Under the pieces are notes generated by a model. The model saw only the letters and a list, made by a program, of their open reading frames with translations, made no database searches and was not told the origin of the DNA. 64,000 bases of DNA, from the NCBI RefSeq assembly GCF_022761115.1, contig NZ_JAKWJS010000002.1, positions 496,001 to 560,000 of the forward strand. Reading direction: 5' to 3'. This document shows positions 1 to 64,000 of this stretch, piece after piece (the stretch's first letter is position 1; each line of letters begins with the position of its first letter). This stretch comes from Dyella sp. RRB7. Its GTDB lineage: Bacteria; Pseudomonadota; Gammaproteobacteria; Xanthomonadales; Rhodanobacteraceae. A program made the position numbers and the translations under genes.

Positions 1-1987
<1,987 letters not shown>

Positions 1988-2383
1988 TGTTTCTCCCCAA
2001 TCAGACAATTAAAGCAAGGACGTTTTCCCCAAAACGATTGCGCCTTCCATGTCTGTCGTGCGTCGCAACAACATCTATCCATAAATGCGACGAAATTCAG
2101 GCTATGACACATGCTGCAGTGCGTCAACCATTTGAAACAAATCGGTTGCATGAATGTCAAATTGGCGTAAGTCAGAGGTCATCGGCGGAGAGGCGGCAAC
2201 GGGACGAGGACGCATCACCTCCGCCTTCGGCGCAAGACCCTGCGAAAAGCATGACTGCCAGGCAAACGAATGGCACATGGCCCTTGATGTCGCGCGCATC
2301 GGGCACATTTCCAGCGCTCACGGTCCGGTATGTTGCCCGACACAAGTGTTCGCTCATGGGAAGTCCACGGAGATGCGTTCGTC
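1988..2383. other. Intergenic region between divergent genes
   Basis: These 396 bases separate the TonB receptor (minus) from the DUF2076 gene (plus) and must hold both promoters. The part near 2010-2150 is more AT-rich than its surroundings. I see no convincing gene, RNA or long repeat here. The open frames in it have no recognisable protein content. Confidence 0.5.
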
Positions 2384-3022
2384 ATGACACCGCAGGAACA
2401 ACAGCTACTCGATGATTTCCTCCAGCGCCTGGCTGCCGCAGGCAGCGTGGCGAAAGATCCGCAGGCCGATGCATTGATCCGCCAGCGCCTGGCCGGTCAG
2501 CCGGATGCGTTGTATCTGCTGGTGCAGCGCAGCCTGTTGCAGCAGCAGGCGCTGGAAGGCGCCAAGGCGCAGATCGCGCAGCTGCAGGCACAGCTCGCCT
2601 CGCAGCAAGGTGGCGGCAGTTTCCTGGGTGGGCAGCAGCAGCCAGCCTGGGGTGCGGCACCGCCGCCGTTCCCGCCACAGGCGCAGCCAGCACAGGCCGC
2701 GGCGCCGGGTTGGCGTGAACGCCTGTTTGGCGGCGCACCGACGCCACAGCCGAGCGCGCCGAGCTTCCTTTCACAGGCGGCCACCACGGCGGCCGGCGTG
2801 GCCGGTGGCATGTTCCTGTTCGATGGCATCGAAAACCTGCTCGGCGGCCATCACGGTGGCGGCTTCTTCGGCGGCGGCCAGCCGTCGGTGATCGAGAACG
2901 TCACCGAGAACAATTACTACGACGACAGTGATCGTTCGCGGGGCATCAGCGACCAGGACTTTGCCTCATCGGATTTCGATGACAGCAATGATGGCGGCTT
3001 TGACGACAGCAGCTGGTCGTGA
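2384..3022 (+). CDS. DUF2076 family protein
   Basis: This 212-residue protein matches the DUF2076 pattern: MTPQEQQLLDDFLQRL at the N-terminus, a helical coiled segment (LQQQALEGAKAQIAQLQAQL, about residues 60-80), a Gln/Pro/Ala-rich middle, one hydrophobic glycine-rich segment (AAGVAGGMFLFDGIENLLGG) and an acidic Asp/Ser-rich tail. The family is described as a periplasmic ligand-binding sensor, but its function is poorly known. I chose the ATG at 2384 because family members start with MTPQE; an in-frame ATG upstream (2330) adds 18 residues with no family character. A perfect 13-bp hairpin just after the stop separates it from the convergent Sel1 gene. Confidence 0.85.
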   Translation: MTPQEQQLLDDFLQRLAAAGSVAKDPQADALIRQRLAGQPDALYLLVQRSLLQQQALEGAKAQIAQLQAQLASQQGGGSFLGGQQQPAWGAAPPPFPPQAQPAQAAAPGWRERLFGGAPTPQPSAPSFLSQAATTAAGVAGGMFLFDGIENLLGGHHGGGFFGGGQPSVIENVTENNYYDDSDRSRGISDQDFASSDFDDSNDGGFDDSSWS

Positions 3023-3027
3023 TGCAC

Positions 3028-3056
3028 GGCCCGCGCACGCGTCGCGTGCGCGGGCC
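3028..3056. terminator. Perfect hairpin between convergent genes
   Basis: A 13-bp perfect stem (GGCCCGCGCACGC with GCGTGCGCGGGCC) and a 3-base loop GTC lie between the ends of two convergent genes. There is no T tract on either side, so it is a strong hairpin that may act as a bidirectional terminator or RNA-end stabiliser rather than a classic intrinsic terminator. Confidence 0.6.
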
Positions 3057-3073
3057 AAGCCGCTGGGCCGCAC

Positions 3074-3793
3074 CTATACAGAACTGGCGGCCGCCAGCAT
3101 GCGCAGCTCGGGATGCCGCGACCTTGCCAGATCGCTGCGCAGGGCTTCCACAAAATATGCGGGCGCGACATTGATCGCGGAGCGCAGCAGCGCACACGCT
3201 TCCTCGATGCGACCTTGCTCGGTGAGCACCGAAGCCCAACTGCATTTGCCGCGATAATCGCCCTTCTCTGCCGAGCGGCGATAAAGCTCGCGTGCCTTCC
3301 CGGCATCCGGCGCGGTTTCCCAGCCGTGTTCGTAATACTGCCCCAGGAAATGCATGGCTCGGCCATGCCCCGCCTCGGCAGCCCGGCCAAACCAGTGGAA
3401 TGCCAGGGCGCGGTTCTGTGCGAGCCCGCGCCCGTTGGCCAGCACGTGGGCATAGTTGTACATGCCCCAGTCCGAACCGTGCTCGGCCGCCTCGCGATAC
3501 CACACCGCGGCCAGCTCGTAGTTGGCCGTCATGCCCCAGCCATTTTCATAGCAGCGGCCAAGCATGTTCATCGCCATCGGCTCGCCCTGGTGCGCGGCAA
3601 GCTGGAACCAGTACAGCGCCTCTGCCGGATCACGCGGGCAGCCAATGCCTTCCAGGTAGGTTTGCGCCACGGCCAGCTGCGACGCGCCATCACCGGCCAG
3701 CGCCTGGGTCAGCAGCAACGCGTGCGCCTTCGCTGGCGTCGCCCTCAGCAGCACGGAAAACTCATCGGGCGTCGCGGCCGGCGTGGCACTCAT
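3074..3793 (-). CDS. Sel1/TPR-repeat protein of the PiuC operon
   Basis: This 239-residue protein is built of Sel1-type repeats. Visible units include [58 protein letters not shown] and [19 protein letters not shown], each about 36 residues, ending in a tetratricopeptide-like helix pair. Such repeats mediate protein contacts. The ATG at 3793 overlaps the TGA of the dioxygenase gene in an ATGA, so the two are translationally coupled. Sel1/TPR proteins are often found next to PiuC genes, which suggests a role linked to iron uptake; the exact function is unknown. Confidence 0.88.
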
Positions 3794-4476
3794 GTCTCGG
3801 ACCACGCACGCAGCAGGTTGTGATAGATACCGGTCAATCGCAACACGTCGGCATGGGGAGCATCGGCCTGGGTCAGGCCCTGGATGGAAACGTCGAGTTC
3901 CAGCAGCATACGCCGCTGTTGCTCGTCACGCACCAGGCTCTGGATCCAGAAGAACGATGCCAATCGTTCGCCGCGGGTCACCGGCTCCACGCGATGCAGG
4001 CTGCTGGCCGGATACAGGATCATGTCGCCGGCGGCGAGCTTCACCGCGTGCGTGCCGTAGGTATCCTCGATGACAAGATCGCCGCCGTCGTATTCGTCGG
4101 GCTCGTTGAGAAACAGCGTGGCCGAAAGATCCGTACGGACAGGTACGGCCGGCACGGAGCGCCGGTCATAGCGGATGGCATTGTCGACATGGAAACCGAA
4201 CGAACCGCCGCCGCGATAGCAATTGAACAGCGGCGGGAAAATATGGCGCGGCAAGGCGCCGGCAAAGAACGTGGTGTTGCGTGCCAGCGCATCGAGCACC
4301 AGTGCGCCCAACTCCTTCGCCTGCGCCGAGTCTTCCGGCAGCTGCAGGTTGTGCTTGGCCTGCGCCGACTGATGCCCCGCGGTTATCCGGCCATCGGCCC
4401 AGGGGGCGTCCTGCAGGCGCTGGCGGCTGTGCGCCAGCTCGGCGGCAGAAAGAACCTCGGGCACATGGAGCAGCAT
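3790..4476 (-). CDS. piuC: PKHD-type Fe(II)/2-oxoglutarate hydroxylase, PiuC/YbiX family
   Basis: This 228-residue protein belongs to the PKHD hydroxylase family, non-haem iron dioxygenases that use 2-oxoglutarate. The iron ligands are visible as H96 and D98 ([11 protein letters not shown]) and H161 ([12 protein letters not shown]), followed by the 2-oxoglutarate-binding arginine region ([11 protein letters not shown]). Length and ends ([10 protein letters not shown] at the start) agree with PiuC/YbiX. It lies 68 bases downstream of a Fiu/PiuA-like siderophore receptor, the usual arrangement, and is probably transcribed with it under Fur control. Its substrate is not known in most bacteria; processing of catecholate siderophores is a common proposal. 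Confidence 0.93.
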
Positions 4477-4544
4477 GGTGTTTCCTCATCATCAACGCGG
4501 CGGCGCCTCCACCCGGAGGCGTCACCGATAGGACGTCGTACCTG

Positions 4545-6839
4545 TCAGAAATGGAAGTTGGCGGTCAGGATGCCAGCCCGTCCCGGAGCCACCGAAGCGT
4601 AGTGCGCGGCATAGGCCTTGTCGAAGTAGTACTTGTTGGTGAGGTTCTGCACGTTCAGCTGCAACGTCAGGTGCTTGTTGACCTCGTAGGACGCCATCGC
4701 GTCGAAGCGCGTGTAGGACGGCACCCACTTCGTGTTCGCGGTATTGCCGTACACCTTGTCCTGGTAGTAGGCGCCACCACCCACGGTCCAGCGCGACGTA
4801 ATGGCCACGCTGGTCCATAGCGTGAAGCTGTTCCTGGGCGTATTGGGAAACTCGTTGCCCTTGCTTGCCGCATCGGCGGGGCCAGTCTTCACCAGTTCGC
4901 TGTCGAGGTAGGTATAGCCGCCGAACACGCTCCAGCGCTCGTTGATCTGTCCGTTGAAGCCCAGCTCCACGCCATCCACGCGCTGCTTGCCGGCATTGAT
5001 CTGCGGACTGCCGCGTCCGCCGGTGGCTACGCGAGCATTGGTCTTTTCGCTACGGAACACCGCGGCGGTCAGCGATAGGCGCTGCTCCAGTACATCCCAC
5101 TTGGTACCCAGCTCCAGATTGCGGCTGCTTTCCGGCTTGAGGTCGGCGTTGGTCACGGCGATGCCATCGGCGCCATCGCCCGCATCCACGCCCGGCGGGT
5201 TGGACGATGTGCCCCAGGACAGATACACGCTGCCGTTCTGCGCGGGCTTGTAGACCACGCCCAGCTGGTAGTTCCAGAAAGTGGAATCGTTGCTGACGCG
5301 ACTCACCGCACCGGTGGTCGTGGTGGTGGCGGTGGACTTCGTGTTGAAGCTGTCGAAGCGCACGCCGCCATTCACCGACCACTGCGGGTTGAAGGTGACC
5401 GTATCGAAGGCCCAGGCCGAACGTGTGTCGGTCACGATGCGGGTGGGATTCTGCCCGCCGATGATGGCGCCCAGGAAAGGATCATGCGGCGTCGGATGCC
5501 GCGCGTCGGTGCACCAGTAGCCCGATGGCGCACCGATGCCGTACTTGCTGCTGCACGCGCCGTTGGTGATCGAGCCGGTGTTGTGGGTATCGGCGGCATT
5601 CTTGGCCGGATCGACCAGATAGCTGGTGCGCTGGGTCTTCTCGCTGCTGATCTCCAGGCCGGCGGCGATGCTGTGCTTCAGCGCGCCGGTGTCGAACTCG
5701 CCGGTGAGGTCGGTCTGGTTGGTGATATTCGTGGTGTTGCTGTCACGGTTGTTATTGCGACGCCACACGCCACCGTTGACCAGGAAATTGCCCTGGCTGT
5801 CGTCGGGTTGGGTCCAGATGTAGTCGTTGGTGGAGCGCGCGTACACGGTGGTGTTGCGCAGCAGCCAGCCATCGCCGAAATCGTGCTTGACCAGGATCGT
5901 GCCGATATCGTTGCTCTGCTTCTGGTAGTCGCGATCAAGCCAGCCATAGTAGGTGCCGCGCGGCACCGAATAGGGACGACCGTCGCCATTGAGCCTGGCG
6001 TACGGGCTGGTGGCGGCAAACGGGTTGTTGTACGGAATGCCGCTGTCGGGCGTGTCGTCGCTCTGCAGGTGGTAGTAGCTCAGCGTGACATTGGTGGCCG
6101 AATGCAGGCCGAAGGTGATGGATGGCGCGATGCCCCAGCGCGACATGTCCGGGCCGTTGCGCCCGGCCACGTCATTGCCGTGCCCCATCACGTTGAGGCG
6201 AAACGCCGAGTCGGCGCCCACCAGCTGGTTCCAGTCGACAGTGCCGCGATAGTAGTTGTCGGTGCCCACGCCCGCGGTGCCGTTGACGGCATTCTCGGCC
6301 TTGGGCGCCTTGGTCAACAGGTTGATGCTGCCGCCCACGCCACCGCGACCGGTATAGGCCGAGCTGGGGCCCTTCAACACCTCGACCTGGTCGATGTCGA
6401 AGATTTCGCGCGACTGCGAGCCGGAGCTGCGCACGCCATCGATGAATACCGAACTTTCCGAATCGAAGCCACGGATGATCGGACGGTCGCCATTGGGATT
6501 GCCGCCCTCGCCCGCACCGAACGTAATGCCCGGCACCTGGCGCAGCACGTCGAGCAACGAGGTCGCCGCGGTCTGCTGGATGATCTGCTGGGGAATCACC
6601 GTCACCGAGCGCGGCGTGTCGAGCAGCGGCGCGGTGAACTTGGGCGAGGTGGTGTTGACGACGGTGGAGCGAACCTTCACGCCATCGAGGTTCTGCGCCT
6701 CCTGGGGATCGGCGGTCACGTCGCTGACCGCATCGCCACCGGCCATGGCCGAGGTGGACGCGAGGGCCAGGCCCAATGCACTGACGGCCAGCCGGATGGG
6801 CGGGTTGGCCGCAGAAGACACAAACGCTTTGGAGGTCAT
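4545..6839 (-). CDS. TonB-dependent siderophore receptor, Fiu/PiuA-like
   Basis: This full-length (764 aa) outer-membrane receptor has a signal peptide (LAVSALGLALASTSAMA), a siderophore-type plug domain and a 22-strand-type barrel that ends with aromatic FHF. Plug signatures are DTPRSVTVIPQQIIQQTAA, PIIRGFDSESSVFIDGVR and DQVEVLKGPSSAYTGRGGVG. Genetic linkage to a PiuC-type hydroxylase points to catecholate siderophore (Fiu/PiuA class) uptake through TonB. A good Fur box lies about 140 bases upstream of the start. The precise siderophore cannot be told from sequence. Confidence 0.94.
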   Translation of the reverse strand: MTSKAFVSSAANPPIRLAVSALGLALASTSAMAGGDAVSDVTADPQEAQNLDGVKVRSTVVNTTSPKFTAPLLDTPRSVTVIPQQIIQQTAATSLLDVLRQVPGITFGAGEGGNPNGDRPIIRGFDSESSVFIDGVRSSGSQSREIFDIDQVEVLKGPSSAYTGRGGVGGSINLLTKAPKAENAVNGTAGVGTDNYYRGTVDWNQLVGADSAFRLNVMGHGNDVAGRNGPDMSRWGIAPSITFGLHSATNVTLSYYHLQSDDTPDSGIPYNNPFAATSPYARLNGDGRPYSVPRGTYYGWLDRDYQKQSNDIGTILVKHDFGDGWLLRNTTVYARSTNDYIWTQPDDSQGNFLVNGGVWRRNNNRDSNTTNITNQTDLTGEFDTGALKHSIAAGLEISSEKTQRTSYLVDPAKNAADTHNTGSITNGACSSKYGIGAPSGYWCTDARHPTPHDPFLGAIIGGQNPTRIVTDTRSAWAFDTVTFNPQWSVNGGVRFDSFNTKSTATTTTTGAVSRVSNDSTFWNYQLGVVYKPAQNGSVYLSWGTSSNPPGVDAGDGADGIAVTNADLKPESSRNLELGTKWDVLEQRLSLTAAVFRSEKTNARVATGGRGSPQINAGKQRVDGVELGFNGQINERWSVFGGYTYLDSELVKTGPADAASKGNEFPNTPRNSFTLWTSVAITSRWTVGGGAYYQDKVYGNTANTKWVPSYTRFDAMASYEVNKHLTLQLNVQNLTNKYYFDKAYAAHYASVAPGRAGILTANFHF

Positions 6840-7324
6840 GATCGATCCTTCGCGCGGGCGAACGCCGGCCTCTCCGGTCAGGGGAGCCGCTATGCCGCGG
6901 GTTTACGGGGTTAGGAAAGCGGGCGCGCCAGGCGAGACGTCGGTCTCCAGCCAGCGGCACCGGATGCACGATAACTGGATTGAGAATGATTCGCAATATC
7001 TTGCGGATGGCGCATTGTCACACCTCCCCTCATCCGCCACAGCCCACGCTGCGATGGGTGATCGCAGGTGTGTGCGAGGCGCCAGAGGTATGGACGTCAC
7101 ACCTGCCGCATCCACCATCCGGCAAGCATCCTCTGGCCTAGCGGAAAAGACGGCGGACCCTGCTAGCCTTGCGCCGCCAGCGCACGTCGCGCTGGCGTCC
7201 TCGCCAGGCCTGTCGCCGGCGAAACAACAGGGGCACCGCGCCGTGCAGAGCCAGCCAGGTCATCCATCGGATAACCTGCTGGCCCAACCCGTGTCCCTAT
7301 ACAACCAGACAGCGGAAGCCCGGC
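6840..7324. other. Divergent regulatory region, iron operon / polysaccharide locus
   Basis: These 485 bases separate the minus-strand iron operon from the first plus-strand polysaccharide gene. Apart from the Fur box at 6979-6997 I see no defined site. The stretch 7100-7324 must contain the promoter of the UDP-sugar dehydrogenase gene, but no clear -35/-10 pair stands out. Open frames running through it upstream of 7325 look non-coding. Confidence 0.5.
6979..6997 (-). promoter_or_regulatory. Fur box of the siderophore receptor operon
   Basis: The 19-bp sequence ATTGAGAATGATTCGCAAT is an imperfect palindrome that fits the Fur consensus built of NATWAT-type hexamers (GATAATGATAATCATTATC). It lies about 140 bases upstream of the siderophore-receptor start. 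Repression by iron-loaded Fur of the receptor-piuC-Sel1 operon is the natural reading. Confidence 0.8.
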
Positions 7325-8602
7325 ATGCAGAATCTGGAAAACACCAAGCTCGCCATCATCGGACTCGGCTACGTCGGCCTTCCGTTGGCGGTGGAATTTG
7401 GCAAGCGTTACGACACGGTCGGTTTCGACATCAACCAGGGCCGCATCGAAGAGCTGCGCGGCGGTCGCGACAGCACGCTGGAGGTCAACGCCGAGGAACT
7501 GGCTGCATCGCAGCATCTGCGCTTCAGCGCCGAGCTGGCCGACCTTGCCGACCGCAACGTCTATATCGTGACCGTGCCCACGCCGATCGACTCGGCCAAG
7601 CGTCCCGACCTCACGCCGCTGATCCGCGCCAGCGAAACGCTGGCCAAGGTGCTCAAGCGCGGCGACGTGGTGGTGTATGAATCCACCGTCTATCCCGGCT
7701 GCACCGAGGAAGTGTGCGTGCCGATCCTGGCCAAGGGCTCGGGCCTGGTGTTCAACCAGGATTTCTTTGCCGGCTACAGTCCCGAGCGCATCAACCCGGG
7801 CGACAAGCAGCACCGCGTCACCAGCATTCTCAAGGTCACCTCCGGCTCCACGCCCGAGACGGCCGATTTCGTGGATCGCCTGTACGGCTCCATCATCACG
7901 GCCGGCACGCACAAGGCCAGCTCGCTGAAGGTGGCCGAGGCGGCCAAGGTCATCGAGAACACCCAGCGCGATCTCAACATCGCCCTGGTCAACGACCTTT
8001 CCATCCTGTTCAACAAGCTGGGCATCGATACGCTGGAGGTGCTGCAGGCGGCGGGTACCAAGTGGAATTTCCTGCCGTTCCGGCCGGGCCTGGTGGGTGG
8101 CCACTGCATCAGCGTGGATCCGTACTACCTCACGCACAAGGCGCAGGAAGTGGGCCATCACCCCGACGTGATCCTGGCCGGGCGTCGCACCAACGACAGC
8201 ATGGGGCCGTACGTCGCCAGCGAAGTGATCCGCCTGATGGTGCGCAAGGGCATCAATCCGGTGCGCGCACGCGTGCTGGTGCTGGGCCTGGCCTTCAAGG
8301 AGAACTGCCCGGACCTGCGCAACACGCGCGTGGTGGACATCGTGCAGGCCCTGCGCGGTTACAACGCCCAGGTGGACGTGCACGACCCGTGGATCAACCC
8401 GGCCGAAGCCGAGCACGAATACGCGCTCACGCCCCTGGCCGATCCGCAGGCTGGCAATTACGACGCCGTGATCATCGCGGTGGGACATCGCCAGTTCGTC
8501 GCGCTTGGCGCTGCGGGCATCCGCGCCTTCTGCAAGCCGGAGTCGGTGGTGTACGACGTGAAGTATGTGTTGCCGCGCGCCGATGTGGACGGCCGCCTCT
8601 AG
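7325..8602 (+). CDS. Nucleotide-sugar dehydrogenase, TviB/WbpO type
   Basis: This 425-residue enzyme oxidises a UDP-sugar at C6 to the uronic acid with NAD. The N-terminal Rossmann motif is LAIIGLGYVGLPLAVEFG; the middle helix region has SLKVAEAAKVIENTQRDLNI; the catalytic cysteine is C261 in GGHCISVDPYY. This subfamily (TviB, WbpO, WbpA relatives) mostly acts on UDP-N-acetylhexosamines, giving UDP-GalNAcA or UDP-GlcNAcA; UDP-glucose cannot be excluded. I chose the ATG at 7325 (MQNLENTKLAIIGLG), since the upstream in-frame extension is low-complexity and not family-like. It begins the polysaccharide locus and is followed by an epimerase 17 bases later. Confidence 0.93.
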   Translation: MQNLENTKLAIIGLGYVGLPLAVEFGKRYDTVGFDINQGRIEELRGGRDSTLEVNAEELAASQHLRFSAELADLADRNVYIVTVPTPIDSAKRPDLTPLIRASETLAKVLKRGDVVVYESTVYPGCTEEVCVPILAKGSGLVFNQDFFAGYSPERINPGDKQHRVTSILKVTSGSTPETADFVDRLYGSIITAGTHKASSLKVAEAAKVIENTQRDLNIALVNDLSILFNKLGIDTLEVLQAAGTKWNFLPFRPGLVGGHCISVDPYYLTHKAQEVGHHPDVILAGRRTNDSMGPYVASEVIRLMVRKGINPVRARVLVLGLAFKENCPDLRNTRVVDIVQALRGYNAQVDVHDPWINPAEAEHEYALTPLADPQAGNYDAVIIAVGHRQFVALGAAGIRAFCKPESVVYDVKYVLPRADVDGRL

Positions 8603-8618
8603 CCTTGGGAATGGCATC

Positions 8619-9629
8619 ATGAAAGTGTTGGTTACCGGCACCGCCGGATTCATTGGTTCCTACGTGGCCGAACGGCTGCTCGCGCGCGGCGACGACGTGG
8701 TCGGCTTCGACAACCTCAACGACTATTACGACGTCGCGCTGAAGAAGGCGCGCCTCGCACGCTTCAAGGATCATCCCCGCTACACGCACGTGCATGCCGA
8801 CCTGGCGGACCGCGCCGCGATGGAGCGCACGTTCGCCGGGCAGCGTCCGCAGCGCGTGGTGCACCTGGCGGCGCAGGCTGGCGTGCGCTATGCGGCGGAG
8901 AATCCGCACGTGTATGCCAGCAGCAATGTCATCGGCTTCCTGCATGTGCTCGAAGGCTGTCGCCAGCACGGCGTGGAGCATCTGGTGTTCGCCTCGACCA
9001 GCTCGGTATACGGCGCAAATACCGCGATGCCGTTCTCCGAGCACAAGTCGGCCGAACATCCGCTCACGCTGTACGCCGCGACCAAGAAAGCCAACGAGCA
9101 GATGGCGCACAGCTATGCGCACCTCTATGGCATTCCCTGCACCGGCCTGCGCTTCTTTACCGTCTATGGCCCGTGGGGGCGCCCCGACATGGCGCTGTTC
9201 CTGTTCACCCGCGCCATTCTTGCCGGCGAGCCGATCCGCGTGTTCAACCATGGCCGGCACAAGCGCAGCTTCACCTATGTGGACGACATCGTCGAAGGCG
9301 TGATCCGCACCCTCGATCAGGCTCCCGGCATCGATACGCATTGGGACAGCAACGCACCGGACCCTGCCAGCAGCGGCGTGGCGCCCTATCGCCTGTTCAA
9401 TATCGGCAACGAACGACCGGTGGAGCTGCTGCACTACATCGAAGTGCTCGAACACTGCCTGGGTCGCAAGGCCACCATGGAGATGCTTCCACTGCAAGCG
9501 GGCGATGTGCCCGACACCGAGGCCGATGTAACAGACCTGATACAGGCCGTTGGCTATAGGCCGCAGGTGTCGGTAGAAACCGGGGTCGCCAACTTTGTAC
9601 GCTGGTACCGGGAGTACTATCACGTGTGA
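8619..9629 (+). CDS. UDP-uronate 4-epimerase-like SDR enzyme
   Basis: This 336-residue extended short-chain dehydrogenase has the NAD motif VLVTGTAGFIGSYVAERLL, the insert NLNDYYDVALKKARL typical of UDP-glucuronate 4-epimerases (CapI/LpsL) and TviC relatives, the active-site Ser/Thr region FASTSSVYG and the YAATK motif carrying the YxxxK pair. It most likely interconverts the uronic acid made by the preceding dehydrogenase, giving a GlcA/GalA- or GlcNAcA/GalNAcA-type donor for the exopolysaccharide. The start at 8619 gives MKVLVTGTAG directly; the upstream in-frame codons overlap the dehydrogenase. Confidence 0.92.
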   Translation: MKVLVTGTAGFIGSYVAERLLARGDDVVGFDNLNDYYDVALKKARLARFKDHPRYTHVHADLADRAAMERTFAGQRPQRVVHLAAQAGVRYAAENPHVYASSNVIGFLHVLEGCRQHGVEHLVFASTSSVYGANTAMPFSEHKSAEHPLTLYAATKKANEQMAHSYAHLYGIPCTGLRFFTVYGPWGRPDMALFLFTRAILAGEPIRVFNHGRHKRSFTYVDDIVEGVIRTLDQAPGIDTHWDSNAPDPASSGVAPYRLFNIGNERPVELLHYIEVLEHCLGRKATMEMLPLQAGDVPDTEADVTDLIQAVGYRPQVSVETGVANFVRWYREYYHV

Positions 9630-9726
9630 TGCCGCCATCAGCCCGGAATGGCTGACCGCAACACCATGGATCATCTCCGCGAAACGACAACCATGTTGCT
9701 TGGCGTGAGTCCTTTAGGGGGTTGGT

Positions 9727-11400
9727 GTGATCGTCGACTATCTGAGCGGATCGCATCCCGGAGATGTGGAAGCGGACTTATGCGTCATCGGTGCCGGCGC
9801 CGCCGGCATTGCCATCGCCCATGCGTTCATCGGCACGGCGGTCCGCGTCTGCCTGCTTGAGGGTGGTGGTACCGCCGCCGAGCAACACAGCCAGGCGCTG
9901 TACGAAGGTGGTTCGCTGGGCGAAGTCCCGTTCGACCCCGGCACCTCGCGCGTGCGCGTGTTCGGTGGCAGCTGCAACCTGTGGGGCGGCGGCTGCATTC
10001 CGCTGAGCCGGCAGGACATGGACGCCCGCGACTGGGTGCCGCATAGCGGCTGGCCCATCACCTACGCCGAACTGGAGCCCTACTACGCCCGGGCGCGCTC
10101 TTACTGTCGCCTCGAGCCACTCGAACTGGGCGACGGCACGTTTGCCGCGCCTACGCCGCGTCCGCCACTCCGTTTTGACGACGACATGCTGGTCAACCAG
10201 GTCTTCGCGCATAGCCCGATCCTGTTTGGCGAGGCCTACCGCGATGAACTGGAGAACGCGCCCAACATCACCGTGATGTTGCATGCCAACCTGCTGGAGT
10301 TGCTTGCCTCGCCCGATGGAGCCCATGTGCGTGAAGCACGCATCGGCTCGCTGGACGGGCGTCGTGGCACCGTGCGGGCGCGGCACTACGTGCTGGCCTG
10401 CGGTGGCATCGAGAACGCGCGCCTGCTGCTGTTGTCCGATTCGGTCCTGCCACAGGGCCTGGGCAACCAGCACGACGTGGTGGGTCGCTACTTCATGGAT
10501 CACCCCAGCGGCAAGCTGGGCACGCTTACCACCGATGCACCCCATCGGATCACCCGTCCGTATGAACGCCGTCGCATCAAAGGTGTGGTGCCCTCGTTTC
10601 CGGAGATCGGGTTGTCCCGTCATGCCCAGCGCCGGCATCGCATGCTCAATGGCCGGGTGCATCCGTTCAGCGTGGAAGGCCCGCTGCCCAAGGGCATCCG
10701 TGCGTTGCGTGAGTTGCGGCTGGCGCTGCGACGCTCGGCGCAGGACGAAAACGCACGACTGGAGGCGCGCCTGAGCGAAGCGCTGCGCAACGCTCCGGCC
10801 ACCGAGGCCGTGGCCATGCCCGATAGCCTGGGCCTGACGGCGCTGCGGCTTGGCTTGGGCATAGGCGACATTGCCAGGGCCTTCGTGCACAAGCTGGCCG
10901 ATCGCCCCGCGGTGATGAGCAATCACGTCGACCTGATCGGATACTTCGAGCAGGCGCCCAACCCCGACAGCCGCGTCGTGCTGGGCCGGGAAACCGATGC
11001 GCTCGGACAACGCAAGGTCAGCGTGGACTGGCGACTCACGCCGCTGGACCGGCATACCTACCGCGCCGCCGCCAAATTGTTCGGCAGCGAAATCGCCCGC
11101 GCCAGCGATGCCCATTTCCAATTGGAGCCATGGCTGGCCGAGGACAGCACGGCGGTGCCGCAAGTGCATGGCACCGCCCACCACCTGGGCACGACGCGCA
11201 TGTCCGACGATCCACGCCAGGGCGTGGTCGATCGCGATTGCAAGGTGCACGGCGTCGACAATCTGCATGTCGCCGGCAGTTCGGTGTTCCCCACCGGAGG
11301 CTGGGCTTTTCCCACGTTCACCATCGTGGCGCTGAGCCTGCGGCTGGCCGATGAATTGCGCGGCTTGCTGATCACCCGTGCCTCGTCGGGCGTGCCCTAG
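9727..11400 (+). CDS. GMC-family FAD oxidoreductase
   Basis: This 557-residue glucose-methanol-choline family flavoprotein starts with GTG at 9727 after a TTAGGGGG ribosome site. The FAD-binding motif is VIGAGAAGIAIAHAF (residues about 20-34). GGSCNLWGGGCIPLS follows, and the C-terminal FAD/substrate domain has HHLGTTRMSDDP and NLHVAGSSVFPTGGWAFPTF. Such proteins oxidise alcohols, often on sugars or polyols. It sits between the nucleotide-sugar genes and the PPTase (19 bases to the latter), so it could oxidise a sugar of the polymer or an intermediate of the NRPS product. No signal peptide is visible. The substrate is unknown. Confidence 0.9.
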   Translation: MIVDYLSGSHPGDVEADLCVIGAGAAGIAIAHAFIGTAVRVCLLEGGGTAAEQHSQALYEGGSLGEVPFDPGTSRVRVFGGSCNLWGGGCIPLSRQDMDARDWVPHSGWPITYAELEPYYARARSYCRLEPLELGDGTFAAPTPRPPLRFDDDMLVNQVFAHSPILFGEAYRDELENAPNITVMLHANLLELLASPDGAHVREARIGSLDGRRGTVRARHYVLACGGIENARLLLLSDSVLPQGLGNQHDVVGRYFMDHPSGKLGTLTTDAPHRITRPYERRRIKGVVPSFPEIGLSRHAQRRHRMLNGRVHPFSVEGPLPKGIRALRELRLALRRSAQDENARLEARLSEALRNAPATEAVAMPDSLGLTALRLGLGIGDIARAFVHKLADRPAVMSNHVDLIGYFEQAPNPDSRVVLGRETDALGQRKVSVDWRLTPLDRHTYRAAAKLFGSEIARASDAHFQLEPWLAEDSTAVPQVHGTAHHLGTTRMSDDPRQGVVDRDCKVHGVDNLHVAGSSVFPTGGWAFPTFTIVALSLRLADELRGLLITRASSGVP

Positions 11401-11419
11401 GCCACCTTGCGCAGCCGTC

Positions 11420-12205
11420 ATGAATCATCAAGCCGGGGCGCGACCGTTCCTTCAGCAGGCGAGGCTGGCGTTGGCCCGCAGCGGCTTTGCGCCAGCGGAG
11501 GCAGGCGAAGCGCGCGTGGTGCTGTTCGACAGCGCACCGTGGGCAGCGCTCTGCGCCGACGCCGAGAACTTGCTCGACTCGCGCGAACGCGAGCGGGCCC
11601 GTCGCTTCCGCCATGCGCGTGACCGCGACACCTATGTGCTGGCCCACGCATGTTGGCGTGTCGCGCTCGGCCTGACCTTGGCCACGGATGCCGCGAACGT
11701 GCCCCTGGTGAGCAGCGAGAGCGGACAGCCACAATTACCGGATACGGGCTATGCCACCAGCCTGAGCCATAGCGACAGCCATGTGGCTATCGCCATCGCC
11801 AAGGCGAACACCGTGGGCGTGGATATCGAGCGATCTCCGCCGCGCAATGCTTTGCACGACCTCATCGATGTGCTTTGTGCCCCCGTCGAAGCGGCGGCGC
11901 TCGAAACCCTGCCCATCGCGGCACGCACACCCGCACTGCTGGCGCTGTGGACGCGCAAGGAAGCGTTGCTCAAGGCATTCGGCATAGGCCTGCGTGAAAC
12001 GCCGGCATCCATCGTGGCGGATGTCGAGCGCCGCATAGAGCCACCGGCATCCGCGCCGGACGCACCGGCCTGCCGCGTGTATCAGCTCGATCTCCCAGCG
12101 CCATGGGTGGGTGCGCTTGCGACACCGCTCGCCATCACGCGGCATTCGCTGCACTGGCTTGACCTGTCCGGCTGCGGCGAACGCAACTCCAACGCCATCG
12201 CATGA
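11420..12205 (+). CDS. 4'-phosphopantetheinyl transferase, Sfp type
   Basis: This 261-residue protein transfers 4'-phosphopantetheine from CoA to the conserved serine of carrier domains. Diagnostic motifs are SLSHSDSHVAIAIA (about residue 113), VGVDIE (magnesium-binding Asp and Glu, about residue 133) and WTRKEALLKAFGIGL (about residue 176). The length fits the Sfp/AcpT-like group. It is the obvious partner for the four carrier domains encoded at 16579-30311. I prefer the ATG at 11420, 19 bases after the GMC stop, over an upstream in-frame start that overlaps that gene. Confidence 0.92.
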   Translation: MNHQAGARPFLQQARLALARSGFAPAEAGEARVVLFDSAPWAALCADAENLLDSRERERARRFRHARDRDTYVLAHACWRVALGLTLATDAANVPLVSSESGQPQLPDTGYATSLSHSDSHVAIAIAKANTVGVDIERSPPRNALHDLIDVLCAPVEAAALETLPIAARTPALLALWTRKEALLKAFGIGLRETPASIVADVERRIEPPASAPDAPACRVYQLDLPAPWVGALATPLAITRHSLHWLDLSGCGERNSNAIA

Positions 12206-12220
12206 TGGCCAACGCACGCA

Positions 12221-12240
12221 CTGTTTCAGGCGTGAAACAG
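12221..12240. promoter_or_regulatory. Palindromic operator candidate
   Basis: CTGTTTCAGGCGTGAAACAG is a perfect palindrome of two 8-bp arms and a 4-base spacer. It lies just after the PPTase and 126 bases before the initiating sugar transferase. It has no T tract, so it looks more like a repressor or activator site than a terminator. The regulator is unknown. Confidence 0.35.
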
Positions 12241-12366
12241 GCCGGTGTATGCCTTCATGACATGTGCGCTCCCACGTAAGTTACATCGACACTCTCGACA
12301 CCCCGGCGCTAGTCTCGTGGCCTGCTAAAGGGACATGGCCGCAACCATGGGGGATAGGGGGATCGG

Positions 12367-13767
12367 ATGCTTCGTTTCCTACGTCGGCAATCGGTACGCT
12401 GGCTGATGCTGCTCGGGTTTTGCGAGCTGCTGCTGCTTGCTGCGTCGTTATGCCTGGCCACTTACCTGCGCTATTTCAGCAATGCCGATGAGCTGGCCGA
12501 GTTCAGCGTGCACCTGCCGGAACGCTCGATGGTGTTCGCCACCGTCATCGTCATCGGCATGGTGGCCATGGGCCAGTACCAGTCGCATATGCGCACTACC
12601 CGCTTTGGCCTGCTCGCACGCCAAGCGGTGGCTTTCGTGCTGGGCGGCGTGCTGCTGGTGGTGGGCTACTACGTCGTGCCGCAGGCCTATGTGGGCCGCG
12701 GCGTGCTGGCCATCGCGCTGTCGCTCGGCTTCGCGCTGGTGCTGGGATGCCGGATGTTGTTCCTGCAACTGGTGGAGGTGGAAGCGCTCAAGCGTCGCGT
12801 GCTGATTCTCGGCGCCGGCGTGCGCGCAGCGCAGATCCACAACCAGATGCGCCGCCGCACCGATCGCCGCGGCTTTTGCGTGATGGGCTATGTGCCGCAT
12901 GCCGATGAAACCGTCGCGGTTCCCACCGAGCAGCTGGTACTGCGGAACCAGCCGTTGCACGCGATCGTGCTGCGCGAGCAGATCGACGAAGTGGTGGTGG
13001 GCGTCGATGACCGCCGTGGCCACCTGCCCATGGACGAGTTGCTCGAATGCCGCCAGATGGGCGTCACCATTACCGACCTCACCTCGTTCTTCGAGCGCGA
13101 ATCGGGCCGCCTGCAACTGACCGTGCTCGATCCGTCATGGCTGGTGTTCTCCGGCGGCTTCAACGCCACGCCGCTGCGCCAGTTGAGCAAGCGCTGCTTC
13201 GACCTGGCCGCTGCCACGCTGCTGCTGCTGCTGTGCTGGCCGCTGATGCTGCTGGAAGCGCTGGCGATACGCCTGGAGTCGGGCCCGGGCCAACCGATCC
13301 TGTACCGGCAGGAACGCGTCGGCGCACACGGCTGCACTTTCCTGCTGCTGAAATTCCGCAGCATGCGCACCGATGCCGAACGCGACGGCATAGCCCGCTG
13401 GGCCAGCAAGAACGACGATCGCGTCACGCGCGTGGGACGCATCAGCCGCAAGCTGCGCATCGATGAATTGCCGCAACTGTGGAACGTACTGAAGGGCGAC
13501 ATGAGCATCGTCGGGCCCCGCCCCGAACGGCCGCAGTTCGTGGCCGACCTGGCCTCGCAGATCCGCTACTACAGCCTGCGCCATTGCCTGAAGCCCGGCC
13601 TCGCCGGTTGGGCGCAACTGAGCTATCCCTACGGCGCCACCGTCGAGGAGGCGGCGGAGAAGCTCAAGTACGATCTGTTCTACGTAAAGAACCATAACCT
13701 GCTGCTGGATCTGCTGATCCTGATCCAGACAGTGGAAGTGGTGCTCTTTGGCCGTGGCGCGCGCTAG
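12367..13767 (+). CDS. Undecaprenyl-phosphate sugar phosphotransferase (initiating enzyme)
   Basis: This 466-residue polyprenyl glycosylphosphotransferase starts polymer synthesis by moving a sugar-phosphate to the lipid carrier at the inner membrane. The N-terminal half has four or five membrane segments (LLGFCELLLLAASLCLATYL onwards) and a Rossmann-like CoA-binding region (RVLILGAGVRAAQI). The C-terminal catalytic part has a membrane helix (LAAATLLLLLCWPLMLLEAL) and the family motifs YRQERVGAHG, FRSMRTDAE, LRIDELPQLWNVLKGDMS and GPRPERP. The architecture and the first residues resemble TIGR03013, the sugar transferase found with exosortase A systems. It converges on the J-domain gene with a 4-base overlap. 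Confidence 0.93.
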   Translation: MLRFLRRQSVRWLMLLGFCELLLLAASLCLATYLRYFSNADELAEFSVHLPERSMVFATVIVIGMVAMGQYQSHMRTTRFGLLARQAVAFVLGGVLLVVGYYVVPQAYVGRGVLAIALSLGFALVLGCRMLFLQLVEVEALKRRVLILGAGVRAAQIHNQMRRRTDRRGFCVMGYVPHADETVAVPTEQLVLRNQPLHAIVLREQIDEVVVGVDDRRGHLPMDELLECRQMGVTITDLTSFFERESGRLQLTVLDPSWLVFSGGFNATPLRQLSKRCFDLAAATLLLLLCWPLMLLEALAIRLESGPGQPILYRQERVGAHGCTFLLLKFRSMRTDAERDGIARWASKNDDRVTRVGRISRKLRIDELPQLWNVLKGDMSIVGPRPERPQFVADLASQIRYYSLRHCLKPGLAGWAQLSYPYGATVEEAAEKLKYDLFYVKNHNLLLDLLILIQTVEVVLFGRGAR

Positions 13768-14441
13768 TTGCCGGACGTGGATGGCAGGTTCGGCGGCGTG
13801 TCCGCCGTGCGTGGCACCTCGCCAAGCGAGCGCAGCGGCGAGTTGTACCAATCGATGACGCGGCCATCCTCGAACAGCACCCATGACGGCCCGTATTCCC
13901 AGCGGTCACCGTGGATGCTGACCGGCAAGCCTTCGATGGCCCGCACCTCGCTGGGCGACATGCCCAGCGTGAGCGGCGATGCCTGGTCCGACGATGCCAG
14001 CTCGGCATTCGGTTCGCTGGCGACCACTGGCGGTGTGGATGATTCGGCGGGCGCCTGCGGACGGCTGGCAATATCCCAACCCAGCACGGCCATCGCCACG
14101 GCCGGCAGCAGCAGCGCCAGCGCCGGATGCCGCCATGCCGGACGCCTTGCCACGCGCACCCGCGCGGGCGGAACGCGCGCCTCGGGCACACTGAAACGCA
14201 CGCGCGGCGTCACGCCGGGGAGACGGCCATGCTCACGTTGAAAAACCATGGCCGCGTCGTACTGCGCGATAAGCCGCTGCAGGCGCGCCGTCGCTGCCGG
14301 ATCGGCGGTGACGCCGCCTTTGCGATCGGGATGAAACCGGGCCACATGACGCCGATAGGCCTGCTTCAGATCCGGCAACGCACAGCCGGGACGCAGGCCC
14401 AGCGTCCGGTACATGTCGAGAAAATCGGTTTCGCTGGCCAA
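13764..14441 (-). CDS. J-domain protein with one membrane helix
   Basis: The N-terminal J domain (FLDMYRTLGLRPGCALPDLK, with the HPD tripeptide in ARFHPDRKGG) is followed by a linker, one transmembrane helix (ALALLLPAVAMAVLGW) and a C-terminal domain (LTLGMSPSEVRAIEGLPVS, YGPSWVLFEDGRVIDW) that looks like a small periplasmic SmpA/OmlA-like or DUF2845-like module. It probably stimulates an Hsp70 partner at the membrane. The start is uncertain: TTG at 14441 is preceded by GAGTGGGGG and yields LASETDFLDMYR; an ATG at 14414 or 14525 is possible. Nothing links it clearly to the polysaccharide genes. Confidence 0.8.
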   Translation of the reverse strand: MASETDFLDMYRTLGLRPGCALPDLKQAYRRHVARFHPDRKGGVTADPAATARLQRLIAQYDAAMVFQREHGRLPGVTPRVRFSVPEARVPPARVRVARRPAWRHPALALLLPAVAMAVLGWDIASRPQAPAESSTPPVVASEPNAELASSDQASPLTLGMSPSEVRAIEGLPVSIHGDRWEYGPSWVLFEDGRVIDWYNSPLRSLGEVPRTADTPPNLPSTSGN

Positions 14442-14575
14442 GCCGGACCCCCACTCGGCATTTCCACGAAGCCTGTCGCGCGACGCCCTCGGGCCGCCGC
14501 GCCAGGCGCACTTCATTCTTGGCATAGTGCGGTGTGCTTCGCAATATCCCTCTTTCCGAGCGCGGGAGTGACCTC

Positions 14576-15370
14576 ATGCTGAGCCGTCGCGAAGGCTGCG
14601 CTTTCCGCCCCCGACGGGGCGCGTGCATGGCATGGCTGATGGCAGGCATGAGCATCGCACCACTCCACCATGCATTCGCGGACGCGTCCCCCGGAGCCGC
14701 TGCCATGTCGTCACAGAGCATCCCCGCCCTCGGTGCCCATACCCTGCTGACCCACTCCGAAGGCATGGGGGTCACCCCGGCCCTGTCGACGCCGATCGAC
14801 ACCCAGCCGAGCGGCAGCTCGTTCCTCGTGCTCAACGGCGGCTACGTCAGGAATGCGGTCGCGCCCACGGACAGCTATGCCAATCACTGGAAGCGCGTGG
14901 GCGACAGCGTGGTCTTCCATGGCTATGACGGCGCCTTCAATGTGACGGCCTATGTCGCGCTCGCCGGCCAGGGAGGCGCGAAGCACACGGTACGCATCGA
15001 CAAGTCGGGCTATCCCGAGGGCGAGATCACCGTGCCCTTTGTCGAGGTCACCCATGCCGGCGTGCTCAAGGACATGGCGCAAAACTATCCGTCGCCCGGG
15101 CTGGTGCTCACCAGCGGCAGCGTCACCACCACCGGCCCGGCTACCTTGATCGCGGTGTGGTGGGGCGATGCCGGCGTCAAGAACATGAGCGCACGCCCCA
15201 ACAACGGCTTTACTGTCATCGACAGCTATTTGTTGCTGCCGGAGAACAGCGGCGTGCAATGCGCCGTGGCCTTCAAGCAGGTCACGCAAGCGGGAACCTA
15301 CGACGTGAGCTGGGTAGGCGCGCCCATCCAGGGCGCCATTCTGTGGCTGTTCGCGTTCCAGGCGAAGTAA
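14576..15370 (+). CDS. Secreted protein of unknown function
   Basis: This 264-residue protein starts at an ATG preceded by GGGAGTGACCTC, with a basic N-terminus and a hydrophobic stretch ending at HHAFADA, consistent with a Sec signal peptide. The mature part is rich in Gly, Ser, Thr and Val (for example LTSGSVTTTGPATLIAVWWG and VTQAGTYDVSWVGAPIQGA), suggesting beta-sandwich repeats like those of tail-fibre or carbohydrate-binding proteins. No catalytic motif or anchor such as PEP-CTERM is seen. It lies between the J-domain gene and the NRPS operon, so a surface or matrix role is possible but not shown. Confidence 0.75.
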   Translation: MLSRREGCAFRPRRGACMAWLMAGMSIAPLHHAFADASPGAAAMSSQSIPALGAHTLLTHSEGMGVTPALSTPIDTQPSGSSFLVLNGGYVRNAVAPTDSYANHWKRVGDSVVFHGYDGAFNVTAYVALAGQGGAKHTVRIDKSGYPEGEITVPFVEVTHAGVLKDMAQNYPSPGLVLTSGSVTTTGPATLIAVWWGDAGVKNMSARPNNGFTVIDSYLLLPENSGVQCAVAFKQVTQAGTYDVSWVGAPIQGAILWLFAFQAK

Positions 15371-15661
15371 ACCCCGCAACGCCTTTCGTCACTCGATGAG
15401 TTGCGCTTGCCGCAAGGAATGATGCTGCGCCCCGCCCTTCATGACCCACGAAAAACGGGCATAGGCAGTAAGGGATAGGGTCAGGAATAGCCGGGATGGT
15501 CTAGGGAAAAAACGGCAGGAACGGCCGACAATCCTTTGCATCCTAGCAACACCGGCCCGCAAGCCTTGCCCGGCGATACGAGCCGCAAGCGGGTCGTATC
15601 GAACACTAAGGGGTCTCTTTCGACGGGTCAGTACCGCACCATGCGGGGGAGGGTGTAAGCC

Positions 15662-16579
15662 ATGCATGCTGGCACGGCCGCTTTGATCGACATGGACTGG
15701 GAAGCCTTCGACCCACAGCGCATCCAGGCTGTGCGTCATTCGCTGGCTGACCATCCCTTGTTGCAGCCCGATCAGCTGGTCGCCCTGGGCAAACGCTTCC
15801 AGGGCAGCAGCCATCTCTTCACCTTCAACAACAACGCCGGCGCGGACGCGAATTTCGATGACGTCGCGCGGCTGTATCCCAATCGCCGCTCGGTCACCGA
15901 CACCGTGCAGGGCATCACCGATGCCAATGCATGGATGCTGCTGCGCCATGTGCAGGCCGACCCGACCTACCGGGCGCTGATCGACCTCGCGCTCGATCCG
16001 ATCAAGCCGCATATCGAGCGAAAGGACCCGGGCATGTATTACCGCGCCGGATGGATCTTCATCGCCTCGCCGCACACCATCACGCCGTTCCACATCGACC
16101 GCAACCACGGCATCCTGCTGCAGGTACACGGCACCAAGAAAGTCTACGTGTGGGACGCCGACGATGCCGAGGTATGCAGCAAACAGGCGCGCGAGTGCTT
16201 CCACTCCCGCCATGAGCTGGACCAGGTGAAGTGGAACGAAGCGTTCCGCGAGCGCGCCCATGTGTTCGAAGTCGGGCCCGGCATGGGCGTGTACATGCCG
16301 ATCACCAGCCCGCACATGGTCGAGACCGGCGACGAGCCTTCCATCACCATCAGCCTCACCTACAGCACGGAGGCCACGCGCCGCAATGCCATGGAGCATG
16401 TGGTGCACGACCTGCTGCGCCGCAAGGGCATTACACCGCCCGCCGTGGGCAGCCATCCGTTGCTCGATCGCCTGAGCTACGCAAGCGCCGCCACCATGAT
16501 CGCGCTGCGCGGAGTGGGCAGTCGCCCGCCCGCCTGCCCGTCGCTGGCACATCGCAGCACCTATGCCGTGGCCGATTGA
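15662..16579 (+). CDS. Cupin/JmjC-like Fe(II) oxygenase coupled to the NRPS
   Basis: This 305-residue protein of the cupin_8/JmjC type resembles Fe(II)/2-oxoglutarate hydroxylases. The metal triad is visible as H144 and D146 (PFHIDRNHG) and H218 (SPHMVETGD), with a conserved lysine region (LLQVHGTKKVYVW). The ATG at 15662 has a GGGGGAGGG ribosome site upstream. Its TGA shares a base with the ATG of the NRPS-PKS gene (TGATG), so translation is coupled. In NRPS clusters such enzymes hydroxylate amino acids or carrier-bound intermediates, which is the likely role here. The substrate is not predictable. Confidence 0.88.
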   Translation: MHAGTAALIDMDWEAFDPQRIQAVRHSLADHPLLQPDQLVALGKRFQGSSHLFTFNNNAGADANFDDVARLYPNRRSVTDTVQGITDANAWMLLRHVQADPTYRALIDLALDPIKPHIERKDPGMYYRAGWIFIASPHTITPFHIDRNHGILLQVHGTKKVYVWDADDAEVCSKQARECFHSRHELDQVKWNEAFRERAHVFEVGPGMGVYMPITSPHMVETGDEPSITISLTYSTEATRRNAMEHVVHDLLRRKGITPPAVGSHPLLDRLSYASAATMIALRGVGSRPPACPSLAHRSTYAVAD

Positions 16580-19500
16580 TGCCGCGAGTTTCCCGGCTCG
16601 TGGATGCGGCCGAACCCCATGCAGTGAACGCCATGAATGCGAACAGCAGCGAAATCGGGAATGCCGGAGCGACCGCCACGGGCCTGTTCGACGTATTGCC
16701 GCGCCGGCCCGGCGCCACGGCCGCAAGTAGCAGGGAAGCGTGTGACATCGCGGTCGCGGTGAATGCGACGACCGTGGCCCCGGTGGTGTTGCTGTGCGGC
16801 GCGCTGGCGCTGGCCGAATCCCGCCTGACTGGCGCCGATAGCGTCATCGCGACGGTGACGATGCACGGCGTGGCGCACCAGGCAACCATCGATGTGCCTC
16901 GCGAGCTCGGCCAGCATGCATGGCTGGATACCGTGGCGCTTGCCCTGGCCTGTGCGGAGGCGCCGACGGTCCATGCCGCCTGGCATGCCATCGACGCCGG
17001 CAGTCTTCCCGCCTTCGATGCAAGTGCCGCCAGCCGGTGGCGCCTGGATCTTGCGACATCGCGCCTGCACGGAGCGCTGCAGTCGCCGTTCCATGGCGAG
17101 AGTGCGACGCTGTTTGCCCGCTGCGTGCAGCACGCGCTGGCCGCGCTTTCCTCGTCGGAGGAGGTGTCGCTGGGGAAGATCGACCTCATCGATCCCGCCG
17201 AACGCCAGCAGCTGCTGCACAGCTGGAATGACACGGCCGTGCCGCGCCATCCGGGCGACACCGTGCACGGCCTGTTTGCCAGCACCGCCAGGCGCTATGC
17301 CGCGCGCATCGCCGTGGCATCGAGCGAAGCCTCGCTGCGCTATGACGAACTCGACGCGCAGGCCGATCGCGTAGCGGCCGGACTCGCCGCCGCCGGGGTC
17401 AAGGCCGGCGATACCGTCGGCCTGCTGCTGGATCGCTCGGCGACGGCGATCATCGCCATGCTGGGCATCCTCAAGGCCGGCGCGGCCTATCTGCCGCTCG
17501 ATGCCAGCCATCCCGCGGAACGGCTCGCCTTTACCCTCAACGATGCGCGCGCGGCGCTGGTGATCGCTCCCGCACAGGCACCTGCGCTGGCGGGCATCAG
17601 CATGCCCATGCTGCCGCTTGAGCAGCTGCAGGCCGCCACGCCGCCGTCCTCGCTGCCTTCGCTGGATGGCAGCGCGCTGGCCTATGTGATGTACACCTCC
17701 GGCTCCACCGGCACGCCCAAGGGCGCGCAGATCATGCATCGCGCGATCATCCGGCTAGTGCGCGAGGTGGACTACGTGGCGTTTGGCGACGCGCCGCGCG
17801 TGCTGCATGCCGCGCCGCTCGGCTTCGACGCTTCGACGCTGGAGATCTGGGGCGCGCTGCTCAATGGCGGCACCTGCATCATCCACGGCGAGCACATTCC
17901 CACCGGTTGCGGATTGGCACGCACCATCCAGCGCTACGAAGCGCGCATCGCCTGGCTCACCGCGGCGCTGTTCAACGCCATCGTCGATGACGACGCCAGC
18001 CGGCTGGAAGGCTTGCGCCAGTTGCTGATCGGCGGCGAGGCGCTGTCGGTGGCGCATGTGCGCAAGGCCTATGCCGCCCTGCCCGATGTCACCATCATCA
18101 ACGGCTACGGCCCCACCGAATGCACCACCTTTTCCGCCACCTACGCGATCCCGCGCACGCTCGATGCGCAGGCGCACTCGGTGCCGATCGGCCGTCCCAT
18201 TCCCAACACCACGCTGCACGTGCTCAACGCGCATGGCGAACATGTGCCGGTGGGCGTGGCGGGTGAGCTGTATATCGGTGGCGCGGGCCTGGCACGCGGC
18301 TATCTCGGCCAACCGGTGCTGACCGCCGAGCGCTTCGTGCCCGATCCGTTCGGCGCGCCCGGCGATCGCCTGTATCGCACCGGCGACCTGGTGCGCTGGC
18401 TGCCCGAAGGCGTGGTGGAGTTTATCGGCCGTACCGATCATCAGGTGAAGATTCGCGGTTTCCGCATCGAGCTGGGCGAGATCGAAGCGGCGCTGCAGCG
18501 CCAGCCCGGCGTGCGCGCCGGCGCGGTGCTGGCGCGCGAGGACCAGCCGGGGCAGAAACGCCTGGTGGCATACTACGTGGCCGACGATGCGGCGCTCACG
18601 GCCCGCCAGTTGCGCGAACAGCTGGCCAAGGCGCTGCCCGAGTTCATGGTGCCAGCGATCTACCTGCGCCTCGAAGCGTTGCCGGTCACGCCGAACGGCA
18701 AGCTCGACCGCCGCGCCCTGCCCGCCCCCGATGGGCGCCGTCCCGAGCTGGCCGATGCCTATGCGCCCGCGGCGGGTCCGCTGGAACAGAAACTGTGCGA
18801 CTTGTTCGCCGGCATGCTTGGCCTGGACCAGGTCGGGCGCCTGGACAACTTCTTCGACCTCGGCGGCCATTCGCTGCTGGCGGTACGCACGGTGGCGCGC
18901 ATCCATGCCGAGTTGTCGAGCACGCCCACCATTCCCGCCTTCTTCGGCGACCCGACGCCGGCCGCGCTGGCAGCGCTGATCGAGGGACGCAGCACCCGCT
19001 CGGCACTCGCCTCGCGCATGGCGCACGGGCGGCAGGGCGACCAGGGCGAGTCCATCGCCATCATCGCCATGGCCGGGCGTTTTCCCGGCGCCGGCGACGT
19101 GGAGACGTTCTGGGACAATCTCCGTGCAGGCCGCGAGTCGATCACCTATTTCAGCGCCGACCAGCTCGACCCCGCGGTACCGGCAGCCGATCGCAACGAC
19201 CCTGCCTATGTCGCCGCACGCGGCGTGATCGATGGCGTGGAAGATTTCGATGCCGCCTTCTTCGGCATGTCGCCGCGCGAGGCGGAGCTGACCGATCCGC
19301 AGCAACGCATCTTCCTGGAGCTGTGCTGGGAGTGCATGGAGCGCGGCGGCTATGTGCCGGATGCGCACGCGGGGCCTGTCGGTGTGTTCGGCGGCATGCA
19401 CAACGCCACCTACTTCCAGCGCCAGCTCAGCACCCGCCCCGACCTCATCGACAAGCTCGGTGCGTTCCAGGTGATGCTGGCCAACGAGAAGGACTACCTG

Positions 19501-22500
19501 ACCACCCGCGTCGCCCACAAGCTCAACCTCACCGGGCCGGCGATCAGCATGAACACCGCCTGCTCCACCTCGCTGGTGGCGATCTGCCAGGCCGTCGCCG
19601 CGTTGCGCGCGGGCCAGTGCGACATGGCGCTGGCCGGTGGTTCCTCGATCACCTGCCCGCCACGCAGCGGTTATCTTTCGCAGGAAGGCTCCATGCTGTC
19701 GCCGGACGGCCACACGCGCAGCTTCGATGCGGACGCGCAGGGCACCGTGTTCAGCGATGGCGCCGCCGTGGTGCTGCTCAAGCGGCTCTCCGATGCGCAA
19801 CGCGATGGTGACACCATCCATGCCGTCATTCGCGGCATCGCGGTGAACAACGACGGCGGCATCAAGGCCAGTTTCACCGCGCCCAGCAGCGCGGGCCAGG
19901 CGGCGGTGATCGCCATGGCCCTGGCCGACGCCGGCGTGGAAGCACGCTCGATCTCCTATGTGGAAACGCACGGCACCGCCACGCCGCTGGGCGACCCCAT
20001 CGAGATCGAAGGGCTCACGGCCGCCTTCCGCCAGAGCACCGACGAGCGCGCGTTCTGCGCCATCGGCTCGGTCAAGAGCAACGTGGGCCACCTGGTGATG
20101 GCCGCCGGTGCCACCAGCGTGATCAAGACGGCGCTTTCCCTCCGCGAGCGCACCTTGCCGCCCTCGCTGCACCTGCGCGCCACCAACCCCAAGATCGATT
20201 TCGCCAACTCACCGTTCGTGGTCAACGACAGCCTGCGCAGCTGGCAGGCGCAGGGCGGCCCGCTGCGCGCTGGCGTCAGCTCGTTCGGCGTGGGCGGCAC
20301 CAATGCGCACGTGATCCTGGAAGAAGCCCCGGCGTGCGAGCCTTCCGGGCAGGCCAGCGGCCCGCAGCTGCTGCTGCTCTCCGCGCGCTCGGCGAACGCC
20401 GTCGGTGAGGCCGCCTCGCGACTGGCTGCGCACCTCGCCGCGCATCCGCAGCAGAACCTGGCCGACGTGGCGCACACGCTGGCAATCGGACGCAAGGCGT
20501 TCGCCCAACGCCTGTGCGTGGTGGCGGCCAATACCGAGGACGCCGTCGAACGGTTGCGCGCCGTCGGTGCGGCCAACGCACGCAGTGCCGCGAACCCGGC
20601 GCCGGGCGTGGTGTTCCTGTTTCCGGGCCAGGGCTCGCAATACGCCGGCATGGGACGCGAGTTGCATGCCGGCGAGCCGGCGTTCCGCCACGCCATCGAC
20701 GAATGCGCCAAGCTATTGCATAGCGAACTCGGCTTCGACCTGCGCGAACGCCTGTTTGCCGATGATGCGGATGCGCTGCGCGAAACCTCGCTGACCCAGC
20801 CCGCCACCTTCGCCATCGAGTACGCCTTGGCGAAACTGTGGATGGCCATGGGCCTCCAGCCGCAGGCGATGATCGGCCACAGCGTGGGCGAGTTCGTCGC
20901 GGCGGTGCTGGCCGGCGTCATGAGCCTTGCCGATGGCGCACGGCTGGTGGCGCGTCGTGGCCGCCTGATGCAGGCCTTGCCGCCGGGCGCGATGCTGTCG
21001 GTTCGCCTGGATGCCGCTTCGCTCGCCGCGCGCCTGCCCGAGACGCTGCAACTGGCTGCCGAGAACTCGCCCAACGCCAGCGTGGTGAGCGGAGCCAGCG
21101 CCGATGTCGAAGCGTTCCGCGTTGCGCTTGAACGCGATGGCGTAGCCTGTCGCCTGCTGCAGACCTCGCACGCCTTCCACTCGGCCATGATGGATCCCGC
21201 GTTGGAACCGTTCCGCGCAGAGGTCGCGCGCATCACGCTGTCGACCCCGGTCATCCCCATCGTATCGACGCTCACCGGCGCGCTGCTTGCCCATGACCAG
21301 GCCAGGTCGGTGGATTACTGGACACGCCATCTGCGTGGCACGGTGCGCTTCTCCACGGCCTTGTTGAGCCAGCTGGAAAACGCATCCTCCGTGCTGCTGG
21401 AAGTGGGGCCGCGCAGCGCGCTCACCACGCTTGCGCGCCAGCACCCGCAGTGCCGTGGCCGGATCGTGGTGCCCTCGCTCGCCGATGCCCCGCACAACGA
21501 GCGCGCGGCGTGGCTGGATGCGGCAGGCCAGCTGTGGTGTGCCGGCGTCGCCATTGCCGTCGACGCGCTTGATCATCGCCAGCGCCGCCAGCGCGTGCGG
21601 CTGCCGACCTATCCGTTCGAACGCAAGCGCCACTGGATCGACGCCGCCCTGCCCCAGGCCGCGGCCGTTGCATCGCCCGTCGCGGCGCCCGCGCCGACCC
21701 TTGTCGTCCCGCCTTTCACCCCACCGTCTGCCCCTCTTGTGGAGAGTTCCATGGATGCCAATCTCCCCGGCGCGAATGCCGGCTCGGCGCGCTACCCCCG
21801 CCTGCTGGCCCAGCTCACCGAGCTGTTCGAGGACGTGGCCGGCACCGAGCTGCAAGGCGCCGACCCGACTGCGGGTTTCGTCGAGCTCGGCCTCGACTCG
21901 CTCGCCCTGACCCAGGTCGCGCTGCAACTGCAGAAAACCTTCGCGCTGAAGATCACTTTCCGCGAACTGATGGAGTCGTTTTCCTCGTTCGAGCGCCTCG
22001 CCATGCACATCGACCAGCTTCTGCCGCCGGATGCCACGGCACCGGCCACGCCCGCCACGGCGTCCGCCGTCGCGGCCGCTCCCGCCATCGCCGCGCCGGT
22101 TGCCTCCGGCATCCAGGCCAGCGCCAGCGGCAACCTGGTGCAGGACGTCATCCAACAGCAGATGTTGATCATGCAGCAGCAACTGGCCTTGCTGGCCGGT
22201 GCCGCGAGCGCCGCGCCGGTGGCGGCCGCCGCGACCATCCAGCCCGCGGCCACCGTCGCTGCCCCGTTACCTGCGGCACCGGTCGCCGCCAGCCAGCCGC
22301 CCGCCCAGGATGAAGAGTCCTCGCTGGCGCACACCACCTACGACGTCAAGAAAGCCTTTGGCGCGATCGCCCGCATCCACTCCACCCAGACCGAGCTGAC
22401 CGAGCGCCAGCGCGCGCGCCTGGAAGCATTCATGCGCCGCTACATCGATCGCACGCGTGCCTCCAAGGAGTACACGCAGCGCCATCGCGACCACCTGGCC

Positions 22501-23883
22501 GATCCGCGCGTGGTCAACGGCTTCCGCCCGCTGCTGAAGGAAATGATCTACCAGATCGTGGTGAACCGCTCCAAGGGCTCCAAGGTGTGGGACCTGGACG
22601 GCAACGAATACGTCGATGCGCTCAATGGCTTCGGCATGAACCTGTTCGGCTGGCAGCCGGACTTCGTGCTCGACGCGGTGCGCCGCCAGCTCGACGCCGG
22701 TTACGAGATCGGCCCCCAGCATCCGCTGGCCGGCGAAGTGGCCGAGCAGATCTGCGAGCTCACCGGCTTCGACCGCGCGGCGCTGTGCAACACCGGCTCC
22801 GAGGCGGTGATGGGAACGGTGCGCATCGCGCGCACGGTCACCGGGCGCGACACGCTGGTGATCTTCACCGGCTCGTACCACGGCATCTTCGACGAGGTGA
22901 TCGTGCGCGGCACCAAGAAGCTGCGCTCGGTGCCCGCCGCGCCGGGCATCCTGCGCAATACCGCCGAGAACGTGCTGGTGCTGGACTACGGCACGCCCGA
23001 GTCGCTGGCGATCATCCGCGAGCGCGCGTCCAGCATCGCGGCAGTGCTGGTGGAGCCGGTGCAGAGCCGCCGGCCGGACTTCCAGCCACGCGACTTCCTC
23101 AAGGAGCTGCGCGCCATCACCGCCGATGCCGGTGCCTTATTGATCTTCGATGAAGTGGTGACCGGCTTCCGCTCGCATCCGCGTGGCGCGCAGGCCGTGC
23201 TCGGCATCGATGCGGACCTCGCCTCCTACGGCAAGGTGGTCGGCGGCGGCTTCCCGATCGGCGTGATCGCCGGCAAGCGCCGCTACATGGATGCGCTCGA
23301 CGGTGGCGGCTGGCAGTACGGCGATGCCTCGATACCGACCGTGGGCGTCACCTATTTCGCCGGCACCTTCGTACGCCATCCGCTGGCCCTGGCGGCGGCG
23401 CACGCGGTGCTCGACCACCTCAAGAGCAACGGCGCCGCGCTGCAGGAACGCCTCAACGCGCGCACCGGCCTGCTGATGGACGAACTCAATGCGTTCTGCG
23501 CCGGCGTGGGCGCGCCGATCAAGCTGGTGCACTTCGCCTCGGTGTGGAAGACCAACTTCACCGAGGATCACCCGTTGCAGGATCTGCTGTTCGCCATGAT
23601 GCGCAGCCGCGGCATCCATGTGCTGGACAACTTCCCCTGCTTCTTCACCACCGCGCATAGCGAGCAGGATTTCGTGGCCATCGCCAAGGCCTTCAAGGAA
23701 TCCGTGCTGGAAATGCAGGAGGCCGAATTCCTGCCGCGCCACAAGAATGTCGAGGCACTGGTGCTCGACGCCAGCCGACCGCCGGTGATGGGCGCGCGCC
23801 TGGGCAAGGACCAGGACGGCAACCCGGCGTGGTTCGTGCCCAATCCCGACGCGCCCGGCAAGTTCATGAGGGTCAACGCATGA
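16579..23883 (+). CDS. Hybrid NRPS-PKS-aminotransferase, A-T-KS-AT-T-AMT
   Basis: This 2434-residue assembly-line protein begins with a stretch of about 220 residues that looks like the rear of a condensation-type domain without its catalytic histidines. Adenylation domain: MYTSGSTGTPKG near 372, NGYGPTE, YRTGDL, VKIRGFRIELGEIE, NGKLDRRAL. Carrier: GGHS, Ser765. Ketosynthase: from about 825, Cys995 in NTACSTS, His in YVETHGTATPLGDP and KSNVGHL. Acyltransferase: GHSVGE, Ser1435, AFHS, as in malonyl-specific ATs. Carrier: LGLDSLAL, Ser1774. An Ala/Pro-rich linker follows, then a class III PLP aminotransferase (DEVVTGFR, Lys2219 in SYGKVVGGGFPIG). No KR, DH or TE is present. As in MycA/ItuA, the aminotransferase should convert the beta-keto thioester to a beta-amino acyl chain. 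The TGA overlaps the next start (ATGA). Confidence 0.95.
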   Translation: MPRVSRLVDAAEPHAVNAMNANSSEIGNAGATATGLFDVLPRRPGATAASSREACDIAVAVNATTVAPVVLLCGALALAESRLTGADSVIATVTMHGVAHQATIDVPRELGQHAWLDTVALALACAEAPTVHAAWHAIDAGSLPAFDASAASRWRLDLATSRLHGALQSPFHGESATLFARCVQHALAALSSSEEVSLGKIDLIDPAERQQLLHSWNDTAVPRHPGDTVHGLFASTARRYAARIAVASSEASLRYDELDAQADRVAAGLAAAGVKAGDTVGLLLDRSATAIIAMLGILKAGAAYLPLDASHPAERLAFTLNDARAALVIAPAQAPALAGISMPMLPLEQLQAATPPSSLPSLDGSALAYVMYTSGSTGTPKGAQIMHRAIIRLVREVDYVAFGDAPRVLHAAPLGFDASTLEIWGALLNGGTCIIHGEHIPTGCGLARTIQRYEARIAWLTAALFNAIVDDDASRLEGLRQLLIGGEALSVAHVRKAYAALPDVTIINGYGPTECTTFSATYAIPRTLDAQAHSVPIGRPIPNTTLHVLNAHGEHVPVGVAGELYIGGAGLARGYLGQPVLTAERFVPDPFGAPGDRLYRTGDLVRWLPEGVVEFIGRTDHQVKIRGFRIELGEIEAALQRQPGVRAGAVLAREDQPGQKRLVAYYVADDAALTARQLREQLAKALPEFMVPAIYLRLEALPVTPNGKLDRRALPAPDGRRPELADAYAPAAGPLEQKLCDLFAGMLGLDQVGRLDNFFDLGGHSLLAVRTVARIHAELSSTPTIPAFFGDPTPAALAALIEGRSTRSALASRMAHGRQGDQGESIAIIAMAGRFPGAGDVETFWDNLRAGRESITYFSADQLDPAVPAADRNDPAYVAARGVIDGVEDFDAAFFGMSPREAELTDPQQRIFLELCWECMERGGYVPDAHAGPVGVFGGMHNATYFQRQLSTRPDLIDKLGAFQVMLANEKDYLTTRVAHKLNLTGPAISMNTACSTSLVAICQAVAALRAGQCDMALAGGSSITCPPRSGYLSQEGSMLSPDGHTRSFDADAQGTVFSDGAAVVLLKRLSDAQRDGDTIHAVIRGIAVNNDGGIKASFTAPSSAGQAAVIAMALADAGVEARSISYVETHGTATPLGDPIEIEGLTAAFRQSTDERAFCAIGSVKSNVGHLVMAAGATSVIKTALSLRERTLPPSLHLRATNPKIDFANSPFVVNDSLRSWQAQGGPLRAGVSSFGVGGTNAHVILEEAPACEPSGQASGPQLLLLSARSANAVGEAASRLAAHLAAHPQQNLADVAHTLAIGRKAFAQRLCVVAANTEDAVERLRAVGAANARSAANPAPGVVFLFPGQGSQYAGMGRELHAGEPAFRHAIDECAKLLHSELGFDLRERLFADDADALRETSLTQPATFAIEYALAKLWMAMGLQPQAMIGHSVGEFVAAVLAGVMSLADGARLVARRGRLMQALPPGAMLSVRLDAASLAARLPETLQLAAENSPNASVVSGASADVEAFRVALERDGVACRLLQTSHAFHSAMMDPALEPFRAEVARITLSTPVIPIVSTLTGALLAHDQARSVDYWTRHLRGTVRFSTALLSQLENASSVLLEVGPRSALTTLARQHPQCRGRIVVPSLADAPHNERAAWLDAAGQLWCAGVAIAVDALDHRQRRQRVRLPTYPFERKRHWIDAALPQAAAVASPVAAPAPTLVVPPFTPPSAPLVESSMDANLPGANAGSARYPRLLAQLTELFEDVAGTELQGADPTAGFVELGLDSLALTQVALQLQKTFALKITFRELMESFSSFERLAMHIDQLLPPDATAPATPATASAVAAAPAIAAPVASGIQASASGNLVQDVIQQQMLIMQQQLALLAGAASAAPVAAAATIQPAATVAAPLPAAPVAASQPPAQDEESSLAHTTYDVKKAFGAIARIHSTQTELTERQRARLEAFMRRYIDRTRASKEYTQRHRDHLADPRVVNGFRPLLKEMIYQIVVNRSKGSKVWDLDGNEYVDALNGFGMNLFGWQPDFVLDAVRRQLDAGYEIGPQHPLAGEVAEQICELTGFDRAALCNTGSEAVMGTVRIARTVTGRDTLVIFTGSYHGIFDEVIVRGTKKLRSVPAAPGILRNTAENVLVLDYGTPESLAIIRERASSIAAVLVEPVQSRRPDFQPRDFLKELRAITADAGALLIFDEVVTGFRSHPRGAQAVLGIDADLASYGKVVGGGFPIGVIAGKRRYMDALDGGGWQYGDASIPTVGVTYFAGTFVRHPLALAAAHAVLDHLKSNGAALQERLNARTGLLMDELNAFCAGVGAPIKLVHFASVWKTNFTEDHPLQDLLFAMMRSRGIHVLDNFPCFFTTAHSEQDFVAIAKAFKESVLEMQEAEFLPRHKNVEALVLDASRPPVMGARLGKDQDGNPAWFVPNPDAPGKFMRVNA

Positions 23884-26800
23884 GCCCCAACAACACCACG
23901 CCCGCACCGAACATCGCCCCGGTCGCGGTCGACTACGATCCATTCGCCGGTGCGGCACTGGCGCGCGTGGTGCCCGCCACCGCGCCCCAGCGGGAAGTGT
24001 GGCTGGCCTCCACGCTGGAGCCTGCCGCCTCGCTCGCCTACAACGAGTCGGTCTCGTTGCGCCTCAAGGGCACGCTGGACGTGCCGGCGCTGCAGGCTGC
24101 CCTGCAACAGCTGCTGGAGCGCCATGAAGCGTTGCGCGCCACGCTGGGCAACGAGGGCGAAGAGCTATACATCGCCGCGCAGCAGGAACTGCCCTGCCCG
24201 CTGCGCGATCTTTCGGCGCTCGACGCGGCGACGCGGGACGCCGGGATCGCCGCCACGCTGCAGCGCGCCGTCACCATCCCGTTCGACCTGGAAAACGGCC
24301 CGCTGGTGCGCGCCGAGCTGTTGCGCCTGGGCGCGCAGGATCACCTGCTGGTGTTCACCGCGCACCACATCGTGTGCGATGGCTGGTCGTTCGGCGTGAT
24401 CGTGCGCGACCTGGCCGCGCTTTATGCCAGCCAGCTCGGCATCGGCAGTGAACCGGCACCCGCCAGCCTGTTTGGCGACTATGCGCTGGCCGAGGCCGCG
24501 CATGCGCAGAGCGGCGAGGGTCGCGAGGCGGAAGCCTATTGGCTCAAGCGCTTCAGCGACGCCACGCCATCGCTCGACCTGCCCACGGATCACCCGCGCC
24601 CGCGCCAGCGCACTTTCACCTCGCGCCGCGAGGACCTTGCGCTCGACGCCGCGCTGATCGCCGACATCAAGCGCATGGGCGCCCAGCGAGGCGCCAGCCT
24701 GTACGCCACCTTGCTCAGCGCGTTCGGCCTGCTGCTGCAACGGCTCAGCGGACAGGACGACGTGGTGATCGGCATCCCTTCCGCGGGACAGGCCGCCGGC
24801 GGGCTCGACACCCTGGTGGGTCATTGCGTCAACGTATTGCCGCTGCGCGTGGCGATCGATCCTGCCGCAACGTTCTCGGACAGCCTCAAGCAGGTGCGCG
24901 CCGACCTGCTCGATGCCTTCGACTACCAGCAGTACACCTTGGGCAGCCTGCTGGCGCGCCTCGCGTTGCCGCGCGATCCGGGCCGGCTGCCGCTGGTCAG
25001 CGTGCTGTTCAATCTGGATCAGGCACTGGACGAGCGCAGCGTGAGTTTCCCCGGGCTCGCCTTCGAATTCGCGGGCAACCCGCGCGCGTTCGAGAATTTC
25101 GAGCTGTTCGTCAATGCCGTGCAGGTCAACGGCGGCGTGCGCCTGGAATGCCAGTACAACAGCGACCTGTTCGATCAGGCCACCATCGCCGCGTGGCTCG
25201 ATGCCTATGCCACGCTGCTGCGCCACGCCGCGGCCACGCCCGAGCTGGCCGGTGGCGCGCTGGGCCTGGTTTCCGATGCCGCGCTGCAAGCCCTGCAGGC
25301 CCTGCAGCCGCCACGCACGGGCTATCCGGCGCAGCAACTCGCGCACGAATATTTCGAGCAGCAGGTGGATCGCGCGCCTTCGCGCACCGCCATCAGCACC
25401 GGCCCCACGCCATGGAGCTACGCCCAGCTGGAGGCGCGCGCCAATCGCATCGCGCACGTATTGCGTGAGCGCGGCGTGGCACGTGGCAGCCTGGTGGGAC
25501 TATCGCTCGCGCGTAGCGCAGACATGGTGGCCGCGCTGCTGGCGGTGCTGAAGACCGGCGCCGGCTATGTCCCGCTCGATCCCGGTTTCCCGTCCGAACG
25601 GCTCGCCTTCATGGCGGAGGATGCCTCGCTCGCCGCGTTGATCGTGGACGATGCGGCATCCACCGCCTTCGCGTTTCCCGCTGCGCAGATCCTGTCGCTT
25701 GCGCGCGACGCCCAGGCCATTGAAGCGGCCAGCCCCGCGCGACTGCCACGCGACGAGAAGGCGGCCACGCCGGAATCCGTGGCCTACCTTATCTATACCT
25801 CCGGCTCGACCGGCAAGCCCAAGGGCGTGCGCGTGCCGCATCGCGCCACCGCCAATTTCCTCAGCAGCATGCAGCGCGAGCCGGGCATCGGCGAGGACGA
25901 TCGGCTGGTCGCGGTGACCACGCTGTCCTTCGACATCGCCTTCCTGGAACTGATGCTGCCGCTCAGCGTGGGCGCCGCCATCGCCATCGCCAGCTACGAC
26001 GATGTGCGCGACGGCGCGGCCATGCGCCGCCTGGTGGAACACAGCGGCGCCACCATGATGCAGGCCACGCCGGCCGGCTGGCGCATCCTGCTGGAATCGG
26101 GCTGGCCCGGCCACGCCGGTTTCAAGGCCATCGCCGGCGGCGAGCCGCTGCCGCTGGACCTGGCCGAGACGTTGCTCGAACGCTGCGGCGAACTGTGGAA
26201 TGCCTATGGCCCCACCGAGACCACCGTGTGGTCGACGCTGTGGCGGGTGAGCCATCCGCGCGCGGGCATCTCGATCGGTCGCCCCATCGCCAATACCACG
26301 GTGCACATCCTCGACGAACTCGGCGCGCCCTGCCCGCTGGGCATGCCCGGCGAGATCTACATCGGTGGCGACGGCGTCACGCTGGGCTACCTCAACCGGC
26401 CCGAACTCAACGCCGAGCGTTTCCTGGCCGATCCCTTCGCCGGCCATGCGCAGGCTCGCATGTATCGCACCGGCGATCGCGGCCGCTGGCTGGCCAATGG
26501 CCTGCTGGAACATCGCGGCCGGCTGGATTTCCAGGTGAAGATCCGCGGCTATCGCATCGAGCTGGGCGAAATAGAAACCGCGCTGGCCGAGCTGCCCGAA
26601 GTGGCGCGCGCGGTGGTGGTGGCGCGCGAGGATCGTCCCGGCGACGTGCGCCTGGTGGCCTATGTGGTGCCCAGTGAAGGCGCCGCGATCGAAGAGACGG
26701 AACTGTGCCCGCGGCTGCGCCAGCGCTTGCCCGACTACATGCTGCCGCAGCACATGATGGCGCTGGAGGCCATTCCGCTGCTGCCCAACGGCAAGATCGA

Positions 26801-29800
26801 CCGCAAGTCGCTGCCACCGCCGCCGGTGCATTCGGTGACGGCGAACCGCGAACGACAGGCGCCGCAAACCGACACCGAGCGCCGCGTGGCGGCCGCGATG
26901 GAAACCGTGCTGGCGCTGCCCGAACTGGACGTGCGCGACAATTTCTTCGCGCTGGGCGGTCATTCGCTGCTGGCGGCCCAGCTCACCGCGCGCCTCAATC
27001 GCGAGTTCGACATCACCTTGTCGTTCCGCACGCTGTTCGATGCCCCCACCATCGCCAGCCTCGCCGCTACCGTCGACGAGCTGCGGGCCAGCGGCAAGGC
27101 GGTGGCGGCGCCCCCGATCCTGCCGCGCCCGGAACAAGGCCGCGCGCCGCTATCGCTGATGCAGCGCCGGCTGTGGGCGCTGGACGAACTGCAACCCGGG
27201 CGCGTCACCTACAACGCGCCATCCGCGCATCGCCTGCGCGGCCCGCTGCACGAAGCCGCGTTCGAGCAGGCCATGCAGGAACTGATGCGGCGGCAGCCGA
27301 TCCTGCGCACCGCGTTCCGCCACAACGGCACCGATGTCGAGCAGGTGGTGGAGGATGTCGCGCTGACCCTGTTCCCCGCCGAGGACCTGTCCGCGCTGCC
27401 GGCCGACCAGCGCGAGCAGGTGTTGATGCAACGCCTGCAGGCGCTGACCGACACGCCGTTCGAGCTGACCCGCGCGCCGCTGTTCAGCGCGCGCATGTTC
27501 CGCCTGGCCGATGACGAGCATGTGTTCTTCTTCATGCCGCACCACATCATCTGGGACGGCTGGTCGTTCGACATCCTGTATGCCGAGCTGTCGCAGCTCT
27601 ACAAGGCGTTCGCCGAGGGCAAGCCCTCGCCGCTGGCACCGTTGCCGGTGAGCTATGGCGATTTTGCCGCGTGGCACGCGCAATGGCTGGAGAGCGAACC
27701 GTTCCAGGCCCAGCTTGGCTACTGGCGCGAACGGCTGGCCCGCGCGCAGGAAACGGATGCCCTGCCCACCGACGCGCCGCGTCGTCCGGGCATGTCGGGC
27801 GTGGGCCGTACCGAATGGATCCATGTGTCCAGGGAAACCACCGACGCCATGCACGAGGTGGCGCGCCAGGCCGACGCCACGCTCAACATGGCCTTGCTGG
27901 CGCTCTATTACGTCCTGCTCAGCGGCATGTCGGGCCAACGCCATCTGGTAGTCGGCACGCCGGTGCGTGCGCGCAACCAGACCGAGGTCGAATCGGTGAT
28001 GGGTTATTTCAACAACCTGCTGCCGCTGCATGTGACGGTCGATCCCTCGCTGCGCTTCATCGACTTCGTGCGCCAGGTGAAAGATGCGGCCATCGAAAGC
28101 TTCGGCCATCCCGATGTGCCACTGGAATACCTGCTGCGCGAACTGCGCACCGGCCACGGCAACGGTGCGGTGCTGTACCAGGCGCTGTTCTCGTTCCAGG
28201 ATGCGCGCCAGCGCGTGGTCGACTGGGGTGGCCTCAGCCACGAGCAGATCCTGCTGTTCCAGAGCGGCGCCACGGAAGACCTGGGCCTGTGGTTCCTGGA
28301 GAACACCAAGGGCATGCTCGGCGGCGTCACCTACAACGCCGACATCCTGCATGCCGACACCGCGCGCCTGCAGCGCGACCGCTATCTCGCACTGATGGCG
28401 CGCGTCTGCGCCGACCCCACGCAATCGATCCAGACGCTGAACTCGGCCAGCGCCGACGAGCTGGCGCAGATCGCCCGCTGGAACACCGCGGAGCCTTCGG
28501 CCGCCGCCGCGCCAGGCGATGTCGTGACGCAATTCGAGGCGCAGGCCGATCGCGCACCCACGCAGGCGGCACTCGCCGTCGGCGGCTGGAATACCACCTA
28601 TGCCGACCTGGACGCCCGCAGCAACCGCATGGCGGCCTGCCTGCGCCAACGCGGTGTAGGCCATGGCAGCGTGCTGGGACTTTGCACCGCCCCCGGCATC
28701 GGCCGCCTCGCCGCCATGCTGGGCGCGCTCAAGACCGGTAGCACGGTGGTGCTGCTCGATCCCGATGATCCGCCGGCACGATTGCAGGACCTGATCGCCG
28801 ACGCCGGCATCGGTCTCCTGGTCGGCGATGCCGCGCTGGAGGCTTCGCTGGGCTGGCCGCGCGCGAAGGCCCTGTGGCTCGATGCGGATACCAGCGAGAT
28901 CATCGCCGCCTCCAGCCAGCGCGGCACGGCGGAATCACGCCCGCCCGACAGCGCCGCGCTGGTGGTATACGTGCCCGGGGGCGACGGCCGGCCGCAAGGC
29001 GCCGCCATCAGCCATGGCGCACTGGCGCGGCTGCTGGATGATCTGCGCGGCGCACTCGACCTCACGGCCAGCGATCGCGTATTGGGCATGGCGCCGGCCG
29101 ACACCGGCCTGGCCATCGTCGAACACCTGTTGCCCTTGTGCACGGGCGCCACCTTCGTGCTCGCCAGCCTGCATCACGCCAGCGATGGCGAGTTGCTCGC
29201 CAGCCTGATGCAGGCCACCCGTACCAACGTGATGTTCGCCCCGCCTGCCGCGTGGCGCGCGCTGCTGGCCGCCAGCTGGAGCGGCGACCCACAGCTCAAG
29301 GCGATCTGCGCCGGCGACGCACCGACGCCGGAACTCGCGGCCCGGCTGGCATCGCGCTGCGCCGGGCTGTGGAGCCTGTTCGGCGCGGACGACAGCGCCT
29401 TCGTCGCTACCTTCGGCCGCATCGATCGTCCCGCCGATGGCCTGCATCACGGCCGTCCGCTCGCCGCCACCACGGCGTGGATACTCGATGCCCAGCAGCG
29501 CCCGTGCCCGATCGGTGCCATCGGCGAGATCCATCTGGATGGCCAAACGCTGAGCACGCCTTTCGGCCAGCGCGCGACGGCGACGCCGGTCCGCAGCGTG
29601 TCCGTCACCGGTGCGCCGGCCCTTCGCGCCACGGGCTACCGTGGCCGCTGGCTTGCCGATGGCCAGGTGCAGGCGCTGGGCCGCCTCGACCGCCGCGTGC
29701 GCGTGAACGGCCACGAGGTCACGCCCGCTTCGGTGGAAGCGCTACTGCGCAACCAGCCCGGCGTTGCCCAGGCCATTACGATGTCGCGCGCGGATGCCGC

Positions 29801-30311
29801 CGGCGACATGCAGGTGGATGCCTATGTGGTGGCGGCGCCAGGCGCCGCGCTCGATCGCGATGCACTGCGCACGGCACTGGGGCGCACCCTGGCCGCGCAT
29901 GAAATGCCGCGGCATCTGGTCCTGCTGGAATCGCTGCCCCTGCTGGCCGATGGCCATGTGGATGTTGCCGCGCTGCCGCTGCCGGGTGCGCACACCGACG
30001 ATCTGGCCGCGCTTGCCGTACAACCCAGGACACCGGGCGAGCAGCGGCTCGCCGCGCTGTGGTGTGAGCTGCTGCATCTCACCCAGGTGCGCACCAGCGA
30101 CAATTTCTTCGACATCGGCGGCCATTCGCTGCTGGCCGTGGAAATGGCGGCGCGCGTGCAGCGCGATACCGGCGTGCGGCTGAACCTGCTGGATATCGCC
30201 AACGGCACGCTCGGCACGCTGGCGGCGGAGCTGCCCGGCGCAGCGCCCGCGCAGACCGAGCGACCGACGCCGCTGGGGCAACGCCTGCGCCATCTGTTCG
30301 GACGACGCTGA
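23880..30311 (+). CDS. NRPS, C-A-T-C-A(degenerate)-T, no thioesterase
   Basis: This 2143-residue NRPS starts at the ATG overlapping the previous TGA. C1: HHIVCDGWS, catalytic His163. A1: YTSGSTGKPKG near 639, NAYGPTETT, YRTGD, VKIRGYRIELGEIE, NGKIDRKSL, all intact. T1: Ser1029 in GGHSLL. C2: HHIIWDGWS, His1222. The second A-like domain has lost every ATP-site motif: A3 reads YVPGGDGRPQG, A5 reads LFGADDS, A7 reads TGYRGRW, A8 reads RRVRVNGHEVTPASVE and A10 reads DGHVDVAAL without its lysine. T2: Ser2083 in GGHSLL. The protein ends about 60 residues later with no thioesterase, reductase or terminal C domain. It should accept the beta-amino acyl chain of the upstream protein, add one amino acid via A1, and hold another unit on T2 that must be loaded in trans or from A1. 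The amino acids selected cannot be assigned with confidence. Confidence 0.94.
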   Translation: MSPNNTTPAPNIAPVAVDYDPFAGAALARVVPATAPQREVWLASTLEPAASLAYNESVSLRLKGTLDVPALQAALQQLLERHEALRATLGNEGEELYIAAQQELPCPLRDLSALDAATRDAGIAATLQRAVTIPFDLENGPLVRAELLRLGAQDHLLVFTAHHIVCDGWSFGVIVRDLAALYASQLGIGSEPAPASLFGDYALAEAAHAQSGEGREAEAYWLKRFSDATPSLDLPTDHPRPRQRTFTSRREDLALDAALIADIKRMGAQRGASLYATLLSAFGLLLQRLSGQDDVVIGIPSAGQAAGGLDTLVGHCVNVLPLRVAIDPAATFSDSLKQVRADLLDAFDYQQYTLGSLLARLALPRDPGRLPLVSVLFNLDQALDERSVSFPGLAFEFAGNPRAFENFELFVNAVQVNGGVRLECQYNSDLFDQATIAAWLDAYATLLRHAAATPELAGGALGLVSDAALQALQALQPPRTGYPAQQLAHEYFEQQVDRAPSRTAISTGPTPWSYAQLEARANRIAHVLRERGVARGSLVGLSLARSADMVAALLAVLKTGAGYVPLDPGFPSERLAFMAEDASLAALIVDDAASTAFAFPAAQILSLARDAQAIEAASPARLPRDEKAATPESVAYLIYTSGSTGKPKGVRVPHRATANFLSSMQREPGIGEDDRLVAVTTLSFDIAFLELMLPLSVGAAIAIASYDDVRDGAAMRRLVEHSGATMMQATPAGWRILLESGWPGHAGFKAIAGGEPLPLDLAETLLERCGELWNAYGPTETTVWSTLWRVSHPRAGISIGRPIANTTVHILDELGAPCPLGMPGEIYIGGDGVTLGYLNRPELNAERFLADPFAGHAQARMYRTGDRGRWLANGLLEHRGRLDFQVKIRGYRIELGEIETALAELPEVARAVVVAREDRPGDVRLVAYVVPSEGAAIEETELCPRLRQRLPDYMLPQHMMALEAIPLLPNGKIDRKSLPPPPVHSVTANRERQAPQTDTERRVAAAMETVLALPELDVRDNFFALGGHSLLAAQLTARLNREFDITLSFRTLFDAPTIASLAATVDELRASGKAVAAPPILPRPEQGRAPLSLMQRRLWALDELQPGRVTYNAPSAHRLRGPLHEAAFEQAMQELMRRQPILRTAFRHNGTDVEQVVEDVALTLFPAEDLSALPADQREQVLMQRLQALTDTPFELTRAPLFSARMFRLADDEHVFFFMPHHIIWDGWSFDILYAELSQLYKAFAEGKPSPLAPLPVSYGDFAAWHAQWLESEPFQAQLGYWRERLARAQETDALPTDAPRRPGMSGVGRTEWIHVSRETTDAMHEVARQADATLNMALLALYYVLLSGMSGQRHLVVGTPVRARNQTEVESVMGYFNNLLPLHVTVDPSLRFIDFVRQVKDAAIESFGHPDVPLEYLLRELRTGHGNGAVLYQALFSFQDARQRVVDWGGLSHEQILLFQSGATEDLGLWFLENTKGMLGGVTYNADILHADTARLQRDRYLALMARVCADPTQSIQTLNSASADELAQIARWNTAEPSAAAAPGDVVTQFEAQADRAPTQAALAVGGWNTTYADLDARSNRMAACLRQRGVGHGSVLGLCTAPGIGRLAAMLGALKTGSTVVLLDPDDPPARLQDLIADAGIGLLVGDAALEASLGWPRAKALWLDADTSEIIAASSQRGTAESRPPDSAALVVYVPGGDGRPQGAAISHGALARLLDDLRGALDLTASDRVLGMAPADTGLAIVEHLLPLCTGATFVLASLHHASDGELLASLMQATRTNVMFAPPAAWRALLAASWSGDPQLKAICAGDAPTPELAARLASRCAGLWSLFGADDSAFVATFGRIDRPADGLHHGRPLAATTAWILDAQQRPCPIGAIGEIHLDGQTLSTPFGQRATATPVRSVSVTGAPALRATGYRGRWLADGQVQALGRLDRRVRVNGHEVTPASVEALLRNQPGVAQAITMSRADAAGDMQVDAYVVAAPGAALDRDALRTALGRTLAAHEMPRHLVLLESLPLLADGHVDVAALPLPGAHTDDLAALAVQPRTPGEQRLAALWCELLHLTQVRTSDNFFDIGGHSLLAVEMAARVQRDTGVRLNLLDIANGTLGTLAAELPGAAPAQTERPTPLGQRLRHLFGRR

Positions 30312-30341
30312 CATGAACGCATCGGTTTGGGGGAAGCCGAT

Positions 30342-31472
30342 ATGACTTCACTGGTCTACGCCGTGTTCCTAGCGTCGGGGTGGCTGCTGCTCTACACCTT
30401 CGCAGGCTACCCCGCCGGGGTATGGCTGCTGGCGCGCTGGCGCCCGCAGGCCATCCACAAGCAGAACACGGTGCCGACGGTCAGCGTGATCATGGTGGCG
30501 CGCGACAACGCACTGCATATCCAGGCCAAGCTGGCCAACCTGAGCACGCTCAACTATCCGCGCGAGCGCATGGAGATCATCGTTGCCTGCGATGGCTGTC
30601 GCGACGGCACGCCCCGGCTGGCCCGCCGCTTTCATGACCGGCGCGTGCGCGTGCTGGAATACCCCGTGCCGCGGGGCAAGTCGGCCTGCCTCAATGGCGC
30701 CGTGGCCGATGCGCGTGGCGACGTGCTGCTGTTCACCGATGCGCGCCAGACGCTGGCTCCCATCGCGCTGCGCGAACTGGTGGCCAACCTGGCCGACCCC
30801 CACGTCGGCATCGCCAGCGGCGAGCTGTTGTTCACCGACAACCATACGAGTTTCGCCCAGGGCATCGATACCTATTGGCGCTACGAGAAGGCGCTGCGCC
30901 TGGCCGAGAGCCAGTCGGGCTCGACCGTCAGCGTGAGCAGCGCGCTGTACGCCATGCGCCGCGAACTGTTCGAGCCGCTGCCGTCCGATACGGTGCTGGA
31001 GGATGTGCTGATTCCCATGCGCGTGGCCGCCGCCGGGCGGCGCGTGGTCTTCGAGCCGCGGGCGCTGGCGTGGGATCGCCTGGTGCAGCATCCCGAGCAG
31101 GATCGCGAACGCCGCATGCAGAGCCTGCTCGGCCATTGCCAGCTGATCCAGCTGGCGCCGTGGCTGTTGTCGCCGCGCGGCAATCCACTGTGGCTGCGCT
31201 TCGTGAGCCACAAGCTGCTGCGCCTGGCGGCGCCCTGGCTGTTGCTGGTGCTGGCGCTCACCGCCTCGGTGCTGGCGCGGCACCACCTGGATTGCCTGCT
31301 GACCTTTGCGCTGCTGGTGGGCGTGCTGGCATTGGCCGCGGTGGGTTCGGTGCAACCGGTGTTCTCCCGCTGGCTGCCGGTGCGCCTGGCGCTCACGTTC
31401 TACTACCTCAACCTCTTTTCCGCGCAGGCCCTGGTGGCCTACGCCCGTAAACAGGGAACGCCGCCATGGTGA
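30342..31472 (+). CDS. Membrane glycosyltransferase, family 2
   Basis: This 376-residue GT-A enzyme has an N-terminal membrane helix (FLASGWLLLYTFAGYP), a GT2 core (VSVIMVARDNA, IIVACDGCRDGTPRLARR, LLFTDARQTL), an ED-containing acceptor region (DTVLEDVLIPMRV) and a QxxRW-like segment (RERRMQSLLGHCQ), followed by C-terminal membrane helices. That is the layout of processive or membrane-bound GT2 enzymes. The ATG at 30342 follows GGGGGAAGCC, 30 bases after the NRPS stop, and the end overlaps the deacetylase start. It is the first sugar gene of the operon after the NRPS. Confidence 0.9.
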   Translation: MTSLVYAVFLASGWLLLYTFAGYPAGVWLLARWRPQAIHKQNTVPTVSVIMVARDNALHIQAKLANLSTLNYPRERMEIIVACDGCRDGTPRLARRFHDRRVRVLEYPVPRGKSACLNGAVADARGDVLLFTDARQTLAPIALRELVANLADPHVGIASGELLFTDNHTSFAQGIDTYWRYEKALRLAESQSGSTVSVSSALYAMRRELFEPLPSDTVLEDVLIPMRVAAAGRRVVFEPRALAWDRLVQHPEQDRERRMQSLLGHCQLIQLAPWLLSPRGNPLWLRFVSHKLLRLAAPWLLLVLALTASVLARHHLDCLLTFALLVGVLALAAVGSVQPVFSRWLPVRLALTFYYLNLFSAQALVAYARKQGTPPW

Positions 31473-32575
31473 CGCACCTGGAAGACAGCGGCAGGGCCGT
31501 CGGCCTGCGTGGACAACTCGGCCAGCTGTGCTACAGCAGCGGCCTGCTGCATTCGCTGCAGCGCGTGCGCTCGTGGTGGCGCCGGGACCTGCGCGTGCTG
31601 GCGTACCACCGCGTGCTGCCATTGCCCGATCCGGCCAGCTACGAGTTCGACCTCGGACTGATCAGCACGCCGCCGGAGCAGTTCCGCGAGCAGATGCTGC
31701 TGCTCAAGCAGCGCTTTCACCCGATGCGCCTGAGCGACGTGGCCGCCGCGATCGACGAAGGCCGCGAACTACCGGCCGACGCGGTGGTGGTGACTTTCGA
31801 CGACGGCTACGACGACAACTATCACGTGGTGTTTCCGATCCTGCGCGAACTGGGCGTGCCGGCCACGTTCTTCGTGTCCACCGGGCACATCGACAGCGGC
31901 CGCCCGTATGCCTATGACTGGCTGGTGCACATGGTCCTGCTGTCCCCGGCCACGCGCCTGTCGCTGCCGGAGCTGGGCCTGGACGTGGCGCTGCCCGCCG
32001 ACCGCAACGGCCGCCGCGCGATCGCGGTGGACGTGCTGTACCGCATGAAGGAACTGGGCGCGCTCGACCAGGCCGCGATGATCGAGCGGCTGGAACACGA
32101 ATGGGACATGCCCTCGGACGTCGCGCCGCCCGACTGCCGGCCGATGACCTGGGACCAGTTGCGCGAGATGCACGCGGCCGGCCTGGAGATCGGCTCGCAC
32201 GGCGTGCATCACTGGATGCTGTCCAAGCTGCCGCAGGCCGAGCTGGAGGCCGAGATTCGCCAGTCGAAGGAAGCGCTGGAGCGCGAACTGGGCGTGGCGC
32301 CGCTGCTGATGTCCTACCCGGTCGGCAGCGGTCGCGCATTCGACCAGCGCGTGATCGATGTCACCCGCGATGCGGGCTATGCACTGGCATGCAGCTACAT
32401 CAGCGGCACCAACCCGCAACCGGCATCGAATCGCTACGCGCTGTATCGCCTGGCGGTGGAACGCAACATGGGCAAGGGCTGGTTCGACGCCATGCTCACC
32501 ATGCCGAACCTGATGAGCTACCCCACGCCCGAGCACTTGAACGGACAAGGTGAATCGCCCGCATGTTCCCACTGA
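31466..32575 (+). CDS. Polysaccharide deacetylase, NodB/CE4 family
   Basis: This 369-residue protein has a carbohydrate esterase 4 domain: VVTFDDGYDDN with the catalytic and metal aspartates, SHGVHHWMLSKL with the metal histidines and YPVGSG near the C-terminus. CE4 enzymes remove N-acetyl groups from GlcNAc-type residues. No signal peptide is evident; the N-terminus is a basic helix, so it may act in the cytoplasm or on lipid-linked intermediates. It overlaps the GT2 gene by 7 bases and the polymerase gene by 13 bases, so it belongs firmly to this operon. Confidence 0.9.
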   Translation: MVTHLEDSGRAVGLRGQLGQLCYSSGLLHSLQRVRSWWRRDLRVLAYHRVLPLPDPASYEFDLGLISTPPEQFREQMLLLKQRFHPMRLSDVAAAIDEGRELPADAVVVTFDDGYDDNYHVVFPILRELGVPATFFVSTGHIDSGRPYAYDWLVHMVLLSPATRLSLPELGLDVALPADRNGRRAIAVDVLYRMKELGALDQAAMIERLEHEWDMPSDVAPPDCRPMTWDQLREMHAAGLEIGSHGVHHWMLSKLPQAELEAEIRQSKEALERELGVAPLLMSYPVGSGRAFDQRVIDVTRDAGYALACSYISGTNPQPASNRYALYRLAVERNMGKGWFDAMLTMPNLMSYPTPEHLNGQGESPACSH

Positions 32576-33828
32576 TCCTGCTCTACGTGGTGCTCACCAT
32601 CGTCCGGCCGCAGGAATACATGCCGGCGCTGCTGGGCGTGCCGGTGCTGCCGGTCACGCTTGGCCTCGCCTTCGTCTGCTGGCTGTTTTCCCGCGACCGC
32701 ACGTTCGCCGCGCCGCAGTTCCTCATCCTGGCGGTGTTCCTGCTGGTGGTGATGGTCTCCCAGGTGGTCAACGGCTGGTCCGGCGGTGCGCTGGCGCAGT
32801 TGGAGAAATTCGGCCCCACGGTGGCCGCCTTCTTCATCCTGGCCACGGCATGCACCCGTCGCCGTCGCGTCACCGTCACCATGGGGGTCATGGTGATCTG
32901 CGCCACCGTGCTGGCCTTGCATGGCATCCAGCAAGCCAGGACCGGCGTGGGCTGGACCGGCATACGGGTGGGCGAGGACGGACGCATCCAGTACATCGGC
33001 ATCTTCAACGACCCCAACGACCTGGGCATGCTGTTCGTGGCCACGGTGCCGATGGCGCTGTTCCTCAGTCGTTACGGCGGCGTGCCCGGCCGCCTGTTCT
33101 GGCCTGCCTGCGCACTGCTCCTGCTGTACGGCATCTACCTCACCAATTCCCGCGGCTCCCTGCTCGCCATCCTGGTCGTTGCGGGCATCTATGTATGGCA
33201 TCGCCGGGGCATCGTCACCGCCGGCGTGCTCGGCGCGATCGGGCTGGGCTGCATGAAGCTGCTGTCCTCGCGCATGCAGGAACTGGACGCAGGGGAGGAG
33301 TCGGCCAATGGCCGCGTCGATGCCTGGTATACCGGCCTCGATCTGTTCAAGTCGCATCCGGTGTTCGGCGTGGGCGCGGGCAATTTCACCGATTACAACG
33401 ACCTCACCGCGCACAACTCGCTGGTGCTGGTGCTGGCCGAAACCGGTTTCATCGGCTATGTGCTGTGGCTGGCCTTCGTCGGCTACAGCCTATGGATGAT
33501 GATCGTCGTGCTGCGCCGCAAGCCCGATGCCGCCACCGAGCCGGAGCAGTTTGCGCTGTGGCAGGCCGAACGTCCGTTGACGCTCACCCTGCTGCTGTCG
33601 ATGTGCGGCATGTTCGCCTGCGCGTTCTTCCTCAGCCGCAGCTACATGGTGGTGCTCTACCTGATCCTTGCCATGGTGGTGGGCTACTACATCGGCTTGC
33701 GTCAACGCCTGCCGTGGCTGCCGGGCTTCAGCCTGGGCAACGGCGGCTGGCGCTGGGTGCCGGCGGCCATGGGCAGCATCGCCGGGCTGTACGTGCTGGT
33801 GGCCGTGCTGTTGAGGACGGTCGGATGA
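32563..33828 (+). CDS. O-antigen ligase/polymerase-like membrane protein
   Basis: This 421-residue inner-membrane protein has about ten hydrophobic segments (LILLYVVLTIV, FLLVVMVSQVV, LLLLYGIYLTNSRGSLLAIL and others) and the Wzy_C-type periplasmic region SHPVFGVGAGNF with HNSLVLVLAETGFIGYVLW. It fits the putative O-glycosylation ligase family associated with exosortase A (TIGR03097), and could be the polymerase of the locus. The start MFPLILLYVVLTIVRPQEYMP is typical of that family. Confidence 0.88.
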   Translation: MFPLILLYVVLTIVRPQEYMPALLGVPVLPVTLGLAFVCWLFSRDRTFAAPQFLILAVFLLVVMVSQVVNGWSGGALAQLEKFGPTVAAFFILATACTRRRRVTVTMGVMVICATVLALHGIQQARTGVGWTGIRVGEDGRIQYIGIFNDPNDLGMLFVATVPMALFLSRYGGVPGRLFWPACALLLLYGIYLTNSRGSLLAILVVAGIYVWHRRGIVTAGVLGAIGLGCMKLLSSRMQELDAGEESANGRVDAWYTGLDLFKSHPVFGVGAGNFTDYNDLTAHNSLVLVLAETGFIGYVLWLAFVGYSLWMMIVVLRRKPDAATEPEQFALWQAERPLTLTLLLSMCGMFACAFFLSRSYMVVLYLILAMVVGYYIGLRQRLPWLPGFSLGNGGWRWVPAAMGSIAGLYVLVAVLLRTVG

Positions 33829-33894
33829 ACCCGGCACGCGCCAGCGCCGATCATCTCGTGCGGGTACGCCGTCGTGCCCACGGAGGCCAAGACC

Positions 33895-35250
33895 ATGCAT
33901 GACTGGTACGAACAAGCGTTTCGCCGCGTGTTGTATCCCGCCTACGAAAGCGGGCTGCGCCGGCGGCGCACACTGTCGTGGCTGGCCGACTACGAGCGCA
34001 ACCAGTGGCTGGCGCCCGAGCAGCTCGCCGCGCTGCAATGGGCGCAGCTGAAGCGGTTGCTGGAGCACTGCTATCGCGAAGTGCCCTACTACCGCACTCA
34101 GTGGCGCGCATTGGGCGTGACGCCCGACGATATCCGCAACCTCGACGACTATGCGCGGCTGCCGCTGCTGACGCGCGCCGACATGCGCGAGCACTACGAG
34201 GCCCTGAAAGCCGACTCCTGGCGCGACCGCTTGCTCTACAAGGTCACCGGCGGCACCACCGGCGAACCGTTGCGCCTGGGCTATACCCGCGAAAGCAACG
34301 ACCGCCGCCAGGCCGTGATGTGGCGCGGCTACGGCTGGGCCGGCTCGCGCATGGGCCGGCGCACCATGTACCTATGGGGCGCGCTCGGCCAGCCACCATG
34401 GAAACAACGATGGAAGGACCGGTTGTTCAACGCCGCCTTCGCCCGCCGCATGGTCAACAGCTTCCACATGAGCGAAGCGAACATGGCCGAGTACGCGCAG
34501 GCGGTGGACGACTATCGCCCCACCATCCTGGTGGGCTATGTCGGGGCGCTGGTGCGGCTCGCCGAATGGCTGGTCGACCATGGCCGGCGGGTGTTCCGGC
34601 CGCAGGCCGTGCTGTGCTGCGCCGAGGTGCTGCACGACTTCCAGCGCGAGCTCATCGAGCGCGCCTTCGGCTGCGTGGCGTACAACACCTACGGCTGCCG
34701 CGAAGTCATGCTGATCGCCTCCGAATGCGAGCATCACCATGGCCTGCACATGAACATCGATCATCTGGTGATCGAACTGGCCAAGCCCGACTACCACCTG
34801 GCCAACGAGCGTACCGGCGAGGTGGTCATCACCGACCTGTCCAACTACGGCATGCCCCTGCTGCGCTATGCCAACGGCGACATGGCCACCGCGGGGACGT
34901 CCCGTTGCCCATGCGGCCGTGGCCTGCCGTTGCTGAGCCACGTGGACGGCCGCGTGCTCGACATCATCCGCACGCCGGATGGCCGCGCCCTGCCCGGCGA
35001 ATTCTTTCCCTACCTGTTGTGCCATGTCGAAGGCGTCACCGGTTTCCAACTGGTGCAACGCCGGCTCGACCGGCTCGATCTCACGGTGGCGCGGGGCAAG
35101 GGCTTCAGCGACGACTCGCTCACGCACATCCGCCACGAAATACACAAGGCGCTCGGCGACGGCATCGAGCTGCATTGCCAGCTGGTGGATGACATTCCGC
35201 TCACCCGCAGCGGCAAGACGCGCCTCACCATTTCGGAACTGTCTTCGTGA
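33895..35250 (+). CDS. Adenylate-forming enzyme, PaaK/CapK-like
   Basis: This 451-residue protein resembles phenylacetate-CoA ligase (PaaK) and the CapK proteins of capsule loci. The ATP-binding motif is VTGGTTGEPLRLG (about 117-129); YNTYGCREVMLIASECE corresponds to motif A5, RYANGDMAT to A7, DIIRTPDGR to A8 and RSGKTRLTI carries the C-terminal catalytic lysine. All catalytic elements look intact. The ATG at 33895 is preceded by CGGAGG. Members adenylate carboxylic acids, but CapK substrates are mostly unknown. Its place in the NRPS/sugar operon suggests it activates an acyl group for the polymer or for a carrier domain. Confidence 0.88.
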   Translation: MHDWYEQAFRRVLYPAYESGLRRRRTLSWLADYERNQWLAPEQLAALQWAQLKRLLEHCYREVPYYRTQWRALGVTPDDIRNLDDYARLPLLTRADMREHYEALKADSWRDRLLYKVTGGTTGEPLRLGYTRESNDRRQAVMWRGYGWAGSRMGRRTMYLWGALGQPPWKQRWKDRLFNAAFARRMVNSFHMSEANMAEYAQAVDDYRPTILVGYVGALVRLAEWLVDHGRRVFRPQAVLCCAEVLHDFQRELIERAFGCVAYNTYGCREVMLIASECEHHHGLHMNIDHLVIELAKPDYHLANERTGEVVITDLSNYGMPLLRYANGDMATAGTSRCPCGRGLPLLSHVDGRVLDIIRTPDGRALPGEFFPYLLCHVEGVTGFQLVQRRLDRLDLTVARGKGFSDDSLTHIRHEIHKALGDGIELHCQLVDDIPLTRSGKTRLTISELSS

Positions 35251-36356
35251 ACATCACCCACGTCGTCGAGAACCTCAACCGCGGCGGGCTCGAACGCATG
35301 GTGCTGGAGCTGGTGAAGCTGCAGCACCGGCAAGGCCACCGTTGCCAGGTGATCTGTTTGTTCGAGCCCGGCTCGCAGGCGCATGAACTGGATGCGCTGG
35401 GGATACCGGTGACGGGCTGCCACAAGCGGCGTGGCATGGACCTGCGTGCGCTGGTGCAGGCACGCCGGCTGATCCGGCGGCACGATACCGAGGTGCTGCA
35501 TACGCATAACGCCGTGGCGCACTACCTGGCGGTACTGGCCAGTATCCAGCTGGGCGTGCGTTGCGTGATCAACACGCGCCATGGCATGGGCATGACCCAA
35601 CGCACGGGACGGCGCGAATGGCTGTACCGTCGCGCGCTGGCGCGCACCGACACAGTGGTCGCCGTCTGCGAGGCGGCGCGGCGCGATGCCGTATCGCAGG
35701 GCATCGTGCCGCTGCCGATGGCCGCCGTGGTGCCCAACGGCATCGCGGTGGATAGCTTTGCGCCCGCCTCGGCGGCGATGCGCCAGCGCCTGCACGGGCT
35801 GCTCGGGCTCGACCCGCACCACACGCTGATCGGCAACGTCGGCCGGCTCAACTGGGCCAAGGACCAGGTGGGACTGATCCGCGCGTTCCGCCAGCTGCAT
35901 GCGCAGCGCGCCGACACCGCACTGGTGCTGATCGGCGATGGCGAGCTGCGCGCCCCGTTGCAGCAGTGCGCGGCGCAGGAGGGCGTGCGCGACAGCGTGT
36001 ACTTCCTGGGCGACCGCACCGATGTCCACGAACTGCTGCAGGGACTGGACCTGTTCGTGCTGTCCTCGCTCAGCGAGGGCTACTCCATGGCCCTGCTGGA
36101 AGCCTGCGCGGTGGCCTTGCCCATCGTCGCCACCGATGTCGGCGGCAACGCCGAGATCGTGCACGACGGGCACACCGGGCGGCTGGTACCACCGGGGGAC
36201 CCGCAGGCGCTGGCGGAAGCGATGCTCGCGCTGTTGCGCGAACCGCAGCAGGCCAGCGCCTGTGGCCGCGCCGCGCGCGAATGGGTGGAAGCCTACGGCT
36301 CGCTGGAAACGATGGCCCGGCGCTACGCCCTGCTCTACCGTGGCGCCATGGATTGA
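35247..36356 (+). CDS. Glycosyltransferase family 4 (XrtA-system-like)
   Basis: This 369-residue GT-B glycosyltransferase starts with GTG overlapping the upstream TGA (GTGA). The N-terminus MNITHVVENLNRGGLERMVLEL resembles TIGR03088, the sugar transferase of PEP-CTERM/exosortase loci. The C-terminal nucleotide-binding region has IGNVGRLNWAKDQ and LSSLSEGYSMALLEACAV with the EX7E pattern. It should add one sugar from a nucleotide donor to the lipid-linked repeat on the cytoplasmic side. Confidence 0.92.
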   Translation: MNITHVVENLNRGGLERMVLELVKLQHRQGHRCQVICLFEPGSQAHELDALGIPVTGCHKRRGMDLRALVQARRLIRRHDTEVLHTHNAVAHYLAVLASIQLGVRCVINTRHGMGMTQRTGRREWLYRRALARTDTVVAVCEAARRDAVSQGIVPLPMAAVVPNGIAVDSFAPASAAMRQRLHGLLGLDPHHTLIGNVGRLNWAKDQVGLIRAFRQLHAQRADTALVLIGDGELRAPLQQCAAQEGVRDSVYFLGDRTDVHELLQGLDLFVLSSLSEGYSMALLEACAVALPIVATDVGGNAEIVHDGHTGRLVPPGDPQALAEAMLALLREPQQASACGRAAREWVEAYGSLETMARRYALLYRGAMD

Positions 36357-36361
36357 CCGAT

Positions 36362-37540
36362 ATGCGACTGCGCATCCTGATCCTCACCAACCTCTTCCCC
36401 ACGCCATGGGACCCGCTGCGCGGCGCGTTCAATCGCCAGCAGTTCGAGCGGCTCGGCCAGCATCACGACGTGGACGTGCTGACCGCGGTGAGCTTTACCG
36501 AGCGCATGGGCGGCGTGAAGGGCGATGTGCGGGTCAACCATCTGCACACGGATCATTTCGTGTTCTTCTATCCACCACGGCTGGGCCGCCCGCTGCATGC
36601 GCTGTGCTGGCTGCTTTCGCTATGGTGGCAACGCGGACGCCAGCTGCGCGCCGCCGGCTACGACTGCCTGCTGGTGAGCTGGGCCTATCCCGATGCGGCG
36701 GCGGTGCGCTGGCTGGCTCGTCGCCTGGGCCTTCCCTATGTGGTGAAGGTGCACGGCAGCGATCTCAACGTGCACGCCTTGCAGACGCTGGTGCGCCCGC
36801 AAGTACGCGGCGCGTTGCGCGAAGCCGGCGCGGTGGTGGCGGTGAGCCAGGCGCTGGCCGACAAGGCGGTGACGCTGGGCGCCGATCCCGCGCATGTGCA
36901 CGTGATCTACAACGGCGTCGATCCGAGCCTGTTCGCGCCGGACGCGCGCGACAAGGCACGCTGGCAGCTGAAACTGACATCCGACACGCCGCTGTTGCTC
37001 TACGTGGGCAACCTCAAGGCCAGCAAGGGTTGCCTCGACCTGCTGGAGGCCTTTCCTGCGCTGCTCGCCGTGCATCCGCAGGCCCGCCTGGCCTACGTCG
37101 GCGAAGGCGCCTGCCGTGCCACATTGCTGGAACGCGCCAGGGCACTGGGCTGCGAGGATCGTGTCCTGCTGGCCGGCGCGGTGGCGCACCACGCGCTGGC
37201 GGATTGGTTCCACGCCGCCGACCTGTTGTGCCTGCCCAGCCATAACGAGGGCGTGCCCAACGTGGTGCTGGAAGCCATGGCCTGCGGCATCCCGGTGGTG
37301 GCCACCCAGGTGGGCGGCATACCCGAGGTACTGCCGCCACACGCGGGCATCCTGGTGCCGCCGCACGACGGCGCCGCACTCGCCGCCGCACTGATCGATG
37401 CCAGCGGGCGCGACTGGGACAGCCACGCCATCGTGGAATACTCCAGCCGCTTTCGCTGGAGCGACAACATCGACCGGCTGGGGCGGATCCTGCAAACCGC
37501 CACCTTCGGCGAAGCCGCCGCGGATTGTTCGACGACCTGA
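36362..37540 (+). CDS. Glycosyltransferase family 4
   Basis: This 392-residue GT-B enzyme has the N-terminal motif ILTNLFPTPWDPLRGAF, the acceptor-side VVKVHGSDLNV, VIYNGVDPSLFAP and the GT4 donor-site signature PSHNEGVPNVVLEAMACGI followed by PVVATQVGG. It begins 5 bases after the previous gene and is the last gene of the long plus-strand operon. The next gene, on the other strand, ends 7 bases away. Sugar and linkage are unknown. Confidence 0.93.
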   Translation: MRLRILILTNLFPTPWDPLRGAFNRQQFERLGQHHDVDVLTAVSFTERMGGVKGDVRVNHLHTDHFVFFYPPRLGRPLHALCWLLSLWWQRGRQLRAAGYDCLLVSWAYPDAAAVRWLARRLGLPYVVKVHGSDLNVHALQTLVRPQVRGALREAGAVVAVSQALADKAVTLGADPAHVHVIYNGVDPSLFAPDARDKARWQLKLTSDTPLLLYVGNLKASKGCLDLLEAFPALLAVHPQARLAYVGEGACRATLLERARALGCEDRVLLAGAVAHHALADWFHAADLLCLPSHNEGVPNVVLEAMACGIPVVATQVGGIPEVLPPHAGILVPPHDGAALAAALIDASGRDWDSHAIVEYSSRFRWSDNIDRLGRILQTATFGEAAADCSTT

Positions 37541-37547
37541 GCCCTCG

Positions 37548-39656
37548 CTACTTGTCGACCACGCCGGCGAGGCCGTTCACCGTCACCCGTGGCTCGTCGG
37601 CAAACATGATGTCCAGCCCACGACGCAAGCCCACGCGCGGTACCCAGCCCAGCAGGGTGCGGGCGATCTCGGGATCGAGGTTGGCCAGCGGCCGCAGCGA
37701 ACGCACGCGGTAGCGCGTCAACGGAACGCTGCGTCCAAGCAGTTTGCCCAGCACTTCCACGCCGCTGGCAAGCAGCATCAGCACAGGGGTGGGCCAACGC
37801 ATCAATTTCAGGCCGGCGCCGCGCTTGCGCTTGACCCGGGCCAGATACTCGCCCTGGGTGATCGGCTGCGGATCGACTATGTGCACCACGCGCCACTGCG
37901 CGGCCGGCGAGTCCGCCGCCAGCAACAGCGCGTCGACGACGTCGTCCAGGTAAACCAGCGGCAGCGTCTGGCTGGCGGGCCCCACCGCAATCCAGCGCCC
38001 CGCAATGGCCAGCGCGCCATTGGGCGTGACGTGTTCGGTGCCCGGCCCCACGATCTGCCCGGGCCGCACGATCACCGCGCGCAGGCCATGCTGGACGATC
38101 GCGTCGGCGACCAGTTGTTCCGCCGCCAGCTTCGATTGCGTGTACGCACCGCGACGTTCCGGATACGGCTCGAACGGCGAGGTTTCGGTCACGGCGACCA
38201 GCGGATCGCGCCCGGCGTGATCCAGCACGCTCAACGAGCTGACGTGAACCAGCCGCTGGGTATCGTGCTTGAGGCACGACTGCACCACGTTGCGCGTGCC
38301 CCACACCGTGCCCGCCTCGAAGTCGCGTGGCGTACCGCTCATGGTGGCACCCACGTGATACACGGTGCGCACGCCCTTGACCGCATGCTCGACGATACGC
38401 GGATCGCCAAGATCGCCGACCACCATCTGCACGCCGGCCAGCTGGGCCAGATCGGTATCGGCGCGCCTGACCAGCACGCGCACGCTGAGGCCATGCCTGC
38501 GCAGCGCCGTCACCAGGGCGCGGCCAAGCAGGCCGGCGGCGCCGGTTACCAGCACGTCGGCGGGAAGCAACGCCACCACCCGGCTTTCGAGTTCGCGCTC
38601 GCGCTCCGCATCGGCCTGCCGGCACACCGCCTCCATCAAGGCGATGGGGCGCCGTCCGTCCTCGGCGCTTATCGGCGGCGCCGTGCCTTCATGCAGCGCG
38701 CGAGCAAATGCCTGCGCGCTGGCCTGGATGCCCGGCGAGGGCAGCAACCGCCGGGTGGCGAAGCGCCATACGTTCCAGGGGATACGCACGCTGTCGCGTA
38801 CCGCGCCGGAGAACGCCGAAAGCACCATGCCCACGAACTTCGGCCCCGGCAGCAGGCGTCGCACGCGGCACAACTGCAGGAAGCGGTCCACTTCGATGAT
38901 GCCGCGCGTGCCCTGCACGATCAGGCGGCTCTGCATCGGCCGCACATTCCACGACAGCAGCAAGCGTCCGCTGCCTTGCTCGCACTCGGCACTGGCACGC
39001 CACTCGTCGAACTTCAGCTGCGCCGAGCGGCCGCTGGATCGGTAGTCGATATCGACCTGATGGATCGGGCCGAGGAATGCTTCCAGCGTGTACAGGCCAT
39101 GCACGCCAAGGTCACGGAACGGATAAGAGCCCTGCCTGACCTGATCAGGCAGCGGGCCGCCAGCGTAGGGCGCGTAGTCCGAACTGCGCAGCACATCCAC
39201 CGCCACCAGCTCGCCGCAGGCGCCCGAGCGCACCAGTTCCCGCGCCTGCATCACCACCGGGTCGAACAGGTCGGAATGATCCACCGACAGCACCAGCCCC
39301 TTGTCGCGGGCATGCGCGATCATCGCATCGCACTGCGCCACCGATTCGGCCATCGGCTTTTCGACAAACACATGGCAGCCCATGTCCAGCGCGCGCAGCG
39401 TCAGTGCGCAATGGCTGGATGGCGGCGTCAGTACATAGATGGCGTGCGGCTTGCGCGCGCCCAGCTCGGCGAGATCCGTGGTGGCCAGGTCGATGCCGAA
39501 ATCCGTCGCCAGGCGTCGCGCCGCGTCGAGGTCCAGATCGCAGATGCCCACGATCTCCACGAAATCCAGGCGTTTGAGCGCGGCGAGGTGATAGCGCGCA
39601 ACATAACCCGCGCCGATCACGGCGATCCGCAAGCTGCCGTGCATTTGCGCACTCAT
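37548..39656 (-). CDS. Fusion: Gfo/Idh/MocA oxidoreductase + NAD-dependent epimerase
   Basis: This 702-residue two-domain protein has N-terminal residues 1 to about 365 in the Gfo/Idh/MocA pattern: IAVIGAGYVARYHLAALKR (NAD), AIYVLTPPSSHCALTLRAL and VFVEKPMAESVAQCD with the catalytic EKP lysine. From about 368 a second Rossmann domain, an extended SDR, starts with VLVTGAAGLLGRALVTALRR and has VHVSSLSVLDHAG and YTQSKLAAEQL (YxxxK). The reading frame is continuous, with no stop or frameshift between the halves. The pair could carry out oxidation and reduction/epimerisation of one sugar nucleotide. The ATG overlaps the TGA of the upstream GT gene (ATGA). Confidence 0.92.
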   Translation of the reverse strand: MSAQMHGSLRIAVIGAGYVARYHLAALKRLDFVEIVGICDLDLDAARRLATDFGIDLATTDLAELGARKPHAIYVLTPPSSHCALTLRALDMGCHVFVEKPMAESVAQCDAMIAHARDKGLVLSVDHSDLFDPVVMQARELVRSGACGELVAVDVLRSSDYAPYAGGPLPDQVRQGSYPFRDLGVHGLYTLEAFLGPIHQVDIDYRSSGRSAQLKFDEWRASAECEQGSGRLLLSWNVRPMQSRLIVQGTRGIIEVDRFLQLCRVRRLLPGPKFVGMVLSAFSGAVRDSVRIPWNVWRFATRRLLPSPGIQASAQAFARALHEGTAPPISAEDGRRPIALMEAVCRQADAERERELESRVVALLPADVLVTGAAGLLGRALVTALRRHGLSVRVLVRRADTDLAQLAGVQMVVGDLGDPRIVEHAVKGVRTVYHVGATMSGTPRDFEAGTVWGTRNVVQSCLKHDTQRLVHVSSLSVLDHAGRDPLVAVTETSPFEPYPERRGAYTQSKLAAEQLVADAIVQHGLRAVIVRPGQIVGPGTEHVTPNGALAIAGRWIAVGPASQTLPLVYLDDVVDALLLAADSPAAQWRVVHIVDPQPITQGEYLARVKRKRGAGLKLMRWPTPVLMLLASGVEVLGKLLGRSVPLTRYRVRSLRPLANLDPEIARTLLGWVPRVGLRRGLDIMFADEPRVTVNGLAGVVDK

Positions 39657-40843
39657 TCCTGGGCTTCCCTGGCAAGGTGTTCCATGTCGACGACAGCCAT
39701 CGACGAGCTCACTTCGGCAAGCACTTCGGCCACCCGGCGATCCCAGGTCTGCTCGGCCACGGCCGCCATGCGGGCCGCTGCGGCGGCGGGCGAGTCTTCG
39801 CTCAGGGCATTTTCGATTTCCGCGAGAAAAGCCTCGCGCCCTTCGGCAATGCGCACCCAATGCGCGAACTTGGCGATCTCCGGATTGCTCACCGCCACCA
39901 CCGGCTTGCCGGTCGCCAGGTACTCGCGCAACTTCAGCGGGTTGGCATGCTCCACCTGCCGGTTGCGCCGGTAGGGGATGATGGCCACGTCGAACGCCTT
40001 GGCCCAGGCCGGCAACTCGGCATAGGGCTGCGCGCCCACCAGCCGCACGTTGGCCAATGCGCTCAGCCCGGGCAGCTTGATGGCCGCGTGCCCGACCAGC
40101 AGGAAGGTCCACTGCGGCCGCTCGCGGGCCAGCCACTCGATCAGCTCCACGTCGATCCACTCATGGATCGAGCCGAAATAGCCCACCACCGGACCGGTCA
40201 GGTCACGCGCGGGCGCTGGCACCACCGTGGCCGGGTCCATCGCGCGGGCGAACAGGCCCGCATCGACGCCGTGTGGCGAGTAACGCGTGTTCGCGTTGAT
40301 CGCCTGCTTGGCGGCGAGCAGCGCGGGCGGCGCCACGAACAGCAGGTCGGCGCGACGGGACAATTCCAGGTCGCGCGCCGCGATCACGCTGGCATCCACG
40401 CCTGGATGCGCCGCGTAATCGTCAATGCAGTAATACACGCAGAACGCCTCGCCCAGTTGATGGGCAAGAAAGCCCGGGTGCGGTGCCACGAACCACGAGA
40501 TGTACCTCGACGTACCCAACACGCGCATCGCGCGCCGCACCGCCCAGCGACTGAACGCGTAATTGAACGCGTTCACGCCAGGCACGCGACGGAACGGCAG
40601 CTGCGGCACGGTGCAATGCCACAGGTTGGTACCGATGGGGCGTGGCCGGCGCCATGCTTCGCAAAGCTTGCGCCAGGCGCGCCGGATATCGCGCCCGCTG
40701 GCCTGCGGCGCACGCATGCCGGGCGAATCGACATACAGCACGGGCAGGCTCGCGGCCAGACGCGCGGCCACGTGATGGCTGCTGGTGCGGTTTTCCGCAT
40801 GCCAGTCGTTGCCGAAATAAACCACGCCATGCTGTGCCAGCAC
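39653..40843 (-). CDS. Glycosyltransferase (GT4-like)
   Basis: This 396-residue glycosyltransferase-like protein has the N-terminal strand VVYFGNDWHAENRTSSHHVA, VLYVDSP, YYCIDDYAAHPG, RYSPHGVDAGLF, VVGYFGSIHEWIDVELI and the C-terminal donor part VAIIPYRRNRQVEHANPLKL with KLREYLATGKPVVAV. This layout is common in exopolysaccharide glycosyltransferases of the GT4/WcaC type. I chose the GTG at 40843, since GGGGAGGG precedes it and the protein then starts VLAQHGVVYFGNDW as expected; an ATG at 40951 would add 36 residues. It is coupled to the oxidoreductase-epimerase fusion by ATGA. Confidence 0.85.
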   Translation of the reverse strand: MLAQHGVVYFGNDWHAENRTSSHHVAARLAASLPVLYVDSPGMRAPQASGRDIRRAWRKLCEAWRRPRPIGTNLWHCTVPQLPFRRVPGVNAFNYAFSRWAVRRAMRVLGTSRYISWFVAPHPGFLAHQLGEAFCVYYCIDDYAAHPGVDASVIAARDLELSRRADLLFVAPPALLAAKQAINANTRYSPHGVDAGLFARAMDPATVVPAPARDLTGPVVGYFGSIHEWIDVELIEWLARERPQWTFLLVGHAAIKLPGLSALANVRLVGAQPYAELPAWAKAFDVAIIPYRRNRQVEHANPLKLREYLATGKPVVAVSNPEIAKFAHWVRIAEGREAFLAEIENALSEDSPAAAAARMAAVAEQTWDRRVAEVLAEVSSSMAVVDMEHLAREAQE

Positions 40844-41230
40844 GTACCCTCCCCTGATGGAAGCATGCAGATTTCCAAGGCCCTGCACGCTGTGGAAAAA
40901 CGGTATCCGATCGATCCACGGCCTGGAATAAGACAGGGGCCTTAGCTGCATGGGGCATATGGGCTATGCGCGCCACGGCATGGCGCGCCATTGTCGCCCG
41001 CGTGCACTACATGGCATCGCCACCAGCAACCCTATCGCGTCGCACCAGCCTTTCGTCATAGCCCATTGGTGACATGCCCGCGATTACCCCCATGCCTTGC
41101 AGCCAAAGGGTCGGCGCGGATGGTTTGGCCCATACTTGCATGCAGATAGCGGGGACTATCGCTGCGTCCAGCCACAGCGAAGCGCATCGCGTGCGGGTGA
41201 TGCCGCCATCTCTTCGGGACTTGAACCGCC
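40844..41230. other. Divergent promoter region
   Basis: These 387 bases separate the minus-strand GT from the plus-strand deacetylase operon and must carry two promoters. A hairpin with 8-bp arms GCGCGCCA/TGGCGCGC and loop CGGCA lies at 40968-40988. I see no gene; the reading frame extending the GT upstream to 40951 looks non-coding. Confidence 0.45.
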
Positions 41231-41866
41231 ATGACTCTCCGACCCAAGAAAATGGATCTGCTGCGATGGCTGCCGAAGACCATCGTGCTGACTCATGGGC
41301 CGAGCCGTGGCCATGCGCTCTATCTCACCTTCGACGACGGCCCGCACCCGGAGCACACGCCCGCGCTGCTCGACCTCCTGCGCGAACAGGATGCCCGCGC
41401 CACCTTCTTCCTGATCGGCCGCCAGGCGGAGCGTTATCCGCAACTGGTCGAGCGCATCGTGGCGGAGGGTCACCAGCTCGGCAATCACTCCTACAACCAT
41501 CCGGTGTTCAACGCACTGTCGCATGCCGAACAATGGGCCGAGATCGTGCGCACCGAGCGCGTGCTGGCGATGTTCGATGGCCGCACGCGCCATCGCTTCC
41601 GCCCGCCGCGCGGCGTCTTCTCGCCCGCGCTGGCGCTGCGTTTTGCGTGGAGTCACCGCAACCTCGCCTACTGGTCGTACGACAGCCTGGACTACCAGGG
41701 CAGGACGCCCGACGAGCTCGCTGCGCAGTTGCGCCAACGGCCGCCGGTCGCCGGTGAAGTGCTGCTGATGCACGACGACAGCGACTGCTCCCGCCGCATG
41801 CTCGAAGCGCTGCTGCCCGAGTGGCGCGCGCAAGGCTTCACCTTTCCCGTCCTGCCCGTCCACTGA
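41231..41866 (+). CDS. Polysaccharide deacetylase, NodB/CE4 family (short)
   Basis: This 211-residue protein is one CE4 domain with all motifs: YLTFDDGPHPEHTP (motif 1, catalytic base and metal Asp), GNHSYNHP (motif 2, metal histidines), FRPPRGVFS (motif 3), SYDSLDYQGR and LMHDDSDCS (motif 5 region). The form resembles peptidoglycan or chitooligosaccharide deacetylases. No signal peptide is seen, so it may act in the cytoplasm. It is the second deacetylase of the locus and the first gene of a four-gene operon. Confidence 0.9.
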   Translation: MTLRPKKMDLLRWLPKTIVLTHGPSRGHALYLTFDDGPHPEHTPALLDLLREQDARATFFLIGRQAERYPQLVERIVAEGHQLGNHSYNHPVFNALSHAEQWAEIVRTERVLAMFDGRTRHRFRPPRGVFSPALALRFAWSHRNLAYWSYDSLDYQGRTPDELAAQLRQRPPVAGEVLLMHDDSDCSRRMLEALLPEWRAQGFTFPVLPVH

Positions 41867-41886
41867 CGGACGCCACGAGCCCGCCC

Positions 41887-43131
41887 ATGACCAGCCCCCT
41901 CGCCCTTGTCCTGCTGACCCTGGCCTCGCTGGTGATGCTGGCCGCCATCGCCATCGCCGTGGCGATTCGCGCGCGCCACATGCAAACGTGGATCGGCGGC
42001 TATCTGCGACGCAAGCGCCCGGTGCAGGGTTCGGGTCCCGTGCACGTGATGTTCTGCTTCGTCGATCATTTCGAGCCTGCCTGGGGCCGCGTGGACCTGG
42101 ACACGCAACGACGACGCGTCGACCGCTGGTGCCGCGACTATCGCATCCTCGCCAACGCCCATCGCGATGCGGACGGACGGCCGCCGCAACACAGTTTCTT
42201 CTACCCCGAGGAGGAATACCTCGAGGAGCACCTGGAAAAACTGGCCGCGCTGTGTGCGGAAGGCTACGGCGAGATCGAGATCCACCTGCACCACGACAAC
42301 GATACCGAAGCGAACTTCCGCGCCACCATCACCCGCTTCAACGAGCTGCTGCACGAGCGGCATGGCGCGTTGTCGCGCGATCCTCGCAGCGGCCAACTCC
42401 GCTTCGGCTTCATCCACGGCAACTGGAGCCTGGACAACTCGCGTGCCGATGGCCGCTGGTGCGGGCTCAACAACGAACTGATCCTGCTGCGCGAATTGGG
42501 TTGCTACGCCGACTTCACCCTGCCCTCGGCGCCCAGCGATACGCAGACGCGCATGATCAATGCCATCTACTACGCCACCGACGATCCGCTCCGGCCCAAG
42601 TCGCACGATACCGGCGTGCCGGTTCGCGCGGGCGGCCAGGCCTGTGGCGACCTGATGATCGTGCAGGGGCCGCTCGGGCTGAACTGGCACAGCCGTCGCT
42701 ACGGCGTGATCCCGCGCATCGAGAACGCCGACGTGCGGCGCTCCTGCCCGCCCACTCGCGACCGCATCGATGCCTGGGTGCGTACCGCCATCCATGTCGA
42801 AGGCCGGCCGGATTGGGTGTTCATCAAGATCCACACCCACGGTACGCAGGAGCGCGACATGGACACCCTGCTCGGCGCTCCCGCCCATGAAATGTACGAA
42901 TACCTGGAACAGCATTACAACGATGGCGCCCACCATGTCCTGCACTACGTGACGGCACGCGAGCTGTACAACATCGTGAAGGCCGCCGAGGCCGGGCACC
43001 GCGGTGATCCATCGCGCTTCCGCGACTACGAGCTGCCGCCACCGCCCGGACTGGCGCGGGCACCATGGCGTTCCGCGTCGCATGAATCCGCGTCCCGATC
43101 CGCCGAGCAGCGCGCGGGCGTGGAGGGGTAG
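41887..43131 (+). CDS. Membrane-anchored protein of unknown family, deacetylase-like
   Basis: This 414-residue protein starts with a single membrane anchor (LALVLLTLASLVMLAAIAIA). The soluble part has motifs reminiscent of a metal-dependent deacetylase or hydrolase barrel: VMFCFVDHFEPAWG, YGEIEIHLHHDNDTEANF, FGFIHGNWSLDNSRADG and WVFIKIHTHGTQERDM, all rich in His and Asp. I cannot name the family from sequence alone. Its position between a CE4 deacetylase and a methyltransferase suggests a role in tailoring the polymer on the membrane or periplasmic side. Confidence 0.78.
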   Translation: MTSPLALVLLTLASLVMLAAIAIAVAIRARHMQTWIGGYLRRKRPVQGSGPVHVMFCFVDHFEPAWGRVDLDTQRRRVDRWCRDYRILANAHRDADGRPPQHSFFYPEEEYLEEHLEKLAALCAEGYGEIEIHLHHDNDTEANFRATITRFNELLHERHGALSRDPRSGQLRFGFIHGNWSLDNSRADGRWCGLNNELILLRELGCYADFTLPSAPSDTQTRMINAIYYATDDPLRPKSHDTGVPVRAGGQACGDLMIVQGPLGLNWHSRRYGVIPRIENADVRRSCPPTRDRIDAWVRTAIHVEGRPDWVFIKIHTHGTQERDMDTLLGAPAHEMYEYLEQHYNDGAHHVLHYVTARELYNIVKAAEAGHRGDPSRFRDYELPPPPGLARAPWRSASHESASRSAEQRAGVEG

Positions 43132-43134
43132 GCC

Positions 43135-44079
43135 ATGCATTGGCGCGCCAAGGGCATGCTGCAAAAGGTGCTGGGCCAGGTGCCCGGTGGCGAACACGCG
43201 CATTACCTGTTGCAGCGCCGCTTCGGCGGCCTGCGCCAGTTCGACCGCGAATTCGACATCAAGATGGACGACTGGCGGCTGATGGCCGGACATCTGCGCG
43301 ACGCCGGCCGGCCGATCGCCGGCGCGCGCCTGTTCGAGATCGGCAGCGGCTGGTACCCCACCTTTCCGTTCGCCTGCTATCTGGGCGGGGCGCGCAGCGT
43401 GATCACGGTGGACCTCAATCGCCACCTCAAGCCCGAGTTGGCGCGTGCCTGCGCCGCCAGCCTCGGCCGTTTCATCCACATGATCGCCAACGCCTGCGGC
43501 GTGAGCGAAGACGACGTGCGCGAACGGCAGCGGAAGCTGGTGGAACGCCTCGTCGGACATATCGACGTGCATGCCGCCACCGACGGCGTGGTCACCTACG
43601 ATGCCCCGGTCGACGCCACGCAGACCCCGCTGGGTCCGCGCCAGATCGACTGCGTGTTCTCCAACAGCGTGCTTGAACACGTGCATCCCGACACCGTGGA
43701 CGGCATCTTCAACGAGGCCATGCGCATCCTCGCCCCGGACGGCATCATGTTCCACTCGGTCAACTGCGGCGATCACTACGCCTACATCGACCCCAGCATC
43801 AACCAGCTCAACTATCTGCAGTATTCCGATACGCAGTGGCGCCGCTGGGACAACGCCTTCCTCTACCAGAACCGCCTGCGCGCCTTCGAATTCACCGAAC
43901 GCGCCCAGTCGGCCGGCTTCGAGATCGTGATGAGCACCGAATGCCCGCGCGAAACCCGGCTGCGGCAGCTGGCCGCCTTGCGCGTCCACCCGCAGTTTTC
44001 CCATATTCCGCCGGAACGCCTGTGCGTCACTTCGATCGACTTCATTGCGCGCAAACGTGATGCGGGGTCGCTAGGATGA
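43135..44079 (+). CDS. SAM-dependent methyltransferase
   Basis: This 314-residue protein has a class I methyltransferase fold: ARLFEIGSGWYPTFPFACYL (motif I), SVITVDLNRHL (acidic end of strand 2) and DCVFSNSVLEHVHPDTVDGI (motif IV/post). It probably methylates a sugar or other group of the exopolysaccharide. It starts 3 bases after the preceding gene and its stop overlaps the next start (ATGA). Confidence 0.88.
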   Translation: MHWRAKGMLQKVLGQVPGGEHAHYLLQRRFGGLRQFDREFDIKMDDWRLMAGHLRDAGRPIAGARLFEIGSGWYPTFPFACYLGGARSVITVDLNRHLKPELARACAASLGRFIHMIANACGVSEDDVRERQRKLVERLVGHIDVHAATDGVVTYDAPVDATQTPLGPRQIDCVFSNSVLEHVHPDTVDGIFNEAMRILAPDGIMFHSVNCGDHYAYIDPSINQLNYLQYSDTQWRRWDNAFLYQNRLRAFEFTERAQSAGFEIVMSTECPRETRLRQLAALRVHPQFSHIPPERLCVTSIDFIARKRDAGSLG

Positions 44080-44825
44080 GCGACGCCCTGATCAGCGTGA
44101 TCATGCCCGCGTACAACGCGGCGCCCACCGTGGGCCACTCCATCGCCTCGGTGCTCACGCAGAGTTATCCCACCCTCGAACTCATCGTGGTGGACGACGG
44201 CTCCAGCGACGACACTCCCTTGCTGCTCGATTCGCTGGCGCGGGTCGATGCGCGCCTGCGGGTGATCCGCCTCACGACGAATGCCGGCGTAGCCGTCGCG
44301 CGCAACACCGGCATCGAAGCGGCCCGCGGCAGCCATATCGCCTTCCTCGACAGCGACGACTGGTGGCATCCGCGCAAACTGGAACTGCAGCTCGCCCACA
44401 TGGCGCAGACCGGCGCCCGCATCGGCTACGCCCCCTACGATCGCGTGGACGAGGCAGGCCACGTGCTGTCGCACGTACGCCCTCCGGCAAGGGTGTCGCA
44501 CGATCAATTGCTCAAGAGCAACCACATCGGCAACCTCACCGGCATCTACCACCGGAGCCTGGGTGACGGCCGCTTTCGCGCCGTGGGACACGAGGATTAT
44601 GTGTTCTGGCTGGAGATGCTGCGCCGTGCCGGCAGCGCCACGTGCGTGCCCCATGACGGCGCGCTGGCCTGGTACCTGACGCGAAGTGGCTCGCTGTCTT
44701 CGGACAAGTTGCGGGCGGCGCGCTGGCAGTGGCGGATCTATCGCGATATCGAGCAGTTGGGACGCATCGCGGCTTCGCGGTATATGTGTCACTACGCCTG
44801 GGAGGCGGTTAGGAAGCGGCATTGA
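44076..44825 (+). CDS. Glycosyltransferase family 2
   Basis: This 249-residue GT-A enzyme has the classic start ISVIMPAYNAAPTVGHSIAS, the donor region LIVVDDGSSDDTPLLL, and AFLDSDDWWHPRKLELQL with the DxD motif. GHEDYVFWLEML carries the ED acceptor motif. It is the last gene of the operon starting at 41231 and is followed by a repeat-rich spacer. Confidence 0.93.
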   Translation: MSDALISVIMPAYNAAPTVGHSIASVLTQSYPTLELIVVDDGSSDDTPLLLDSLARVDARLRVIRLTTNAGVAVARNTGIEAARGSHIAFLDSDDWWHPRKLELQLAHMAQTGARIGYAPYDRVDEAGHVLSHVRPPARVSHDQLLKSNHIGNLTGIYHRSLGDGRFRAVGHEDYVFWLEMLRRAGSATCVPHDGALAWYLTRSGSLSSDKLRAARWQWRIYRDIEQLGRIAASRYMCHYAWEAVRKRH

Positions 44826-44845
44826 GGTGGTTGGTTTCAGGGGTG

Positions 44846-45134
44846 TGGCGTGGTCGCCAGGGTGCCGCTTACGCGGCGGGCGTTTCGACCTCCTGCCGGA
44901 GGCCGAGTCATTTCTCTTTGCCGGCCCACGCATGCGCAGGAGCGCATGCGAAGGGCAGGATGCCCGGAGTCAAGAGAAGTAACCCGGAGAAATGGCCTGA
45001 AAGGCCAAGGCTCGTAGCGTTGCGAGGCATACCAGCCGGAACGGCCTCTGGGGCCTCGTTGCGGGATGCCTTCGCCGCTACACAGCGGTGACACCGTAGC
45101 GCTGCGCAACGCGCCATAGCGAAGAGGGCTTAAG
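44846..45134 (+). repeat. Intergenic repeat, copy A
   Basis: Copy A starts around GTGGTCGCCAGGGTGCCGCT and runs through GAAGTAACCCGGAGAAATGG and CGCCGCTACACAGCGG to CTGCGCAACGCGCCA. The same landmarks occur in the same order on the opposite strand in copy B. It includes a 9-bp hairpin CGCATGCGC-AGGA-GCGCATGCG at 44929-44950. Such sequences behave like dispersed non-coding repeats. Confidence 0.75.
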
Positions 45135-45174
45135 GCTGGTGTGGCAACGTTGAGGGTTGCTATAGCTCCTGAAG

Positions 45175-45203
45175 GTGGCGGTATCTATGGTTATAACCGC
45201 CAC
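45175..45203. repeat. Hairpin in the spacer
   Basis: An 8-bp stem GTGGCGGT/ACCGCCAC encloses an AT-rich loop. It lies between the two repeat copies. There is no T run. Confidence 0.45.
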
Positions 45204-45230
45204 TGAGGCTAGATTGTCCCCTCACCCCAA

Positions 45231-45253
45231 CCCTCTCCCCGCAGGGGAGAGGG
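45231..45253. repeat. Short palindromic REP-like element
   Basis: A perfect 10-bp stem CCCTCTCCCC/GGGGAGAGGG has a 3-base loop GCA and is preceded by CCTCACCCCAA. This is a widespread palindromic intergenic element in proteobacterial genomes, from general knowledge. It marks the centre of the inverted-repeat complex. Confidence 0.7.
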
Positions 45254-45269
45254 AGATAAGGCGCGCCGC

Positions 45270-45513
45270 TTTAAGTCCTCAGCGCGGTGGCGCGTTGCGC
45301 AGCGTTATGGCCTAGCCGCTGTGTAGCGGCGGAGGTTGTCCCGCAGCGAAGTACCTCAAGCGCTCGGGCTTTTCCCAACGTTATGCTGCCAGCCCTTCAG
45401 GCCATTTTCTTTGGGTTACTTTTCTTTTGGGCCAGCAAAAGAAAAGTGACTCGAGCGTCGGCAGACGATCGAAACGCCCGCTGCGTAAGCGGCACCCTGG
45501 CGACCACGCCAAC
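45270..45513 (-). repeat. Intergenic repeat, copy B (inverted)
   Basis: Read on the minus strand, this copy follows copy A along its length: GGCGTGGTCGCCAGGGTGCC, the AAGTAACCCAAAGAAAATGG block, CGCCGCTACACAGCGGCTAG and CTGCGCAACGCGCCA. The differences are many small substitutions and some length variation, so the copies are old or independently derived members of one family. Confidence 0.75.
45418..45447. terminator. Perfect AT-rich hairpin inside repeat copy B
   Basis: An 11-bp perfect stem ACTTTTCTTTT/AAAAGAAAAGT has the loop GGGCCAGC. Its stem is A/T-rich and symmetrical, and it lies between the ends of convergent operons, so it may stop transcription from either side. Its main identity is as part of the repeat family. 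Confidence 0.5.
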
Positions 45514-45616
45514 AAAGGCGAAAGTCACCGGCCCCCCGCTTTCGCGGGAATGACGAGCAAAAGCGCGCTTCGTGCTTATCCTGCTTCCGCCGGAACGACA
45601 ACCCAAACTCGAAAAC

Positions 45617-47155
45617 TCACACCGCCGCCATCACCCTCAACACCCTCAACCAACGGATGAACAACCGCCCCGGCGCCCCCAACCTCCCCGCAATGGCGTT
45701 CAACAGCGCAAAGTCATCATCCGTCCAATAACGCACCAGCACGCCCGCCGGCACATACACACACAGGAAGGCAATCGCACTCGGGATAAACGCATAGCGC
45801 CCGGGCACCACCTCCAGCACCAGCCAGGCAACCGCCGTGGCAATCACGCCAACGACAAACAAGCGCAACATCGGCAACCACGGAATGCCTTCCTTGGTGA
45901 CCCGGCGCAACAAATAAACGGCCACCATCCACTCGAAGATGCGCGTGCAGCCATACGTGATCACCGCACCCAGCAAACCGTAGTGCGGGATCAGGCAGAT
46001 GCCCACCACCACGTTGGCCATCAACGAGTAGACGCCGATGCGGATGCGGTCATCCTGGCGGTCGACCACGGTCTGGAAAGCCACGATGCCGTTGCCGATC
46101 AACAGCAGGCCGGCCAGCACCAGGGTAACCTCGATGGCGGGAATGGCATCGGTGTAACGGTGACCATACATCAGGGTGACGATGTCCGGCGTGGTCACCA
46201 GGCCGATACCGGCAATGGCGATGCCCGCCGCCCAGTAGAAGCGCGTGGCCTCGGCGAGAAAACGCGCCGCGTGCGCCTGGCCGCGCTGCCCATAGGCCTT
46301 GGCCATATAGGGCAGCAGCGTGGCGGTCAGCCCCACCGAGAACAGCTCGACCGCGCCACGCGTCAGGGTGGAGGCGATGGAGAAGAAACCCACGGCCGTC
46401 GAGGTGGAGAAGGTGTTGAGCAGGAACATTTCCACCGTCCCGCTCTTGAGCGAGAGCAGCAGCACGAGTGCGGCCGTCAGCCATAGGTGACGACGCAGGC
46501 GTTGGCTGACGTCCGCGGGTATGGGACCCACCGCGAAAGGACGACAGTAGCGACGATAGGCAATGCGGCCGATCAGGTTGAGCGTCAGCGAGGAGATCGT
46601 ATAGATCCCGATGAACGCCAGCAGGTCCGCATGCGCGAGCGTGGCGGCGATCACCAGGCCGACGCTGAGCACACCGGTTAGCACGGTGGCGATGGCCTCG
46701 GGCTCGAAGTGCTCCTGCCCCTTGGCAATGGCCACCAGCATCGCGTAGTTCGCCCTGGCCGCCACCGCCAGGATGGACAGCACGATGATCGGGCCGAGGA
46801 ACAGGCGCCACTCGGTGGGCTGCATGATCAGCGCCGTGAGCCCGAACAGGCCCACCACGACGGCGACGCTGATGTGCTGGGTCCGGTTGAGCTGGGCGGA
46901 GATATGCGAGGCGATATCCTCCCTGCCCGCACCGTCGGCCTCGGCGATGAACTTCATCGACGAGGTGGTCAGGGCATGGTTGCTGCACACGATCAGCCAG
47001 CGACACAGCCACACGGTGAAGGCATAACGGCCGAAATCCTCGGGACCGAGCGCGCGCGCGATCCACACGCTGAGCACCAGACCCAGCGCATATTCGATAT
47101 AGGTGGCCACCGAAACGATGGTGACGCTGCGCAGTACGGCAAGCCGCTGGTTCAT
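45617..47155 (-). CDS. Polysaccharide flippase, Wzx/MATE-like
   Basis: This 512-residue inner-membrane protein has 12-14 hydrophobic segments. The N-terminus SVTIVSVATYIEYALGLVLS with WIARALGPEDFGRYAFTVWL is typical of oligosaccharide flippases (Wzx/RfbX, polysaccharide biosynthesis protein family). It would flip the undecaprenyl-linked repeat unit to the periplasmic face for the polymerase. It is the last gene of the minus-strand export operon. Confidence 0.93.
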   Translation of the reverse strand: MNQRLAVLRSVTIVSVATYIEYALGLVLSVWIARALGPEDFGRYAFTVWLCRWLIVCSNHALTTSSMKFIAEADGAGREDIASHISAQLNRTQHISVAVVVGLFGLTALIMQPTEWRLFLGPIIVLSILAVAARANYAMLVAIAKGQEHFEPEAIATVLTGVLSVGLVIAATLAHADLLAFIGIYTISSLTLNLIGRIAYRRYCRPFAVGPIPADVSQRLRRHLWLTAALVLLLSLKSGTVEMFLLNTFSTSTAVGFFSIASTLTRGAVELFSVGLTATLLPYMAKAYGQRGQAHAARFLAEATRFYWAAGIAIAGIGLVTTPDIVTLMYGHRYTDAIPAIEVTLVLAGLLLIGNGIVAFQTVVDRQDDRIRIGVYSLMANVVVGICLIPHYGLLGAVITYGCTRIFEWMVAVYLLRRVTKEGIPWLPMLRLFVVGVIATAVAWLVLEVVPGRYAFIPSAIAFLCVYVPAGVLVRYWTDDDFALLNAIAGRLGAPGRLFIRWLRVLRVMAAV

Positions 47156-47207
47156 CGCAGGACACCGTGCGGCAGAGGGGCAGCGCGACGCGTTCGTGTC
47201 ATGGGCG

Positions 47208-48947
47208 TCACTGTTTGGCCTGCATGTCGGCCGGCACGGCGGCGCCGCTGCCCGGCGGCTGGCGGATCAGCCACTGCACCACGCCACTACCCAGGTTGTT
47301 CCAGTTGAATCGGCGCAATGTTCCGCCCTCGGCGGCGCAATCGGTGTTGTAGGACGAAGTCAGCGCCTCCATGCGACGCTTGAGGGCGGCACTCTGCGCC
47401 GGGTCCTGCTCGAAGTAATAGGCGGCGGCCACTGGCAATCCCAGCTCCACGTTGTGCGCATCGCTATACCAGCCATCGGAATCCTCGATATCGGCAAGCG
47501 CCTTGACGGGAACGTGTGCGGACGACCAGTACCAGGCGATCAATCCATTGGGCCCCGAGCACGGAAAACGCCAATCGTGAAACTGGGCAAGCACCTTGGG
47601 ATCGATCCAGCCGTAATTCTCCAGGTAGCGACCATAGGACGTGATCATCTGCGGGATGCGCTTGTCGCCCGTTACCAGCCAGGCATGCCACAGCCCATCG
47701 ACGATGTTCTCGCTCATCCACGGCGAATTGCCGCGCACGTCGGTGGCGGGGTCCCAGGTGTCCCCTTCGTGCTTCTGCCAGCTGCTGCGCCAGGAGCCAT
47801 CGTCGCCCAGGCCATCGGGATTCTTGCGCTGGTGATCGTAGAGCCAGCCCACGCGCTGGTTGATCAACGAGAGATAGTGCGGCTGCCCGGTGAGCTCATA
47901 CGCGCTTACGGTTTCCAGCAGGCCCAGGCCGGCCTGGCGTTCGGTGAAGAACTCCGACGGATGGGCATACGGACCCGGCCGTCCGCTCCAGCCGCCGTTC
48001 TCCCACAGCGTCACCATCTTGCCGACGGTGGCGAGGTCATGGCTTTCGTCATTGCCGGTAAGCGCCACGGCAAGCAGGATCGGTTCCACATAGACGTACT
48101 TGGTGTCGCACGGCTTGCCACTGAAGGCCCAGCCGCCACCGCAGAACGGATCCATCGGCAGGCCTTCGCGCTTGATGTTCTTCATGTAGAAGCGATAGCT
48201 GAGATCGGCCGCCTGCAGGTAATCGAAACGCCCCGTACGCAGGTACGCCTTGAACAGCGTGCTCGGGCGGTCGAACAGCCAGGCCGAGAAATCGTCCACC
48301 GGCAACTTGCTGGCCCATTCGAACTGGCGCGACACGTACTTCGCATACGGCTCGTTGGGCGTCGCGGGCTGCTGCGGCCCGGCAATCAGCGAAGCGCACA
48401 ACCAGGCCGGTGTCAGCGTGCCCAGCACCATCGGCACACGCAGGCCCTGCGGGCCGTCGACCAGGCCGGCCTCGTAGGGCCAGCCGGCGATGTCCTGCTG
48501 CCGTGGCTTGCCGATGGCGAAGTAGTACGTCTCCTGATCCGTCGCCAACGGCGCGTGAAACTGCACCCGCACGGCGCGGATGCTGTTGTCCTTGGCGTAC
48601 CAGCGCAACGTCACCTTGGCCACCGAGGCCACTTCGTTGCCCTTCGCGTCGAGGATGCGCAACCGCTGGGGATCCGTCAGCATTCCCGGCGGAAACGGGA
48701 TGCCCACCGATGCCAGCACCGGCGACCCGCTGCCGCCATTGCGATGCAGGACGATGCGCTGGTCCGGCACGATGTCCGATGCGATGGGCCCGATATCCGC
48801 GCCATGCTTGCCCGCGACACTCGTGCTGCTCGCTGGGGTCGCCTGCCCCGCCTGATGCCTGGCGGCGACGGCAACACCCGCAAGACCCAGCAGCAGGAGG
48901 ATGCCGATCGAGCAGGCGCGCAACACGGGCCCGGGCCTAACTGACAT
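47208..48947 (-). CDS. Secreted protein, putative helical-barrel carbohydrate-active enzyme
   Basis: This 579-residue protein has an N-terminal signal peptide or anchor (ACSIGILLLLGLAGVAVA). A beta-rich part (about 50-180: ASVGIPFPPGML, VTLRWYAKDNSIRAVRVQFH, ETYYFAIGKP) is followed by a long aromatic and helical part (YRFYMKNIKREGLPMDPFC, GGWSGRPGPYAHPSEFFTE, SENIVDGLWHAWLVTGD). This combination resembles exo-lyases and (alpha/alpha)6-toroid enzymes acting on polysaccharides, but no family can be named safely. Placed between galE and the flippase genes, it is probably a periplasmic lyase or hydrolase for the polymer. Its start overlaps the end of galE by 11 bases. Confidence 0.75.
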   Translation of the reverse strand: MSVRPGPVLRACSIGILLLLGLAGVAVAARHQAGQATPASSTSVAGKHGADIGPIASDIVPDQRIVLHRNGGSGSPVLASVGIPFPPGMLTDPQRLRILDAKGNEVASVAKVTLRWYAKDNSIRAVRVQFHAPLATDQETYYFAIGKPRQQDIAGWPYEAGLVDGPQGLRVPMVLGTLTPAWLCASLIAGPQQPATPNEPYAKYVSRQFEWASKLPVDDFSAWLFDRPSTLFKAYLRTGRFDYLQAADLSYRFYMKNIKREGLPMDPFCGGGWAFSGKPCDTKYVYVEPILLAVALTGNDESHDLATVGKMVTLWENGGWSGRPGPYAHPSEFFTERQAGLGLLETVSAYELTGQPHYLSLINQRVGWLYDHQRKNPDGLGDDGSWRSSWQKHEGDTWDPATDVRGNSPWMSENIVDGLWHAWLVTGDKRIPQMITSYGRYLENYGWIDPKVLAQFHDWRFPCSGPNGLIAWYWSSAHVPVKALADIEDSDGWYSDAHNVELGLPVAAAYYFEQDPAQSAALKRRMEALTSSYNTDCAAEGGTLRRFNWNNLGSGVVQWLIRQPPGSGAAVPADMQAKQ

Positions 48948-49932
48948 GATCGAGCTGCCGCGCGAGCTTCTGTTCCCAATGGAAGGCCGTACGCACGATG
49001 AAGTCGAGATCGTCGTAGCGCGGGTGCCAGTCGAGCACGTCCTGCAGCTTCGCGCTGCGTGCGATCAGCATGGGCAGGTCGCCGACGCGCCGGGGCCGCT
49101 CGATGATGTTGAGCGGCCGCCCGCTCACGCGCGTCACCGCGTCGATCACCTCGCGCACGCTGTAACCATGCCCGTACCCGCAATTGAGCGTCAGCGACGG
49201 GCCGCCGCGGCGCAGATGGTCCAGCGCGCGCAGATGCGCCGCGGCCAGGTCTTCCACATGGATGTAGTCGCGAATGCCGGTGCCGTCCGGCGTGTCGTAG
49301 TCGGTACCGTAGATGCACAGGCTGTCGCGCCTGCCCGCGGCGTGCTCGCAGGCCGCCTTGATCAGCAGCGTGGCATGCGGCGCCGAATGGCCGATGCGCC
49401 CGGCGGGATCGCAGCCGGCCACGTTGAAGTAGCGCAGGATCACATGCCGCAACCCGCTGGCGGCGCTGACATCGCGCAGTATGTTCTCGGACATCAGCTT
49501 GGACATGCCGTACGGGTTGAATGGCCGCGTAGGCGTGTCCTCGTCGGCAATGCCGCTATCGGTCAGGCCGTAGACCGCCGCCGTGGACGAAAAGATGAAG
49601 TGCGCCACCCCGGCCTCGGCGCAACACCCCAGCAGGTTGCAGGTGTTGCAGGTGTTGTTGCCGTAGTACTTCACCGGGTCGCTCACCGATTCGGGCACTA
49701 CGGTATGCGCCGCAAAATGCAGCACCGTATCCACCCGATGATGGGCGATCACACGCGCGACAAGCTCGCGGTCACCGACATTGCCGACCACCAGCTCGGC
49801 ATCATGCACCGCCTCGGCAAACCCGGAAGAAAGGTTGTCGATCACCACCACGCGCTCGCCGCGTGCCGCCAACTGTTGCACGACATGGCTGCCGATATAA
49901 CCGGCGCCGCCGCTGACCAGGACACCGTTCAT
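48937..49932 (-). CDS. galE: UDP-glucose 4-epimerase
   Basis: This 331-residue extended SDR has MNGVLVSGGAGYIGSHVV, IDNLSSGFAEAV, FIFSSTAAVYG, YGMSKLMSEN (YxxxK), RYFNVAGCDPAGRIGHS and RDYIHVEDLAAAH, all classic GalE signatures. It interconverts UDP-glucose and UDP-galactose (or the N-acetyl forms) for the glycosyltransferases. The ATG at 49932 overlaps the TGA of the upstream hydrolase gene (ATGA); the long upstream in-frame extension is antisense to that gene's coding sequence and not real. Confidence 0.95.
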   Translation of the reverse strand: MNGVLVSGGAGYIGSHVVQQLAARGERVVVIDNLSSGFAEAVHDAELVVGNVGDRELVARVIAHHRVDTVLHFAAHTVVPESVSDPVKYYGNNTCNTCNLLGCCAEAGVAHFIFSSTAAVYGLTDSGIADEDTPTRPFNPYGMSKLMSENILRDVSAASGLRHVILRYFNVAGCDPAGRIGHSAPHATLLIKAACEHAAGRRDSLCIYGTDYDTPDGTGIRDYIHVEDLAAAHLRALDHLRRGGPSLTLNCGYGHGYSVREVIDAVTRVSGRPLNIIERPRRVGDLPMLIARSAKLQDVLDWHPRYDDLDFIVRTAFHWEQKLARQLDHVS

Positions 49933-50765
49933 GACGAAGCACCTGCGTGGGCAATGGGGAAATTGCGCTGGAGCCACGCCTCGATATGCTCGATCAGATG
50001 CCGACGATCGTCGACAAGCACATAGGTGTGGTCGGTTTCCTCGATATAGCGCGTGCTTACGGCGGGCCGATTCATGAGGCTGCCGAAACACTCGCGGAAC
50101 TGGCGCGCATGGTTGAAGTCCATGTTGATGCCGCCGCTGTAGACAAGACATAACTTCAGGCCGCGATCGAGCATCCCCTTCAAGTCCACCCGAACCACGT
50201 CCTGCGGTAGCGGCGCGACGCCGAACACCGGTTCGTTGCCTCCGCCACCGACCTCCCGCGACTTGCGCACCAACCATCGCCACCAACGCTTTGCGTTGAA
50301 CAGGCGCGGCAGGTAATGACGCAGCCTGAAGCCGAAGGTGCGGTAGGCATAGCCGTCGAGGAACACCACGCCATCGAGCTTTTCGTGACTATGCTCGCCG
50401 CATGCGACGGTGTGCGCGTTCTGCGCGCCCGAGCACAACCCCACCAGCACGAAGCGCGAACAGGCGGCATGCTGGTGCAACAACGCCATCGCATCGTCCA
50501 CGTCGGCGCACACCTGCTGCACGCGTGTCTGCGATTCTCCACTGGCACCGCTGTCGCCGATGGTCGATTGATCGAAGCGCAGCGTCGGATAGCCCAGTTC
50601 ATTGAGCCGGCGGGTCATGTCCACATGCAGGCGAAACGGCCCGATGCGATGCACCAGCCCCGCGTTGAGCACGATCACACCGACCGCCCCCGGCGCCGTG
50701 GGCGGCAGGCCGGCAATGCCGACCAGATGCCGCGCGCGCCCAAAACGGAAGGCCTGCTCACGCAT
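49929..50765 (-). CDS. Alpha/beta hydrolase, exosortase-A-associated type 1
   Basis: This 278-residue protein resembles exosortase A system-associated hydrolase 1 (TIGR03100): GVIVLNAGLVHRIGPFRLHV, YPTLRFDQSTIGDSG, the nucleophile-elbow-like LVGLCSGAQNA, VVFLDGYAYRTFGFRLRHYL and the C-terminal EETDHTYV with the likely catalytic His. The elbow reads GLCSGA, with serine one position after the usual place or with Cys as nucleophile. The family's substrate is unknown; release or transfer of acyl groups is often suggested. I chose the ATG at 50765, which overlaps the upstream hydrolase end by 8 bases. Confidence 0.85.
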   Translation of the reverse strand: MREQAFRFGRARHLVGIAGLPPTAPGAVGVIVLNAGLVHRIGPFRLHVDMTRRLNELGYPTLRFDQSTIGDSGASGESQTRVQQVCADVDDAMALLHQHAACSRFVLVGLCSGAQNAHTVACGEHSHEKLDGVVFLDGYAYRTFGFRLRHYLPRLFNAKRWWRWLVRKSREVGGGGNEPVFGVAPLPQDVVRVDLKGMLDRGLKLCLVYSGGINMDFNHARQFRECFGSLMNRPAVSTRYIEETDHTYVLVDDRRHLIEHIEAWLQRNFPIAHAGASS

Positions 50766-51540
50766 ATGCGCGCTCCCGCAGATGGGCGACCACCGTCTGC
50801 ACCAGCGGGTGGGAAAGAATGGCCGTCTCGATCCGCGACAGTTCGTCCCAAGGCGTGTCCGGCCGCAGGCGATGCAACCTTGCCGGGTCTGGCACCCACT
50901 CGTGCCAGTCCGGCGACGCCTCGCCCAGCGAGTCAATCAGCAACGAAGGCGCCGTCAGCCGTTCCGCGCGCAGGCTGGCAATGCGCTGGCGCAACCCGGG
51001 GTTCACGGCAAAACCCAGCCACTGCCCTTCCGCCGCCGAGGCCGCACGGGGGCGGATGAAGCGATGCGTGTCGCGACGCAAGGCGTCCTGCAAGGCATCG
51101 AGCGTGGCGACGTAGGCGCTGCCATCCATCACCGGATCCCACGCCACCAGGTCCGTCAGTTGGGCGGATGGCGCGGCAGCGAGGGCGAGGTTCGCCCCCA
51201 GCCGCGCACCGAAGGCGGACACGCGATCAACGCTGCTGCGCGAGCGCAGTTCGGCCGCCGCCGTGGCGATGTCGTCCAGGCAACGATCCCAATCCACTTC
51301 ATCACTGGCGCCGGCCGAGTCGCCGCACCCGTAGTAGTCGAAGCGCAACACCGGGATGCCTGCGGCGGCCAAGGCGCTGGCGAGCTGTCGATAAAGCCGA
51401 TGGCAACGGATGTGGTCCTGCCCCAGCGGCGCGCACAACAGCACGGCCTTGGCGGCCGCCCCGGCCGCCGCGTGGTAGATCCCAAACAGCTCACCGTCTT
51501 GACCGAAGAAGAAAGGCAGTTCGCTCTCAAACCGCGTCAT
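50758..51540 (-). CDS. Alpha/beta hydrolase, exosortase-A-associated type 2
   Basis: This 260-residue protein matches exosortase A system-associated hydrolase 2 (TIGR03101): SELPFFFGQDGELFGIYHAA, AVLLCAPLGQDHIRCHRLYR, VLRFDYYGCGDSAG, then the elbow region VSAFGARLGANLALAAA and LVAWDPVMDG. The elbow reads FGARLGA, without an obvious serine nucleophile, so it may be a non-canonical or inactive hydrolase. The ATG at 51540 overlaps the TGA of the outer-membrane gene (ATGA). Confidence 0.83.
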   Translation of the reverse strand: MTRFESELPFFFGQDGELFGIYHAAAGAAAKAVLLCAPLGQDHIRCHRLYRQLASALAAAGIPVLRFDYYGCGDSAGASDEVDWDRCLDDIATAAAELRSRSSVDRVSAFGARLGANLALAAAPSAQLTDLVAWDPVMDGSAYVATLDALQDALRRDTHRFIRPRAASAAEGQWLGFAVNPGLRQRIASLRAERLTAPSLLIDSLGEASPDWHEWVPDPARLHRLRPDTPWDELSRIETAILSHPLVQTVVAHLRERAYA

Positions 51541-52880
51541 CGCTTGTACACCAGGGTCAGGAAGACCTCGTTCTCGTGATAGGACTGTCCCACCGCGTCG
51601 CTGGCCTGGATCTGCCGTACGAACGACGCGCTCCAGCTCCAATGCGACGTCAGCTGCTGGGAGAACGCGGTGCCGTAGCGATAGGCCTTGTCGTGGCGGT
51701 TGATCGTCTCGTAATCCAGCCGCCCGCCCGTCGCGAACGCCGACACGGTCATGGTGGGGGTCAGCTTGTAGTCGACGGTCGTGCCCACGCCCTTGTCGGT
51801 CTGGTTGAACGTGGTCTGGTTGACGTAGTCGAGCTTGCTGTAGGACGGCGCCAGCGAAAAACTGAAGCGCTCGTCGCGATAGCTATAGGTCAGCTCCATC
51901 TGCCGCTCTTTGTAGATGTCCGAGCTGATGATGACGTTGCCGACGCTGATGCCACCACGCGTGGTGTCGATGGCCTCGGTCAGCGGCTGCAAGGGCACCA
52001 GCTCGCCGCCGACGTTCACGTTGGTCGGCTGCAGCATGTCCTGCGTGGCGTCCGCGTATTGATAGTCGCCGTTCAAGGTAAGAGTGTTGCGCGGCGACAG
52101 GCGCCAGCCGATGGTCACCCGCGCCAGCGGAGAGGACTGCGACGCTCCCTGGGTGAAATCGATGTCCGACCATCCCAGCGCGGTATCGATATCGATCTGT
52201 TCCAGCCGGCTGGTGTAGCGGGCGTAGGCCTGATAGCTGGTGTAATTGGAGCCGGCCACGCTGGTGTTGTTGAAATCGACATGCTCGACGTCGATGTTCC
52301 CGGACAACTGGTCGGTGGGGCTAAGGTCGCGGAATATCCGGAAGGCGGCATCGCCACGCGATGAATTGAACTCGGTGACCTTGGATGCATAGCTGTTGAT
52401 GTAGTGAAGGTCCACCTCGCCGGTCATTCCGTCGCCAACCCGGAAGTGCAGCGTGGGCCCCAGGGCGATCACGTTGGTCTGCTGCTGGTTGTTCGGCGCA
52501 TTGGCGGCCAGGGAGTTGACCGGTTCCACGCCGGCGTAGTCCTGCACGGTGAAATCCAGCCGCTTCGGAATCACCGTCCAGTTCATCTGGCCGGCTATCT
52601 CCGCCAGCGTCTGGTTGTCGAAGGTGCTGCCGGAGTAATCCCGGTATTCGATGTTGCCGGTGACATTGGCCTGCAGCGTGGAACCCTGCTGGGTATAGGC
52701 GAAGTTCACGCCCGGCTCCAGCACGTTCGTGCTGATCGGATCGGTGGTGGTAAGCGCCGTGTTGTCGCTGTGCTCGATCGTGGTGTAAAGCGAGTAGTCG
52801 AACTGCCCCGCCCATGCGCTCCCGGAAACGGCGGCCAGCGCAAGGGCTATCGAGCGAGCGAGTGTAGTGCGTACCGCCAT
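51537..52880 (-). CDS. Outer-membrane beta-barrel protein, TIGR03016-like
   Basis: This 447-residue protein has a clear signal peptide (SIALALAAVSGSAWA) and an entirely beta-rich mature part of alternating strands (VTGNIEYRDYSGSTF, FRVGDGMTGEVDLHYIN, RMTVSAFATGG-like stretches), ending in VFLTLVYKR. It resembles the PEP-CTERM-system outer-membrane protein family TIGR03016, which is thought to support polysaccharide export or assembly in place of a standard Wza channel. The ATG at 52880 follows GGGGGAAGGAAC. Confidence 0.85.
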   Translation of the reverse strand: MAVRTTLARSIALALAAVSGSAWAGQFDYSLYTTIEHSDNTALTTTDPISTNVLEPGVNFAYTQQGSTLQANVTGNIEYRDYSGSTFDNQTLAEIAGQMNWTVIPKRLDFTVQDYAGVEPVNSLAANAPNNQQQTNVIALGPTLHFRVGDGMTGEVDLHYINSYASKVTEFNSSRGDAAFRIFRDLSPTDQLSGNIDVEHVDFNNTSVAGSNYTSYQAYARYTSRLEQIDIDTALGWSDIDFTQGASQSSPLARVTIGWRLSPRNTLTLNGDYQYADATQDMLQPTNVNVGGELVPLQPLTEAIDTTRGGISVGNVIISSDIYKERQMELTYSYRDERFSFSLAPSYSKLDYVNQTTFNQTDKGVGTTVDYKLTPTMTVSAFATGGRLDYETINRHDKAYRYGTAFSQQLTSHWSWSASFVRQIQASDAVGQSYHENEVFLTLVYKR

Positions 52881-52922
52881 GTTCCTTCCCCCAATGGATT
52901 GGTCGCAGCAGGAATCGCTCAC

Positions 52923-53708
52923 TCAGGGCAGATGATTGAACACCACCCCGGCCATCTTCTCCGGATCGAAATTCGTTACCGCTTGGTTGATCGCCGCCGG
53001 CGTGTCGCGCCCGTAGCCCGCCACCACCACCACGAAATCAGCGAGATCGGACAGGATGCGCGCATCCGGCGAGCCCTTGATCGCGGGGCCGTCCAGGAAC
53101 AGGTAGCGATCGGGGTAACGGCAGCGCAGCGAGTCGAGCATCGTGCTCATGCGGAACGAGGAGAAATACTCGCCGCTGTTCTCGCGCGCCCTGCCCGCGG
53201 GAATCAGCCGCAACCGCGGTATGCCGGTGCGATAAAGCACCGGTTCGATGCCGAGCGCCGGCTGTTCGAGGAAGTCGATCAATCCACCCGCCAGCGGCTC
53301 GACGCTCAATGCCTTGTGCTGGCTCGGATAACGCAGGTTGCAGTCGATCAGTAGGCTGGTCTTGGACTCGTCGAAGGCGAACGCCGCCGCCAGATTGCGC
53401 GTGACGAAGCTGCCACCGGAGCGCGGGCTTACCGATACCACCAGCGTGATGAAATTCTGTTGCCCGGCAATGCCAAGCAGACGCGTGCGGATCTCGCGGA
53501 ATGCATCGGACTGCCGACGCACCGACTCTTCGCGATGGATCAGCCGGCGTTCCTCCAGCTGCAATGGCACCAGCTCCCCCGCCCCTTCGTTCATGCGGGC
53601 AATCGAGTGGCCGGTCACGGCGTGATGCTGCAGGTTCTTGGCCGCCTCCTCGAGCACGTCCTCGATGCTGCCCTGCAGTCCGCTGTCGTTCTCGTCCTTC
53701 ATGTTCAT
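52923..53708 (-). CDS. Degenerate BY-kinase-like ATPase
   Basis: This 261-residue protein has the fold of the cytoplasmic domain of bacterial tyrosine autokinases (CpsD/Wzc/EpsG type). Walker A should read like SxxPGEGKS/T but here is SPRSGGSF (residues 94-101), so the catalytic lysine is missing. Walker A' is LLIDCNLRYP (about 119-128) and Walker B is YLFLDGPA (202-209). There is no tyrosine-rich tail. The protein is probably unable to phosphorylate and may act as a structural partner of the chain-length protein, whose TGA its ATG overlaps (ATGA). Confidence 0.85.
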   Translation of the reverse strand: MNMKDENDSGLQGSIEDVLEEAAKNLQHHAVTGHSIARMNEGAGELVPLQLEERRLIHREESVRRQSDAFREIRTRLLGIAGQQNFITLVVSVSPRSGGSFVTRNLAAAFAFDESKTSLLIDCNLRYPSQHKALSVEPLAGGLIDFLEQPALGIEPVLYRTGIPRLRLIPAGRARENSGEYFSSFRMSTMLDSLRCRYPDRYLFLDGPAIKGSPDARILSDLADFVVVVAGYGRDTPAAINQAVTNFDPEKMAGVVFNHLP

Positions 53709-55249
53709 TGCTTCAACCTCAGCCAGAACATGGCCAGGTAGACCGCGGCGATGCCCGCCACCGTGATCAACAGGAACATGTTGTGCAGCCGCTCACGGCG
53801 GCGATCGTCGGGCGTCGGGTAAAACGGTATGGCGGCCAACACGGCAAGGCCCGTCGCCTGTTCCAGCCGCTCCACCGAACGCACGCGCGGATCAAGCTTC
53901 ACCAGTCCGAACAACAGCCCCACGGGAACCGCCAGCGCCAGCGCGATGCCAGCCACGCTGAAGTGCATGAAACGCAGCCCCGATGGCGCCAGCGGCATCA
54001 CTGCTGGGTTTTGCACCAGGAAGGTAAGGCCGCGCTGCTCGGCGTCCAGATTCATCGAAACGCGGGCGTTCTCGCGGCGCTTGAGCAGGTCCTGGTAGAC
54101 GTCGCGATTGACGTTGTAGTCGCGCGTCAGCTCGGCCGTGACGTTTTCCGAGTTGGCGATGCGGGCGCTGCGCTGCAGTTCCGTCTGCAGCATGGCTTCG
54201 CTCGCGCTCAGCCGCGCCGCGGCAGCCGCCGTGCTCGCCCGCGTCGAGGAAAGCTGGGTCTTGATCTGCTCGTAGGCGGGATTGAAACGCACCGCGCCAT
54301 CGAGCGCCGTCGGCGATCCGGCCGCCTGCGCCGCGTCCTTGCGCTGGTCCGCCTGCGCCATCTGCTGCCGCACATCCTGCATCTGGTGCCGGATGCGGAC
54401 CACGTCGGGGTATTCGTCGGTATAGGTGAGCAGCAGCTTGTCCAGTTGCGATTGCAGGTCGGCCAGCTGGCTCTGGTAGATGCCGTCCGCGGTCTGCACG
54501 GTGCTCACTTCGGATTCACCGGTCAATTGCGACGCCAGTGAGCCCTCCTGCGAGCGCCGCTCCATCAGGTCCATGCGCGCCGTTTCGATCTGGCTGCGCA
54601 GCTGGCTGATGCGCGCGTTGGTATCGGCCTCGCTGCCGGGGCGCGCATCGTCATTGGCATCGCGATAAGCCTTGAGCTTGTCCTCCGCGTCGGTAAGCTT
54701 GGCCCGGTAAGCCTCGACCTGGCTGTTGATGAACTCGTAGGCCTCGCGGCTCTCGCGCTGCTTGGACGCCAGGCTCTCGCTGATGAATAGCTGGGCGAAC
54801 TGGCGCGTCACCTCATAGGTGCGCTTCGGGTCGGTGTCGAAATAGCTGATCGTGATGAGGTTGTCGTGCTCGGTCAGCACCTTGGTACGTGACTTGATGC
54901 CTTCGATGAGACGGTCCTGCTCCACCGGCGTGGGATGGGTGGCCATCCAGCCGCCCGCGACCAGGATCTCGCCCATCACCTTGCGGCTGAAAATCACGTC
55001 GCGCGCGATGCTTGCGCGGTTCTTGTTGGCGGTGGCCGCCGCCGCGCCCTCCATCAAGGGCGAGATGATGCTGCTCTCCTGCGCCAGGATGGTGGTGGAT
55101 GCCTCGTACTTCTTCGGCCACAACAGCCCCGTTACCAGCGCGGCGAGCGCGATAAGCGCAAAGATGATCCCCATCGTCAGCCGGCGACGGCGAGCCTCGC
55201 TCACCAAGGCGGGCAGCAGGCTGGCAAAAGGTGTGAGTTCCCCATTCAT
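53705..55249 (-). CDS. Polysaccharide chain-length determinant (Wzz/GNVR type)
   Basis: This 514-residue inner-membrane protein has an N-terminal membrane helix (LTMGIIFALIALAALVTGLL), a Wzz-type domain (LWPKKYEASTTILAQES), a long coiled-coil periplasmic region (about residues 180-410, for example QVEAYRAKLTDAEDKLKAYR and LSASEAMLQTELQRSARI) and C-terminal membrane helices (FSVAGIALALAVPVGLLFGL and MFLLITVAGIAAVYLAMFWL). Length and layout match the XrtA-type chain-length family TIGR03007. It controls polymer length with a kinase partner; here that partner looks inactive. The ATG at 55249 follows GAGGGGAAGGCT. Confidence 0.9.
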   Translation of the reverse strand: MNGELTPFASLLPALVSEARRRRLTMGIIFALIALAALVTGLLWPKKYEASTTILAQESSIISPLMEGAAAATANKNRASIARDVIFSRKVMGEILVAGGWMATHPTPVEQDRLIEGIKSRTKVLTEHDNLITISYFDTDPKRTYEVTRQFAQLFISESLASKQRESREAYEFINSQVEAYRAKLTDAEDKLKAYRDANDDARPGSEADTNARISQLRSQIETARMDLMERRSQEGSLASQLTGESEVSTVQTADGIYQSQLADLQSQLDKLLLTYTDEYPDVVRIRHQMQDVRQQMAQADQRKDAAQAAGSPTALDGAVRFNPAYEQIKTQLSSTRASTAAAAARLSASEAMLQTELQRSARIANSENVTAELTRDYNVNRDVYQDLLKRRENARVSMNLDAEQRGLTFLVQNPAVMPLAPSGLRFMHFSVAGIALALAVPVGLLFGLVKLDPRVRSVERLEQATGLAVLAAIPFYPTPDDRRRERLHNMFLLITVAGIAAVYLAMFWLRLKQ

Positions 55250-55289
55250 AGCCTTCCCCTCGTCCGTTCTCCCTGGACCATGCCGGACA

Positions 55290-55913
55290 TCAGAAAACCC
55301 GCAGTGGCACGGTGACCACATCGCCCGGTTGCACCGGATAGTTGGTCGCCAGGTCCCCTTGCTGCAGCACTTTGTCCAGCCGCACTGAGTACGGCGTGGT
55401 GGTGCCATCGCTGCCCTTGCGATACAGCTCGGTGCGATCGGGCGCCGCAAATTCCGTGGTTCCGCCTGCCGCCAGCACCGCGTCCAGCACGGTCATGCCC
55501 TGGCGATAAGGAATGGATATCGGTGTACGCACCGCACCGGTCACGCGCACCCGCGACAGGTACTCATGGCTGCGCAGCTCCGTGAGGATCACCGCCACCT
55601 GCGGGTCACGCACGTACGACTGCAGCTTGTCCTTGATCTCCCCGGCCACTTCCTCCGGCGTCTTGCCGCCGGCCATCACGTCGCCAATCAGCGGCACCGT
55701 GATCTTGCCGTCCGGGCGCACCGGCACGCTTACGCTCAAGTCCGGGTTATGCCAAACCGTAATCTGCAACTGGTCGTCGACACCGATGCGATAGCTGGTG
55801 ACCGCCTGTGCGCCGGGATCAATCTTGGGTGCTTCGGTGGAACCACGCCCCGTGGCGCACGCCGCCAACAGCAGAGCAACGCACAGCACGAGAAGAAAAC
55901 GGAAGTTCTTCAT
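55290..55913 (-). CDS. Polysaccharide export outer-membrane lipoprotein
   Basis: This 207-residue Wza/EpsA-like export protein has a lipoprotein signal with lipobox LLAAC and the Poly_export domain (SYRIGVDDQLQITVWHNPDL, VPVRPDGKITVPLIGDVMAG). A SLBB-like domain follows (RVRVTGAVRTPISIPYRQG, VLDAVLAAGGTTEFA) with the closing YPVQPGDVVTVPLRVF. It is shorter than E. coli Wza and matches the XrtA-system export lipoprotein (TIGR03027 type). It is the first gene of the minus-strand operon, which has a promoter and CRP-like site upstream. Confidence 0.93.
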   Translation of the reverse strand: MKNFRFLLVLCVALLLAACATGRGSTEAPKIDPGAQAVTSYRIGVDDQLQITVWHNPDLSVSVPVRPDGKITVPLIGDVMAGGKTPEEVAGEIKDKLQSYVRDPQVAVILTELRSHEYLSRVRVTGAVRTPISIPYRQGMTVLDAVLAAGGTTEFAAPDRTELYRKGSDGTTTPYSVRLDKVLQQGDLATNYPVQPGDVVTVPLRVF

Positions 55914-55934
55914 GGCGGTTCCCCTGATTGAAAA

Positions 55935-55950
55935 TGTGAACTAAGTCACG
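55935..55950 (-). promoter_or_regulatory. CRP/Clp-like binding site
   Basis: The site reads TGTGAACTAAGTCACG on the plus strand, which matches the CRP-family consensus TGTGA-N6-TCACA at 9 of 10 positions. It lies 22 bases upstream of the export lipoprotein start. In Xanthomonas the CRP-like protein Clp, controlled by cyclic-di-GMP, regulates exopolysaccharide genes. Because it is downstream of the proposed -10, it could also act as a repressor site. Confidence 0.55.
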
Positions 55951-55954
55951 ATTG

Positions 55955-55985
55955 AGTATATCCAATCCAAAAACTGGCTTGACAA
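55955..55985 (-). promoter_or_regulatory. Candidate sigma-70 promoter of the export operon
   Basis: On the minus strand a TATACT -10-like hexamer (55955-55960) lies 19 bases from a TTGTCA -35-like hexamer (55980-55985). The spacer is slightly long, so strength and start point are uncertain. It is in the right place for the operon at 55913. Confidence 0.45.
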
Positions 55986-56220
55986 AGCCATAGGGAATAG
56001 AACTTGCCGCACATGCGCGGTGAAATCCGCAGCGTCGACGCCAACCGGCGCACACGATTCACCATGCAGGACAACCCTCGCCAGCGGCCAAAGGGCCTAG
56101 CCAGGACGATGGAAAGACACATCGACGCTTCGGGGTGAAAAGTGCGGCCTTGGCTGTTACCAGGGTTTTAGACCATTTGGCCGATAGGCCACCGCCCCGA
56201 CTCCGGCCGGCAATGCGACC

Positions 56221-57045
56221 TCAGCCGTGGCTACTGAAGTAAAAGCCGAAATAGCGATCGAGGGAGTGCGAGGGATAGAACGGGATATCGCACTGGCGAT
56301 CCGTGTTCTCCCAGCGATCGCGCATCGTATAACCCAAGGCCCGCAACCCATCGAGGAATTCGCGCTCGGCAGTCACTCGATAGGGACAGCACGACACCCC
56401 GGTGTTCTGTACGGTGAAGTACGACGCGCTCAAATGGATCGGCACCGAATTGAGCAGCAGATGGGCCGGCGGCCGCTCAAGCGAGGCAAGCAACCCGGCC
56501 AACGTATAGTCCAGGTACTGCAGCGCCCCGGCAGCAAACAGCACATCCATGCCACTGGCATCCTCGCGTCGCGGCGTGAAGCGCAAATGCCTGGCGGGAT
56601 CATTCCTCGCCGCCCATTCCTCACCGGCCGCATTGACGGCCGGCACATCCATCACCAGCCAACGCATGGCATCGGGGAAATGGAAATAACGCTGATATGC
56701 GTAATACGCGATACCGATATGCCCGCCCAGATCGAACACGGAAACGCAGCCCTCCGCGAACAAGCGCGAGAGCCACCACATCATCGGATAGTCGTTGAGG
56801 AAGACGCGCCGCGTGCGCTCACGATAGAACGCGGCCGAGGCCGCATTGTCATAGCCCTGCACCAGCGTCGGCGGAATGCTGGCCTGCGCTTCGGCAAAGC
56901 TGGAAAAGACGCCGCGATACAAGTTCTGCAACGTCGAATCGTGGGCGAAGAACCGATGTTCGTAGCCTGCACGCAGCACGCTGCCAACAACAGGCCAATG
57001 CGACGCCTGTTCGGCCAAGCTGTGCAAGGTTGGATGCCTGTCCAT
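56221..57045 (-). CDS. Methyltransferase, TIGR04325-like
   Basis: This 274-residue protein resembles the TIGR04325 group of putative methyltransferases: the start RHPTLHSLAEQASHWPVVGS, FLNDYPMMWWLSRLF, SVFDLGGHIGIAYYAYQRYF (SAM motif), WLVMDVPAVNAAGEEWAA and VLFAAGALQYLDYTL are characteristic. This family is common in surface-polysaccharide loci, so sugar methylation is likely. I chose the ATG at 57045, as residues before it look non-coding. It is probably transcribed separately from the export operon. Confidence 0.82.
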   Translation of the reverse strand: MDRHPTLHSLAEQASHWPVVGSVLRAGYEHRFFAHDSTLQNLYRGVFSSFAEAQASIPPTLVQGYDNAASAAFYRERTRRVFLNDYPMMWWLSRLFAEGCVSVFDLGGHIGIAYYAYQRYFHFPDAMRWLVMDVPAVNAAGEEWAARNDPARHLRFTPRREDASGMDVLFAAGALQYLDYTLAGLLASLERPPAHLLLNSVPIHLSASYFTVQNTGVSCCPYRVTAEREFLDGLRALGYTMRDRWENTDRQCDIPFYPSHSLDRYFGFYFSSHG

Positions 57046-57358
57046 GCACGCAGCACCTCGTGCGGAAAACCATCCGACGCCCCGCCAGACTCGCCGAGAC
57101 AAGAGCCGGCCAGCGCCAACATCGGAGCCCGCCATGGCCACCTGGCCATGGATCCAACGCGCCCGCTGCCGACTCCTCGCAATGCTCACGCCGAAAAATC
57201 AGCAACGCCACAGGAACAACGCACCACCTGCCGATTGGGTTGAATGCCCGATGCCCCCTCATCAAACTTGAAGCTTCGGCGAAACCCGGATCCGTCGGCG
57301 ATAAAGCCAGGCTGCGCGAGAACCTGCGCAGCCTGGCGTGCTTCGCAAGCAGTCGGCG
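57046..57358. other. Intergenic region with TonB-fragment terminator
   Basis: These 313 bases upstream of the methyltransferase gene hold the terminator at 57306-57336 and otherwise nothing I can identify. Short open frames in it have no protein-like pattern. Confidence 0.45.
57306..57336 (-). terminator. Hairpin after the TonB receptor remnant
   Basis: A 12-bp perfect stem GCCAGGCTGCGC/GCGCAGCCTGGC with a short loop lies 22 bases downstream of the TAA of the receptor fragment (minus strand), followed by TTTATC. It is the original terminator of the lost receptor gene. Confidence 0.7.
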
Positions 57359-57478
57359 TTAGAACTTGACGGTCACACGCGCCCAGAAATAACGCCCCAT
57401 CAGGTCGAAATCACTCGGGTCGGTATTCGCGTTGAGCGAATTGTTGGCATAAAGCATTGGCGGCTGTTTGTCGATGGT
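57359..57478 (-). pseudogene. TonB-dependent receptor, C-terminal remnant
   Basis: On the minus strand the last 39 codons of a TonB receptor are intact: DKQPPMLYANNSLN, then NTDPSDFDLMGRYFWARVTV and the final KF before TAA. The stretch DPSDFDLMGRYFWARVTVKF is the typical closing strand of large Xanthomonadales receptors, whose last residue is Phe. Upstream of about 57478 the homology stops and no start, plug or barrel remains, so the gene has been truncated by deletion or insertion. The terminator is still in place. Confidence 0.75.
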
Positions 57479-58040
57479 TCAACCAATCCGGGCTGTCGCT
57501 TGGAGTGAGACAAGTCCAGCGTGCGCCTGCCGCCACGGACATCGTCTACGAGGCGCAACGATTGAACGCCTGCGGAAACCTACTACCTTTCCGGCTCACC
57601 TAAGAAAAGAAGTATATCTGTCAGCTGGTGCGCTGCGGTGACTATTGGAAAGTGCTGCTCTATCACAACCCGTCGAATCTTGGCTCATACCGCTGCCAGA
57701 ACTTCGACAAAGTCAAATCGCATGTGATGCGCTATCTCAGGACGCGCGAAGATCTGCTTTGTGGGGCAGTAACCGCGTATGGCAGGGTGAAGGGTGCCTG
57801 CGAACAATACGGGGCCGAAGCGTGACCGCACAATCCATCCAAGCCGGAAGCGCCATTGGGTGACCCGATGACCTTCAATCACTACAAATTCCAGGACAAG
57901 GGTCAACTGCAATAGAAGCATGCCACCCCGGGAATCATGCAGGGCGACCACGCAGTGAAGGTTGACGAACACTTCACACTCCCTTCGCTACTTACATCAG
58001 CGCGACAGGCTGTCGCGTACTCATGGACAAAGGAAAGAGC
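57479..58040. other. Unassigned region, probably rearranged DNA
   Basis: This 562-base stretch begins where the TonB receptor remnant ends. An open frame (57628-57825, plus) would give a 65-residue product with no recognisable motif and no ribosome site. The base composition is lower in GC than the flanks. It looks like remains of a past insertion or deletion event; I cannot assign a function. Confidence 0.4.
58001..58017. promoter_or_regulatory. Palindromic operator candidate before the secreted unknown
   Basis: CGCGACAGGCTGTCGCG is a perfect inverted repeat with 7-bp arms and a 3-base spacer. It lies 23 bases upstream of the start of the small secreted protein and ahead of its ribosome site. 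It could be an operator or a leader hairpin. No T tract is present. Confidence 0.35.
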
Positions 58041-58529
58041 ATGAAAGCTAAGCGTGGAATTTTTGCACTTTCGGCGATGATGGCGGCTTGCTTGTTCAGC
58101 CAGGCCGACGCTGCGCCCCCCCCGAAGTCGGATCAGACAACTGGTGTCTTCCTGCAATGTTCTACCTGTGCAGTGTCGGGACAGACTCCGGCGCTGCTCA
58201 GCTACGTGCAGTCGGCAATTTCGCTTTACAACGGCTCTGCGCTGGCTGCCAGCAACGGTCATCAGGTCAGCGTGGGCGATGAAATCCAGATCGAACGACG
58301 GAATACCAAGCCCAATGGCGCCTGGTCCATCACCGACCATTACTTTGTGGTCACCCATCTTCCGGTGACTTCGTTCAACGATCTTGTAGACCAGGGCGTA
58401 GAGACCGACAGCGATGGCGGCAACGCGTTCCCGCCGCCCGCCGGGCCTAGCATTTCGGATTTCGTCGCACAGTTCGCTGCCGATGGCGGAACCGTGCTGG
58501 TCTTTTATGGGTATTACCCGCCTGGCTGA
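58041..58529 (+). CDS. Small secreted protein of unknown function
   Basis: This 162-residue protein starts at 58041 after AAAGGAAAGAGC. It has a clear Sec signal peptide (MKAKRGIFALSAMMAACLFS up to QADA). The mature part has two cysteines (FLQCSTCAV), then VSVGDEIQIERRNTKPNGAW, DHYFVVTHLPVTSF and a Pro/Gly-rich end (FYGYYPPG). No known domain is evident. It has its own promoter-side palindrome and a strong terminator, so it is a single-gene unit. Confidence 0.75.
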   Translation: MKAKRGIFALSAMMAACLFSQADAAPPPKSDQTTGVFLQCSTCAVSGQTPALLSYVQSAISLYNGSALAASNGHQVSVGDEIQIERRNTKPNGAWSITDHYFVVTHLPVTSFNDLVDQGVETDSDGGNAFPPPAGPSISDFVAQFAADGGTVLVFYGYYPPG

Positions 58530-58551
58530 TTCAGGACTGCTGGATGTTCTA

Positions 58552-58586
58552 AAAAGCAAGGGCTCCCTCCGGGGTCCTTGCTTTTC
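58552..58586 (+). terminator. Intrinsic terminator of the secreted unknown
   Basis: The stem AAAAGCAAGG/CCTTGCTTTT encloses GCTCCCTCCGGGGT and ends in CTTTTCG, 22 bases after the stop. The symmetrical A/T arms make it work as a terminator on the plus strand. Confidence 0.8.
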
Positions 58587-58673
58587 GCCGGATGTCGCGC
58601 AGCCGTAATACATCCCGCGATCCTTACGATTGGTATCTGGAACGGCGGCCTCACCTGAGGCGGTTGCAGCTGG

Positions 58674-58713
58674 CGGTAATCCCCCCGAAAAAACGGTGGG
58701 ATCAGAAGTAGAA
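58674..58713 (+). repeat. Left terminal inverted repeat of the IS
   Basis: The left end begins CGGTAATCCCCCC and ends ATCAGAAGTAGAA. The right end carries the same two blocks in inverse orientation, with a one-base length difference between them. Confidence 0.8.
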
Positions 58714-58739
58714 TTTTCTCGTTGAGGGAGTTCTACGGA

Positions 58740-59006
58740 ATGAAGAAGTCGAGATTCACGGACAGCCAGATCATGGACGCACTGAAGCGCGTTGAGGCAG
58801 GGCTGGCGGTACCGGATCTTTGCCGAGAGCTGGGGATCAGCACGGCGACGTTCTACAAGTGGCGTTCGAAGTACGGCGGCATGGACGTGTCGCTGATTGC
58901 GCGGATGAAGGAGCTGGAGGCCGAGAATGCACGGCTGCGCAAGATGTACGTCGAGGAGAAGATCAAGGCTGAGATCGTTGCAGAGGCACTCGCAAAAAAA
59001 GACTGA
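58740..59006 (+). CDS. IS3-family transposase orfA
   Basis: This 88-residue protein starts MKKSRFTDSQIMDALKRVEA and has a helix-turn-helix (LCRELGISTATFYKWRSKYG) and a leucine-zipper-like stretch (MKELEAENARLRKMYVEEKI). The A7 run at 58994-59000 (GCAAAAAAAGAC) just before the stop is a typical -1 programmed frameshift site for producing OrfAB. OrfA itself is intact. Confidence 0.9.
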   Translation: MKKSRFTDSQIMDALKRVEAGLAVPDLCRELGISTATFYKWRSKYGGMDVSLIARMKELEAENARLRKMYVEEKIKAEIVAEALAKKD

Positions 59007-59026
59007 GGCCATCTTGCCGACGTGAG

Positions 59027-59827
59027 ATGGCCATGCGAGCGGTGGTTAGCCGGTGCCCATCGATCCGGCTGGCGTGCGAGGCGTTCGGAATCAGCTAGGC
59101 TTGCTATCGGTATGCTGGCCGACGGAAGGTCGAGAACGATGAGGTTGCGAACTGACTGTTGCGTCTGACCGACAACCACCGGAACTGGGGATTCGGGCTG
59201 TGCTTCTTGTACCTGCGTAACGTGAAGGGCTTCGGCTGGAATCACAAGCGTGTGTACCGAATCTATCGCGAGCTGGAGTTGAACCTGCGGATCAAGCCGC
59301 GCAAGCGGTTGGTCAGGCAGGTTCCAGAGCCGCTGGCCGTACCGTCTGGCGTCAACCAGGTCTAGTCAATGGACTTCATGCACGACCCACTGGCCGATGG
59401 GCGCAGCATTCGGTTGTTCAATGTGATCGACGACTTCAACCGCGAAGCGCTTGGCATCGAGATCGATTTCTCGTTGCCGTCGGAGCGGGTGATCCGTGCG
59501 TTGCGGCAGATCATCGGTTGGCGTGGCCGGCCGACAGCGATTCGGTGCGACAACGGCCCTGAATACCTGAGTGCGGCCATCACCGAGTGGGCCCGGCAGT
59601 ACGGGATCAGGCTCGATTACATCCAGCCGGGCAAGCCCCAGCAAAATGCCTATGCCGAGCGATTTAACCGGACCGTGCGATACGAATGGCTGTCGCAGTA
59701 CCACTGGGAAGACTTGGATCACATGCAGCGTTTCGCGACCGATTGGATGTGGACCTACAATCACGACCGCCCAAACATGGCCCTGGGCGGATTTACGCCA
59801 AAACAGCGGCTGGCCATGGCCGCCTAG
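59027..59827 (+). pseudogene. IS3-family transposase orfB, three nonsense codons
   Basis: The frame encodes the DDE integrase of IS3: [40 protein letters not shown] (first Asp), [14 protein letters not shown] (second Asp) and [20 protein letters not shown] (Glu). It is interrupted in frame by TAG at 59096 (for Gln), TGA at 59153 (for Trp) and TAG at 59363 (for Trp in the usual WSMDF). All three are C:G to T:A transitions. No frameshift is needed. Confidence 0.88.
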
Positions 59828-59828
59828 T

Positions 59829-59867
59829 TTCTACTTCTGATCCCCATGAAAAATGGGGGGATTACCG
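59829..59867 (-). repeat. Right terminal inverted repeat of the IS
   Basis: On the minus strand it reads CGGTAATCCCCCC followed by ATCAGAAGTAGAA, matching the left end. The boundary lies just after the orfB stop. Confidence 0.8.
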
Positions 59868-59977
59868 ATACATGCAATGACCCGCTCAGGATATCCATCC
59901 GCCCAGGGAGGGATCGTGCAGCCCATGCAGAGGCGTAAGAAGTAGGCACAAATCAATCGCGCAATACCACGTAAGAG

Positions 59978-59998
59978 GCGCCTGCGGGCGCTTTTTTT
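59978..59998 (+). terminator. Intrinsic terminator
   Basis: GCGCC/GGCGC with the loop TGCG is followed directly by seven T residues. It faces the plus strand and has no intact gene directly upstream other than the IS, so it may have belonged to a gene lost before the IS insertion. Confidence 0.65.
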
Positions 59999-60048
59999 CG
60001 CGCCGGAAAAGCAGGCGAATTTTTCGAATATTTTCCAGTGGCCAAAAG

Positions 60049-60080
60049 AAAAGGCACCTAGGTTTCCCTAAGTGCCTTTT
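60049..60080 (-). terminator. Terminator of the tRNA operon
   Basis: On the minus strand, about 6 bases after the CCA end of tRNA-Lys, a long stem AAAAGGCACTTAGG/CCTAGGTGCCTTTT is closed by GAAA and followed by CTTTTGG. It ends the five-tRNA transcript. Confidence 0.85.
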
Positions 60081-60085
60081 CCGAT

Positions 60086-60161
<76 letters not shown>

Positions 60162-60189
60162 ATAAAACGAATTGTAACAACCAACAAAT

Positions 60190-60266
60190 TGGGGTGGACG
60201 ATGGGATTCGAACCCACGACAACCGGAATCACAATCCGGTACTCTAACCAACTGAGCTACGCCCAC
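60190..60266 (-). tRNA. tRNA-His (GTG)
   Basis: This gene of 77 bases on the minus strand begins with the extra G of tRNA-His (GTGGGCG) and ends with encoded CCA. The anticodon arm is CCGGA-TTGTGAT-TCCGG, anticodon GTG. Confidence 0.96.
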
Positions 60267-60280
60267 CATAAAACCTGAAT

Positions 60281-60357
60281 TGGCGCGCCCGACAGGAATC
60301 GAACCTGCAACCGTCGGCTTAGAAGGCCGATGCTCTATCCGGTTGAGCTACAGGCGC
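60281..60357 (-). tRNA. tRNA-Arg (TCT)
   Basis: This gene of 77 bases starts GCGCCTGTAGCTC and ends with CCA. The anticodon arm TCGGC-CTTCTAA-GCCGA gives anticodon TCT, and the T arm has GGTTCGATTC. Confidence 0.95.
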
Positions 60358-60384
60358 TTGTGCACACGGTGCATAGCATCTGCA

Positions 60385-60461
60385 TGGTCGGGGCAGAGGG
60401 ATTCGAACCCCCGACATCCAGCTCCCAAAGCTGGCGCTCTACCAGGCTGAGCTATACCCCG
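60385..60461 (-). tRNA. tRNA-Pro (TGG)
   Basis: This gene of 77 bases starts CGGGGTATAGCTCAG and ends with encoded CCA. The anticodon arm CCAGC-TTTGGGA-GCTGG gives anticodon TGG. Confidence 0.96.
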
Positions 60462-60633
60462 ATTTCGAACCCTCAACCGCCGAAGCGTGCTGAAGCTTAG
60501 AAATGCTACGGGTGACGCCTAGCCTAGTCAATCCGTATCAAAGCACACCGAACTTCAACTTTCGTCCGGTCCGCTTGGCGATTCACTGCCTTGCGGCACA
60601 AGTCATGATGTGAACATCACAGCTTGCTTCAAA

Positions 60634-60710
60634 TGGCGCGCCCGGAGAGATTCGAACTCCCGACCACCAAGTTCGTAGCCTGGTACTCTATCCAACTGAG
60701 CTACGGGCGC
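60634..60710 (-). tRNA. tRNA-Arg (ACG)
   Basis: This gene of 77 bases starts GCGCCCGTAGCTCAG and ends with encoded CCA. The anticodon arm CCAGG-CTACGAA-CTTGG gives anticodon ACG (read as ICG). It is the first tRNA of the operon, separated from the next by about 170 bases. Confidence 0.95.
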
Positions 60711-61014
60711 GTTTTTAACTTTTGCCTTGTCGCTTAACCACCGAAGTGGAAAGCGCCGAAGCGAGAAGCGGAATTATTCAGATTCGAGAGCGATGCGTCA
60801 ACTCTTTTTTTCAGTTTTTTTTCATCGCCGTTGAAGAATCTTCACGTTCGACGATGAAAACGCATCACCTGGGCCGGTCATTTTAGCCGTCTGTTCGTCA
60901 TTCGGCTATACCTTCGCGCAAACTTTTTCGCCGCGAGTGGATCGACAGCGCGCGCATACGTATCCAAAGAAAAGGCGGCACGTGGCCGCCCTTTCTTGCA
61001 TGCATCGAGGTCGA
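60711..61014. other. Spacer between the tRNA operon and ftsH
   Basis: These 304 bases should hold the promoter of the tRNA operon (AT-rich stretch near 60715-60850) and the ftsH terminator at about 60971-60994. No gene is convincing; an open frame at 60878-61126 is antisense-like and overlaps the ftsH end. Confidence 0.5.
60971..60994 (-). terminator. Terminator of ftsH
   Basis: On the minus strand the stem GGCGGC/GCCGCC, extended by AAAG/CTTT, lies about 20 bases after the ftsH stop, followed by TTTTCTTTGG. It ends the rlmE-ftsH transcript. Confidence 0.75.
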
Positions 61015-62960
<1,946 letters not shown>

Positions 62961-62964
<4 letters not shown>

Positions 62965-63611
62965 GCACGGTTCTCGCCCGATTGCCCGCCGTTGGCCTTG
63001 CGACCCACGGCCAATGCATACACCTCACGCGAACGTGCGCGTGAGGCCTTAGGTTTACGCATGGTCACGCGGGTGAAGTCCGCGCGCAACCTGCGAATGT
63101 ATTCGTCAAAGCCGGTCCCCTGAAACAGCTTGATCAGGAATGACCCGCCCGGTTTAAGCCATTGGCGGCTGAAGTCCAGCGCCAGATCGGCCAGATCCAT
63201 CGCGCGGATCTGATCGGCCAGGGCTACGCCACTCATATTGGGGGCCATATCGGACAGCACAAGATCGACCTTATTGCCGTCCAGCCGGCCTTCCAGCTCG
63301 CGTAACACCGACTCCTCGCGGAAATCGCCCTGCAGGAAGTCCACCCCGCCGATACCCTGCATGGGCAGGATATCCAGCGCCACCACGGTGCCAGTATCAC
63401 CCAAACGCTGCCGGACCAGCTGCGACCAGCCGCCCGGCGCGGCGCCCAGGTCGACCACCCGCATGCCCGGCTTGAGCAGGCGGTCGCGGTCCACCAGTTC
63501 CTCCAGCTTGAACACGGCACGCGACCGCAGCCCTTCGGCCTGGGCCTTCTTCACATAAACATCATCGAAGTGTTCCCGCAGCCAGCGGGAACTACTTTTG
63601 CTGCGGGACAT
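62961..63611 (-). CDS. rlmE: 23S rRNA 2'-O-methyltransferase RlmE (FtsJ)
   Basis: This 216-residue protein methylates the 2'-O of U2552 in 23S rRNA. Motifs are [20 protein letters not shown] (with catalytic Lys), [14 protein letters not shown] (SAM site), [14 protein letters not shown] (catalytic Asp), [11 protein letters not shown] (catalytic Lys) and [11 protein letters not shown] (catalytic Glu region). The ATG at 63611 gives [11 protein letters not shown]; the upstream in-frame extension is not conserved sequence. It heads the rlmE-ftsH operon. Confidence 0.96.
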
Positions 63612-63695
63612 GATCGGCGACAGCCATGGATACGGGGGAAGTGACCTGCATGATACCCTTAGCAGTCTCATTGCCGCGAATCCGAGACTGAACGC
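63612..63695. promoter_or_regulatory. Divergent promoter rlmE / yhbY
   Basis: These 84 bases between two divergent genes must hold both promoters. I see no certain -35/-10 pair; GATACCCTTAG in the middle may be part of one. This rlmE/yhbY arrangement is conserved in many gammaproteobacteria. Confidence 0.4.
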
Positions 63696-63992
63696 ATGGC
63701 TCTTTCCCCCTCGCAGCGCCGTTATCTGCGCAGCCTCGCCCACGATCTCCACCCTGTCATCCTGCTGGGCGCCAAGGGTGCGACCGACGCCGTGCTCAAG
63801 GAACTCGACCTCGCCCTGACCCACCACGAACTGGTGAAAGTGAAGCTTTCCGGTGGCGACAAGGAAGAGCGCCAGGCTCAGATCGATTTCCTCGCCGGTG
63901 GCACCCAGTCGGAAAACGTGCAGGAAATCGGCCATATCGTGGTGCTGTTCCGCCGCAACGAGGACGAGCCCAAGCTCGCCCTGCCCCGCTAA
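63696..63992 (+). CDS. yhbY: RNA-binding protein YhbY (CRM domain)
   Basis: This 98-residue protein is a single CRM (CRS1-YhbY) domain: [39 protein letters not shown] (GxxG loop), [14 protein letters not shown] and [16 protein letters not shown]. It binds the pre-50S ribosomal subunit. It is divergent from rlmE, as usual. Confidence 0.96.
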
Positions 63993-64000
63993 GGGACACG

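Follow-up and report, generated by a model that had tools for sequence, protein, structure and literature searches.

The gene P0001, on the minus strand of the analysed window (the whole stretch of 64,000 nucleotides from Dyella), is best explained as encoding a soluble periplasmic or secreted carbohydrate-active enzyme that trims the polysaccharide of its own operon, a reading to which we assign a probability of roughly 60%. It is likely that the protein acts enzymatically on glycans in the service of this EPS. Judged by analogy, its job as an EPS enzyme processing its own polymer would be known in kind from other bacteria, and its protein family would be new.

Table 1. Coordinates of P0001, its parts and the genes of the EPS locus in the window, with the basis of each assignment.
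Feature	Position	Strand	Basis
P0001, predicted secreted toroid protein, CDS	47208..48947	-	ATG start, 579 aa
Putative signal peptide, P0001 residues ~1-29	48861..48947	-	read by eye; GTG at residue 8 is an alternative start
P0001 N-terminal beta domain, residues 64-178, PcRGLX-like RIFT barrel	48414..48758	-	strands of the model, PF19501 in relatives, hhalign
P0001 (alpha/alpha) toroid domain, residues 180-565, presumed active site	47253..48410	-	toroid-only model, Foldseek, residue clustering
galE, UDP-glucose 4-epimerase	48937..49929	-	TIGR01179, 427 bits against cut-off 262; start is the methionine before the match
Wzx-type flippase, next downstream of P0001	45617..47155	-	PF01943, E 8.3e-18, over cut-off
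Hydrolase ORF related to TIGR03100 (exosortase A system-associated hydrolase 1)	49929..50936	-	E 1.3e-23, 83.7 bits, below cut-off
Hydrolase ORF related to TIGR03101 (exosortase A system-associated hydrolase 2)	50758..51642	-	E 6e-27, 94.8 bits, below cut-off
Outer-membrane beta-barrel (BBP2_2)	51537..52922	-	PF10082, E 8.4e-6, over cut-off
XrtA-type tyrosine autokinase	52923..53708	-	TIGR03018, E 3.1e-52, below cut-off
XrtA-type chain length determinant (Wzz) ORF	53705..55450	-	TIGR03007, 373 bits against cut-off 279
XrtA-type EPS export protein (Wza)	55290..55913	-	TIGR03027, 208 bits against cut-off 180
TviB UDP-GlcNAc 6-dehydrogenase	7169..8602	+	NF011729, 624 bits against cut-off 592
Initiating polyprenyl-phosphate sugar transferase, XrtA-type EpsB_2	12367..13767	+	TIGR03013, 570 bits against cut-off 393
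Wzy-like polymerase/ligase	32563..33828	+	PF04932, E 1.5e-18, over cut-off; TIGR03097, E 3.7e-15, below

GC content by codon position in the P0001 ORF (0.63/0.49/0.84) was typical of coding DNA here. P0001 and galE share 11 bases, the start of the former lying within the end of the latter (the galE ORF ends at 48937), and 52 bases lie between its stop and the Wzx ORF. A chance ORF was set aside, because 38 of the 147 genomes sampled from the family, the window's own included, carry the gene and 37 residues are invariant in the 59 aligned rows. Other matches to P0001 in its own genome were short and weak (E 0.0078 and 0.161). The N-terminus, MSVRPGPVLRACSIGILLLLGLAGVAVAA, was judged by eye to be a Sec signal peptide, cleaved near residue 29 at an AxA-like site, in agreement with the signal peptide proposed in an earlier note on this DNA. 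Read in the same way, the protein has neither a lipobox nor a C-terminal membrane anchor, and on this ground a lipoprotein or otherwise anchored protein was set aside. On this reading, P0001 is presumably exported and soluble.

Upstream of P0001 on the minus strand, the order of genes is galE, the TIGR03100- and TIGR03101-related hydrolases, the barrel, the kinase, Wzz and Wza. Farther off in the window are glycosyltransferases, two polysaccharide-deacetylase-like proteins and a PaaK/CapK-like ligase. With TIGR03027, TIGR03007 and TIGR03013 over cut-off, the locus is classed by its gene content as an XrtA-type Wzx/Wzy EPS locus. Searches of the window's genome and of 11 others from its genus with the exosortase model PF09721 gave no match at E<=1e-3, and the locus is therefore described as an exosortase-free version of this type. 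From the TviB-type dehydrogenase in the locus, it follows that the polymer probably contains a 2-acetamido uronic acid. At E<=1e-150, 141 of the 147 genomes have a TviB match (77 of them above the curated cut-off), so that its mere presence says little and physical linkage alone was used: among the matches listed, at least 31 of the 38 carriers have TviB no more than 62 kb from the toroid gene, TviB matches below cut-off included.

The distribution of P0001 was assessed in 147 genomes sampled from the window's family, Rhodanobacteraceae. A match at E<=1e-3 was obtained in 43 of them, of which 38 (the window's own included) hold a full-length protein and five a distant paralog only; the 37 carriers other than the window's genome have full-length relatives at 55-75% identity to P0001. 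The chain-length model TIGR03007 was matched in 79 of the 147 genomes at E<=1e-40, that is, in all 38 carriers (in G131, where two contigs each hold part of the match, it stays below cut-off) and in 41 of the 109 others (Fisher 2.3e-13, with phylogeny ignored). The two genes are 6.3-7.7 kb apart in 37 of the 38 carriers, and the last lies on a short contig. Scanning GTDB genomes yielded 59 related loci, most of them from Rhodanobacteraceae, comprising Dyella, Luteibacter, Rhodanobacter, Frateuria, Pinirhizobacter, Dokdonella and MAGs, together with five distant loci at 27-33% identity (Thalassotalea, Colwellia, Paraglaciecola and two other gammaproteobacteria). When the window proteins were searched on these 59 loci with tblastn (E<=1e-8, with 35% or more of the query covered), the kinase and the barrel were found in 51 each, the chain-length gene and galE in 49 each, Wza in 47, each hydrolase in 44 and Wzx in 40, many of the loci being truncated. 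The export operon in which the earlier note had placed the gene was thus recovered, with Wza, Wzz, kinase, barrel, hydrolases, GalE and Wzx tightly linked around P0001. Two of the distant loci (L111 and L114) hold EPS-type clusters with Wzy- and CapK-like genes, and at the other three (L109, L112 and L113) not one of the EPS genes searched for lies close by.

P0001 is accessory to the operon and not part of its core, since many TIGR03007 loci are without it and still have Wza, Wzz, kinase and barrel. A full-length relative is absent from 41 of the 79 genomes with TIGR03007, and in 20 TIGR03007 regions read from genomes without full-length P0001 these four core genes were present in every case. 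The presence of heparinase-like genes and of P0001 in the 20 regions was rechecked with tblastn, with the same result. Neither a P0001-like nor a heparinase-like gene occurs in 16 of them, and heparinase-like genes occur in four (L123, L134, L135 and L136). PF07940 was over cut-off in L134, L136 and L135 (genome G099), with one of the two L134 copies below it; the L123 protein had no Pfam match, though it is 55-56% identical to a Dokdonella heparinase-like copy. The heparinase-like gene of L134 directly follows galE, and L136 also carries a distant P0001 paralog. Heparinase II/III-like genes likewise lie beside P0001 itself in five of the 59 loci, from two Dokdonella and three MAGs, with two copies in L102 and L107 and one in L099, L103 and L108; both copies of the L107 region pass PF07940 (there read as L044). 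Within the family sample, PF07940 was matched at E<=1e-3 in 17 genomes, in nine of which the match lies within about 9 kb of TIGR03007. These proteins, of Dokdonella and others, are lyase-type and are found in related EPS operons as P0001 is, but they belong to PF07940, with the heparinase catalytic motif SHAHQDQG, and differ in family from P0001. PF07940 was absent from P0001, from the families listed for the 59-member alignment and, at E<=1e-3, from the window's genome; P0001 was rejected as a heparinase II/III member because it does not match this model.

The structure of P0001 was predicted with AlphaFold from a 59-row alignment (P0001 and 58 relatives), from which one of the 59 loci, L105, with a truncated gene, had been left out. 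Mean pLDDT was 86.7 and pTM 0.86 for the full model, with pLDDT below 50 in residues 1-24 and 28-55, and a toroid-only model reached pLDDT 93.3 and pTM 0.94. DSSP placed the strands of the model within residues 64-178 and the helices within 180-560, in line with the beta-rich N-part and aromatic helical C-part that had been read from the sequence; the number of hairpins in the toroid (six) was read from the helix list. Foldseek was run against the PDB at E<=10. Carbohydrate-active enzymes made up 47 of the best 50 of 627 matches for the full model, the exceptions being linalool dehydratase-isomerase and two complement C5 chains, and 49 of the best 50 of 772 for the toroid, where the exception was one 'putative exported protein' and Dfg5, kin of GH76, was counted among the 49. 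The enzymes included unsaturated glucuronyl hydrolases, GH105, GH76, GH127, GH146, Cel48F, sugar 2-epimerases and the PL27 exo-lyase BACCELL_00875. The Foldseek E-values were weak (best 1.2e-3 for the full model, with none <=1e-3; 7.2e-4 for the toroid, the sole one <=1e-3) and the TM of the listed PDB matches was 0.57 at most, so that these matches speak for the superfold but for no particular family; with no family-level match, catalytic residues are not transferable to P0001. On the predicted structure, the C-terminal domain is an (alpha/alpha) toroid of the carbohydrate-enzyme superfold, a fold common to lyases, hydrolases and epimerases. The toroid enzyme fold of the earlier note gains support from both programs, and the fold search that it had put forward as a refuting test had carbohydrate enzymes as nearly all of its best 50 matches and did not point to a non-enzymatic family.

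Unsaturated glucuronyl hydrolases, GH105, GH76 and GH127 have the toroid superfold in common with P0001, but at a TM of 0.57 or less and about 9-16% identity, and their family models are not matched. The second-ranked match of the full model was the PL27 chain 5no8_A (E 1.6e-3, TM 0.31/0.28, rmsd 24.4), and PL27 5noa against the toroid gave TM 0.54 by target. In the rhamnose-glucuronate exo-lyase BACCELL_00875 a beta N-domain is joined to an (alpha/alpha)6 barrel according to the available text of PMC8377490, a general layout resembling the one modelled for P0001. It differs from P0001 in that identity is 10-11%, TM does not exceed 0.54 and the PL27 enzyme acts on gum arabic.

For the N-terminal domain a relationship was found by sequence profile. 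At E<=1, PF19501 had matches in 14 of the 59 aligned proteins (the best at 1.4e-4, with P0001 itself unmatched), and hhalign of the P0001-family N-domain against five PcRGLX-like proteins gave E 2.6e-10 over 89 columns, covering residues 65-153. As judged from these profiles, the domain is homologous to the RIFT barrel of PcRGLX (PL26). The class-wide profile search that led to the PcRGLX-like proteins matched eight of 369 genomes at E<=1e-6, the window's own included, and also led to a two-gene pair in genome G235 that aligns over most of the P0001-family length (E 1.1e-31). The distant paralogs align to the P0001 family over nearly its whole length (E 1.5e-35), and a phylum-wide search with their profile matched six of 398 genomes, again including the window's own.

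PL26 enzymes are exo-rhamnogalacturonan lyases that act on plant pectin and have a C-terminal toroid. This PcRGLX/YetA-like family (PF19501, PF21345) resembles P0001 in its homologous N-terminal RIFT barrel and in its C-terminal toroid, yet no sequence kinship of the P0001 toroid to the C-terminal part of the PcRGLX-like proteins was evident: hhalign of the toroid profile against the same set (five proteins, some truncated) gave only E 0.097 over 31 columns. PL26 also has a central beta-sandwich, PF21345, which was matched neither in P0001 nor in any of the 59 alignment members, and the AlphaFold model runs directly from the beta domain into the toroid, with no intervening domain. On the absence of PF21345 and of toroid kinship, P0001 was set aside as a PL26 member, and plant pectin is not expected to be its substrate.

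Sequence models assigned P0001 to no family. Its best Pfam match was C5-epim_C (PF06662) at E 0.05, over 36 residues, and as the 13.5 bits are below the cut-off of 23.3, it was rejected as a member of the D-glucuronyl C5-epimerase family. NCBIfam and PADLOC gave no match, PHROGs gave only E 0.086, and the defence and phage libraries gave nothing of use. PDB sequences searched with P0001 (phmmer) and with the 59-row profile contained no relative, with no PL27 chain up to E 10 and no AlgL match; with no sequence homology to BACCELL_00875 found in these searches, membership of PL27 was likewise rejected. P0001 was without a match at E<=1e-3 in phage and plasmid records, and there is therefore no sign of it as a phage depolymerase. 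The family could not be recognised by eye, and this holds in the databases too, where no Pfam or NCBIfam model was above cut-off; by sequence, the protein family seems to be new and undescribed.

The C5-epim_C match also bears on a different activity, that of a polymer-level epimerase. Such an enzyme, resembling glucuronyl C5-epimerase, would abstract the proton at C5 of a chain uronic acid and return it on the opposite face, so that the polymer would be edited without cleavage. C5-epim_C was the commonest weak Pfam match of the alignment (26 of 59 members at E<=1, best 1.1e-3), the top Foldseek match of the toroid is a sugar 2-epimerase, and EPS operons do hold polymer epimerases, AlgG being one. 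The match in P0001 itself, however, is short and below cut-off, as given above, and no C5-epimerase structure was among the best 50 fold matches of 627 (full model) or 772 (toroid), which makes this activity improbable.

Conservation was assessed in the 59 rows of P0001 and its 58 relatives, in which 36 of the 37 invariant residues fall in the toroid. The invariant toroid residues of the kinds D/E/R/K/H/N/Q/Y/W/C, 19 in all, were compared with two sets of helix starts: 227, 288, 336, 409, 495 and 545 (set 1), and 200, 241, 305, 356, 430 and 516 (set 2). Thirteen of the 19 lie within -7 to +6 of set-1 helix starts and none within that range of those of set 2, where 4.1 were expected and 0 of 20000 shuffles reached 13. 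The helix set was chosen after the alignment had been seen, with the alternate set serving as control, and the excess shrank when any residue kind and 90% conserved positions were added (40 of 129, where 28 were expected, reached in 34 of 20000 shuffles). The 58 relatives are mostly close kin, and the invariance is partly due to short divergence among them. The 13 rim residues are D226, R227, D281, K283, E336, R337, W410, N414, D496, H498, R545, N548 and W549; H393 is likewise invariant and Y494 nearly so. In our own reading of their alignment, the distant paralogs keep nine of the 13 (D226, R227, D281, K283, E336, R337, W410, R545 and W549) as well as H393 and D417; N414 and N548 are lost, and D496 and H498 are about one column out of register.

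On the model, the invariant polar residues at the N-ends of alternate toroid helices look like an active site on one rim, and the clustering of 13 of 19 at one helix set strengthens the earlier suggestion of an enzyme. A non-catalytic glycan-binding or assembly protein, that is, an enzyme fold turned chaperone or scaffold that guides the polymer to Wza, would fit the tight linkage to export genes, and the enzyme activity of P0001 is itself a prediction. Such a protein would, however, have kept charged and aromatic residues of the catalytic type invariant on one rim from Dyella to relatives at 27-34% identity, and the distant paralogs retain most of the rim together with H393 and D417, so that this explanation is improbable.

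Five carboxylates are invariant (D226, D281, E336, D417 and D496). As a lyase set (His, Asn, Arg and Y494) and a hydrolase set (the five carboxylates) can both be drawn, either chemistry fits. Lyase chemistry is favoured because of the kinship of the N-domain, the uronic-acid gene and the heparinase-like neighbours in some operons, and that P0001 is a lyase is close to an even bet. It could instead be an inverting-type toroid glycoside hydrolase using two invariant carboxylates, which would cleave the backbone of the EPS or take off a side sugar and would be a sub-case of the trimming enzyme proposed here. The Foldseek matches to GH76, GH105, GH127, GH146, Cel48F and unsaturated glucuronyl hydrolases point in this direction, as do the carboxylates, weak Pfam matches at E<=1 in the alignment (GH127 in 19 of 59 members, GH88 in four of 59) and the fact that PrmQ, a comparable enzyme considered below, is a GH16 protein. 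The N-domain is kin to a polysaccharide-lyase family, the locus makes a uronic acid, and lyase-type heparinase-like proteins stand in some of the same operons; these three points count against a hydrolase without being decisive, and we regard it as possible but rather unlikely.

The preferred reading, an enzyme that trims the operon's own polysaccharide, would operate as follows. The substrate of P0001 would be the polysaccharide that its operon produces and exports, and the enzyme would either cut stray or over-long chains in the periplasm or trim the chain on exit. Such trimming would keep polymer from piling up and would set chain length and viscosity. The likeliest chemistry would be beta-elimination at the 2-acetamido uronic acid made via TviB, with hydrolysis as the next candidate. 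Computation supports the modelled folds, the homology of the N-domain, the clustering on one rim, the linkage to the operon and the uronic-acid gene; that P0001 is exported and catalytic, what it acts on, that it is a lyase, whether it works in exo or endo mode and that it does so in the periplasm are predictions. The most specific version of the proposal is speculative: P0001 would found an undescribed polysaccharide lyase family, with a RIFT barrel joined directly to an (alpha/alpha) toroid, that cleaves an EPS with 2-acetamido uronic acid in the periplasm of Rhodanobacteraceae, as the homeostasis enzyme of an exosortase-free XrtA-type Wzx/Wzy operon, and a heparinase II/III-like protein would share or replace this role in related species.

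Enzymes that process the product of their own operon include PslG and PelA of the Psl and Pel operons. AlgL (PL5) is, like P0001, a toroid protein encoded inside an EPS operon; it differs in its (alpha/alpha)5 fold, and the alginate operon is synthase-dependent and not Wzx/Wzy. PrmQ is like P0001 in being a glycan-cleaving enzyme (presumed for P0001) with a signal peptide (putative in P0001), its gene lying in a Wzx/Wzy cluster that also codes for barrel, Wza, Wzz and kinase, but belongs to GH16, whose fold differs from the (alpha/alpha) toroid. AlgL, as a toroid lyase inside the alginate operon, clears alginate from the periplasm according to the accessible part of PMC8829089, and WceF is described in the accessible part of PMC7949094 as a glycan-modifying enzyme of the Pantoea stewartii biofilm. 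In the sections of PMC11340318 that were available, the promonan Wzx/Wzy cluster of Sphingomonas LM7 has the core of barrel, Wza, Wzz and kinase, and PrmQ is a GH16 protein with a signal peptide for which the authors predict promonan hydrolysis during secretion. Deletion of prmQ gave rugose colonies, and PrmN (GH10), the second glycosylhydrolase of the cluster, gave no colony phenotype; those sections hold no statement that the cluster is of the XrtA type (PMC11340318). The view that a trimming role is not recorded for this kind of locus was therefore too strong, as PrmQ is encoded in a Wzx/Wzy cluster with the same core (sections of PMC11340318 as above). Among the matches listed from open-licence literature there was no lyase or heparinase in an XrtA-type EPS locus, and in the available text of the PEP-CTERM paper (PMC1569441) 'lyase', 'hydrolase' and 'heparinase' are absent at word starts.

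If the enzyme is confirmed, P0001 would represent a new carbohydrate-enzyme family tied to one EPS operon, and would be a tool for cutting biofilm polymer. It would also bring XrtA-type Wzx/Wzy loci into the pattern of self-processing found in the alginate and promonan systems, as well as in Pel and Psl.

Exosortase was not found in the window genome or in 11 further genomes of the same genus, although the EPS operon carries XrtA-type families. Among the 147 family genomes sampled, strong exosortase matches (E<=1e-62) were detected in 7, and in 6 of these the match shares a contig with the chain length determinant TIGR03007, within ~9 kb.

A fragment of the toroid protein (72% identical) was identified in L105, a contig filed under Candidatus Eremiobacteraeota, where Wzx and other operon genes are also present; misbinning of Rhodanobacteraceae sequence is the probable explanation.

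Short C-terminal tails that resemble one another, for example IF.(N/H)GF(D/E), close many of the distant paralog sequences (L033-L042) as well as one heparinase-like protein (L044) and may represent a common signal. Some distant relatives (L111, L112 and L113) are ORFs of >1300 aa, with FG-GAP repeats C-terminal of the toroid in L111 and L112 (both of the two scanned among the three) and PKD domains ahead of it in L111.

The large NRPS-PKS pair within the EPS region carries AMP-binding, KS, AT and class-III aminotransferase domains, followed by two condensation and two AMP-binding domains. Elsewhere in the window, a single ORF combines an NAD-dependent epimerase match with a match to a dehydrogenase of the Gfo/Idh/MocA type.

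Coordinates of the features described, with strand where recorded
Feature	Location	Strand	Remark
TonB siderophore receptor	window 4545-6839		near NRPS-PKS pair
GMC oxidoreductase	window 9727-11400		near NRPS-PKS pair
4'-phosphopantetheinyl transferase	window 11378-12205		near NRPS-PKS pair
NRPS-PKS pair	window 16231-30311	+	within EPS region
ORF with Gfo/Idh/MocA-type dehydrogenase and NAD-dependent epimerase matches	window 37548-40160	-	
tRNA gene array, n=5 (Lys, His, Arg, Pro, Arg)	window 60086-60710	-	adjoins EPS locus
Heparinase-like protein	L044 6174-7907		short paralog-like C-terminal tail
Type IV secretion coupling protein gene	L133 6486-8231	-	genome G038

In locus L133 (genome G038), the type IV secretion coupling protein gene lies after galE, at the position of the toroid gene in related genomes, which suggests a mobile element at this spot.
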